This document shows, in pieces, positions 1-32,776 of a DNA stretch of 32,776 nt. The position numbers and the translations under genes are program-made. The notes under the pieces were generated by a model, which did no database searches, was not told where the DNA came from, and saw nothing but the letters and a program-made list of their open reading frames with translations. How positions within the stretch are numbered: the stretch's first letter is position 1; every line of letters begins with the position of its first letter. The stretch comes from a virus: the IMG/VR virus record IMGVR_UViG_3300009370_000104, positions 1-32,776 of that record; one strand, 5' to 3'.

Positions 1-78
1 TCCAATGAGCCACCCTTTTCGTGGATGGCATAAAGGTTGCTTCTCAATCTTCCAGTCCTTACTGGAGCATTTCTTTTT
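1..78. repeat. 78-bp direct terminal repeat (left copy)
   Basis: Bases 1-78 are identical to 32699-32776, checked base by base. Joining the copies restores an uninterrupted gp10-like gene, so this is most simply the overlap left when a circular or circularly permuted genome is assembled. A genuine short terminal repeat is less likely because it would lie inside a coding sequence. Confidence 0.95.
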
Positions 79-230
79 GCTTCGGATGTAACCCTTAGTG
101 CGAATTTCTTGAACTCTGGCTCTATGAAAGTATTCATAGCTGATTTTAGTTTATCATCCCTGAACTCCAATCTTCTTTTCAGTTGGGAATAGTCAAACTC
201 CCAATCTCCCTGTCTGATGATTCCACTCAT
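1..230 (-). CDS. HK97 gp10-like head-tail protein, N-terminal part (split by window edge)
   Basis: This is the first part of a 175-residue protein whose remainder lies at 32401-32776. The ATG at 230 overlaps the stop of the preceding connector gene as TAATG, which fixes the start. The N-terminal part carries the motif seen in HK97 gp10/tail-completion proteins: a helix followed by A-K-R-N-A-P-V-R-T-G-R-L-R (about residues 51-63). Proteins of this family sit at the head-tail joint in many siphoviruses. Position between the connector and the tail-terminator gene agrees. The break is an artefact of where the circle was opened, not a truncation. Confidence 0.85.
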   Translation of the reverse strand, partial: MSGIIRQGDWEFDYSQLKRRLEFRDDKLKSAMNTFIEPEFKKFALRVTSEAKRNAPVRTGRLRSNLYAIHEKGGSL

Positions 231-895
231 TAGACTGGGTTGTGGCAATAGTTGTCAAGAATCATCAGGGATATGCTTGGCAATCCCTTTTCAAAGATGG
301 CTGAGAATGATATGCTTTCCCCATCTCTTGACTTGGAAGCCAACCCTTGCCTGTCATCTCCCTTTTTGGAATCAAGGAACATCTTTGCTGCTATCATAAG
401 AACAGCTATTTCCAAATCCTCTGGAACATCATTGAATGTCGTTGTAACGGCATCAGTATCCCAGTCGCTTGTGTCATATCCAGCCGAATAGGTAATCTTT
501 ACATTCTTGAAGCCTGATGAAACATTGTCCTTGTTGAATCGGATGACACCCTCATCAGCAAAGACCGTGTAATCTCCAGAAGCTATCGTTTCATCTCCAC
601 CTGTCTTGTCATAGTCGTTTATGACTGATGTTACAGTTGTGTTGAATCTGTTCCTCAAATAGAGCTTTGTCGGAACACCGAATGAAAAGCCAAGAGATTG
701 GTATCCACCAACATCCATATTCTCAACCGTGTAATACTCAACTTCAGCAGAGCTTGGTCTTTCAAGCATTGTCCTTTTTGTATATCTGGAAGCTACTGCT
801 GATGCTCCCTTTAGATAATTCTTCAAGGTGTTATCCAAAGATGTCGTGCTGATATTCAGATGTTCCTTGAGAACTGAAAGTCTAGCTAGAGCCAT
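230..895 (-). CDS. Head-tail connector / adaptor protein (gp6-like)
   Basis: 221 residues. The N-terminal helices (S-V-L-K-E-H-L-N, then a K-N-Y-L-K-G-A-S-A-V-A-S-R-Y-T helix), a central beta-rich region (V-E-Y-Y-T-V-E-N ... V-I-R-F-N-K-D) and a C-terminal helical part (D-L-E-I-A-V-L-M-I-A-A-K-M-F) follow the pattern of phage head-tail adaptors that form a ring under the portal. The length fits the larger gp6-type members. It lies between the capsid-proximal genes and the gp10-like gene, whose ATG overlaps this stop. The family assignment is from pattern and gene order; no catalytic residues are expected. Confidence 0.7.
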   Translation of the reverse strand: MALARLSVLKEHLNISTTSLDNTLKNYLKGASAVASRYTKRTMLERPSSAEVEYYTVENMDVGGYQSLGFSFGVPTKLYLRNRFNTTVTSVINDYDKTGGDETIASGDYTVFADEGVIRFNKDNVSSGFKNVKITYSAGYDTSDWDTDAVTTTFNDVPEDLEIAVLMIAAKMFLDSKKGDDRQGLASKSRDGESISFSAIFEKGLPSISLMILDNYCHNPV

Positions 896-897
896 CT

Positions 898-1275
898 TTA
901 GTTTTTTGCTTGATAACCTGAGATTGTAACCAAACCATCAAAACCTGTTGGAGAAGCATCAGCTTTGGCATTGATAGCCTTGTTTACGGCTGATGTCTTT
1001 ATTGGGGTTGTAAGGTTGACTATGTGATTGCCTGATACTGCTGCTGTAACACCTATATAGAAGCTCATCAATACTGTTGTTGCTTCCAGTATGTCAATCT
1101 TCAATACGGCACTTGCTCCAGCCTTTACAGCAATCGTAATGTCTGTTATGTAAGTGAATCTTGAAGCATCAGCAGCTATAACAGCTGTTGAACTCGCATC
1201 TGTAAGGTTTGCCTGTCCATTGACCAACTCAACACTTGAAAGACTTGCCTGTCCTGAATTATTAACACTAGCCAT
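898..1275 (-). CDS. Putative head decoration-like protein
   Basis: 125 residues, rich in Ala, Ser, Thr and Val with alternating hydrophobic residues, suggesting an all-beta protein. There is no signal peptide or membrane segment. It lies directly after the capsid gene and a 52-residue ORF and before the connector, where many phages place a capsid decoration or head-fibre protein. The start overlaps the preceding stop as TAATG, and A-A-G-G-A-T-G-G-T just upstream can serve as ribosome site. I do not recognise the family from sequence alone; decoration is inferred from composition and location. Confidence 0.5.
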   Translation of the reverse strand: MASVNNSGQASLSSVELVNGQANLTDASSTAVIAADASRFTYITDITIAVKAGASAVLKIDILEATTVLMSFYIGVTAAVSGNHIVNLTTPIKTSAVNKAINAKADASPTGFDGLVTISGYQAKN

Positions 1276-1433
1276 TATTTCTTACCATCCTTTTTTGGTT
1301 TTGCCACTTTCACTTCTTCGCAAATTCCACATTCACAAAGAACCTTTCCTCTCTTGTCCTCAACTTCAGACACATCTCCCTCTTTATGGTTGATGCTGTC
1401 AAGTTGTGTATCTCTCAAAAATTTAATCTTCAT
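1275..1433 (-). CDS. Small cysteine-containing head-region protein (52 aa)
   Basis: Short ORF with a good ribosome site (AGAGGTAA) before the ATG at 1433, ending in TAATG shared with the next gene. It starts M-K-I-K-F-L-R-D-T and contains C-E-C-G-I-C near the middle. Many phages carry a 50-90 residue protein with a similar M-K-V-K-F-L opening between capsid and connector genes, of unknown role. The three clustered cysteines could bind a metal, but this is a guess. The C-terminus (K-K-D-G-K-K) and stop-start junction closely resemble those of the 54-residue ORF before the tail-tube gene. Confidence 0.65.
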   Translation of the reverse strand: MKIKFLRDTQLDSINHKEGDVSEVEDKRGKVLCECGICEEVKVAKPKKDGKK

Positions 1434-1458
1434 TATGCTTACCTCTTATTTGATTTTT

Positions 1459-1482
1459 GTGGGGAAGCCGAAACTTCCCCAC
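1459..1482 (-). other. Perfect 9-bp hairpin after the capsid gene
   Basis: GTGGGGAAG pairs with CTTCCCCAC around a six-base loop, TTTCGG on the minus strand. On the coding strand it is followed by AAAAATC rather than T's, so it is not a normal terminator for the late operon. It is better explained as an mRNA-stabilising or processing stem between the capsid and downstream genes. On the plus strand it is followed by TTGTTGTT and might weakly stop antisense transcription. Confidence 0.6.
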
Positions 1483-1513
1483 TTGTTGTTATCGTAGATT
1501 TGAACTAAAGATA

Positions 1514-2707
1514 TTAACCAGTAATACCAGTAAGTTCAACAACAGCTCCACCAAATGATGAGTCAACTGCTGTGTTTACCAAATTGTTTGAATCAACAAG
1601 TTCATAAGCTCTCATACCTAATTGAGCTGATTCCCAAGCTGTTCCACCAGTTTCGCTGGTGTCAATCCTCAAACCAGAATTGTGTCGGAATATAGCCATT
1701 GCCCTATCCCAAGCACCATACCAGATGCTAGTGTCTGAAACCTGTGAGTTCAAGAATACTGGAGAACCAAATATTCTTGTGTCCTCTGGAGCATAACCAT
1801 AGTTCCAGTCGTATACAGGTCTGCTGTCGCCAGTCAATTTCATAATCCTCTTGAAATTGGTTGGATGTAGCATCCAAACAGTCGGCAAAGCCCTGTACTC
1901 AATAGCTAGTTGGTGGTAAAGGTCTTTAAGACCAGCATAAGTTATTGCTCCACCCATAGCTGTTGATTGCCAAGATGTTCCATCAACAGTTCCAGTAAAG
2001 TTAGAACCATCAGAAACCTCGTTTTCAATCAATCTTCTCAAAGCTGTGATTTGATTAGCAGTAATCTCACCAATCATATCTATTGCTGTACCAGCCAATA
2101 ATTCTTCTGAAACATAACTCAAAGCCATTGCCTTGTCCAAAGAGAAAGCTCTTTGTGCGAAAGTTGGCTTCTGGTCTGTCGCATCAGCATTTTCAGCAAC
2201 TATTGCTGCTGTCAAATCAGCTGTGATACAAGGTATAGAACCTTGTGTGCTACTTACAGTAATGTTTCTTATAACATCCTGTAATCTTGGTCTATCAATG
2301 ATAGACACAAAGAAATCATCTGCTAACAATTCACTAGGAACTGTAAAACCACCATTAGCATTTGTTCCCCAAGACATTGGGTTGTCTGCTTTGGTGTAAA
2401 CGGATGAGTCTTTGATTTCAGCTCTCTTGTAGAAAGCTTCTTTCCTGTTGAGGTCTTTTGAAAAATGTGAATGAACCAACCCACCTAAATAGGTTTTGAT
2501 TCCATCAGCAGTTTTCCAATCAGCATCAACAACAGGGTCTTTTACCCTAATTTCAGAATTAGGGTTTATAGTGATTGCCTTTCTTTCAACCTTGTCATCT
2601 GCTTTTTCTTCTTTCGTAGGTATAGCTTTTTCAACAGCTTTTTCTACGATTGGAGCTAAAACTTCTTCCAAGTTAAGGTCATCACTTTTGTTTACATCTT
2701 TTGACAT
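1514..2707 (-). CDS. Major capsid protein, HK97 fold
   Basis: 397 residues from the ATG at 2707, chosen because GAGGT stands nine bases upstream and the start lies just after the protease stop; a longer open frame to 2824 merely overlaps the protease gene. The first 100 or so residues are charged and helical (a delta/scaffold-like domain, cut by the protease in this family). The rest shows the HK97 pattern: G-G-F-T-V-P, a P-R-L-Q-D-V-I-R strand, F-S-L-D-K-A-M-A-L-S-Y-V-S-E-E-L-L, and W-M-L-H-P-T-N-F-K-R-I near residue 280. It forms the icosahedral shell. Family identity is firm from motif order and its place after the protease. Confidence 0.93.
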   Translation of the reverse strand: MSKDVNKSDDLNLEEVLAPIVEKAVEKAIPTKEEKADDKVERKAITINPNSEIRVKDPVVDADWKTADGIKTYLGGLVHSHFSKDLNRKEAFYKRAEIKDSSVYTKADNPMSWGTNANGGFTVPSELLADDFFVSIIDRPRLQDVIRNITVSSTQGSIPCITADLTAAIVAENADATDQKPTFAQRAFSLDKAMALSYVSEELLAGTAIDMIGEITANQITALRRLIENEVSDGSNFTGTVDGTSWQSTAMGGAITYAGLKDLYHQLAIEYRALPTVWMLHPTNFKRIMKLTGDSRPVYDWNYGYAPEDTRIFGSPVFLNSQVSDTSIWYGAWDRAMAIFRHNSGLRIDTSETGGTAWESAQLGMRAYELVDSNNLVNTAVDSSFGGAVVELTGITG

Positions 2708-2711
2708 AATT

Positions 2712-3695
2712 TTAAACCTCGCTATTCTTAGATTTGTCTTTAAGGTACTTGCTAATGGCTCTCCGTAGAAGCTCGTTTGTTTGCTTCTTCCGTAAGTCCA
2801 TCTCCACTTTCTTCTTATCAACATTGTTTTCTTTTAGTAATAATTTCTCAAGCCTTGCTACCCTTGTTTCCAATTCAGGCAATAAGTCCAAGTCAATTAT
2901 TGGAATTGACTTCTTTGGTTTTTCTGGCTTGTCGTATTGTGGGCAGTCAAGTCTGCCACAAGGATTTCCAATCGGCTCTTTTTCCTCAGTATCCTTTTCT
3001 TCTTCAACTTCAGCTTCATCAGTAACTGTTGATTCCATACACATTTCCTGTGCTATGGCATAAGCCTGTTCACTTTCCATTGTCGGATTTTCTTCCATAA
3101 TGATTGGAATCTTCCTTTCAATACATTCATCAACGGTTTCCTTTTCTTCCTCTTTTTCTTCCGTTTCCGTTTCCATTGATTTGTACAGATTCAATTTGAC
3201 ATTGTCTGATTTCAAATCAAGGTTCTTGATTGTGTGGATAACAGCATCAGGATTTGCTGGAACATTCACAACAGAAACTTCCAGAAGCTCTTGTTTCGTG
3301 AACATTCTGCCCTCGTGTGTCTTTTCAGATTCCAAAGCCCTGAAGCCAACTGATATTCCAGTTAGGTCGCCCATCCTGACAAGCTTCTCAACATCTTTGG
3401 ATAGTTGTGTCTGCCCATTGAACCTTGCCTTTCCAAGAAGCTCTCCATCTTTCTGCTTGACCCAGAGAACCTTTCCTACTGGAAGCTTGTCTTGGTTATG
3501 ACCCCAAAGCAAGACACCACCAGATTTAAAGTTGTCTAGAACCCAACCATCAGCCTTGATGACATCTCCCTCTCTGTCGGTGCTTTCTGTTGATGCCGTA
3601 AAGACAAACTCGCCTTTCTTGTTGGGCATCTCCATATCAGCATTAATTGATTTCATTTCAACATCAACATCTTTTTTTTCACAATTTTCGCACAT
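2712..3695 (-). CDS. Prohead protease (HK97/U35 type) with scaffold-like C-terminus
   Basis: 327 residues. The protease domain covers roughly residues 15-160: F-T-A-S-T-E-S-T-D-R-E-G-D, then L-L-W-G-H-N with the probable catalytic His66, L-T-G-I-S-V-G-F with the probable Ser115, and L-L-E-V-S-V-V-N-V-P-A-N-P-D-A, all typical of HK97-type prohead proteases. The C-terminal half is very acidic (E-T-E-E-K-E-E-E-K), includes a segment I-P-I-I-M-E-E-N-P-T-M seen in various phage proteins, and ends in a coiled coil, so it may act as scaffold. The N-terminus carries C-E-N-C. AAGGGAGAT precedes the ATG, and a late-type promoter motif lies about 35 bases upstream. Confidence 0.9.
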   Translation of the reverse strand: MCENCEKKDVDVEMKSINADMEMPNKKGEFVFTASTESTDREGDVIKADGWVLDNFKSGGVLLWGHNQDKLPVGKVLWVKQKDGELLGKARFNGQTQLSKDVEKLVRMGDLTGISVGFRALESEKTHEGRMFTKQELLEVSVVNVPANPDAVIHTIKNLDLKSDNVKLNLYKSMETETEEKEEEKETVDECIERKIPIIMEENPTMESEQAYAIAQEMCMESTVTDEAEVEEEKDTEEKEPIGNPCGRLDCPQYDKPEKPKKSIPIIDLDLLPELETRVARLEKLLLKENNVDKKKVEMDLRKKQTNELLRRAISKYLKDKSKNSEV

Positions 3696-3727
3696 ATTAA
3701 TCTCCCTTGAATAAGTTATCTTTTCAC

Positions 3728-3744
3728 TATATTAAGGATAAAAG
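3728..3744 (-). promoter_or_regulatory. Putative late promoter motif before the protease gene
   Basis: The minus strand reads CTTTTATCCTTAATATA. The same 17-base pattern, differing only at two internal positions, precedes the 54-residue ORF in front of the tail-tube gene (31381-31397). Both sit just downstream of a cassette terminator and 31-33 bases before an ATG with a Shine-Dalgarno site. TAATAT can act as a -10 box; no good -35 box is visible, suggesting an activator or altered polymerase. Function is inferred. Confidence 0.55.
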
Positions 3745-3836
3745 CTGAAAACTGAACGATAAAGTCTATGAATAGACAAACACCCACCTAAATCCGTATC
3801 GTTGCTCTATGGGTCTTATTTGGGTTTCTGTGTGGC

Positions 3837-3872
3837 AAAAAAAAAGGTGGGGATGCTCCGAAGAACACCCCC
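3837..3872 (-). terminator. Rho-independent terminator of the 4.0-4.6 kb cassette
   Basis: On the minus strand, GGGGG TG ... CA TCCCC forms an imperfect G-rich stem around a short loop and is followed by a run of nine T's (A's at 3837-3845 on the plus strand). The sequence AACTGGGGGTG resembles the start of the terminator at 11889. It should insulate the cassette from the protease gene. Confidence 0.75.
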
Positions 3873-4006
3873 AGTTCAATAAAGGGTTACGAACTATAAC
3901 CCATATATTACACATAAGATTATGGAAACGAACAAGAAACCCATTGAAATGGGTTGGTCTTGCCATCTTATGTTCCAGTACATATCATCCAATTCTTGTC
4001 TTTTCA
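3873..4006. other. Short intergenic region with two extra hairpins and a stray METNKK start
   Basis: Between the cassette stop and its terminator lie two more inverted repeats: GGGTTA/TAACCC (3884-3902) and AACCCAT/ATGGGTT with a four-base loop (3938-3955). On the plus strand ATGGAAACGAACAAGAAA starts at 3922, close to the conserved start of the cassette genes; it gives a 35-codon frame ending at 4029 but lacks the cassette promoter. It may be the remnant of an oppositely oriented cassette. Confidence 0.4.
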
Positions 4007-4309
4007 TTATTTGTTCTTCCATTCTTTAATGAAGCTGTTGTATTTATGGTTCGTATAACTTCCATTCGTGAAAGGATTACTGGCTACTGGGTTTCTCTTG
4101 AGTGCTTCTGAATCATCCCAATCCCAGAATCTTCCATTCTGGCTCAAATAACCAATAGGCATCTTGTCATCCAGTATTACAGATGGATACCTATCCCCAA
4201 ATCTAGGTTCTATCCAAGCCCATTCTTTCCAGAAGCTTCTGTCCTTTCTCTTGGCTTCTTCTAACGACTTAACCTTTACAACCTTTTCTAAATTTAAAAT
4301 GATATACAT
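4007..4309 (-). CDS. Cassette protein, second gene (100 aa, unknown)
   Basis: 100 residues, basic and aromatic-rich (F-W-K-E-W-A-W-I-E-P; F-W-D-W-D-D-S), with no membrane segment or known motif that I recognise. Its ATG overlaps the preceding stop (TAATG) and is preceded by AAAGGGGGTTAAAT. The plus-strand two-gene cassette has almost the same junction at 11532. It forms a two-gene transcription unit with the Zn-ribbon-like gene upstream. The unit sits inside the head gene operon on the same strand but has its own promoter and terminator, so it is an accessory gene and not an essential head component by context. Confidence 0.7.
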   Translation of the reverse strand: MYIILNLEKVVKVKSLEEAKRKDRSFWKEWAWIEPRFGDRYPSVILDDKMPIGYLSQNGRFWDWDDSEALKRNPVASNPFTNGSYTNHKYNSFIKEWKNK

Positions 4310-4641
4310 TATTTAACCCCCTTTTGTTTTTTCCAACTCTCCAAAAGATTATCGGTTAATCTTCCACCGATTTTTAAAAGCTCGTAAAAAGTGGCATTGG
4401 CATCCAAACCTATATGGAACTTGGGAAAAGATTCGCATTCCCAACATTCGTAGGTAGCTATAAAAGGAAGCCTTTTTCCACTTCTGGAACATTCTCCACC
4501 ATAACTAGCCTTTAATTGGGTATTGTTAGAGCCACATATTGGACAATCTGCCTTTAATCCCCTTTGGAATAATAATTCCAAACCAGTTGCTTTGCTTTCC
4601 TCTGCTTGGCAGTCAGAAAGTCTTTTTTTGTTTGTTTTCAT
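4309..4641 (-). CDS. Leaderless cassette protein with Zn-ribbon-like cysteines (110 aa)
   Basis: Starts M-K-T-N-K-K-R-L-S-D-C, the shared opening of the cassette family. Two cysteine pairs, C-P-I-C (about residues 35-38) and C-W-E-C (about 71-74), could bind zinc as a ribbon or treble-clef. The C-terminus ends K-Q-K-G-V-K, as in the 11140 cassette gene (R-K-G-V-K). There is no Shine-Dalgarno site: a TAGAGT box ends six bases before the ATG, predicting a leaderless mRNA. Function is unknown. An accessory role such as interference with host or competing phages is speculation. Confidence 0.75.
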   Translation of the reverse strand: MKTNKKRLSDCQAEESKATGLELLFQRGLKADCPICGSNNTQLKASYGGECSRSGKRLPFIATYECWECESFPKFHIGLDANATFYELLKIGGRLTDNLLESWKKQKGVK

Positions 4642-4647
4642 ACTGGT

Positions 4648-4687
4648 ACTCTATCACAATATACACAAAAGCAAGGGCAAATGTATA
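4648..4687 (-). promoter_or_regulatory. Leaderless-type cassette promoter
   Basis: Reading on the minus strand: TATACA (4687-4682), 16 bases, TGTATA (4665-4660), and TAGAGT (4653-4648) six bases before the ATG. A weak -35 box TTGCTT replaces the TTGACT/A of the other copies. This arrangement recurs at five other places in the genome. Confidence 0.7.
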
Positions 4688-4753
4688 GAAATACCTACGA
4701 AATGGGTGTTTCTTTGGGATTTTTGTGGAATTTAGGCTATTTTTTTTGCTTCT

Positions 4754-5101
4754 TCAGTAGTCCAAAGGTTCTCCATCTTCTTCCAAAGGGATAAATTCAT
4801 CCTCTATTTCCTCAATGTTGTTTGGGCTTATCGGTGTATTCGTTTCAATGGCAATATCCAAAAGCTCAAGATACCTGTCTTTGAACTTTGGGTTCATATC
4901 ATCCCCATAGGAAATTGTTATATCCATCTTCAATTCAAGCATTTCTGGAGCAAATTTGAAATTGTATTCATTGACTTTCTTGTCAATCTCATTTCCAAAT
5001 TCACTTCCCCTGAATATTCTTCCATTGATTCTCAACACATTTCCTTTTGACAAGGTCAATGTGTATTCAACATCATCCAAAACAATCTTTCTTTCTTTCA
5101 T
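4754..5101 (-). CDS. Acidic protein downstream of the MuF-peptidase gene (115 aa)
   Basis: 115 residues, strongly acidic at the C-terminus (E-E-I-E-D-E-F-I-P-L-E-E-D-G-E). The N-terminal half looks beta-rich (I-V-L-D-D-V-E-Y-T-L-T-L). It is the gene immediately after the MuF-metallopeptidase fusion and in the same operon. In known MuF toxin loci the next small gene is often an immunity protein; here that is only a positional hypothesis. It could equally be a minor head component. No motif or membrane segment is visible. Confidence 0.65.
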   Translation of the reverse strand: MKERKIVLDDVEYTLTLSKGNVLRINGRIFRGSEFGNEIDKKVNEYNFKFAPEMLELKMDITISYGDDMNPKFKDRYLELLDIAIETNTPISPNNIEEIEDEFIPLEEDGEPLDY

Positions 5102-5119
5102 ATATCCTTTCTCCCATAT

Positions 5120-7162
5120 CTAGAGCCGATTCAACCCAGTTGATTCATCAAGCAATCCTTTCCAGTCATCAAAATCTGTTTCAGCAACAAACTCAATCAG
5201 CTCATCCAGTTTCTTGCTTGTATTTGGCAACATTCTATGATACATTCTCTTGAAAGCATCAGACATTTCCTTGTCTGGCAATCCCAAAGACTGAACATAC
5301 TCTGCGAATATCTCTTTCGGTTGCTGTTCCTTTACCCCAAGAATGATGCTTCTTCTCTTTGTGTAATAAGTCTTTTTGTGTCCATAGACAACTCTCCCTT
5401 GAGCATTTCTTGTTGATGCCTGAAGCGAATCATCCAACCTCCCTACCATTTTTCCAAATTTTTCAAAACTCATATTGTTTTTCAGTTGAGATTCCCACCC
5501 AAAGATTCCATCATCTACACCTAATTTTCTGCCGATAGAATAAAGCATCTCAATACTATCATCAGCACTACCAGCTGTTGATTTGATAAAACTACTCATT
5601 ACATCTGTATTCGTAAAAAAAGTTTCATCCAGCTTGTCAAGTCGTTTTCCGATTAGTGCTTCCACATCATCCAGCTTGACAAAGCCATCTCCATCATCCA
5701 GAAGCTTCTTGATTTTTTTCCTAATCTCTTTACTTGAAACAACTTGAGCCTTAATCTTTCTATCACCGTGTTGATTTACATAAGTATCCAATCCCAAGTC
5801 ATCCCAAACATCTTTTTTAATATTAACATCACCCAAACTGTCAATATCTCCAATCTTTTTCATCTTCTTTTTTGAGTTGGTTAATTGTTTACTTAATGTT
5901 TTCCTGTCAAGCAATATGTCATCTGCTGTCGCAAAGGAAAGGTAAGGTTTTTGGTATCCCAGACCACCAGCTCTCTGAACAATAGACTTGCCAAACCCAG
6001 ATGGCAATTCTCCAGTTTCATCCAAAACCTTTTGGGCATATTTGATTGAATACTTGGGATTGTTGTCCATTGAATGGGCAAATTCGTGTCGCCAAAGGCT
6101 ATTGATGTTTTCCTTGCTGTAATTTTTGCCCATCTCAATTCTGCCCTTATTATGAAAACCCTTTGAATGGGTTTCTCTTGTAACCTTTTCTATTGGGTCT
6201 GATTTGACTACCATAGCCCTTACATTTTTCTGGTCTTTTGTCTTATCTCCCCATCCAGCCCTTTTGTGCCACTTCGCTTCTGTCTTGTTTGTGGTGTTCC
6301 AAGTTGTTCCAACTCCAGTCGGCTTGACCTGTGGAGCTTCAACAGCAACAACTTCTTCAGGCAGACCCTCTGCCAGTTCCTTGTCATCAAGCAAGGGCAA
6401 GGCTGTACACCTACAATTCACAACTTCTCCAGCTGAAGCTGCTTCATCCATAGGGAACATCATTCCATTCCCAAATGTTTCGCCTTTCTTTTTCCTTGTT
6501 CCGTTCATTTCTATATGGCTTTTCCTTGTTCCATCATCAATGATTGCCAACCATTCATATCCAATGACCAAGTCCTCTGTTTCGTAGGAATGGAATGTTC
6601 CAAGATTGGCAACCCTGTTGCTCTCTGTCCTTGCTATCCTCATTGCTTCCATTGGAGCTTTGCCCATAACATTCGTTACTGTGTCCTGAATCTTCTGGAT
6701 GTTCTCTCCATTCAGTAAGTCAATCATCATCTCATCCTTGAGCTTTGTGTAAACCTTGTCGGATGCTCCAACAATCTTGTTCATCTGGTTCTTGATTGTC
6801 TGTGCTGTCATTGGATTGGCAACATTGAAAATATCTTCAGCTTCTTTCGTTTCGTATTGGTATTTCTTCATCCTCTTTCTCAATTTCCTCAAAGCCGTGT
6901 TTCCAACTTCCTGATATTCTTCTTCAAGGAAAGGTTCAAATGTATTTTCCCATTTGTGCTGAACATCTCCAATGTCAGGCATAATGATGTCAATGGCTGC
7001 CAAAGGCATCTGCTTCTTCAGGTGTTTCTTGAAAGTCTTGTCTGCCTTTTTCAGGTTTTTCATAACCTGTCTTTTGAATGAATTGAAATTCTTGATTGAA
7101 AGCTTGTACATCTTTCTCTCAATGGTCTTTGCTGTATATGTTTTCTCTAAGGCAAACCCCAT
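5120..7162 (-). CDS. MuF-type head morphogenesis protein fused to a probable HEXXH metallopeptidase
   Basis: 680 residues, far longer than a simple MuF/SPP1 gp7 protein. The MuF domain spans about 100-260: R-I-A-R-T-E-S-N-R-V-A-N, then W-L-A-I-I-D-D-G-T-R-K-S-H, then V-N-C-R-C-T-A-L-P. MuF proteins bind the portal inside the head and can enter the host with DNA. After a proline-rich linker (270-295) comes a second region with W-R-H-E-F-A-H-S-M-D (HEFAH at 359-363) and P-K-E-I-F-A-E-Y (615-622), the spacing of zinc ligands seen in lethal-factor-like peptidases. The second domain is most likely an injected effector or head-maturation peptidase. The start is tentative: no strong Shine-Dalgarno, and M18 is an alternative. 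Confidence 0.85.
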   Translation of the reverse strand: MGFALEKTYTAKTIERKMYKLSIKNFNSFKRQVMKNLKKADKTFKKHLKKQMPLAAIDIIMPDIGDVQHKWENTFEPFLEEEYQEVGNTALRKLRKRMKKYQYETKEAEDIFNVANPMTAQTIKNQMNKIVGASDKVYTKLKDEMMIDLLNGENIQKIQDTVTNVMGKAPMEAMRIARTESNRVANLGTFHSYETEDLVIGYEWLAIIDDGTRKSHIEMNGTRKKKGETFGNGMMFPMDEAASAGEVVNCRCTALPLLDDKELAEGLPEEVVAVEAPQVKPTGVGTTWNTTNKTEAKWHKRAGWGDKTKDQKNVRAMVVKSDPIEKVTRETHSKGFHNKGRIEMGKNYSKENINSLWRHEFAHSMDNNPKYSIKYAQKVLDETGELPSGFGKSIVQRAGGLGYQKPYLSFATADDILLDRKTLSKQLTNSKKKMKKIGDIDSLGDVNIKKDVWDDLGLDTYVNQHGDRKIKAQVVSSKEIRKKIKKLLDDGDGFVKLDDVEALIGKRLDKLDETFFTNTDVMSSFIKSTAGSADDSIEMLYSIGRKLGVDDGIFGWESQLKNNMSFEKFGKMVGRLDDSLQASTRNAQGRVVYGHKKTYYTKRRSIILGVKEQQPKEIFAEYVQSLGLPDKEMSDAFKRMYHRMLPNTSKKLDELIEFVAETDFDDWKGLLDESTGLNRL

Positions 7163-7188
7163 CTTGTTGAATGGGGTCTTGTAGGCTT

Positions 7189-8538
7189 CTAGCCTTTTAA
7201 ATTATCGGTATCCTTTCGGTCATCAATTTCCCAGCTCTCTATAATCTTGTCCAAGTCCTCTGAACTGATTGCCTGTAACCTCTTTTCATCTGTCGGCACT
7301 TTCCCATCCTGTCCAACCTGAACAAGGTTCATTGGCATAAAGGCAGTATCTCCCCAGCTTACTGGTGGCAATCCATCCTTTATCCTTTCCTCATTGATTG
7401 TTGATACACCAAGCTGGAGATTTGTCTTTTTTTCTTCCAGCCTGAATGTTGAATCTTTTGATGTTGGGTCATCAAACCTGAATTCCATTTCCATATTTCC
7501 GAACATTGGCATAAGCCACTTGTTGATTGTTGCCTGAATCTTCAGCAGTCTTGGCTTTACACCCTGAAGCTGGAATATCCTTTCTGCTGCTTCAACGGTT
7601 GCCTTGTTCACATCCTTTCCACCAAGAATGGCATAAGGCACTCTGTAACAAGCGAATATCTCTCTCCAGACTGCTTCCTTTCCCTGTGTGAACTCAAGTT
7701 CCTCAGCATTAAGACCAAGCCTTTGGAAATTGAATGTTCCTGAATCAAGAACAGCAACTCTCCCTCTCTTGCTTCTGCCCTGATAGAGCTGATTCCATTG
7801 ATGCCTGATTCTCTCGGCATCATTCTGTGTCAATGGTCTTTGGCTTGTAAGGATACCCTCTGGGATTGCCCTATTCTGTAAGAGCCTTAGCCTTTGAACA
7901 GACATTTCCTTGTCCACCTCTATTGAATACTGTGATGATTCAATTGGAGAATTTCCATAGAAAACTGACATTGGGTTGGCTGTCTTGAAATGTATGATTT
8001 CATCCTTTGAAAAAGCCGTTCCCTTATCCCCTATGTTGATTGAGTTCAGGTTGTCATCCAAAGAATAGATGTATCCAGCAACCAAGTCGCCCTCTTTGTT
8101 TTCTTCTTCAGCTGGAACTATTGTCATCCTGTATGAAAGCAAGGGATGAACCTCAACAGGAACACCATTTGAATCTTTCACAACATAAAGATAGGCATTT
8201 CCTGTCAAGTCCAAGTCTATGGATAGCCTTTCCATAACCTCGTAGGCATCCATAATCGGATTGGGGTCTTTGAATAGCTTGTTGAAAGGGTTGCTGGGGT
8301 CTTTAACCTGTTCCCATTTGTCGTGGCAATACTCATAAGCTCCAAAGTCTGTCATAGCAACCATATCTGCTATCCTCTTTACGGCACTAAATACTGCCGA
8401 TTGGTAGCTTTCTGACATCTCTCTTGGGGATAAATCCCTCTTGATGCCCTCGCCTTTCCTGTGTGTTCCCAATCTTAAATTCAAATAAGGGTTCTTACCC
8501 TTGCTAAAAAAGTTTTTTATGTTATCTACAACACCCAT
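7189..8538 (-). CDS. Portal protein (HK97 family)
   Basis: 449 residues. The protein shows the portal pattern: Y-Q-S-A-V-F-S-A-V-K-R-I-A-D near the start, G-N-A-Y-L-Y-V-V at about residue 113, I-H-F-K-T-A-N-P in the middle, a stem/clip helix region with R-L-R-L-L-Q-N-R, and the crown-proximal K-A-T-V-E-A-A-E-R-I-F. Twelve copies are expected at one capsid vertex, gating DNA entry and docking terminase. The start at 8538 overlaps the terminase stop by 13 bases and is preceded by GGAGAGGG. The C-terminal acidic tail (D-R-K-D-T-D-N) is typical. Confidence 0.92.
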   Translation of the reverse strand: MGVVDNIKNFFSKGKNPYLNLRLGTHRKGEGIKRDLSPREMSESYQSAVFSAVKRIADMVAMTDFGAYEYCHDKWEQVKDPSNPFNKLFKDPNPIMDAYEVMERLSIDLDLTGNAYLYVVKDSNGVPVEVHPLLSYRMTIVPAEEENKEGDLVAGYIYSLDDNLNSINIGDKGTAFSKDEIIHFKTANPMSVFYGNSPIESSQYSIEVDKEMSVQRLRLLQNRAIPEGILTSQRPLTQNDAERIRHQWNQLYQGRSKRGRVAVLDSGTFNFQRLGLNAEELEFTQGKEAVWREIFACYRVPYAILGGKDVNKATVEAAERIFQLQGVKPRLLKIQATINKWLMPMFGNMEMEFRFDDPTSKDSTFRLEEKKTNLQLGVSTINEERIKDGLPPVSWGDTAFMPMNLVQVGQDGKVPTDEKRLQAISSEDLDKIIESWEIDDRKDTDNLKG

Positions 8539-9815
8539 ATTCCCTCTCCTTTCATATATTTATTTCCCCATACAGCCAAAGCCAAGCTTATGACTGTGTC
8601 ATCATTGTATCCAGAAGCTGCCTGATACTTGGGATTGCCACTAGATGTCTTTTCATATTGGTAATTGCTCAATTCCTCAATCAAGACATTACCAATGGGG
8701 AACTTCACTTCCCCACTCTCTATCTGGAAAGCCAGATTCTGGATTATCTTTGCCTTTGTCCTGTAATCAAGGGTTATCCCAACAATCCTCAATCCAGCAA
8801 ACCTAAGCTGTTCCTCAACACTAGCTCCCATACCAGTCGCATCCAAGTATATTGGCATCTTGCCACCATACAAGTTCAAGGCATAGTTTATTCTTGACTT
8901 CTGCTGTTCAAATGTAACATCACGGCATCTGTCAATGTAAACAACCTTGTTGTCTTGGTCAATTACGGTAATGACCGTAAAGTCATTCTTCCTTGCCAAG
9001 TCTACCCCCATAGTATATGTATACTTTTCATTAAACGGTTGTGGAATATCGTATTCATCTATACATTGCTCTATGCCATAGAAAGCTCCACCACTTGAAT
9101 CAAGGAACTTCGCCAAGTATTCCTGTTCAAAGATATTTCTTGGTGTCCTCTCCCTTATTATCTGGAGCTTGTCATCCGTAATCATTGGAGATTCCGTTGA
9201 TGGTGTATGGAATGAAACCCATTCTTCCATATCCTCTTTCTGACCCCATCTCCAAGCTTCCCAGAACCAGTTCTTTCCAAGAGGTGTTGAAATCATCCAG
9301 ACTTTCGCATCCTTGACCATCAGCATTGGCTCAACATATTGCTCCCAGACCTTTCTGTGAAGCCTTGCTGCTTCATCCAGAACAACACCATCCAATGTAG
9401 CACCCAAAAGGTTGTCCAGATGCTGTGGTTCTCCAGAAAGCATTATCAATCTTGAGCCATTTGGTAGGTAAACAGTCAGGTCTGTGGCTGTAGCTTCCTC
9501 ATATCTTCCCCTAAATTGCCTTAATATTCTTGGAAATATATCCCTACGGCATTGCCGTAATGTCGGAGATACCCACCAGACTGTTGAATTGTCTTTCCTT
9601 TCAGCCAGATTAAAGGCAATATGGATGGCTAATTCGGTCTTTCCCACCTGTCTGCCAGCACATATGACAACATTCTTGCCCTCTCCCTTGTCCAAGACTT
9701 CCTGTTGCCAGTCAAAAGGCTTCCATTCTCCAGTCTTTTTCTTCTCGGCTGCCTTGATTAGTGCTGACTTTCTTCCCTCTTTCTTCTGTGTCAGCTTTGA
9801 AAAGGCTTTACTCAT
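8526..9815 (-). CDS. terL: Terminase large subunit
   Basis: 429 residues. The ATPase has Walker A C-A-G-R-Q-V-G-K-T-E (52-61), Walker B G-V-V-L-D-E-A (143-149) and the coupling motif I-S-T-P-L-G-K-N-W (175-183). The RNase H-like nuclease begins at M-G-V-D-L-A-R-K-N-D-F-T (Asp272), with I-Y-L-D-A-T-G-M-G and the late acidic G-Y-N-D-D-T. The enzyme cuts concatemers and pumps DNA through the portal. The ATG at 9815 overlaps both preceding small ORFs, one as ATGA. The domain order is complete and no key residue is missing. Confidence 0.96.
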   Translation of the reverse strand: MSKAFSKLTQKKEGRKSALIKAAEKKKTGEWKPFDWQQEVLDKGEGKNVVICAGRQVGKTELAIHIAFNLAERKDNSTVWWVSPTLRQCRRDIFPRILRQFRGRYEEATATDLTVYLPNGSRLIMLSGEPQHLDNLLGATLDGVVLDEAARLHRKVWEQYVEPMLMVKDAKVWMISTPLGKNWFWEAWRWGQKEDMEEWVSFHTPSTESPMITDDKLQIIRERTPRNIFEQEYLAKFLDSSGGAFYGIEQCIDEYDIPQPFNEKYTYTMGVDLARKNDFTVITVIDQDNKVVYIDRCRDVTFEQQKSRINYALNLYGGKMPIYLDATGMGASVEEQLRFAGLRIVGITLDYRTKAKIIQNLAFQIESGEVKFPIGNVLIEELSNYQYEKTSSGNPKYQAASGYNDDTVISLALAVWGNKYMKGEGIWVL

Positions 9816-10032
9816 CCTTGTCCAGAACCACCGATAGGGATTTCAGGGTCTTTATTTCGTAATCTATTGTCTGTGTTATGTTCTTGATTGCTGCTGAAAG
9901 CTTGTGAACATCCGTAGCCTTGATTTTCGTGTCCGAAATTTTTTTCTGAATCTCCATTTTCTCCATCTGGTTCTTTTCCATACTCAACAGGGTCTGCTGA
10001 TATAGCCGTTCTAATCTCTCGTTCTCTTTCAT
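9808..10032 (-). CDS. Small coiled-coil protein before terL; possible small terminase
   Basis: 74 residues, almost wholly helical (R-L-Y-Q-Q-T-L-L-S-M-E-K-N-Q-M-E-K-M-E-I-Q-K-K-I-S), with a second helix H-K-L-S-A-A-I-K-N-I-T-Q-T-I-D. A clear ribosome site, AAGAGGA, stands five bases before the ATG. It overlaps terL at its 3' end and is nested out of frame in the 3' half of the 10192 ORF. Position directly before terL and a helical oligomerisation-type sequence make a small terminase plausible, but no DNA-binding HTH is seen. It may be incomplete, or may be joined to the upstream frame. Confidence 0.65.
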   Translation of the reverse strand: MKENERLERLYQQTLLSMEKNQMEKMEIQKKISDTKIKATDVHKLSAAIKNITQTIDYEIKTLKSLSVVLDKDE

Positions 10033-10192
10033 CTAAATCCTCTTGTGTTATAGGTTCACTCCAAAGCACCTTGTTGTCCTTGACTTCCATCTTGTGTAGG
10101 TGGTGTTCATCAAAGGCATAGACATAGATGCCATCAGACATCCTTGCCCACTCATCAGGCAGATTACCATTTAAACTTTCCAGAAATCCCAA
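9812..10192 (-). CDS. Small protein overlapping the pre-terminase ORF (126 aa frame)
   Basis: The frame opens at a TTG (10192) preceded by GGGGA, directly at the end of the frameshift extension of the previous gene. The first 55-60 residues look like a real protein (P-D-E-W-A-R-M-S-D-G-I-Y-V-Y-A-F-D-E-H-H). The last 70 residues are Gly/Asn/Gln-rich and unlike the rest, where a convincing helical protein is encoded in the other frame. The stop overlaps the terL start as ATGA. Either this is a true out-of-frame overlap, or the functional product is shorter or frameshifted. Confidence 0.55.
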   Translation of the reverse strand: MGFLESLNGNLPDEWARMSDGIYVYAFDEHHLHKMEVKDNKVLWSEPITQEDLDEREREIRTAISADPVEYGKEPDGENGDSEKNFGHENQGYGCSQAFSSNQEHNTDNRLRNKDPEIPIGGSGQG

Positions 10193-10331
10193 TTAACTTT
10201 TCCCCATCTCGTTTCAGTATGTCAATGGAATAATTGTCATTCAGCTTTATGGAATGAACAACTCTGGCATTATCCCAGCTTGTGTCTATGTCGGAAACTA
10301 TTCCACTTAAAGTTTGTGAACTGCTTTTTTT
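10164..10331 (-). CDS. Probable -1 frameshift extension of the 10307-10624 gene
   Basis: The frame entered by slipping -1 at A-AAA-AAA (10331-10325) continues S-S-S-Q-T-L-S-G-I-V-S-D-I-D and ends K-F-K-W-stop at 10164. It has no ATG, GTG or TTG, so it cannot start on its own, yet reads like ordinary coding sequence (Y-S-I-D-I-L-K-R-D-G-E-K-L-I-G-I-S-G). It fills a 110-base gap between genes. The fused product would have about 153 residues. The same heptamer and next base are used by the tail chaperone pair at 29838-29844. Confidence 0.65.
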   Translation of the reverse strand, partial: KKSSSQTLSGIVSDIDTSWDNARVVHSIKLNDNYSIDILKRDGEKLIGISGKFKW

Positions 10332-10624
10332 GCCAGTTCCTCAATAGCTTCAGGTGTAATGATGTCCTCTTGTAAGTTGTCTATGAACTTGTGAAGCAAC
10401 TTGCTTCCAAATTCCTGATACTGTGCTACAAGCAAGTCCTCAATAACACCATCTGGAAGAATGTCCTCTATCAGGTCTTTCGCAACCTTGTCCACATCCC
10501 CATCTTCCTGTGCCTTGTCCAACCAAGCATCAACTGAAGCTTCAAGCTTCTGGGCAAATGCTGGAATGAGCTTCAACACCCATCCTCTTGCCCTATTTCG
10601 CCACCATTGACTTAATCTACTCAT
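10307..10624 (-). CDS. Helical protein of the pre-terminase region, zero-frame product (105 aa)
   Basis: 105 residues with an amphipathic N-terminus (W-W-R-N-R-A-R-G-W-V-L-K-L-I-P-A-F) and then acidic helices (K-A-Q-E-D-G-D-V-D-K-V-A-K-D-L-I-E-D-I-L-P). I do not recognise the family. A run of seven A's near the 3' end forms the slippery heptamer A-AAA-AAA followed by G, exactly in phase. The -1 frame beyond it stays open for 53 codons (see next entry), so this gene probably makes a short and a long product. It is co-directional with terL and preceded by two small membrane-protein genes. Confidence 0.7.
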   Translation of the reverse strand: MSRLSQWWRNRARGWVLKLIPAFAQKLEASVDAWLDKAQEDGDVDKVAKDLIEDILPDGVIEDLLVAQYQEFGSKLLHKFIDNLQEDIITPEAIEELAKKAVHKL

Positions 10625-10642
10625 AAGTAACCCTACCTTTTT

Positions 10643-10807
10643 TTAAGATTTGCTTGTCCTGTTTCCAAAATAGAAACCCAGAACAATCAATCCAGCATTG
10701 TTTATCGCTTCTGAATTGATTGCTGGGCATACCATAGCCAACACAAGCACCAAAGCAAGGATAGCCCTTACAGAGCCTATGGGCATATACAACGGATTTT
10801 TAGCCAT
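10643..10807 (-). CDS. Small membrane protein, holin-like (54 aa)
   Basis: 54 residues with an excellent ribosome site (GGAGGAAA, eight bases before the ATG). Two hydrophobic stretches, A-I-L-A-L-V-L-V-L-A-M-V-C-P-A (about 15-29) and A-G-L-I-V-L-G-F-Y-F-G (about 38-48), end in a basic tail (N-R-T-S-K-S). Two short membrane helices with a polar turn resemble small phage holins, but no homologue is certain. It overlaps the end of the upstream coiled-coil/membrane gene by eight bases, so both are co-translated. Confidence 0.7.
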   Translation of the reverse strand: MAKNPLYMPIGSVRAILALVLVLAMVCPAINSEAINNAGLIVLGFYFGNRTSKS

Positions 10808-11006
10808 CAATGAATTTCCTCCATATAAAAGTTACCGTGAAGCTTATTGCTGTTGTCCAGCCAAGAAGATAAACTCTCCAATCCTCAATCTTTCGCAACC
10901 TGACATCCATAGATTGGAGCATTTGTGAATCAGATTCCTGATTATCAACGATTGAATTGAGCTTTTCCTCAACCTTTGCCAAAGCAATCTCAACTTTCTT
11001 GGTCAT
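10800..11006 (-). CDS. Coiled-coil protein with C-terminal membrane anchor, XhlA-like (68 aa)
   Basis: 68 residues: a helix with heptad-like repeats (V-E-I-A-L-A-K-V-E-E-K-L-N-S-I-V, then M-D-V-R-L-R-K-I-E-D-W) followed by one membrane helix (Y-L-L-G-W-T-T-A-I-S-F-T-V-T-F-I-W) and a short basic tail. This layout matches haemolysin XhlA-type proteins, which act with holins. No Shine-Dalgarno is seen; a TAATAT box lies eleven bases upstream, so the mRNA leader must be very short. This is the first gene of the late operon on this side. A lysis role is inferred only. Confidence 0.68.
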   Translation of the reverse strand: MTKKVEIALAKVEEKLNSIVDNQESDSQMLQSMDVRLRKIEDWRVYLLGWTTAISFTVTFIWRKFIDG

Positions 11007-11017
11007 AACTGAACATA

Positions 11018-11023
11018 ATATTA
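11018..11023 (-). promoter_or_regulatory. Putative promoter for the terminase-side late operon
   Basis: The minus strand reads TTTTCACTTAATATTATG just before the first late gene. The TTAATAT core matches the motif found before the protease and tail genes, though the upstream CTTTTAT part is degenerate. It lies back to back with the plus-strand cassette promoter at 11093-11133, making a divergent control region. Confidence 0.45.
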
Positions 11024-11092
11024 AGTGAAAATCAAAAAAAATTGATAAAAATCAGCACTTTTCAGGAAAAAACCCTATATTCAAGGCGATTC

Positions 11093-11133
11093 TATACAAT
11101 TATTACTTGACTAAGTGTATATTGTGATAGACT
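11093..11133 (+). promoter_or_regulatory. Leaderless-type cassette promoter
   Basis: TATACA (11093-11098), 17 bases, TGTATA (11116-11121); TTGACT (11107-11112) between them; TAGACT (11128-11133) ending six bases before the ATG at 11140. A -10 box so close to the start codon places transcription initiation at or next to the A of ATG. Confidence 0.78.
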
Positions 11134-11139
11134 ACTAGT

Positions 11140-11532
11140 ATGGAAACAAACAAAAAAAGACTAGCTGACTCCATATTTGGAGAGGTTAGCAATGTTGTTA
11201 GAGAGTTCAAAAAAGGTTCAAGGTATTTTGGAACTGAAAAAACAGTTGTAGAAATTCTTAAAGAAAGAATGGATTTTAGAAATTTTGAGGGGAAGCTTTT
11301 TATGGTTAAAAGAGCAGCAGCATCCCAAATTATTTCTGATTGGAATGTAGTTATTCATCATTTTGATACAGTAAAAGATGAAATGGGAATTGAGTATGCT
11401 AGTGAGATGGCAATAACCGTGGCTGATGACAAGTTGGAAAGCTGGGATGATGAATCTGTTGTTTCCCCAGCAGAATGGTTTGCGAAGAAAGCTTGTGCCA
11501 TATACAGAACTGGCAGAAAAGGGGTTAAATAA
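11140..11532 (+). CDS. Leaderless cassette protein (130 aa, unknown)
   Basis: Starts M-E-T-N-K-K-R-L-A-D-S-I-F-G-E-V-S. The first 17 residues resemble those of the first early-operon gene (L-A-D-S-F-Y-A-E-V-S after the METK start). The remainder is mixed helical with no recognised motif: a basic first half (E-F-K-K-G-S-R-Y-F-G-T-E-K) and D-K-L-E-S-W-D-D-E late on. The C-terminus ends G-R-K-G-V-K, and the stop overlaps the next ATG as TAATG. Function unknown. It is the promoter-proximal gene of a two-gene cassette transcribed against the flanking late operon. Confidence 0.78.
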   Translation: METNKKRLADSIFGEVSNVVREFKKGSRYFGTEKTVVEILKERMDFRNFEGKLFMVKRAAASQIISDWNVVIHHFDTVKDEMGIEYASEMAITVADDKLESWDDESVVSPAEWFAKKACAIYRTGRKGVK

Positions 11533-11867
11533 TGAAAACAAACAAAAAGACTTCAGACCGAAAGGATGAAGCAAATGTATTTAAAATGGTTGCCTTACCT
11601 GAACAGACAGAAAAAAACAAGAATTCTTGGGGTGAATATTCCTATCAAGATGCTGAAACTTGTTACTGCTGTGGAAAAAGAGTTGAAACAGCCAAAGCAT
11701 ATTGGTTCGCACAATCTTGTGATGGCTTGGTCTATGATGTGAATGACCCTGAAGCTAACAAGATAGAGGGAGAGGGTGGAATCAGCATAGGTTGGTTCGC
11801 ACTTGGTTCTGAATGTAAGAACAAGCTTCCAAAGACACATTGCGAAAGGAAACCTCATTGGAGCTAA
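11532..11867 (+). CDS. Cassette protein with cysteine cluster (111 aa)
   Basis: Begins M-K-T-N-K-K-T-S-D-R-K although it is the second gene of its cassette, so the shared opening is not limited to promoter-proximal genes. AAAAGGGGTTAAAT precedes the ATG. It contains C-Y-C-C-G-K-R (about residues 44-50) and later cysteines in C-D-G, S-E-C-K and T-H-C-E, a plausible zinc-binding set with I-G-W-F-A-L-G-S-E-C as the distal half. This recalls small DUF-type zinc-ribbon phage proteins, but I cannot name a family. A G-rich terminator follows 22 bases after the stop. Confidence 0.75.
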   Translation: MKTNKKTSDRKDEANVFKMVALPEQTEKNKNSWGEYSYQDAETCYCCGKRVETAKAYWFAQSCDGLVYDVNDPEANKIEGEGGISIGWFALGSECKNKLPKTHCERKPHWS

Positions 11868-11888
11868 AGGAAACAATATCCTAAAACT

Positions 11889-11917
11889 GGGGGGTGTAAA
11901 AACCCCCCTTTTTTTTT
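11889..11917 (+). terminator. Rho-independent terminator
   Basis: GGGGGG (11889-11894), an eight-base loop, CCCCCC (11903-11908) and nine T's. It closes the two-gene cassette. Confidence 0.92.
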
Positions 11918-11985
11918 GTAACAATCCAAAAAAATCAATCAAATCCTGAAGAAATAGCATAAAACATCCATATTCAAGCCGATTG

Positions 11986-12026
11986 TATACATATAACACT
12001 TGACTAAGTGTATATTGATGTAGGAT
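11986..12026 (+). promoter_or_regulatory. Leaderless-type cassette promoter
   Basis: TATACA (11986-11991), 17 bases, TGTATA (12009-12014); TTGACT at 12000-12005; TAGGAT (12021-12026) seven bases before the ATG at 12034. Upstream, CATATTCAAGCCGATTG is shared almost base for base with the 11.1 kb promoter. Confidence 0.78.
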
Positions 12027-12033
12027 AGTAAGT

Positions 12034-12357
12034 ATGAGAACAAACAAAAATGCTCACCTAACAAGGAAGCAGAAAGAAATTGTAGAAGCCAACTTTGGCT
12101 TGGAAACCATTATGGTTTGGGTTAAAAAGAAAGCAGAAGAAGCTAGAGATGTTTATGATTCATTTGAAGATAGACCTCGTATACAAAAAGAAGTCCTAAG
12201 AGATTTCATTGATTGTGAACTATCTAGAATCAAATGGTCTAAACACCATTCAGAAAAAGTCAGAACCTATGTAAAGTTTGATGCCATAGCAAGGATAACT
12301 GAAGCAAAATATGGTTATGAAGAAAAAGGTTTGAAGAAATACCTAATGGAAAGCTAA
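12034..12357 (+). CDS. Leaderless cassette protein, paralogue of the 31.8 kb gene (107 aa)
   Basis: Begins M-R-T-N-K-N-A-H-L-T-R-K-Q. Aligns along its length with the 128-residue minus-strand protein at 31463-31849: L-E-T-I-M-V-W-V-K-K-K-A-E-E-A versus M-E-T-F-M-V-W-V-Y-E-K-A-A-E-T, V-L-R-D-F-I-D versus I-V-K-D-F-F-D, and F-D-A-I-A-R versus C-D-A-L-A-R. It is helical, soluble and of unknown function. It has its own promoter and terminator, so it is a single-gene cassette. No Shine-Dalgarno site. Confidence 0.8.
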   Translation: MRTNKNAHLTRKQKEIVEANFGLETIMVWVKKKAEEARDVYDSFEDRPRIQKEVLRDFIDCELSRIKWSKHHSEKVRTYVKFDAIARITEAKYGYEEKGLKKYLMES

Positions 12358-12380
12358 GGATTGATAATCCTGACCTTTGG

Positions 12381-12410
12381 GGGGGGGCAGCAATGCCCTC
12401 CCTTTTTTTT
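12381..12410 (+). terminator. Rho-independent terminator with GCAA tetraloop
   Basis: A nine-pair stem (GGGGGGGCA with TGCCCTCCC, one G-T pair) closed by a GCAA loop and followed by eight T's. It is preceded by CTGACCTTTG, which also precedes the terminators at 20064 and 31438. Confidence 0.92.
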
Positions 12411-12645
12411 ATGCCCTTACCCTGAAGCCGTAGTACCTTGTGTTTCTGCCAATGGAAATAACCCCATAGTCAATCCCATCCTTATTGAGCTGTCGCTTCA
12501 ATCTCCGTATCAACGGTTGCTTCCTGACAGTTATCTGGACTTCCCAGCAAGACACAAGGTTCGTATTCAACCTTATGGGCTTCAATCCCAGCATATTACA
12601 GACAGCTATGAACCTATAGGCATTCTCATCCTTGTCGTATTCCAT
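12409..12645 (-). CDS. Small basic protein, unknown (78 aa)
   Basis: 78 residues with a high proportion of Arg and Lys in the second half (V-R-K-Q-P-L-I-R-R-L-K-R-Q-L-N-K-D-G) and beta-like ends (Y-G-V-I-S-I-G-R-N-T-R-Y-Y-G-F-R-V). It might bind nucleic acid; no named family. The stop falls at the edge of the plus-strand cassette terminator, so the two genes converge. A TAATAT box ends seven bases before the ATG, and no Shine-Dalgarno is seen, so this transcript is also predicted leaderless. It stands alone beside the candidate origin region. Confidence 0.65.
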   Translation of the reverse strand: MEYDKDENAYRFIAVCNMLGLKPIRLNTNLVSCWEVQITVRKQPLIRRLKRQLNKDGIDYGVISIGRNTRYYGFRVRA

Positions 12646-12652
12646 ATCCGTT

Positions 12653-12684
12653 ATATTAAATGATGGATTTGAAAGTGGTTCAAA
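12653..12684 (-). promoter_or_regulatory. Promoter with overlapping inverted repeat
   Basis: On the minus strand, TTGAAC (12683-12678) and TAATAT (12658-12653) are separated by 19 bases, with the ATG seven bases further on. The perfect inverted repeat TTTGAA-N5-TTCAAA (12668-12684) covers the -35 box and is a candidate operator. Confidence 0.5.
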
Positions 12685-13248
12685 TTAGTTTGGGTCTTTA
12701 CATTACCATTTCAATCTTTTTAGGAAACTTTTACCCCCCCCTAATGTAACATAATTCAGATTATCGGAACTAATCTACCCCTGATAACAGGTAAGGAAGC
12801 TGTTCACAATAGCATAAAGGGGTGTTTTGGGGGAGAGCTGAGTCGAACCACCCAACCCCTATTCACAATCCCAACAGAACCAATCTTTCCAGAGGTACAG
12901 GGTGTACCCCCCTACCCTTTTGGGTATGAATTCATTGAAAGAAACTATTTATTTTTAATATAAAATAAATGTATATTATGAATAATCAATATGAATACTA
13001 TTGGATACCCTACCCTACCCACCGTAGTCGTTTGATGAGATGATTAAAGGATTTTAATTATTGAATCAATAAGACAAGACAATAAGCAAGACAATATTAA
13101 CGAATAACTGTTCACTTTTCAAGTCCTATATGCCACTTTGGGGATGGTTGGGCTGCTGAAACCGTTGCCCTACGGATGAAAACATCTTGGAATCGGCAAA
13201 GGGGTTACCGATACTGCCTTACCCATCCAGCTTGGAAAGTACAGCAAC
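12685..13248. other. Gene-poor region; candidate replication origin
   Basis: No convincing gene on either strand. Contents: a G/C-rich part with the hairpin GGTACA-GGG-TGTACC (about 12895-12909), two TTCACAAT copies, an A+T-rich core (about 12930-13000) with a TAATAT box, three tandem TACCC units (about 13005-13020), and a perfect 10-bp tandem repeat at 13075-13096. A+T-rich core plus short repeats beside the early operon fits a phage origin, but no initiator gene is recognised. Confidence 0.4.
13075..13096. repeat. Tandem 10-bp direct repeat (iteron-like)
   Basis: CAAGACAATA at 13075-13084 and again at 13087-13096, separated by AG; an overlapping partial AAGACAA lies just upstream at 13071. 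Confidence 0.75.
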
Positions 13249-14334
13249 CTATTCTAATTCTTTTATGACTTTTTTCAATCTCAATCCAATCCATTTGGCA
13301 ACAGGTACTGTTACGGCATTTCCCATTTGCCTGTATCTTGCCGTTTCAGGAATCTTGACCTCATCCCCATTGTCATCAATCCCAAGCTTTGTCCAATCAT
13401 CAGGAAATCCGTGTAATCGTTCACATTCAATGGGTGTCAATCTTCTGACCTTGTATTCATTTGTTACAGCAGCAGCATTTGTCCTGACATCCCCGTTGTC
13501 AAAACAGGTCAATGTTGGATGTACATTTTCTGTTGTCCATCTTTCAAAGTCATCCTTGTAGGATGGTTTTTTGCTTTTTATGAATATGTCCAATATGGTT
13601 TTCTTGCCTGTTGTAAGGGTAGGGGCTACACCATCTATTCCAAAAACCCTATATGGCTCTTGAACTTTAAGCCCATCTTTATCTACTAAACATCCTTTGA
13701 TTCCCTTATCTGTTTTTCCAGAGCTTCTTTCAATAGGGGATGTAATGTCTTGCTGTGCCTTGTTGCCCTTGTCAATATCCCCTGACAAGCTCTTTTGTTC
13801 AAATAGTATCGACTTGTAGGGTTTTCCTCTAAGATGTCTATCAATCTTTGTTCCGACAATGAAGACCCTTTTTCTTCTCTGGGGAACTCCAAAGTATTGG
13901 CTGTCCAATACTCTCCATTCACAACTATACCCCCTGTCAGCCAACGACTTGACCACAATTCCCATATCTTCCCCATTCCTTGCTGATAGTAATCCTTTGA
14001 CATTCTCAGCCAAGACATAGGTGGGTGCTCTATATTCAACACACCGAATAAACTCGTGCCATAATGAACTTCTTTTTCCTTCAAAACCTTTTCTCCTTGT
14101 ATTTCCTAATGATAAATCCTGACAAGGAAAACCACCGACATACAAGTCAGCTTCTGGCAAATCCTTTGGATTTATCTTTGACACATCCCCAAATCTCTTG
14201 ACTTGAGGATACTGGTATCTCAACACTTTCTGGCAGTTCTTGTCAATCTCAACTTGGGCTAAACAATCATATCCAGCCTGTTCCAACCCTAAGTCAAGAC
14301 CACCAACCCCAGCAAAAAAACTAACGAACTTCAT
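13249..14334 (-). CDS. DNA cytosine-5 methyltransferase
   Basis: 361 residues with the full C5 motif series: I F-F-A-G-V-G-G-L-D-L-G (6-16), IV G-G-F-P-C-Q-D-L-S with catalytic Cys71, VI A-E-N-V (109-112), VIII Q-R-R-K-R-V-F (152-158), and late motifs R-L-T-P-I-E-C-E-R-L-H-G-F-P and M-G-N-A-V-T-V-P-V. The target-recognition region lies at about 170-290. It methylates cytosine in a short site, probably shielding phage DNA from restriction. It is the last gene of the early operon; the ATG overlaps the HTH gene stop (ATGA). No cognate restriction enzyme is nearby, so it is an orphan enzyme. Confidence 0.95.
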   Translation of the reverse strand: MKFVSFFAGVGGLDLGLEQAGYDCLAQVEIDKNCQKVLRYQYPQVKRFGDVSKINPKDLPEADLYVGGFPCQDLSLGNTRRKGFEGKRSSLWHEFIRCVEYRAPTYVLAENVKGLLSARNGEDMGIVVKSLADRGYSCEWRVLDSQYFGVPQRRKRVFIVGTKIDRHLRGKPYKSILFEQKSLSGDIDKGNKAQQDITSPIERSSGKTDKGIKGCLVDKDGLKVQEPYRVFGIDGVAPTLTTGKKTILDIFIKSKKPSYKDDFERWTTENVHPTLTCFDNGDVRTNAAAVTNEYKVRRLTPIECERLHGFPDDWTKLGIDDNGDEVKIPETARYRQMGNAVTVPVAKWIGLRLKKVIKELE

Positions 14335-14576
14335 TCAAATTTGTAATCAAACAAATGTTTGGGTCTTATTTCTGTGGCATCACAAAGCTTAATCCTGTTT
14401 TCCTTTCTCACGGTTCTTCCCTTGAGCCAGTATTTGATTGTTCTTGAGCTTATGCCCATATTGTCAGCAAGTGTGTCTATCGTGCTGTCATTGGACTTTA
14501 ACCACCCTTTCAGGACATCCTCTTTCAAAGTTGCCTTTGTCTTATATGTCTTTCTTACATATCTGGCATATTTCAT
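14331..14576 (-). CDS. Small HTH regulator between two methyltransferases (81 aa)
   Basis: 81 residues, basic. The HTH is at about residues 33-55: I-D-T-L-A-D-N-M-G-I-S-S-R-T-I-K-Y-W-L-K-G-R, where the second helix would contact DNA. A tail R-P-K-H-L-F-D-Y-K follows. Both neighbours are methyltransferase genes, joined by ATGA overlaps on each side, so it may act like a restriction-system controller protein, or simply be a phage repressor. There is no promoter inside the gene cluster by eye, so any target is probably the operon promoter. Confidence 0.75.
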   Translation of the reverse strand: MKYARYVRKTYKTKATLKEDVLKGWLKSNDSTIDTLADNMGISSRTIKYWLKGRTVRKENRIKLCDATEIRPKHLFDYKFE

Positions 14577-15307
14577 ACAAACAAATTTCCTGTTCCTTTC
14601 AACAACCTCTCATTTGATAGTTTCCAATATTTTTTGCTTAATTCACTTCCTATATATCTTCTTTCTAGATTTTTGGAAGCAAGAGCTGTCGTTCCAGAAC
14701 CCATAAAAGGGTCAAATACTATGTCATTTTTATCTGTACAAGCCAAGATACAATTTTCAACAAGCTCAATAGGAAAAGGTGCTGGAAAATTATTTTTAAC
14801 ATCTGGTTTAATATCCCATATCGTAGAACTAAAAAAAGCTTCTTTCCTATAAAACTTAACTTTGCTTTCTTTTCTTTTTTTAATCCAATAAATATATTCA
14901 ATCGTTGGAAAAAAATAACTCTTATCCAATTTGGGTGTATTTCTTCTGTTCCATATCAAGGTTTGCTTTAAGGGAAAATCATATACAAACAAGGGATTGA
15001 CTTCAAGATGGTTTTTTTGTATTGGTTGGTGGTTGTAGAAAAGTGAACCTGAATCTTTCAATATTCTCAAACATTCAGTTATGACATTTCTTTGCCATTT
15101 ATTATATTCATTAGGCTCTAAACAATCATTAAAATTTTCATATTCTATTCTTCTGCTTTTTGTCCTAAAACCATTATTTATATTTCTGTTGCTACTCCAA
15201 TATCCTTTGTTGTAAGGTGGGCTTGTAACTATTAAATCAACAGAATCATCTTTGATATTCTTCATTGTTGTTAGACAATTCTCATTATAAATTCTGTTAT
15301 ATTTCAT
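14573..15307 (-). CDS. DNA methyltransferase, beta-type (N4-cytosine or N6-adenine)
   Basis: 244 residues. Catalytic motif IV T-S-P-P-Y is at 28-32, before the AdoMet motif I F-D-P-F-M-G-S-G-T-T near residue 198, an order that defines the beta group. TSPPY favours N4-cytosine or some N6-adenine enzymes. The middle (60-180) holds the target-recognition part (L-I-W-N-R-R-N-T-P-K-L-D). It modifies an amino group in duplex DNA, probably for protection. Start at 15307 overlaps the previous stop (ATGA). No partner nuclease is visible. Confidence 0.92.
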   Translation of the reverse strand: MKYNRIYNENCLTTMKNIKDDSVDLIVTSPPYNKGYWSSNRNINNGFRTKSRRIEYENFNDCLEPNEYNKWQRNVITECLRILKDSGSLFYNHQPIQKNHLEVNPLFVYDFPLKQTLIWNRRNTPKLDKSYFFPTIEYIYWIKKRKESKVKFYRKEAFFSSTIWDIKPDVKNNFPAPFPIELVENCILACTDKNDIVFDPFMGSGTTALASKNLERRYIGSELSKKYWKLSNERLLKGTGNLFV

Positions 15308-15603
15308 AATATCCTTATATTCCCACGATTATCCTCTATCTCATATGGAACATCAAGGATGACAAACTTTTCCCTATTCCTATCCCAAACCCATCCATCA
15401 GCTATCTTTTCATTGACAACATCAGAATCTTGGAGCATTGGCAATCTCTCCCATTGCCTATTACACCTTTGCTGATATGTGAATTCAGGCTCTGGATAAT
15501 ACCTTATCTTTGGTGGAGAAACAGTATATCTGCTTCCCCTACCCCAGCTCAATCCCTTTGCGACATTCCATATGTCATCTTCTCTCCAATCAAATCTACC
15601 CAT
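15304..15603 (-). CDS. Hypothetical early protein (99 aa)
   Basis: 99 residues, rich in Trp, Arg and Tyr (F-D-W-R-E-D-D-I-W-N-V; Y-Y-P-E-P-E-F-T-Y-Q-Q-R). The C-terminal part I-A-D-G-W-V-W-D-R-N-R-E-K-F-V-I looks like a strand-turn motif. No family is recognised and there is no membrane segment. AAAGGGGG before the ATG serves as ribosome site, and the start overlaps the preceding stop by eight bases. It sits in the early operon directly before the methyltransferase, so a link with DNA modification is possible but unsupported. Confidence 0.65.
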   Translation of the reverse strand: MGRFDWREDDIWNVAKGLSWGRGSRYTVSPPKIRYYPEPEFTYQQRCNRQWERLPMLQDSDVVNEKIADGWVWDRNREKFVILDVPYEIEDNRGNIRIL

Positions 15604-15898
15604 TAAAAACCCCCTTTAGTTCTTCTAAATTTTCATATATTGCTATTTCCAACATCTTGGTTGGGCTATCCAGCCAGCCTTGTGGTGGTATACAGAATAC
15701 ATTGCTGGATGAACTGGATGAATAACCCCAACCATCAACCTTGTCAATGTATTTTATAAAATCACTTTTTTGAACCAACACAGACACATTCCCTTGAAGC
15801 TTGACAGCTTCTCCCAATGTTCCTTTCTCATACCAATAGTCAAACTGGCACTTGGTTACCAATGCCAGATGGCAATCGTTAATTTTTTCTTTTGACAT
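15596..15898 (-). CDS. Hypothetical early protein with serine run (100 aa)
   Basis: 100 residues, soluble. A run of six serines (Y-S-S-S-S-S-S-N) sits in the middle, possibly a loop, and V-F-C-I-P-P-Q-G-W-L-D follows. The N-terminus reads I-N-D-C-H-L-A-L-V-T-K-C-Q-F-D-Y-W. I do not recognise it. It overlaps both neighbours, in line with the compact operon. No Shine-Dalgarno stands out, and coupling to the upstream gene is likely. Confidence 0.65.
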   Translation of the reverse strand: MSKEKINDCHLALVTKCQFDYWYEKGTLGEAVKLQGNVSVLVQKSDFIKYIDKVDGWGYSSSSSSNVFCIPPQGWLDSPTKMLEIAIYENLEELKGVFNG

Positions 15899-16061
15899 TT
15901 ATCAAGTTATCCCTTATGAACATTTGGTATCCATCAATTATCTTGTCCTTGTCACTAACAGCTTCCTTGAGCCTGACAATTTCCATATCCTTTTCGGTAT
16001 GCCTTAACTTGCTTGATTCCAGTTGGAATCTCAAGGATTTGATTTGTTCTTCTTCGGTCAT
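15879..16061 (-). CDS. Small coiled-coil protein (60 aa)
   Basis: 60 residues, highly charged, with heptad-like hydrophobic spacing (I-K-S-L-R-F-Q-L-E-S-S-K-L-R and E-I-V-R-L-K-E-A-V). It is likely one continuous helix that dimerises. ATGA overlap with the membrane-protein gene before it suggests paired expression, perhaps as a cytoplasmic partner. Role unknown. Confidence 0.6.
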   Translation of the reverse strand: MTEEEQIKSLRFQLESSKLRHTEKDMEIVRLKEAVSDKDKIIDGYQMFIRDNLINVKRKN

Positions 16062-16396
16062 TCTGGTAATGTGTGCTTAATTATAACCAATCCCTCATCC
16101 TCAATCATCTCAACCATTGAACGGCATTCCTTGTACTTCCAATCCAGCTCAAAGATTATCAAGTTCTTTTCGTGAATTGCCCTGTTCAGGTCAAAGTTCT
16201 CAAGCTGTTCAATCTCATAGGCATCAACGACAAACCCAACATTCTTGTCATATCCCTTGTAAAAGGAATACTGGTAGATGTTGCCACCCAGCGAAACCAT
16301 AAGGATTATCCAAATATGGATTGTGGCATAGACACTCAACCATTCCATAAAGTCATCTGTGAACCACTCAACCATTCTGTGAAACCAATTTCTCAT
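16058..16396 (-). CDS. Single-pass membrane protein (112 aa)
   Basis: 112 residues: a short N-terminal part (N-W-F-H-R-M-V-E-W-F-T-D-D-F), one membrane segment (Y-A-T-I-H-I-W-I-I-L-M-V-S-L-G-G, about 23-38) and a charged soluble domain of some 70 residues (L-N-R-A-I-H-E-K-N-L-I-I-F-E-L-D). TAATG overlap with the preceding gene. A membrane protein in an early operon may act in superinfection exclusion or replication anchoring; the sequence does not decide. No known motif. Confidence 0.65.
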   Translation of the reverse strand: MRNWFHRMVEWFTDDFMEWLSVYATIHIWIILMVSLGGNIYQYSFYKGYDKNVGFVVDAYEIEQLENFDLNRAIHEKNLIIFELDWKYKECRSMVEMIEDEGLVIIKHTLPE

Positions 16397-16662
16397 TATC
16401 CTGACCCCCTGTGCTTTTTCATATAGTTATATAGTTTATCCACTTCCTTGTATCTTTGAGAATTTTCCTGATTGTTGTCCTCATAGTGCCATAGAAGCTC
16501 GTGGAGCAATCCCTTGTATTCTTTTTCATCTGGCTTTGTCTGAATCAAGTCTTGTTTGTGGGAGCTCCACCCAAGCTCCCTATAACAAACCAGCAAGAGC
16601 AATCTTGCCTTTTCAACAACTCCCTTGTGTGAATGACCCCAACCCCATTGGGTGTTAATCAT
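16396..16662 (-). CDS. Hypothetical early protein (88 aa)
   Basis: 88 residues, helical and rich in His, Trp, Tyr and Lys. It has G-W-G-H-S-H-K-G-V-V-E-K-A-R-L-L-L-L-V-C near the start and L-L-H-E-L-L-W-H-Y-E-D-N-N in the middle. Histidines and a cysteine could coordinate metal, but no standard motif is formed. The ATG overlaps the stop of the annealing-like gene (ATGA). Unknown function. Confidence 0.62.
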   Translation of the reverse strand: MINTQWGWGHSHKGVVEKARLLLLVCYRELGWSSHKQDLIQTKPDEKEYKGLLHELLWHYEDNNQENSQRYKEVDKLYNYMKKHRGSG

Positions 16663-17702
16663 TGTAGGCAGTTGATAATCATACTGGCTTCCTTTGTATC
16701 CAAAGCCTTAAAGGTTTTCTTGAATTGGTGTAATATCCAAGATTCCAACCTTTCTTCTGAAATCCCCCTTTTTGAAGCCAAGCCCATTATCCAGCTAATC
16801 TGCTTTTCGGAAATATCCTTGACTCGGTACTTGAAATCAATATCCCTATTGAGCTTTGGGAAATCTGAAAAGTGTTCTTCCATATCAACTGGTGGCAAGT
16901 CATCTTGTGTGATGACCCCATCAACACCAATCTCAACAATGGCATCCTCAACAGCCAATTCTTCTTCAGCCAACGGTTCAAGCTTCTTTGTCTTGAAACC
17001 CTTGTAGAGCTTTTCCCATTGTTTCCACTTCGCTTCGTATCTTTTCCAACCAAGTGTGTCAAGGCACTTTTCCATATTGCCGAATACGGAACTTGGGAAT
17101 TTCATTCTTGAATCTTCTGAATCAATGTCAGGGTTTTCTTCTTTCATCTGATTCTCATATTCTTTCTTGAGTTCCTTGATATGACTAAACAGCTCTTGCT
17201 TCTTGGCATCCTCTCCAGACATTCCACCAGCCGTTTCCTTGACATCCTTTGTTTTAGCCTTGATGGATTTCTTCGGTTCAGGTTTCGGTTCTTCCTTTGG
17301 TTCTTCCTTTGGTTCTTCCTCAGCCTTGTCATAGAACTCGCTGACTTCCCTTTCTTGTAGTATCCTTTCTTGGGCAATCATCATTTCTTCTGCTGAAGCT
17401 CTCCCTTTGCCCTTAAAACCTATCACTAAACTCAAGGCACGACCAGTTGCTGATGTGGAACTTGTTTCAGCCCAGTTTGTGGCTTCAGCACCCCTTGACT
17501 TGGATTGCCAATCCATAGCAATATCAACCCCAGCTGGGATTGAATCTTTTATATCCTTATAGACAGAGCATTTGACAAGAACCCTTTTGCCATCTGCCGA
17601 TATTTCTATAACCTCATTGATGATAGCTCCATTTGGATAGGTCTTGTGAAATCTCACAATCCTATCCTGAACCATCTCATAATCCTTTACATTAAACCTC
17701 AT
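16659..17702 (-). CDS. Putative ERF/single-strand-annealing-like early protein (347 aa)
   Basis: 347 residues in three parts. The N-terminal domain (1-100) starts Y-E-M-V-Q-D-R-I-V-R-F-H-K-T-Y-P-N-G and holds W-A-E-T-S-S-T-S-A-T-G-R-A-L-S (77-91), a signature of phage proteins thought related to ERF-type annealing proteins. A repeated P-K-E-E and basic linker follows (about 120-170). The C-terminal helical part I-S-W-I-M-G-L-A-S-K-R-G-I-S and A-S-M-I-I-N-C-L resembles the tail of several phage recombination proteins. It is the only gene in the window resembling DNA replication or recombination. AAGGGGGT precedes the ATG. ERF assignment is by motif only. Confidence 0.6.
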   Translation of the reverse strand: MRFNVKDYEMVQDRIVRFHKTYPNGAIINEVIEISADGKRVLVKCSVYKDIKDSIPAGVDIAMDWQSKSRGAEATNWAETSSTSATGRALSLVIGFKGKGRASAEEMMIAQERILQEREVSEFYDKAEEEPKEEPKEEPKPEPKKSIKAKTKDVKETAGGMSGEDAKKQELFSHIKELKKEYENQMKEENPDIDSEDSRMKFPSSVFGNMEKCLDTLGWKRYEAKWKQWEKLYKGFKTKKLEPLAEEELAVEDAIVEIGVDGVITQDDLPPVDMEEHFSDFPKLNRDIDFKYRVKDISEKQISWIMGLASKRGISEERLESWILHQFKKTFKALDTKEASMIINCLQ

Positions 17703-17992
17703 TGTATTGACCCCCTTATGTGTGTGAACAGTTTCTTGTAGGGTGTTCTACCCCTTTGCGACACTCCAGTTCTATTGAACAGAATATCCTCTGAAATACT
17801 TGTCAGGAACGACAATCGTTTCCTGACTTCCAAAGATGGAGATATACCCTTTCTGTATTGGTAATAAGCACATCTTGTCAGCTCTGCTATCTTACAGAAT
17901 TCTGATATGGACAGCTTTCTCTCATCTCTCCAATCATCCAGCAAACTCATATTTACTGAACACCTTGTAATCCTTTCTTGTGGCATAGTCAT
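17699..17992 (-). CDS. Cro/C1-type HTH regulator (97 aa)
   Basis: 97 residues if the start is the ATG at 17992, which overlaps the previous stop as ATGA; a start at 17950 (AAGGTG upstream) would give 83. The HTH is L-S-I-S-E-F-C-K-I-A-E-L-T-R-C-A-Y-Y-Q-Y-R (about 27-48), typical of the Cro/C1 fold with a tyrosine-rich recognition helix. A basic C-terminus follows. It may repress the divergent promoters near 19.4 kb or the cassette promoters sharing TATACA/TGTATA; neither is shown. Confidence 0.75.
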   Translation of the reverse strand: MTMPQERITRCSVNMSLLDDWRDERKLSISEFCKIAELTRCAYYQYRKGISPSLEVRKRLSFLTSISEDILFNRTGVSQRGRTPYKKLFTHIRGSIQ

Positions 17993-18363
17993 AAATCATA
18001 ACCCCCATTTACTTCCCCATATGAATACACAAAGTATGCTTCTTGAGCTTCTGGATGCCTTAAAAGAGCTGTTAGAGTTGATGCCTGATTCTCATCAAGC
18101 TCGTAATACTGCTCTTGGAAATTAACCCTATGGGTTGTTATCTCCCAACCATCATTTCTCATTTCGTGAATACGGCTTGGGTATCTGAACCCAATCTTAT
18201 TCAACATCAAAGACAATACCTTACCATCCCCATTCTGCTTTCTGAATAAAAGCTTCATAAGAATCTTACCTTTTTGAGTACCTCTCTTATATACTCTCGG
18301 AAGCTTTATCAGCTTCTGTTCCAAGTCTTTGGGCAACTTGGATGCCCATTTTTTATTAGTCAT
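17989..18363 (-). CDS. Winged-helix/HTH_39-like DNA-binding protein (124 aa)
   Basis: 124 residues from the ATG at 18363, chosen because AAAGGGGGT stands four bases before it; the frame runs further upstream without an RBS and overlaps the neighbour. The core I-L-M-K-L-L-F-R-K ... M-L-N-K-I-G-F-R-Y-P-S-R-I-H-E-M-R-N-D-G-W-E-I resembles the small phage HTH family with a Y/RxxxRIxxLRxxG signature (HTH_39). It should bind DNA as a regulator. N-terminus M-T-N-K-K-W recalls the cassette start but uses a Shine-Dalgarno. Confidence 0.72.
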   Translation of the reverse strand: MTNKKWASKLPKDLEQKLIKLPRVYKRGTQKGKILMKLLFRKQNGDGKVLSLMLNKIGFRYPSRIHEMRNDGWEITTHRVNFQEQYYELDENQASTLTALLRHPEAQEAYFVYSYGEVNGGYDL

Positions 18364-18374
18364 AATGACCCCCT

Positions 18375-18650
18375 TTAAAAGTGATTCGGTACGAATATCG
18401 GAATGTTGGAAATACACAAAGCAAAAGCTTCTTTCCTTTCTTCCGACCATTCTTCCATTTTTCCTTTCTTGTTCAGGATGGCATTAGCCATTCCTACCCA
18501 ATATGTAATCCAACTCAAGTCGCTCTTGTAGTTGGACTTCACATTACCCAATGGATGCTCTGGGAAACCCTCAAGTTCACAATTATTGTTGTACTGAATA
18601 CCCTCAAGGATTGCTTCATCTGTGCTGTTTGCTACCTGATAAGCTTCCAT
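18375..18650 (-). CDS. Hypothetical early protein (91 aa)
   Basis: 91 residues, acidic N-terminal half (S-T-D-E-A-I-L-E-G-I-Q-Y-N-N-N-C) and a helix W-I-T-Y-W-V-G-M-A-N-A-I-L-N-K-K-G-K in the centre. No motif is recognised and there is no clear membrane segment. The ATG overlaps the stop of the first operon gene (TAATG). Its place as second gene of the early operon suggests early expression, perhaps against host functions. Unknown otherwise. Confidence 0.65.
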   Translation of the reverse strand: MEAYQVANSTDEAILEGIQYNNNCELEGFPEHPLGNVKSNYKSDLSWITYWVGMANAILNKKGKMEEWSEERKEAFALCISNIPIFVPNHF

Positions 18651-19381
18651 TATTTGTTCTCCCTGATAGTGATTGGTTTAATATCATCAAATGTTGTAAT
18701 ACCATTGAAGCTTACTTTGATTGATGACCAAGTATCTCCATCCCAATCAATCTCAAAGTCAATCAATCTTGAAAAGTCATACTTGTCAAGTTCTTTCTCA
18801 AGTTCTTCAATGAATATCTGTGAATGTCCATAGTTGTAACAGACACTAGCTTTGAAGCTATGTGTAAAGTGTCTATATCCATCAGATTCATCATTGACAC
18901 CATATGTGTCCATTTCATAAACCTTTACATTCTTTCCAGATTTTCTGTAATCATCAAAAAGATTATCAACAACACCAACATAACCAGCTTCATCAGATTC
19001 ATTAACCTCATAAGAGATTTTCATTCTGTTTACCCTACTGATTACTGTTGATAGGATTTTTCTGGCAAGTCTGTAGTTGAACAACATTGTTTTTTCTTCT
19101 GAATCAAGAACAGCAACACTACTTCCAGAATCAACCCAATCAACTTCGTGGTCATTAGCTTTCCTCTTATAGCTTGGAGTTATGTTGATGTTTCCATCAG
19201 CATCCAACTCCATATTCTTGACCTTGATTACTCTGTAAGCAGTTGCTTTTTTCAAAGCTTTTTCAGCTGTCCATTTCATCAATTCAACCATACCCAAAAC
19301 CTCTTTAAGAGATTTTTCATCTTTCAATTTACTAACCTCAGCATAAAAGCTGTCAGCTAGATTTAAACTTTTTGTTTCCAT
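18650..19381 (-). CDS. First early-operon protein, leaderless, cassette-like start (243 aa)
   Basis: 243 residues from the ATG at 19381; the frame extends ten codons upstream but that part overlaps the promoter. It begins M-E-T-K-S-L-N-L-A-D-S-F-Y-A-E-V-S, close to the 11140 cassette protein. A basic region (A-L-K-K-A-T-A-Y-R-V-I-K) is followed by a long beta-like stretch with acidic residues (S-D-E-A-G-Y-V-G-V-V-D-N-L-F-D-D). No known family. TAGGGT ends seven bases before the ATG and no Shine-Dalgarno is present, so translation should be leaderless. It leads a thirteen-gene operon. Confidence 0.78.
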   Translation of the reverse strand: METKSLNLADSFYAEVSKLKDEKSLKEVLGMVELMKWTAEKALKKATAYRVIKVKNMELDADGNINITPSYKRKANDHEVDWVDSGSSVAVLDSEEKTMLFNYRLARKILSTVISRVNRMKISYEVNESDEAGYVGVVDNLFDDYRKSGKNVKVYEMDTYGVNDESDGYRHFTHSFKASVCYNYGHSQIFIEELEKELDKYDFSRLIDFEIDWDGDTWSSIKVSFNGITTFDDIKPITIRENK

Positions 19382-19388
19382 AATTGAT

Positions 19389-19430
19389 ACCCTACAACAT
19401 AATAGACACACTTGTCAAGTGTTTTGTATA
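19389..19430 (-). promoter_or_regulatory. Early operon promoter with palindromic operator
   Basis: On the minus strand TTGACA (19418-19413) and TAGGGT (19394-19389) are 18 bases apart, the latter seven bases before the ATG. A near-perfect palindrome ACACTTG-T-CAAGTGT (19408-19422) covers the -35 box, and TATACA lies upstream at 19430-19425. The downstream TGTATA half is altered to TGTGTC, unlike the cassette promoters. Confidence 0.72.
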
Positions 19431-19507
19431 GTGAATTGGTACTTTCTGATGCTTTTATATACACCAACAGGGAAACAGACACCTTATTCCTGTTCAGCTA
19501 TTCAGGT

Positions 19508-19590
19508 TATAATGGAAGAACTCAAAAGCTCCAACGAGGGCTAGGGTTATTGGGTTGAGGGTTGGTTAGCTGCCAGCCCTCTTTTTTTTT
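19508..19590 (+). ncRNA. Candidate ~70-nt small RNA with own promoter and terminator
   Basis: A perfect TATAAT (19508-19513) without a strong -35 box is followed about 45 bases later by a nine-pair terminator stem (GAGGGTTGG with CCAGCCCTC, 19557-19581) and nine T's. The predicted RNA (about 19520-19590) has no room for a gene. A ten-codon frame (MEELKSSNEG) starts inside the TATAAT box and ends before the hairpin, so a leader-peptide/attenuator reading is possible if transcription starts further upstream. Confidence 0.5.
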
Positions 19591-19662
19591 ACCCTGAAGA
19601 TTCAAAAAAAATGCCTTAAATTCATAATAAACACCCAAAAAGTACCATATTCAAAGTGTTTA

Positions 19663-19705
19663 TATACATTTACCTATTGACTATGTGTATATTATCGTAT
19701 AGATT
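19663..19705 (+). promoter_or_regulatory. Leaderless-type cassette promoter
   Basis: TATACA (19663-19668), 17 bases, TGTATA (19686-19691); TTGACT at 19677-19682; TAGATT (19700-19705) seven bases before the ATG at 19713. Confidence 0.77.
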
Positions 19706-19712
19706 AATGGGT

Positions 19713-20039
19713 ATGAAAACAAAAAGACTTGATGACTGTATAAACAGAATCAAAAAATGTAAGACACTTGAATCAATCGCAAGATTAGATGTAATTTCAG
19801 AAAAAAGATTTCTTATGGATTATTTGCCATCTTTAACTTCAGATGAATCTCTAAAGTATCTCATAACCATAAACATTGATAATATTCTTGGCGACATTGA
19901 AGAACAAGCAGAATGTGTCAAAATGAATATCAATAAAATAGTTAGCGACACTCTTTGGGAAGCAGAGGACATATTTCATTCAAAGGTTGAAGAATTGACT
20001 ATTTATTTAAGAGAGCTTGAAAAAGAATTGTCTGAGTAA
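19713..20039 (+). CDS. Leaderless cassette protein, helical (108 aa)
   Basis: 108 residues from the ATG at 19713, selected because the promoter's TAGATT box lies seven bases upstream; the longer open frame begins within the promoter. Starts M-K-T-K-R-L-D-D-C. The sequence is helical and acidic towards the end (L-T-I-Y-L-R-E-L-E-K-E-L-S-E), probably a coiled coil. No relation to the other cassette proteins beyond the first dozen residues. Unknown function. It runs convergent to the last late gene and shares its hairpin region. Confidence 0.77.
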   Translation: MKTKRLDDCINRIKKCKTLESIARLDVISEKRFLMDYLPSLTSDESLKYLITINIDNILGDIEEQAECVKMNINKIVSDTLWEAEDIFHSKVEELTIYLRELEKELSE

Positions 20040-20063
20040 GACCAAAAAGTAACTGACCTTTGG

Positions 20064-20096
20064 GGGGGCTGATTAATTTCAGCCCTCTTTTTTTTT
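20064..20096 (+). terminator. Rho-independent terminator between convergent genes
   Basis: GGGGGCTGA pairs with TCAGCCCTC (one G-T pair) and nine T's follow. It is preceded by AACTGACCTTTG as in the 31.4 kb cassette. The final codons and stop of the minus-strand gene at 20079 lie inside the hairpin. Confidence 0.9.
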
Positions 20097-20294
20097 GCCG
20101 TTTTTCAGTTCCTCAATCCAGTTTACATATTGGCAAAGAAGCTCATTCTTTTCCAGAATTATCTTTACAAGCTCTTTCTTTGTCAATGACTGGTATGCTT
20201 TTAGGACATCATCCAACTCCATATCGCTTTTTATAGGGCTTAAACGAACATCTTTTTTCTTTGTGCCTTTTGCCTTGTGGAGTATCCTTTCCAT
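20079..20294 (-). CDS. Small basic/coiled-coil protein (71 aa)
   Basis: 71 residues: a very basic N-terminus (H-K-A-K-G-T-K-K-K-D-V-R) then helices L-T-K-K-E-L-V-K-I-I-L-E-K-N-E-L-L, ending K-N-G-K-K-K-E-G. The ATG follows the metallophosphatase stop directly (TAG-ATG), so the two are probably co-translated. It may be a partner of that enzyme. No family recognised. It is the last gene of the late operon; no T-rich terminator is visible on this strand. Confidence 0.65.
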   Translation of the reverse strand: MERILHKAKGTKKKDVRLSPIKSDMELDDVLKAYQSLTKKELVKIILEKNELLCQYVNWIEELKNGKKKEG

Positions 20295-21163
20295 CTATTT
20301 GGCTCTAATGATTTCAAAGTCAATTCCATTGACATCTTCCCTACCATTCCAAAAGAATCTCATCCACCAAGCTCCCAAAGGCTTTGGGGATATTCCCTTT
20401 TCCCTATGCCAACCCTCTCCAGCAAGGAAATCCTCTTTGTATGTCGGCATCTGGATATGCCATTGTGGGGATAGGTAAGGCTTGTAGTTTATGTTTGAAA
20501 GCTTTTCCCTTGCCAGTTCCAGCATCCAAGATTCGTGTATATGCCCAGAAACCACAATATCGGCTTCTGGTAGGTATACAGCCTTTCTTGCTGTCTGTAT
20601 CGTTCCTTTGGTTACTGGAGCTGCTCCACCGTATCCGTGTGTGAATGACAAGGTCTTTTTCCTCATTCCGTTCTTGTTAGCCAAATCTGTGTAGAACCTC
20701 AATATGACATATCCAGCATATCCACCAGTCTGAACCTCTGCTCCGTGTTTCAGGTTCAATGTCGTTCCAAGCCTTTCTATCAAATCAACCTCTTGGTGCT
20801 TCAGTACGGATGTTTCGTGGTTTCCCTTTGTTATGAGCTTTATGTTGTCCTTGTAGGGTGCTAGAAAGTCTGCTGCTTGGTCTACAACGGCATCAAAGTA
20901 ATTGGCAACCTGAAGCTCTGGTCTTAGGTCTGCCTTGTTGCTTCTGGGGTCGTATTTCCCACCCATACAATCAAAGAAATCCCCAAACATCAAGACATCA
21001 GCATTTCTTTCCTTTGCCTTGTCAAGATGATTCTTTATGAGTTTCCTGTTGGATTTCTTGGAATCAAAGTGATGGTCTGATGAAATCAGAAACCATTTTT
21101 CAAAGTCTTTTCTCTTGTGGGATTGGTGGTCTGCTATGAAAACAGACTTATGCCTTTTCTCAT
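20295..21163 (-). CDS. Calcineurin-like metallophosphatase, start disrupted by a frameshift
   Basis: All motifs of a two-metal phosphoesterase are present in one frame: S-D-H-H-F-D, V-L-M-F-G-D-F-F-D, K-G-N-H-E-T, F-T-H-G-Y-G-G and V-S-G-H-I-H-E. The frame is open back to 21176 but holds no ATG, GTG or TTG before S-D-H-H. The natural ATG (21163) overlaps the preceding stop as ATGA but meets a stop after nine codons. A -1 shift at AGA-AAA-G, or one missing T in the TTTT run, restores continuity. This is either recoding, a non-standard start, or a sequence error. Substrate unknown; cytoplasmic phosphodiester hydrolysis is likely. Confidence 0.8.
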
Positions 21164-21468
21164 ATATAGATATAAGCTATACCCACCAGTTCAAATAGTA
21201 TTAGTGTTTTCATCACAAGTAACCCTATGTCTAATAGTTTAAGGGCAGTTTGTGGTTTTTGTTCACGAATCATATTCCAAATCATTATCAACGGCAGCAA
21301 TATCATCAGCTTTGTTTCAAAAACATTGAAACCATTTCTCAGCAATGTGTTATAGATGGGGTTCAATTCCCCACCACCCATTTTCAAGACAAAGCTTGTA
21401 ACCATAGCATCAATAAGATTCAGGATTAGATAAATGATACCTTTAAGATTTGTATTGTTTTTTATCAT
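21160..21468 (-). CDS. DUF5658-like membrane protein (102 aa)
   Basis: 102 residues with three or four membrane segments: I-I-Y-L-I-L-N-L-I-D-A-M-V-T-S-F-V-L (about 10-27), T-K-L-M-I-L-L-P-L-I-M-I-W (about 52-64) and L-L-V-M-K-T-L-I-L-F-E-L-V-G-I-A-Y (about 83-99). The L-N-L-I-D-A-M-V-T ... G-G-G-E-L-N-P-I-Y core is the hallmark of DUF5658, of unknown role. AGAGAGGTGA is a strong ribosome site. Location after tail genes would suit a holin, but this is a positional guess. Confidence 0.75.
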   Translation of the reverse strand: MIKNNTNLKGIIYLILNLIDAMVTSFVLKMGGGELNPIYNTLLRNGFNVFETKLMILLPLIMIWNMIREQKPQTALKLLDIGLLVMKTLILFELVGIAYIYI

Positions 21469-21484
21469 TTCTCACCTCTCTTTT

Positions 21485-21559
21485 TTAGTTTGGGAATGTC
21501 AAAGATATTGACATCACAAATAAGAGGATACATATAAATAGCAAAAGTTTGTCTTTCAT
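21485..21559 (-). CDS. 24-residue hydrophobic microprotein
   Basis: Starts by ATGA overlap with the preceding tail gene: M-K-D-K followed by about fourteen hydrophobic residues (L-L-L-F-I-C-I-L-L-F-V-M) and a short tail ending T-F-P-N. It would be a single membrane helix. The gap between neighbouring genes is otherwise empty, and overlap with the upstream stop supports translation. It could belong to a lysis set with the next gene; no direct evidence. Confidence 0.5.
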   Translation of the reverse strand: MKDKLLLFICILLFVMSISLTFPN

Positions 21560-22428
21560 ATAATCATTTGGAATCTTGATTTGCCCTGATTGATTGCCAG
21601 ATAGGGAGCATTGCCTGATGTTCCACCAGTAAAAGCAACTGATGTGGTTTCAGCTCCAGTTCCTATGCTTACTGGATTGGGGTCGCCACCAAGTGCCGTT
21701 GAGTAGTTGTTACAGATTGTAGAGCTTGATGTATCTGCTATGACATTGTGGGTAACAAGGATGTAAGTGTATCCAGTCTTGTTTATCCAATCATCATAAA
21801 CAGTTGAACTCCCATCTCCCAAATTTGTTCCATCAGTCAATGTTATTTCATTTCTTGCTCCAGTTGTTATTGAGCTTTGGGCATAAGTTCCAACATCAGT
21901 TGCTCCCTCATTCTTGGCACAAGTTCCTGATGTACAACCATTGGCTGATTCACAAAACCAAGAATTGTCATTGGATGAATTGATTGGAGATGAGAATGTG
22001 GGTCTGTCAGAGCCACCTGTAATACCAGCAAATATCCTCAAAGATGGGGAGCTTACACTATGACCATTGCTGACAACAGTAGGATATATTCCCAACTTGA
22101 CACCAGTTATCTCCAAGTCATCATCAAGGGATGATGTGTCAAACCTCAAATATGTCTGATTGGCTTCCCAACCGATAACCAGAACAGGGTCTGATGGTGG
22201 AGCTCCAGTATTGACAAGCTGGGTGGCAATCCCAGCTGTTAAAACACCACTATCCCCACCAGCATTTACCGTGTTGGTGGCAGTCGCATTGGCAAACTTG
22301 ACAGCTTGCCAAAAACTCCCTAAAACTGGTGTTGTCCAACCTGATGTCAATCCAGAGCCTGACCTTGTTGAATCTAAAACACAATTATCGTTGTTGCTGG
22401 GTGGATAAAACTCCCCATAGGTACTCAT
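21556..22428 (-). CDS. Tail fibre or receptor-binding-like protein (290 aa)
   Basis: 290 residues, very rich in Ser, Thr, Gly, Asn and Asp, beta-like throughout: Y-L-R-F-D-T-S-S-L-D-D-D-L-E-I-T-G-V-K-L-G-I near residue 95 recalls the jelly-roll domain of carbohydrate-binding or fibre proteins. Two cysteine pairs are spaced in C-E-S-A-N-G-C and C-A-K-N. No enzymatic motif. Position at the end of the tail cluster and composition suggest host-surface contact. Its stop overlaps the 24-residue microprotein start. Confidence 0.6.
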   Translation of the reverse strand: MSTYGEFYPPSNNDNCVLDSTRSGSGLTSGWTTPVLGSFWQAVKFANATATNTVNAGGDSGVLTAGIATQLVNTGAPPSDPVLVIGWEANQTYLRFDTSSLDDDLEITGVKLGIYPTVVSNGHSVSSPSLRIFAGITGGSDRPTFSSPINSSNDNSWFCESANGCTSGTCAKNEGATDVGTYAQSSITTGARNEITLTDGTNLGDGSSTVYDDWINKTGYTYILVTHNVIADTSSSTICNNYSTALGGDPNPVSIGTGAETTSVAFTGGTSGNAPYLAINQGKSRFQMII

Positions 22429-23426
22429 CAGGCTGCCGTAATCTCCAAGAATACCGTGATAGACATATTTCTCGGAGTTCCTGATATTGCCACCACTACA
22501 GGTGCTAACTCATCCTTGTCAGCAAGTGTTTGTGTGCTTTCTGTCGTTGCTGGTGTGGCTGTTGCTGTCAATGGAGAACCTGATGTTCCATAACCACTCA
22601 AGTCAGAACCATTCTTCTGTAATTTCCAAGTTACATTTGTTCCTGAATTGATTGAATATATTACAGACACAACCTTGACTGTCGTGTTGTATCCAGAGCT
22701 TGTGTACCTATCCCTGACTGTCATTGGGATAATGAAATCCGTATCTCCACTAGCAACCTGAACCTGACCACCCAAAGCCCAAGTGTGTGAAACTATGACC
22801 CTTTGCTGTGCTGCTGCTACTGTGATTGTTGAGTTAGCTCCACCATCAGTCAATGTAACCCTATCTCCAGCTGTCAATACCCTTTCTGCTGACAAGTCGC
22901 CATCAGTAGCCAAAGTCACATACTGGGCATCTGTCGGAGCTCCACCCCCACCACCACCAGATGTCAAATCTGTTTCTGTTCCAGCATCATTCTTGAAATA
23001 GAGCTTTCCATCATTCTTCTCATAAATGACACCCTCTCCAGATGCTGGTGTGCTTGGTGCTGTCGTGCCAGAACCCTCTTTGAGGTACAAAGCTCCACCA
23101 TTCGTGTCATTCGCTTCCATACGGAATCTTTCAGAGCCACCAGTATCAAACCTTATCTTGTCCTCATCTGCTGATTCTTCTGTATTGACTATCGTGTCGC
23201 CATCCTCATCTGAAATTGATGAATTGTACAGGTTTTCTGTGCCGTGCCTGTAATCCCCACCAGCCCATCCACCCAAGCTGTCGCCAGTTGAATCATTCGT
23301 TACCCTTATGCTAGAGGTTCTGGTGGTGTCAATGTAGTCAAGCCTATCCCCCTCTTTTTTTAAAAAGAATTTCTGTAAATACCTTTTTATTGTCTTTAGT
23401 GGTTTCTTTCTGTCAAATATGCTCAT
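22428..23426 (-). CDS. Tail fibre protein with glycine hinge (332 aa)
   Basis: 332 residues. The N-terminal basic helix (K-T-I-K-R-Y-L-Q-K-F-F-L-K-K) is followed by a beta-repeat region with K-L-Y-F-K-N-D-A-G-T-E-T-D-L-T, a hinge of six glycines (about 156-161), and A-Q-Y-V-T-L-A-T-D-G-D-L-S-A-E-R-V-L-T-A-G-D, a motif common in phage fibre proteins. The C-terminal domain (about 215-332) is probably a head domain that binds the host. The start overlaps the fibre-tip gene stop region. Identification is by repeats and place. Confidence 0.7.
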   Translation of the reverse strand: MSIFDRKKPLKTIKRYLQKFFLKKEGDRLDYIDTTRTSSIRVTNDSTGDSLGGWAGGDYRHGTENLYNSSISDEDGDTIVNTEESADEDKIRFDTGGSERFRMEANDTNGGALYLKEGSGTTAPSTPASGEGVIYEKNDGKLYFKNDAGTETDLTSGGGGGGAPTDAQYVTLATDGDLSAERVLTAGDRVTLTDGGANSTITVAAAQQRVIVSHTWALGGQVQVASGDTDFIIPMTVRDRYTSSGYNTTVKVVSVIYSINSGTNVTWKLQKNGSDLSGYGTSGSPLTATATPATTESTQTLADKDELAPVVVAISGTPRNMSITVFLEITAA

Positions 23427-23427
23427 A

Positions 23428-26400
23428 TCAACTCGCTTGGATATATGTTGCTGTGTTCAGCTGGTCATAATCCTCTAATCTAAAATCAAATCTTGTTCCG
23501 TTGGCATCCATTGTGAACTCGTATTGTGTCATTATCCCTGAATAGGAAACAGCACCTGTTGTGCCTTGTGTGTCATCAGCTATGGCAATGGTCTGTCCAA
23601 GAACTGGCAGATTGTTTGAGTTCACAAACGGAGATAATCCATCCAATGAATAATCCCTTGCTTGGTATCTTCTCAACTTGTCATCAATGTATTGCTGACC
23701 CAATCCCTGTGCTTCAGATATTGAGAAATCTTCCAACGGAATTGGGCTTGTCTTGTATCCCATAGAAGCAACTTTCTTGTAGCTTGGGGAATATGCCTTT
23801 CTCTGTGTATCCCTTTCTGTTGTCTGGTCTTTTGTAACCCTTACGAAAAGGGCTTTCTTTCCAACACCAGTTACCTCAAAGTTGCCTATCATATTACAGA
23901 GCTGTGTGTATCCAGCCCTCGCTGTATCTTGTGAATTTGTCGGTGTTGTCGTTCCACTATGTGAATAGACTGTGTTCTCAATGGCATTGACAAAAGCCGT
24001 TGTCGGATAGTCATTTCCATCTCCACCCTCAGCATAGGTTATGGCTGATGGGTCTTTGCTGTATCCAGCAGCATCCTGACCATTGCCATTCCAGACTGGT
24101 ACACCACCCCTATTTCCTTTTCCTATTGCTTCTTGTGGTCTTGTCCATACTTCTGATGTCGTTCCATAGCCAGTAGTTGTTGAGCCATCTGATTCAACAT
24201 TCCAACCAAAAGTCTGAGCTCCATTCGCTGTATCTTCTTTTCTTACCTGACATCTTCCCTCTCCCCACCAGCCTTGCTGTGCTACTGGAGAAGCCAAAGC
24301 CAATATCCTGATTCCCTTTACACCTTTCACTTGGCAATTTCCCAATTCTATTTGTCCTGATTCTTGGATAACCTCTCTCCTAGCTGCCTGTTCTTTTGCT
24401 GATGTTGAACCTCTTGGGTCTGTATGAAACCTAGCTCCAGTTCCATATCGTATCAACCTTGTATTCCCACAAGCTATCTGAAGCGAATTGGCATTGAAAT
24501 TCTGCCAAATTGTTCCAGATTTGAAAGGGTCTGTCACATCTAAATTGGTTGAAACCTCAACCCTGTATGTAGCTCCATTTATTATCTCTCCAGCAAAGGC
24601 TGTCGTGAACTTGAACTTGTCTATGTCCAAAGAAATCCCATCCCTGAACCACATTGTCGCCAAATGTAGGGGTGTTTCTCCATCACTTCCTATTGTAGGA
24701 ACTCCAGCCACTCCATTATTGTTGAGCATAACTGCTGTGTTGCCATATCTTCCATCTCCAAACCAAATTCCCTTTTGCCAGATTGATGTGGCAATAACAT
24801 TTGTGAAACCACCGTGTTCTATTCCCCCAAAAGGGTCATCTGCCGAACCAAAGTATGAAACATCCTTTCCAAGACCCCTCAAGTGAACACAATCCCAAAA
24901 GTATTGTGGTATTGAAGCTCCACTTGAATAGCTGTCTGAATCAAATTCAGGTTGTGCTATTGTTGATTTCTGATTAGCTCCAACTCCAGAATCTTGGAAA
25001 TTACAGGCATATTGGAGTATGTTTTCATTAGCAAAATAATTGTTGTCTGGAACTTGAACTTGTAAGAGCATAGCCGAATAGACATCTGAAACATCCCTTT
25101 CCCTTGTAAGAGATGTCACAGAACCAGCTGCCAATGTCACATCTGCTGAAGCAAGTGCCTTTTGGCTCAAGGGCTTGAATATGACCTTGTTTGTGTTGTC
25201 ATCATATCTCAAGTCATAAATCAATCCAGAATCAACACAAAGCTTGTCTATGAGCTGCTTGGGTTGGATTGGGGTTGAACCACTTCCATAAGCCGTATAG
25301 GAAAAGTCATTTATCTTGATTCCTGTGTTCTTGCTGTTTGTGGTGTCAAAGTCCAGTCCAGCTCCACCAGTCATCTTTGACTTGGATATGATGTCCTCTG
25401 GAGATGCTGCTGTGTCTGTAAGCCCTGTAACAGCTGTCCTGACAACATCAGAGATGTCCAATGAATCATCTGTTGTTCCCTTGTCTGGGTCTGAACTCGC
25501 ATCCCCATCATAGGAATACTGATGGCAATATAGTGATGTGTGTCCATCCCATTTCGCATCTCCCTGTGGCATCTGTATTATTCCCTCTGAAGCAACAACA
25601 CCTATCTCAGCAACTGGCTTGTATTCCTTGTGGTAGACATTTGGTGGGTTGACACCAAGCCTGTTTGGGAAAACCTCAATGAGATATGCTCCACTTGTCC
25701 AAGCTCTGCCTTTGTAGGATGTTGATGTAACTTCCCAAGCATTTGTCAAATCCCCTCTTGTGTTTCTTGGTGTCTGTGCTGTATTATTCAGGGCATAAAG
25801 ATAGTATTTCCCATCCTGTTCCTGATACCCTGAATAGTGGAAAAGCTCAACATAATCCGTATGTACCAACATTCCCCAAGCCCTACCAGCAAAAGGAATC
25901 GGAACATCCTGTGTTCCAGAGCTTCTTCCAACATAGACCTGTGTCGTTCCAGCTGATGTGTCATCTGCTGCTGTTGAACCTGATGGAGCATCAAGGTTTT
26001 CCCTTGTTACCGTGTTCATTGACCATCCAGAATTTGTCGTATAGTCGGCATCAGACTGTATTCCCTCTCCAACTTGCCAATTCTTTGAAAGTATCAAATA
26101 CTTATCTCCAGATGTCCATATGGCATCTGTACAGACTATTGTGTTGCTGTCTGTAACTGATTTTATATGGGTTACTTTCTTGTCTGTCGTGTTGATGACA
26201 ACAGCTCCAGCCTTTATTAAGTCTGTATCAAAAGGTGTTCCAGAATCAGGCTCTAATGTTGCTCCAGATGTTGAACCACCTGATGTTCTTGTCGCATAAG
26301 TTCCATCAGAGCTTACAGCTCCAGCATATCCAAAGGGTTGTGAAACATAAGTGTAATCATCAAAGGCTTTTGTCTGGTAGACCTTGTTGTCGCCACCAAA

Positions 26401-27324
26401 TCCCTTGATGTCTGATTCAATCAATGGTGTTGAATCTGAAAATCCATAAGTCGGCAAAGTTCCAGAATCTGTTATTGCTGTCGCTGGGATGACTGTGTAG
26501 TCCAATATAGACAATCTGTCGTATGCCGTGAATTGAACTGCCCTTGTTTCACTATTGATTGATGTTGGTGCTGTCTGGATATGACCCTCAAAGAGAATCT
26601 TGTTTCCAGTTGATTCTGTAACCCTTGCCAAAGAACCAAGCATCAAGGGGTTGTCAATGTCTGTTTCCTGTTCAAACTTGTCTGTTCCAACAACATCATA
26701 GATGACTGAAGCTTCAAGCTGTTTTGGCTCATTAATCTCTGCTGATATGTTTATGGCTTCAGGATAGACACTCGCAGATGCTCCCCTACCTATCTCAAAG
26801 CTCGTAGATGAAACGGTAACGGCTGTTCCTATGGTAACAGTCATACTTCCAGTAGTCACGGCTGAATTGTCTGTTATCGTGTATCCAGTTCCATCCAATC
26901 TGTCTGGAACGATTGTCATTCCTATAAGCTCATCTGCCTTTGGAGCTACTGTCGTTCCCCATTCGTTTGTGATTGATGTCAATGTTATTGTTGTGCTGTC
27001 ACTCGCACTTGCCGTTCCTTTAAGTCCAGCACCAATCCTGTAAGTGTCAGTTCCAGCTGTCAATCCAGAAAGGTCGCTATTGACTGTTATCGTGTTTTCA
27101 GTATTGTCAACCACTTCAGCAATCGTGTTCGCATCATTGACATCAGCCCTTATCCTGTATCCAATCCATTCATCAGCAACCCAGTTGGCATTTGTGTCTG
27201 TCAATATGGTGTTTCCACCAGAGAATGAACCTACGGCACTCCAAGTTCCCCTGTCGCCAAAGTTCATCAATGATTCCCTGAAATGTCCGTTGGAAATCGC
27301 AACCTTTACTGTTGGTAGTGCCAT
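23428..27324 (-). CDS. Large tail-tip / host-attachment protein (1298 aa)
   Basis: 1298 residues, the longest gene, following the tape-measure and distal-tail genes as expected for a tail-tip or baseplate hub protein. The first 200 residues are Thr/Asp/Asn-rich beta repeats (N-T-I-A-E-V-V-D-N-T-E-N-T-I-T-V), and a hub-like region holds P-K-Q-L-I-D-K-L-C-V-D-S-G-L-I-Y-D-L. The C-terminus (A-R-D-Y-S-L-D-G-L ... L-P-V-L-G-Q-T-I-A-I-A-D) is like tail proteins that contact DNA or host. No lysozyme motif is seen. The exact family is uncertain. Confidence 0.72.
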   Translation of the reverse strand: MALPTVKVAISNGHFRESLMNFGDRGTWSAVGSFSGGNTILTDTNANWVADEWIGYRIRADVNDANTIAEVVDNTENTITVNSDLSGLTAGTDTYRIGAGLKGTASASDSTTITLTSITNEWGTTVAPKADELIGMTIVPDRLDGTGYTITDNSAVTTGSMTVTIGTAVTVSSTSFEIGRGASASVYPEAINISAEINEPKQLEASVIYDVVGTDKFEQETDIDNPLMLGSLARVTESTGNKILFEGHIQTAPTSINSETRAVQFTAYDRLSILDYTVIPATAITDSGTLPTYGFSDSTPLIESDIKGFGGDNKVYQTKAFDDYTYVSQPFGYAGAVSSDGTYATRTSGGSTSGATLEPDSGTPFDTDLIKAGAVVINTTDKKVTHIKSVTDSNTIVCTDAIWTSGDKYLILSKNWQVGEGIQSDADYTTNSGWSMNTVTRENLDAPSGSTAADDTSAGTTQVYVGRSSGTQDVPIPFAGRAWGMLVHTDYVELFHYSGYQEQDGKYYLYALNNTAQTPRNTRGDLTNAWEVTSTSYKGRAWTSGAYLIEVFPNRLGVNPPNVYHKEYKPVAEIGVVASEGIIQMPQGDAKWDGHTSLYCHQYSYDGDASSDPDKGTTDDSLDISDVVRTAVTGLTDTAASPEDIISKSKMTGGAGLDFDTTNSKNTGIKINDFSYTAYGSGSTPIQPKQLIDKLCVDSGLIYDLRYDDNTNKVIFKPLSQKALASADVTLAAGSVTSLTRERDVSDVYSAMLLQVQVPDNNYFANENILQYACNFQDSGVGANQKSTIAQPEFDSDSYSSGASIPQYFWDCVHLRGLGKDVSYFGSADDPFGGIEHGGFTNVIATSIWQKGIWFGDGRYGNTAVMLNNNGVAGVPTIGSDGETPLHLATMWFRDGISLDIDKFKFTTAFAGEIINGATYRVEVSTNLDVTDPFKSGTIWQNFNANSLQIACGNTRLIRYGTGARFHTDPRGSTSAKEQAARREVIQESGQIELGNCQVKGVKGIRILALASPVAQQGWWGEGRCQVRKEDTANGAQTFGWNVESDGSTTTGYGTTSEVWTRPQEAIGKGNRGGVPVWNGNGQDAAGYSKDPSAITYAEGGDGNDYPTTAFVNAIENTVYSHSGTTTPTNSQDTARAGYTQLCNMIGNFEVTGVGKKALFVRVTKDQTTERDTQRKAYSPSYKKVASMGYKTSPIPLEDFSISEAQGLGQQYIDDKLRRYQARDYSLDGLSPFVNSNNLPVLGQTIAIADDTQGTTGAVSYSGIMTQYEFTMDANGTRFDFRLEDYDQLNTATYIQAS

Positions 27325-27731
27325 CAGCTTGTCGCAAATCTGTCCACATCAATAACAACAGAATATGGTGGCTCTGTCATCTTGGCTTCAGAATAAGCTC
27401 CAGCATCCAAAGTCGTTATTCTTCCCCAGAAATAGGTGCTTGAATCATAGGCATAGGTTGAGCCTGTCGCATAATCCTGTACCTTGACCTGTGTTCCACC
27501 AGTCATCCAAGTGTTGAGCTGTGTCCATTGTGTCCTTGTTATTCCACCAATGGGAATCTCCAGATTCAATGTCCTTATCTTCCCATTTGTGGATACATCC
27601 CTTGCCCTGACATTCCCATTCAAATCCCTATAAGAGAAATCTTCCCTATGCTCAACCTCAAATAGTGTTACTGGCTCTAAATCAACATTTGTTGAGCCAT
27701 CTGTTATCCTTACCTTTCCCTCGTTTGCCAT
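27324..27731 (-). CDS. Distal tail-type protein (135 aa)
   Basis: 135 residues: V-R-I-T-D-G-S-T-N-V-D-L-E, then V-E-H-R-E-D-F-S-Y-R-D-L and L-N-L-E-I-P-I-G-G-I-T-R-T-Q-W-T-Q-L-N-T-W, a beta-rich layout like small distal-tail or tail-completion proteins. It lies between the tape-measure and tip genes, where siphovirus distal tail proteins are encoded; canonical ones are longer, so this may be a minor form. Both ends touch the neighbouring genes. Confidence 0.6.
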   Translation of the reverse strand: MANEGKVRITDGSTNVDLEPVTLFEVEHREDFSYRDLNGNVRARDVSTNGKIRTLNLEIPIGGITRTQWTQLNTWMTGGTQVKVQDYATGSTYAYDSSTYFWGRITTLDAGAYSEAKMTEPPYSVVIDVDRFATS

Positions 27732-29497
27732 TAGATTCTCGCTTCCCTACCAAAGTTTGAACTCATCATAATATTACCACCTGTTGTTATCATTGGAGAT
27801 ACATTTCTTCTTGCTCCAGCTTTCAGAAGCTGTCCTGTCATATCTCCCCAATTCACTACCTTTACTGGAATCGGCTTGTCAATCTTTGCTGGTTTTTTCT
27901 TCCTGAATATTCTTCCAATAAGACCACTTACCAATCCACCCATAATCCCAGCTCCGATTCCACCTATTGAATCTTTCAGCTGGTCTGTAACCTCTGCTCC
28001 AAGTATGTTTCCTATACCAGCACCAATCACTTCCATTGTTGAAGCTCCATCCCCATCAAGCATAAGCTGTGCCAAAGAATCTCCAAAGGATTGTGAAAAC
28101 ATCAAGGCTGCCTGTTGTCCAGCTGATTCTGTTGATTCAGATAATGTTTGAACAAAACCACTTGTCTTTGCTGATGTTCCGTATGTTCCCTCTCCATAAA
28201 ATTCTTCCATCTTCTGTTTCCAAGTTTTTCCATCCCCCCCAGCACCAACAAAAGGAACTGTTGGAACAGTTCTTGGTAGTGTAGGTGTTTCAACATCTGT
28301 TGTTAACCTTTCACCTGATTCTCTTATGAGTTTAGCCAAGTCTGGGTACATCTTTTCCCAATCTCCACCCAGAACCTCATCAAGCTTCGTTTTTAAAGCA
28401 TTCAATGGAATTAAAGCCTTATGAGCTCCAATGGAAAGGTTGCCAAAAAACACCCTGACATCATCTCCACCATCCCTTAACGATTCAGCTGTATCCTCAA
28501 ACCATTTTTTCAATTCTGGATTAAAATGGGTACCCCTAGCCAAAGCATCAAAAAGCCTTGCCAATGAATCAAGAATTTTTTCCAATCCAATACCAATGTC
28601 ATTGATAAATCCAGCAAAAGCAATACCCCATTCAAACAATTTTCCAAGAGCATTGCTTATGCTTTGTGCTGTTCGTTCAAACCAATCTTCAACATCCTCT
28701 TGATTCAGCTCGTTGGCACTTTCTGTGAAAGACACTACAAGGGATGTCATTCCCTCTAACATCCTTATCAGGAATGGAGATTCGGCAATCATATCCCCAA
28801 AAGCCCTTTTCAAATCAGAAATGGCTGATTTGAGCTTGTTTACATTTCCTGTGAATGTCGTACCAAGAGCATCTGACAATCCACCAACCTGTTCTTCAAT
28901 CTCTGAAAGTATCAGCTCAAAGTCTTTTGTTTCCTTTGCTGTATCAGAAAGGGTAATACCCATCCTTGACAATTCTCCAGTAAGACCCATAGAAGCCTTA
29001 CCCATAGCATTGGCAGCTGGAACAACACCTTGACCAGTCTTGGCTGCGAAATCAACCATAACCTTTGTAACTCTTGGCATCAAGTGGTCGCCTATGTCTT
29101 TGTATGTTGCCAAGAAACCTTGACCCTCAATGATTGCTGTATTGGAAACACCTGTAACCTCTTGGATTGAATCAGCCAAGTCCGTAAGCTCTTTTGAAAG
29201 GTTTGGGGTTACCCTACCCATACTCTTGATTGAAGCATTTAGGGCTACTGTGGCATCCTGAAATTCAGTTGATGATTGAACAAGGCTGTCAAGACCTCTC
29301 TTTAAAGCTCCACCAACAAGGATAAGACCTACTCCAACCAAAGCTCCCTTTAGTCCGAATACGGCACTTTTGACTGTTCCAAAGACTGACCCAACCTTTG
29401 TTCCAAAAGTCTTTACTTTGGTTGAAACCTTTGTAAGTGTTGGGGATATTGAATCTCGTAGCTTTGCTACTACTTCTATTGCTCTGCCTATTGCCAT
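27731..29497 (-). CDS. Tail tape-measure protein (588 aa)
   Basis: 588 residues. The N-terminus is helical (A-K-L-R-D-S-I-S-P-T-L-T-K-V), followed by a hydrophobic stretch V-G-V-G-L-I-L-V-G-G-A-L (about 54-65). A region G-M-G-K/M-G-L-T-G-E-L-S-R-M-G-I near residue 165 is typical of tape-measure proteins. The C-terminus has a glycine-rich hydrophobic segment (I-G-A-G-I-M-G-G-L-V-S-G-L-I-G) suited to membrane insertion. It sets tail length and helps DNA entry; at the usual rule of about 1.5 angstrom per residue the tail would be near 90 nm. Confidence 0.88.
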   Translation of the reverse strand: MAIGRAIEVVAKLRDSISPTLTKVSTKVKTFGTKVGSVFGTVKSAVFGLKGALVGVGLILVGGALKRGLDSLVQSSTEFQDATVALNASIKSMGRVTPNLSKELTDLADSIQEVTGVSNTAIIEGQGFLATYKDIGDHLMPRVTKVMVDFAAKTGQGVVPAANAMGKASMGLTGELSRMGITLSDTAKETKDFELILSEIEEQVGGLSDALGTTFTGNVNKLKSAISDLKRAFGDMIAESPFLIRMLEGMTSLVVSFTESANELNQEDVEDWFERTAQSISNALGKLFEWGIAFAGFINDIGIGLEKILDSLARLFDALARGTHFNPELKKWFEDTAESLRDGGDDVRVFFGNLSIGAHKALIPLNALKTKLDEVLGGDWEKMYPDLAKLIRESGERLTTDVETPTLPRTVPTVPFVGAGGDGKTWKQKMEEFYGEGTYGTSAKTSGFVQTLSESTESAGQQAALMFSQSFGDSLAQLMLDGDGASTMEVIGAGIGNILGAEVTDQLKDSIGGIGAGIMGGLVSGLIGRIFRKKKPAKIDKPIPVKVVNWGDMTGQLLKAGARRNVSPMITTGGNIMMSSNFGREARI

Positions 29498-29880
29498 TAT
29501 TTGTTTTTCCTTTTCATCTGCTCAAGTTTGTCGTTCTCTTTTTCCCTTTGAACCGAACCAATAAATTCCATATACTCTATGAATCTTGAGGATTGGTCTA
29601 AAAAAGAGCCTGTGTCTGGCAAGAACCCCTTTTGGTAAGCTCCGTAAAGAGCAAAAGCTTGTCCTATTTCTTCATTGTAGAAAGTAAGAGGGCATTCCCA
29701 TACCCTCTCTCTCCCATACAAATATGGAGCTGATGCTCTCTTGCCTTTGATACAACCTCTGCCCTCGCAAAGGTTGAGTTCTCTACAAGATTCGCAATCA
29801 AACCCCAGTTCTTGCCCATACAGAACAAGCTCTAGGCTTTTTTTTGGTCTTTGCCCACCTTTGACATACTGGTAACCCAT
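29497..29880 (-). CDS. Tail assembly chaperone, frameshifted T-like part
   Basis: This frame lies -1 to the upstream chaperone gene and overlaps its end. The true product is the fusion made at A-AAA-AAA (29844-29838), giving about 239 residues; the ATG at 29880 in this frame is unlikely to be used. After the slip it reads S-L-E-L-V-L-Y-G-Q-E-L-G-F and carries four cysteines in C-E-S-C ... C-E-G-R-G-C, unusual for this protein and possibly metal-binding. In lambda the equivalent GT protein links tape measure and tail tube during assembly. Confidence 0.85.
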   Translation of the reverse strand: MGYQYVKGGQRPKKSLELVLYGQELGFDCESCRELNLCEGRGCIKGKRASAPYLYGRERVWECPLTFYNEEIGQAFALYGAYQKGFLPDTGSFLDQSSRFIEYMEFIGSVQREKENDKLEQMKRKNK

Positions 29881-30215
29881 TCAGCAATCTCTGTGATTAG
29901 GTCTAATGGCAAGGCATCCAGATAGTCATCTGTTACTGCCTGACATTTCCATCCCAGTTTCTTGTCATCTGTAAGCTTGAAACCAATTCCCAAATCTCCC
30001 TCTACATTCTTCAATCCATACCTTACGAATTGGATGGCACAATCAGCCATTGAATTGACATCAGTCAAGTCGTTTCCGTACTTTGCCATTATCTTGAACA
30101 TCTGCCTTGATGTCAAAGAGCCAACAAAGAACTTTGTCTTGTCCTTGCCTTTCTCCAATTTGCTAGTATGTTCGCTTCTCGCTGTTAAATCTAACAGCTT
30201 TAGTCCTTTACCCAT
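29832..30215 (-). CDS. Tail assembly chaperone, G-like
   Basis: 127 residues, helical, ending K-D-Q-K-K-A-stop at 29832 right after an eight-A run. The layout (short helical gene between tail tube and tape measure, slippery heptamer near its end, an open -1 frame) is the lambda G/T arrangement. It should coat the tape measure during assembly and is absent from the virion. Ribosome site AAGGGAG precedes the ATG. The frameshift efficiency sets the ratio of short to long product. Confidence 0.87.
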   Translation of the reverse strand: MGKGLKLLDLTARSEHTSKLEKGKDKTKFFVGSLTSRQMFKIMAKYGNDLTDVNSMADCAIQFVRYGLKNVEGDLGIGFKLTDDKKLGWKCQAVTDDYLDALPLDLITEIAEWVTSMSKVGKDQKKA

Positions 30216-30232
30216 ATTTACTCCCTTTAAAT

Positions 30233-31186
30233 CTAGTTGTTGTATGTGAAGCTGAAACTGTCGTTTCCTGAAAGGTCATCAGTAACCAAATCAAAGGAAA
30301 TGTCGTACATCAGCAATCCATCTGTGTCTGAAACAGTTGGAGCTGAATTTACAACCATATCCCAGTCGTAAGTTACCTTGTTGAATGAATCGCTTCCAAG
30401 AACAAAAGCCACATCAAGCTTCGTTTTGTTTTTCCATTTGGTGTTCCAGTCAAAAGCTGAAACTGATGGTATCTCCAAAGTCATTGTTCCAGTTCCCAAT
30501 CTTCTTGTGATTTGTGGAACTTCGTATCCGAAAGCTTTGGCATCTGAACCAGTCATACTTCTTCTTGTTGTTACCTCGTTGCCCATATCCAAAGTTATGC
30601 TTCTTGTTACACCAAAGTCTGTTTCTGAACCAACCGTGAATGTCGCAATAGCCTGACAGACTGGTGGAACAGTCGTGTTGTATGTGGGTGTTGGGTTTGT
30701 GGCATCTTCAGGTAATCTTCTCATAAGACCTGTGAAAGTCCAGTTAATCTTACCTATGTTACCAGCATCAAGAACCAAGTCGCAAGTTCCTACACAACCA
30801 GTCAATATCCATCTCAAACCATCAGCCCAATAAACGATTGTTACTGTGTCTGTCGGTGTTGAATCTTGGCTCATTGTGTAGCTGTAAGCTGAATCGGATG
30901 TCGCAAAGCCAGATGCTTTCCATAACGGTAAATCAACTGGAGCTGTGGATGTATCCCCACCACCTTTTATTTCAGTCGTGAAACTGATTGTAGACATTAC
31001 ACCACCAGTTACCTTTGCCATACCATCCAGAGAACCCAAATTGCCCACTCTGTCTATCTCATCTCCCTCAAGTCCTACCTGAACATTCTCTGCCAAGTGG
31101 TAGTCTGTATTCGCTACTGCTGGGTTATCTCCAGCTGTTGTTTCTTCCACCCAGCCAACATATTGAAATCTTCCTAGTTTTACCAT
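30233..31186 (-). CDS. Major tail tube protein (317 aa)
   Basis: 317 residues, beta-rich: F-Q-Y-V-G-W-V-E-E-T-T-A-G near the N-terminus, V-M-S-T-I-S-F-T-T-E-I and, near 200, F-G-V-T-R-S-I-T-L-D-M-G-N-E-V-T-T-R-R, with a C-terminal strand region. This resembles tail-tube proteins of Gram-positive-type siphoviruses, longer than the gpV core, so an extra C-terminal domain is likely. Hexameric rings stack around the tape measure. The TAATG start follows the 54-residue ORF. Confidence 0.75.
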   Translation of the reverse strand: MVKLGRFQYVGWVEETTAGDNPAVANTDYHLAENVQVGLEGDEIDRVGNLGSLDGMAKVTGGVMSTISFTTEIKGGGDTSTAPVDLPLWKASGFATSDSAYSYTMSQDSTPTDTVTIVYWADGLRWILTGCVGTCDLVLDAGNIGKINWTFTGLMRRLPEDATNPTPTYNTTVPPVCQAIATFTVGSETDFGVTRSITLDMGNEVTTRRSMTGSDAKAFGYEVPQITRRLGTGTMTLEIPSVSAFDWNTKWKNKTKLDVAFVLGSDSFNKVTYDWDMVVNSAPTVSDTDGLLMYDISFDLVTDDLSGNDSFSFTYNN

Positions 31187-31350
31187 TATTTTTTACCATC
31201 CTTATATGATTTGTTTTCGTGTTGTTCAGCTATTTCCTCGTGTCTTTTCTTGTTCTTTTCAAACCTTTCCAAATCTGCCTTTGAAAACTTCCTTTTGTAA
31301 TATGTTTTCTTCTTTGTTATAGACTTGTCCGTAGACTTTTTCTCACTCAT
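31186..31350 (-). CDS. Small lysine-rich protein before the tail tube gene (54 aa)
   Basis: 54 residues, mostly Lys/Glu (S-E-K-K-S-T-D-K-S-I-T-K-K-K) with a helix K-A-D-L-E-R-F-E-K-N-K-K-R. AGGGAGAG precedes the ATG, and a late-type promoter motif ends 31 bases before it. The stop overlaps the tail-tube ATG, and its end (K-D-G-K-K and the TAATGG junction) mirrors that of the 52-residue ORF near the capsid. It may have a coupling role for the following structural gene rather than a function of its own. Confidence 0.65.
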   Translation of the reverse strand: MSEKKSTDKSITKKKTYYKRKFSKADLERFEKNKKRHEEIAEQHENKSYKDGKK

Positions 31351-31380
31351 ACAACACTCTCCCTATGTATAGATAGTTTA

Positions 31381-31397
31381 TATATTAACTATAAAAG
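31381..31397 (-). promoter_or_regulatory. Putative late promoter motif for tail genes
   Basis: The minus strand reads CTTTTATAGTTAATATA, matching the element before the protease gene in 15 of 17 bases. It overlaps an imperfect 20-base palindrome (ATAGTT ... AACTAT). It stands between the cassette terminator and the tail genes, so it is well placed to restart transcription. Confidence 0.55.
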
Positions 31398-31405
31398 TGA
31401 AAAAT

Positions 31406-31438
31406 GAAAAAAAAAAGGGTGGGAAATTAATCCCACCC
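31406..31438 (-). terminator. Rho-independent terminator of the 31.8 kb cassette
   Basis: On the minus strand GGGTGGG (31438-31432), a short A+T loop, CCCACCC (31423-31417) and a run of eleven T's. AACTGACCTTTG precedes the stem, as in the cassette at 20.04 kb. Confidence 0.92.
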
Positions 31439-31462
31439 TCAAAGGTCAGTTGCTTTTGTTGT

Positions 31463-31849
31463 TTATTTAATCCATCCCTTACGAACAAAGTAGTCATCCT
31501 CAAAAAAATTATCTAGTTCTTCGTTGCTATATTCCAAATTTTTCATTGTTTCAACAAAGTGGTCATAACCTTTTTCCATTCCTTTTCCTCTAGCCAAAGC
31601 ATCACAGTTGTAAGCAATTCTTCTTTGTAGTGCTTTTGGAGCAAAGTCAGGAATCTGTGTAAAGTAAACATCAAAGAAATCTTTTACGATAGCTCTTTTT
31701 AAAGTATGTCTACCAGTTGGAGAATCAAAGTCATCAATCTTCTTGAAAAGCTCTCCAGTTTCTGCTGCTTTTTCATATACCCAAACCATAAAGGTTTCCA
31801 TTTTATCTTCTTGCTTCCTGTTAAGGTCAGCTCTTTTAATTGTTTCCAT
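31463..31849 (-). CDS. Leaderless cassette protein, paralogue of the 12.0 kb gene (128 aa)
   Basis: Starts M-E-T-I-K-R-A-D-L-N-R-K-Q and aligns with the 107-residue protein at 12034-12357 through M-V-W-V, K-D-F-F-D and D-A-L-A-R. An extra C-terminal acidic segment (N-E-E-L-D-N-F-F-E-D-D) is found only here. TAGATT ends six bases before the ATG and no Shine-Dalgarno is seen. The gene interrupts the late operon between tail terminator and tail tube, in the same direction, but with its own terminator. Two diverged copies on opposite strands suggest duplication or repeated capture. Confidence 0.8.
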   Translation of the reverse strand: METIKRADLNRKQEDKMETFMVWVYEKAAETGELFKKIDDFDSPTGRHTLKRAIVKDFFDVYFTQIPDFAPKALQRRIAYNCDALARGKGMEKGYDHFVETMKNLEYSNEELDNFFEDDYFVRKGWIK

Positions 31850-31855
31850 ACCCTT

Positions 31856-31898
31856 AATCTATCATTTCAATATACACCTTGTCAAGTAGAAATGTATA
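31856..31898 (-). promoter_or_regulatory. Leaderless-type cassette promoter
   Basis: On the minus strand TATACA (31898-31893), 16 bases, TGTATA (31876-31871); TTGACA at 31885-31880; TAGATT (31861-31856) six bases before the ATG at 31849. Upstream sequence (AAATTCCACGAA ... AAACACCCAT) is shared with the 4.7 kb promoter. Confidence 0.78.
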
Positions 31899-31954
31899 GA
31901 AATACATACTTTATGGGTGTTTTTTCCTGAATTCGTGGAATTTGGGTGTTTTTT

Positions 31955-32401
31955 TTACAGGGTTTGTCTGTAAAGACAAGAAATTGATATGTCAATTATG
32001 CCAACATTCCCAACATCAAGCCAAATGAATGGAGCTTGGATTGCCGTAACCTCGCAATTGATTACTCCAGAAACACCTAAAGTGTTGTTGTTGTAAATCA
32101 TCTTGTTGATATCTTCGGCAACCTTGTTTGCTGAACCTCTTATGCTGTCCTCATCTCCACCCTCAATGTAGCATCTCAAGGCTATTGCCAGATTCTTGTT
32201 TACCGTTGAGCCTATATTCTCGGCAATAGATTCAGAGCCAAGAACGATTGAAACAACAGGAAAGTCCGAATAGTCAATGTCTGTGAATGTTGTCGGATAA
32301 TCCAATACAGAACCCACATTCTGCTGGTATCCATTGCCTGTTGTTATCGTTTCAAGCTTCGTTACCAAAGCTGATACTATGTTTTCTCTTTCTCCAGCCA
32401 T
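31955..32401 (-). CDS. Tail terminator / tail completion protein (148 aa)
   Basis: 148 residues with an alpha-beta pattern: N-I-V-S-A-L-V-T-K-L-E-T-I at the N-terminus, D-F-P-V-V-S-I-V-L-G-S-E-S near residue 47, L-A-I-A-L-R-C-Y-I-E-G-G-D-E-D, and a C-terminal strand G-I-I-D-I-S-I-S-C-L-Y-R. Length and position (between gp10-like and tail-tube genes) match lambda gpU/tail-completion types, which cap the tail and bind the head connector. The ATG overlaps the gp10-like stop (TAATG). A cassette lies between this gene and the tail tube. Confidence 0.75.
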   Translation of the reverse strand: MAGERENIVSALVTKLETITTGNGYQQNVGSVLDYPTTFTDIDYSDFPVVSIVLGSESIAENIGSTVNKNLAIALRCYIEGGDEDSIRGSANKVAEDINKMIYNNNTLGVSGVINCEVTAIQAPFIWLDVGNVGIIDISISCLYRQTL

Positions 32402-32776
32402 TATCCCATCAACTTCTTCATTGCCTTTTCTATTGCTCCAGCCACATCATTTTCAAATCCAGCATCATAAATCTTGTTAAAGGCATCTCTCATAAATCTT
32501 TTTGCTTTCAATCCCTCTCTCCGTATTTTCTTCTGTGTGTGTTTTGCCAAAGCAAATCCACTTCTCAGGTCACCAGTCTTGTATCTTGCCCAATCAACAA
32601 GATTCCTCAAAGGCACTTGTCTGCCTGTGTCCATACCCTGTTCCTGAACTCTAGTATAGTCTGTGTTTCCAGCAACTCCAGCCTTGTATTTAAAGTCATC
32701 CAATGAGCCACCCTTTTCGTGGATGGCATAAAGGTTGCTTCTCAATCTTCCAGTCCTTACTGGAGCATTTCTTTTT
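32401..32776 (-). CDS. HK97 gp10-like head-tail protein, C-terminal part (continues at 1-230)
   Basis: Completes the 175-residue protein begun at position 230. This segment contains the body of the family: D-Y-T-R-V-Q-E-Q-G, V-P-L-R-N-L-V-D-W-A-R, then F-A-L-A-K-H-T-Q-K-K-I-R-R-E-G and F-M-R-D-A-F-N-K-I-Y-D-A-G-F-E, with a C-terminal helix ending M-K-K-L-M-G. Apparent internal starts near 32745 are artefacts of the window edge. The stop overlaps the tail-terminator ATG (TAATG). Confidence 0.85.
   Translation of the reverse strand, partial: KRNAPVRTGRLRSNLYAIHEKGGSLDDFKYKAGVAGNTDYTRVQEQGMDTGRQVPLRNLVDWARYKTGDLRSGFALAKHTQKKIRREGLKAKRFMRDAFNKIYDAGFENDVAGAIEKAMKKLMG
32699..32776. repeat. 78-bp direct terminal repeat (right copy)
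   Basis: Exact copy of 1-78. Counting one copy only, the molecule is 32,698 bp. Confidence 0.95.

Follow-up and report, generated by a model that had tools for sequence, protein, structure and literature searches.

A gene in the late operon of an uncultured tailed phage, upstream of the terminase large-subunit gene (terL), is very probably expressed by conserved -1 programmed ribosomal frameshifting. The stretch of phage DNA analysed, 32,776 nucleotides of IMG/VR record IMGVR_UViG_3300009370_000104, is referred to here as the window, and its relevant features are collected in Table 1. We infer that slippage occurs in the following way: most ribosomes would terminate a few codons past the slippery heptamer, at the 0-frame stop, yielding a helical protein of 105 aa, and a minority would shift back by one base on A AAA AAA (G GGA AAA in some relatives) and so add a C-terminal beta-strand module of 53 aa (25 aa in the other branch of these phages) that ends in W-stop. 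By analogy with the lambda G/GT system, the short form would predominate and a fixed minority of the product would carry an extra binding module. The frameshift mechanism is already known; the gene is new.

Table 1. Coordinates of the frameshift gene, its signals and neighbouring features in the window
Feature	Coordinates	Strand	Evidence or remark
0-frame gene, 105 aa (MSRLSQWW...AKKAVHKL*)	10307..10624	-	translation; homologues in 4 other phages
Slippery heptamer A AAA AAA, then G	10325..10331	-	sole X XXY YYZ in 11 shiftable codons
0-frame stop TAA (TAG in nearest relative)	10307..10309	-	sequence
-1 frame extension, 53 codons + stop, without start codon	10164..10325	-	translation, dN/dS, predicted structure
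GAGGAA, possible Shine-Dalgarno-like stimulator (weak)	10337..10342	-	5 nt upstream of heptamer
68-aa protein, C-terminal hydrophobic segment, weakly XhlA-like	10800..11006	-	conserved in 5/5 phages
54-aa small membrane protein	10643..10807	-	conserved in 5/5 phages
Downstream ORF, likely TTG start at 10192 inside extension	9812..10192	-	separate gene
74-aa ORF, probably helical, overlaps preceding ORF	9808..10032	-	conserved in 5/5 phages
Terminase large subunit	8526..9815	-	phrog_2, 3.4e-47
Portal protein	7189..8538	-	phrog_2662, 4.8e-65
Tail-assembly-chaperone-like ORF, A AAA AAA at 29838..29844	29832..30215	-	-1 frame reads on

The initial annotation described a 105-codon gene with an in-phase A-AAA-AAA-G near its end and a -1 frame that stays open for 53 codons without a start codon of its own; the coordinates were confirmed on the minus strand, and the reading was supported. 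The gene ends GCA AAA AAA GCA GTT CAC AAA CTT TAA (heptamer context GC[A AAA AAA]GCA, 10331..10325), placing the heptamer five codons before the stop, and a one-base back-shift at this point gives a 153-aa fusion that ends at 10164. The extension reads SSSQTLSGIVSDIDTSWDNARVVHSIKLNDNYSIDILKRDGEKLIGISGKFKW and is terminated by TAA at 10166..10164. Measured from stop to stop, the -1 ORF comprises 58 codons, among which ATG, GTG and TTG are all absent and some ATA, ATT, ATC and CTG codons are present; lacking a start codon, the extension would be missed by ordinary gene callers. The locus has two features that characterize -1 frameshift genes, namely an in-phase heptamer within the frame overlap and an extension that is conserved as protein and has no start of its own. 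The surrounding gap, described as otherwise empty, is not wholly so, since the likely TTG start of ORF 10192..9812 falls inside the extension, 26 nt before its stop.

Set against the window's own background, this layout is unusual but not extreme. Inside genes of this phage the -1 frame has a stop density of 8.0% per codon, from which 53 open codons would be expected by chance with p ~0.012; the corresponding value for a strong in-phase heptamer within 11 shiftable codons is p ~0.022. Because AAAAAAAG is common in the window (17 occurrences on both strands, vs 6.4 expected from dinucleotide shuffles), relatives were needed as evidence. Conservation in the four relatives found is far stronger evidence than either chance estimate.

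To find relatives, IMG/VR was scanned twice, once with the 105-aa protein as query and once with the extension; the two scans matched adjoining places on the same contig, L002. This nearest relative is an independent contig whose proteins are 86-93% identical to those of the window; its heptamer is identical, as is the DNA from there to the 0-frame stop, except for TAG in place of TAA. Alignment of terL added three more distant phages, L005, L009 and L012 (terL ~63% identical), in which the orthologous gene encodes 109 aa, is ~40% identical and carries G GGA AAA near codon 104. The five phages thus form two branches, one with A AAA AAA (the window and L002) and one with G GGA AAA (L005, L009 and L012), and the two-frame layout is retained in all four relatives, including those in which the heptamer differs. 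In L005, for instance, the gene ends ...GTG GGA AAA GCC CTA GAC TAA, and the -1 frame continues as SPRLKLIYRQERDEDIVGIEFDWRW-stop, the end of which resembles the DILKRDGEKLIGISGKFKW-stop of the window. The extension is 53 aa long in the window and 25 aa in the G GGA AAA branch, with a W-stop ending. The two versions could be aligned over a short length only, by a comparison that started from known sequences, and their homology is therefore likely rather than proven. In all five phages the frames can be joined by a -1 shift only within 8-11 codons. This interval holds a single X XXY YYZ heptamer, which is preceded by just a few codons of open -1 frame, and no ATG, GTG or TTG is able to start the whole extension.

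Among 80 portal-related contigs searched, the gene was present in the five phages only. In 63 of the 80 contigs the region before the portal gene was scanned for similar slippery overlaps; of the 15 matches, none was judged convincing. No prophage relative with the gene or the portal was found in the species-genome collection, and among cultured phages there was no match at the DNA level, while protein matches did not go below E 0.8. The phages that carry the gene are uncultured tailed phages and form a small group.

Purifying selection acts on the amino acids of the extension. Between the window and L002, the extension has a dN of 0.067 and a dS of 0.855 (dN/dS 0.08), and 17 of its 25 substitutions are third-position changes in the -1 frame (binomial p 4e-4); each of the two remaining frames is interrupted by 3-7 stops across the same interval. 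As the 0-frame part gave a dN of 0.062 and a dS of 0.41 in this comparison, the constraint on the extension as protein is no weaker than that on the gene itself. The extensions of L005 and L009 differ by 7 synonymous and 0 non-synonymous changes in the 22 codons compared.

The 105-aa short form is predicted to be all-helical with a cationic N-terminus, at low confidence (pLDDT 46). A model of the extension alone, of fair confidence (pLDDT 74), shows a helix and three beta strands forming a beta meander, for which there was no fold match with E below 0.1 and no Ig-like match. Since neither Pfam nor PHROG gave a meaningful family match for the gene, we infer its function from context. By analogy with lambda G/GT and from its position, we propose that the product is a multimeric late protein, a minority of whose subunits carry a binding module. 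The gene order shared by these phages is XhlA-like protein, small membrane protein, frameshift gene, small ORF, 74-79-aa ORF, terL and portal, and from this position a role in head or packaging assembly has roughly an even chance of being correct. A more specific and more tentative reading is that of a head-side counterpart of lambda G/GT, a portal or terminase assembly factor in which the ratio of bare to beta-module subunits would be set by slippage; if true, phage frameshift genes would gain a new class, on the side of head formation and packaging.

The same neighbourhood admits another function, in which the frameshifting is real and the long and short forms serve lysis control as a pair of the holin/antiholin type. 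The gene follows the XhlA-like and small membrane proteins at the start of the late operon, and its N-terminal segment is cationic; however, the gene itself has no transmembrane segment (maximum Kyte-Doolittle mean 0.77 over 19 residues), the XhlA similarity is weak, and no endolysin was identified near the gene. We regard lysis control as doubtful, and lean towards head or packaging assembly on the strength of operon position and the analogy with lambda G/GT.

In all five phages the next ORF is likely to start inside the extension or at its end (-26, -26, -4, -14 and -26 nt relative to the extension stop, with an ATGGTGA overlap in L005), and its translation might thus be affected. The shift might then serve mainly to deliver ribosomes to that start, with the extension peptide secondary. 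Such translational coupling would not by itself require the strong purifying selection seen on the extension (dN/dS 0.08), and as the main role it is unlikely; a coupling role and a role for the extension as protein can coexist. A second frameshift, from the extension into ORF 9812..10192, was considered and rejected: the frame of this ORF relative to the extension differs in L005, indicating a separate gene. ORFs 9812..10192 and 9808..10032 overlap by ~220 nt in different frames, and substitutions against L002 favour the 74-aa frame, with 8 of 11 in its third position, so the end of the longer ORF may be coding only incidentally. The 74-aa ORF is possibly the small terminase, given its position. 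An ORF of 77-79 aa likewise precedes terL in L005, L009 and L012; in L005 it is followed, before terL, by an additional ORF that looks like a cytosine methylase (L005:1416-2375). The window has its own cytosine DNA methylase elsewhere (13249..14334).

The remaining alternatives dispense with ribosomal frameshifting altogether, and the presence of exactly one heptamer in the 8-11 shiftable codons of all five phages makes each of them unlikely. That the extension is a separate small gene, translated from a non-standard start or by coupled re-initiation, would accord with the many overlapping genes of this operon and with the ATA, ATT, ATC and CTG codons of the -1 ORF; it is nevertheless very improbable, as none of the five phages has an ATG, GTG or TTG before the conserved part, and the -1 ORF opens just before a canonical heptamer everywhere. 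Nor did any of the four relatives carry the extension as a gene with its own start, an arrangement that would have contradicted the initial proposal. Runs of A can slip during transcription, a possibility named for AAAAAAA (PMC4066793), and a fusion mRNA might be produced from the A7 run in this manner; such an origin is equally improbable, given that the extension is kept in the other branch too, where the site reads GGGAAAAG and includes no more than four A. Homopolymer runs are error-prone, but a sequencing or assembly error in A7 that hides one continuous frame is scarcely credible, since the independent contig L002 has the same A7 followed by its own stop (TAG vs TAA in the window) and the three phages without a long A-run keep both the two-frame layout and the stop.

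Programmed frameshifting thus remains the preferred explanation, and we looked for signals that might stimulate it. Stimulatory structures or internal Shine-Dalgarno elements are common in -1 frameshift genes but not obligatory. In four of the five phages the SD-like GAGGAA precedes the heptamer by 5 nt, and in L005 it is absent; its spacing is shorter than the 9-14 nt reported for internal SD elements in -1 shifts (PMC5009743). RNA structure downstream of the heptamer was weak, with z-scores of -0.1 to -1.8 against shuffles; a weak hairpin found there in the G GGA AAA branch was no better than shuffles and had no compensatory changes. Rfam returned only one sub-threshold miRNA match, which we took as chance.

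The lambda G/GT tail assembly chaperone is made by a -1 frameshift on GGGAAAG. Like G/GT, the gene described here belongs to a late operon, carries a canonical heptamer near its end, has a short and a C-terminally extended predicted product, and has a heptamer that varies between relatives. Unlike G/GT, it precedes terL rather than lying just upstream of the tape measure gene, and it has no detectable sequence relation to the chaperones, with no significant PHROG or Pfam match. Moreover, this phage has a likely frameshift chaperone of its own at 30215..29497, whose -1 frame continues for 113 aa to ~29497, just before the tape measure gene. The chaperone heptamer also varies among relatives (29497..30215; L095, L096 and L097), being A AAA AAA in three phages (the window, L002 and L009) and C CCA AAA in the phage of L012. 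Given this variation, and the combination in L009 of A AAA AAA in the chaperone with G GGA AAA in the terL-upstream gene, the two sites evolve separately. The initial annotation had noted that this gene and the tail chaperone share a heptamer, which is correct for the window phage and L002 but does not extend to L009 and L012.

Comparison with other systems gave partial likenesses. As in the capsid extensions of T3/T7 gene 10 and Lactobacillus phage A2, the extended product would be a minor form with a C-terminal, beta-rich extension; unlike them, this is a non-capsid gene with an extension of 25-53 aa and no Ig-like match. The heptamer class and the possible internal SD-like element recall the A AAA AAG and A AAA AAA signals of dnaX and IS elements, from which the present site differs in its short SD-like spacing and in that no strong structure was detected downstream. 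The main phage frameshift cases are tail chaperones and capsid genes (PMC5009743, a review), and other candidates include Cro and lysins (PMC10885494, a survey); no case before terL was found in the open literature, seen mostly as titles and abstracts. The locus described here would be a well-supported frameshift case outside the usual location, in a gene undescribed by the family libraries searched, where two different heptamers are maintained at one site. As a compact system, it would allow one to ask why phages set product ratios by slippage outside tail assembly.

Two other features of the window were recorded. The Mu F-like head protein (5120..7162, minus strand; Pfam Phage_Mu_F) is 680 aa long, with an unusually long C-terminal part that contains a HEFAH (HExxH) motif and may constitute a fused metallopeptidase-like or MuF-effector-like domain; the ORFs at this position in L008 and L009 are only ~255-270 aa. 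ORF 898..1275 (minus strand) has an in-phase A AAA AAC near its end, followed by a -1 frame that is open for 223 codons and covers the next gene, an overlap that probably reflects ordinary gene adjacency.

Follow-up and report, generated by a model that had tools for sequence, protein, structure and literature searches.

A repeated TATACA/TGTATA dyad at the early operon and five small-gene cassettes of an uncultured phage is probably an operator

Phage morons are additional genes, each equipped with a promoter and a terminator, that are gained or lost between relatives. The stoperators of phage L5 represent a repeated operator for one phage regulator, and their sites are asymmetric sequences of 13 bp. 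They are named in PMC3203893. Cluster K mycobacteriophages have ESAS elements in several copies per genome before non-structural genes, and these consist of inverted repeats around a sigma-70-type promoter (PMC3203893, PMC11373665, PMC12699233). Phage Adephagia has seven copies of a 46–47 bp module with a SigA-like promoter and inverted repeats, for which the authors propose repression by an unidentified regulator (PMC11373665). Aca proteins repress promoters that have inverted repeats in the core (PMC9410906). In archaeal viruses such as SIRV2 many small, unlike early genes are under one regulatory sequence; the sequence has been used to predict anti-defence genes, and the shut-off is thought to be due to the wHTH protein Aca8 (PMC11065993). 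No earlier description of a TATACA/TGTATA dyad in phages, and nothing relevant on leaderless morons, was found in the open-access literature.

The DNA analyzed here, called the window (32,776 bp), is an IMG/VR virus record with an identical direct repeat of 78 bp at positions 1–78 and 32699–32776. This repeat makes it probable that the record is a whole phage genome of about 32.7 kb, assembled as a circle. It has HK97-type head genes and genes for portal, terminase, tape measure and tail proteins. Among 49 PHROG queries, which include two alternative starts of one gene, nothing is named as an integrase, a CI repressor or any other lysogeny gene, and searches for tRNAs and against Rfam gave no match. 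The closest relative found by TerL and portal searches is G001 (IMGVR_UViG_3300030329_004796, 32,104 bp), with a TerL that is 96% identical. More distant relatives have 58–63% identity in TerL or portal, all portal and TerL matches in named phages are below 60%, and a TerL profile search of genome contigs found no relative. Both ends of the G001 contig (L152 1–1400 and L153 14590–16105) map to the same part of the window with different sequences, and the contig may mix variants or hold a divergent duplication. The early-operon block (window 13245–19519, L153 3349–7861 in G001) has opposite orientations in the two phages with respect to the structural genes. Short similar sequences are present at its edges and no recombinase gene is named; the inversion may be a misassembly.

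The pattern TATACA-N14-19-TGTATA has exactly five matches in the whole window (4660–4687, 11093–11121, 11986–12014, 19663–19691 and 31871–31898), each directly 5' of a gene start. No match was present in any of 100 dinucleotide shuffles of the window, and the chance expectation for an N16 or N17 dyad is about 0.014 if bases are independent. A first-pass annotation had assigned these half-sites to five cassette promoters with centers 22–23 bp apart, and both statements hold in the window, although the interval it gave, 11093–12026, takes in only two of the five dyads. It had also tied the spacing to the strand. The spacer is indeed N17 at the three plus-strand genes and N16 at the two minus-strand genes, but this is not a rule, because the G001 promoter matching the position of 19663 has N16 where the window has N17. 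The -35 box described between the halves is TTGAC in four of the five; the copy at 4687 reads TTGCT. The promoters, cassettes and early operon are as follows.

4660–4687, minus strand: putative operator/promoter A, TATACA-N16-TGTATA around TTGCT, with TAGAGT 6 nt 5' of the ATG at 4641
4007–4641, minus strand: cassette A, two small orphan genes (4309–4641 and 4007–4309), terminator-like stem at 3848–3873
11093–11121, plus strand: putative operator/promoter B, TATACA-N17-TGTATA around TTGAC, with TAGACT 6 nt 5' of the ATG at 11140
11140–11867, plus strand: cassette B, genes 11140–11532 and 11532–11867, terminator-like stem at 11889–11908
11986–12014, plus strand: putative operator/promoter C, TATACA-N17-TGTATA around TTGAC, with TAGGAT 7 nt 5' of the ATG at 12034
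12034–12357, plus strand: cassette C gene, 107 aa, terminator-like stem at 12379–12404
19403–19430, minus strand: putative operator/promoter D of the early operon, TATACA-N16-TGTCTA around TTGACA, with TAGGGT 7 nt 5' of the ATG at 19381
13249–19381, minus strand: early operon, first gene 18650–19381, then small genes, three HTH-type proteins and two DNA methyltransferases
19663–19691, plus strand: putative operator/promoter E, TATACA-N17-TGTATA around TTGAC, with TAGATT 7 nt 5' of the ATG at 19713
19713–20039, plus strand: cassette E gene, 108 aa, start corrected from 19656, terminator-like stem at 20062–20089
31871–31898, minus strand: putative operator/promoter F, TATACA-N16-TGTATA around TTGAC, with TAGATT 6 nt 5' of the ATG at 31849
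31407–31949, minus strand: entire cassette F, with promoter, gene 31463–31849 and terminator-like stem at 31415–31440

A terminator-like stem thus closes all five window cassettes. Earlier start calls for 19656 and 18650–19411 fell upstream of or inside the operator.

A search for the motif in related phages, which the first-pass annotation had proposed, reveals five further exact dyads in G001 and none in G002–G006 (G004 is 31.4 kb; the other four are fragments of 7–11 kb). In G004 (58% portal identity; L159 2450–5380), which is without the dyad, a repeat, AAGGAGATAAATTTATG, precedes eight to nine small-gene starts, and there are repeated stem-like intergenic sequences. The G004 repeat is a different start-associated sequence that recalls the mycobacteriophage SAS.

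In IMG/VR at large, TATACA-N15-18-TGTATATTR is found in at least 120 stretches; among the matches listed with TTGA between the halves, only the G001 contig has the promoter layout. A tighter pattern matches 19 IMG/VR stretches, and again only the G001 contig shows the layout. In bacterial and archaeal genomes the tighter pattern has two copies, with identical flanks, in two Bacteroidetes MAGs. These are judged to be chance, with no start codon placed as in the phage. By these sequence searches the motif is known from two phages.

All 11 promoters of the two phages follow one design: TATACA - N6-8 - TTGAC/TTGAT/TTGCT - N4-5 - TGTATATT - N4-7 - TAGRNT - N6-7 - ATG. TGTCTATT stands in place of TGTATATT in one of the 11, and none has a clear ribosome-binding site. 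With the A of the ATG as +1, the half-sites span roughly -50 to -41 and -27 to -19, and the center of the dyad falls at -32.5 to -36 from the start codon, i.e., on the -35 box. A comparison of 50 non-orthologous promoter pairs shows mean identities of 1.00 for TATACA and 0.98 for TGTATATT, values to be read with the search pattern in mind, as it fixes parts of TATACA, TTG, TGTATATT and TAGRNT. The same pairs have identities of 0.48 and 0.42 in the spacers, 0.46 in the upstream 30 bp and 0.48 in the first 36 coding bases. In a less biased test, starts in both phages were chosen only by ATGRRAAC and an ORF of at least 60 aa. This gave 16 ORFs, four of them in frame within longer genes, and 11 of the remaining 12 have both halves upstream (ten exact, one with TGTCTA). 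The sole exception, 11532, follows another gene in a two-gene cassette and has an SD-like site. On the negative side, the motif is present in only two closely related phages, and orthologous pairs leave about six independent sites. The mirror-image, near-invariant halves and their recurrence in a second phage support the earlier proposal of an operator for a dimeric regulator around the -35 box, which is the most economical explanation.

The promoter of the early operon is where the first-pass annotation is not sustained. It had described one half as lost and replaced by an ACACTTG-N-CAAGTGT palindrome, so that cassettes and early genes could be under separate control. The right half persists as TGTCTA, with one mismatch at N16, and the G001 counterpart is an exact dyad (23751–23778). 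The palindrome, ACACTTG-A-CAAGTGT, exists, but its arms are 7 bp in the window and 5 bp in G001, and it is mostly the -35 box. Because the G001 early promoter carries the exact dyad, promoter D reads as an ordinary member of the family whose window copy has, by sequence comparison, decayed by one base in the right half. The early promoter belongs to the same family in both phages, which argues against separate control.

Cassette content gives a second argument on this point. The first gene of the G001 early operon encodes a protein 64% identical to that of cassette F (31463–31849). Cassette F itself is missing from the same place in G001, where its flanks join, so that a promoter-gene-terminator unit present in one relative and absent from the other, as in morons, is seen for one of the five cassettes. 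The G001 gene at position A is 43% identical to the first cassette B protein of the window, and the G001 B protein is 74% identical in its C-terminal part to the second cassette B protein but has a different N-terminus. The cassettes are moron-like, and judging from these sequences genes apparently exchange positions among the cassette sites and with the early-operon head via the shared promoter and start region. Such exchange contradicts the idea that cassettes and early genes are controlled separately. In Pfam, NCBIfam and PHROGs the cassette proteins have no family beyond Pfam matches below the cut-off and are thus orphans. In named phages the 31463–31849 protein has no tblastn match and the 11532–11867 protein has one weak match (Arthrobacter phage, 31%). 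A viral-contig search with 31463–31849 gave no relative, which is weak evidence since it also missed the G001 copy.

The starts of these genes are predicted to be leaderless, with transcription beginning on the start codon or no more than about one base away from it. A TANNNT box about 10–12 bp before the start marks leaderless genes (Zheng et al., PMC3160421). In a hand-made list of 46 starts, TANNNT is present 6–7 nt before the start in all six cassette and early starts and in one of the 40 others (Fisher 7e-7). The lone other start, 12645, apparently has its own promoter. The six pair less well with a generic anti-SD than the other starts do (one-sided p=0.01). A TANNNT box without a clear SD, a feature of leaderless genes, is seen at these starts. 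Within cassette A, 4309–4641 is predicted to be leaderless and 4007–4309 has an SD-like site. Several internal genes of the minus-strand operon in window 9500–19400 use a G-rich SD-like site, AAGGGGGT, and not AGGAGG.

The pattern TTGAC-N15-19-TAGRNT-N6/7-ATGRAAACAA matches 93 IMG/VR loci, among which the dyad is seen by eye in the G001 contig only. The control pattern overlapped the test pattern, as TAGGAT fits both; after separation there are 54 TAGGAT matches (11 clusters), 40 matches to other TAGRNT (30 clusters) and 26 to the control only (19 clusters). TAGGAT looks enriched, yet the matches come from few contig families, and no conclusion is drawn. Many IMG/VR contigs (L171, L184, L218, L227, L229 and similar loci) have TTGACA-N-TAGGAT-N6/7-ATGAAAACAA before small ORFs without the dyad; leaderless starts of this type may be common in phages. 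One of these contigs has a short stretch in common with a Pelagibacter phage.

Three proteins of the early operon, all named in the first-pass annotation, are candidates for the regulator.

14331–14576, minus strand: 81-aa Cro/C1-type HTH protein (Pfam HTH_26, 23.8 bits against a cut-off of 22)
17699–17992, minus strand: second candidate, 97-aa weak XRE/HTH-like protein (weak PHROG match)
17989–18363, minus strand: third candidate, 124-aa possible winged-HTH protein (sub-cut-off Pfam match; start corrected from 18450)

The 81-aa protein has a 90% identical counterpart in G001 and none by tblastn in G004, whereas the 17699 and 17989 proteins have homologues in motif-free G004 with 42% and 37% identity. 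It is favored because it is the only HTH-type protein of the three found in both operator phages yet not in G004, a thin distribution over three phages. It is thus the best candidate of the three for an operator-binding repressor, a tentative assignment that may well be wrong. Should it hold, the repressor of the early operon would be a product of that operon. A PDB sequence search with this protein gave nothing under E 0.1. The predicted structure of 17989–18363 is a helix-and-wing fold of low confidence (pLDDT 65.5) with no significant fold match. A 78-aa protein (12409–12645) is likewise confined to the two operator phages and its gene has its own TANNNT-N7 start. It was rejected as a regulator: the model (pLDDT 79) is alpha-beta-beta-alpha-beta-beta, not HTH, and has no significant PDB match. 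The 81-aa HTH gene is flanked by genes for a C5-cytosine (13249–14334) and an N4/N6 (14573–15307) DNA methyltransferase, and in this position its product may have another role. G001 is without both methyltransferases and keeps the HTH gene.

The dyad is real and looks functional, and the reading that probably applies is an operator of one repressor regulon consisting of the early operon and five small-gene units. We infer a course in which all six host-type promoters, with a TTGAC-like box and TAGRNT, would be used by host RNA polymerase as soon as infection begins, one driving the early operon and five the moron-like cassettes scattered over both strands. The whole set, the early operon included, would then be shut off by one of that operon's own products, the 81-aa HTH protein being the likeliest. 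The repressor, as a dimer or two cooperating dimers, would bind the dyad, centered on the -35 box, from one side of the DNA, with its contacts separated by two helical turns. A protein bound there should block RNA polymerase because of the position of the dyad center. Counting against a repressor, a 1-bp variation in spacing is rare between the half-sites of a single dimer, and no lysogeny gene that would call for such a repressor is named in the PHROG queries. The -35/-10 spacer is 15 bp in six of the 11 promoters, 17 in two and 18 in three; 15 bp is poor for sigma-70 and counts against a host-type promoter.

The short spacers also suggest that the promoters are weak alone, as would be expected if the dyad bound an activator, of phage or host, that turned on cassettes and early operon together. 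MerR-type activators do bind within the promoter spacer. However, a dyad centered on the -35 box with its right half in the core promoter normally blocks polymerase, and expression of the early operon would depend on a protein probably encoded in that same operon, so that activation has only a small chance of being correct. The halves could instead be promoter elements read by host or modified RNA polymerase: TGTATATT is or contains a -10 box, TATATT, and TATACA is a poor -35 box 18–19 bp upstream. TATATT agrees with TATAAT in five of six positions and is intact in ten of the 11 promoters, and a consensus scan favors TATACA-18-TATATT as the promoter at A and F. This is unlikely, though, since it leaves the exact mirror-image blocks unexplained (about 0.002 by chance, given the conserved 8-mer) and TTGAC-like boxes are kept between the halves. 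TATATT is 16 to 19 nt from the ATG, compared with 6–7 nt for TAGRNT, and the window early promoter is without TATATT yet keeps TTGACA and TAGGGT.

A host protein could also be the regulator, with the phage timing its genes by a host signal. In favor of this, a classical CI or Cro pair is not among the named genes of the phage. Against this, a collection of genomes from 84,980 species has the tighter pattern only twice, without phage-like placement of a start codon, so that a host regulon with the exact composite promoter is not seen, although a host operator without the phage -35 box would escape the pattern; a host regulator is accordingly improbable. It is very improbable that the dyad is functionless, its promoters being recent copies spread by recombination and its halves alike by descent. 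The promoters and gene starts are clearly homologous and the cassettes recombine there, but the halves are 98–100% identical in non-orthologous copies whose upstream 30 bp, spacers and 36 coding bases are only 42–48% identical.

If the repressor regulon is taken further as an Aca-like anti-defence regulon, an early-operon HTH protein would act on six leaderless promoters with exchangeable anti-defence genes in the cassettes. This extension, drawn by analogy, is doubtful, and an anti-defence role of the cassette genes is a guess; the two DNA methyltransferases of the early operon are cited alongside it. If it were true, the shared promoter and start region would let new genes enter the regulon by recombination, and the operator would serve as bait for new bacterial-phage anti-defence genes, as in archaeal viruses. 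For the repressor regulon itself, one regulatory signal and one testable regulator would connect ten or more orphan genes in a group of uncultured phages. Small accessory genes would move between phages and positions, including the head of the early operon, yet stay under one switch. The shared operator with TANNNT-N6/7-ATG is also a cheap rule for start-site correction, which applies to two window genes.

Comparison with the known systems shows several likenesses. As in the Aca systems, a small HTH protein comes from the regulated operon (here the HTH gene 14331–14576 in the early operon), the inverted repeat is within the core promoter if transcription starts at the start codon, and an early burst followed by shut-off, as in Aca-acr, is proposed. 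Neither an acr gene nor a named homologue of Aca came up in the window, and Aca operators usually serve one operon whereas there are six separate promoters here. The archaeal viruses have TATA/BRE promoters; the elements here are of bacterial type. Morons are usually thought to be independently expressed, whereas these cassettes share one operator with the early operon. The L5 stoperator consensus shows no excess in the window (one match, 1.7 expected). The ESAS-linked 13-bp sequence GGGATAGGAGCCC has one match with two mismatches in the window (0.42 expected) and none near the six starts. The ESAS likeness is in repeats around a sigma-70-type promoter at several intergenic places, also seen here with a predicted promoter. 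The ESAS repeats are imperfect, 15–17 bp long, with spacers of 4–13 or 12–14 bp, whereas the halves here are exact 6-bp sequences separated by N16 or N17. ESAS is not on the Adephagia early promoter, whereas the early operon is included here, and unlike ESAS the present promoters have predicted leaderless starts and serve cassettes located among structural genes on both strands. Similar arrangements are thus known in other phages, and the present form looks new.
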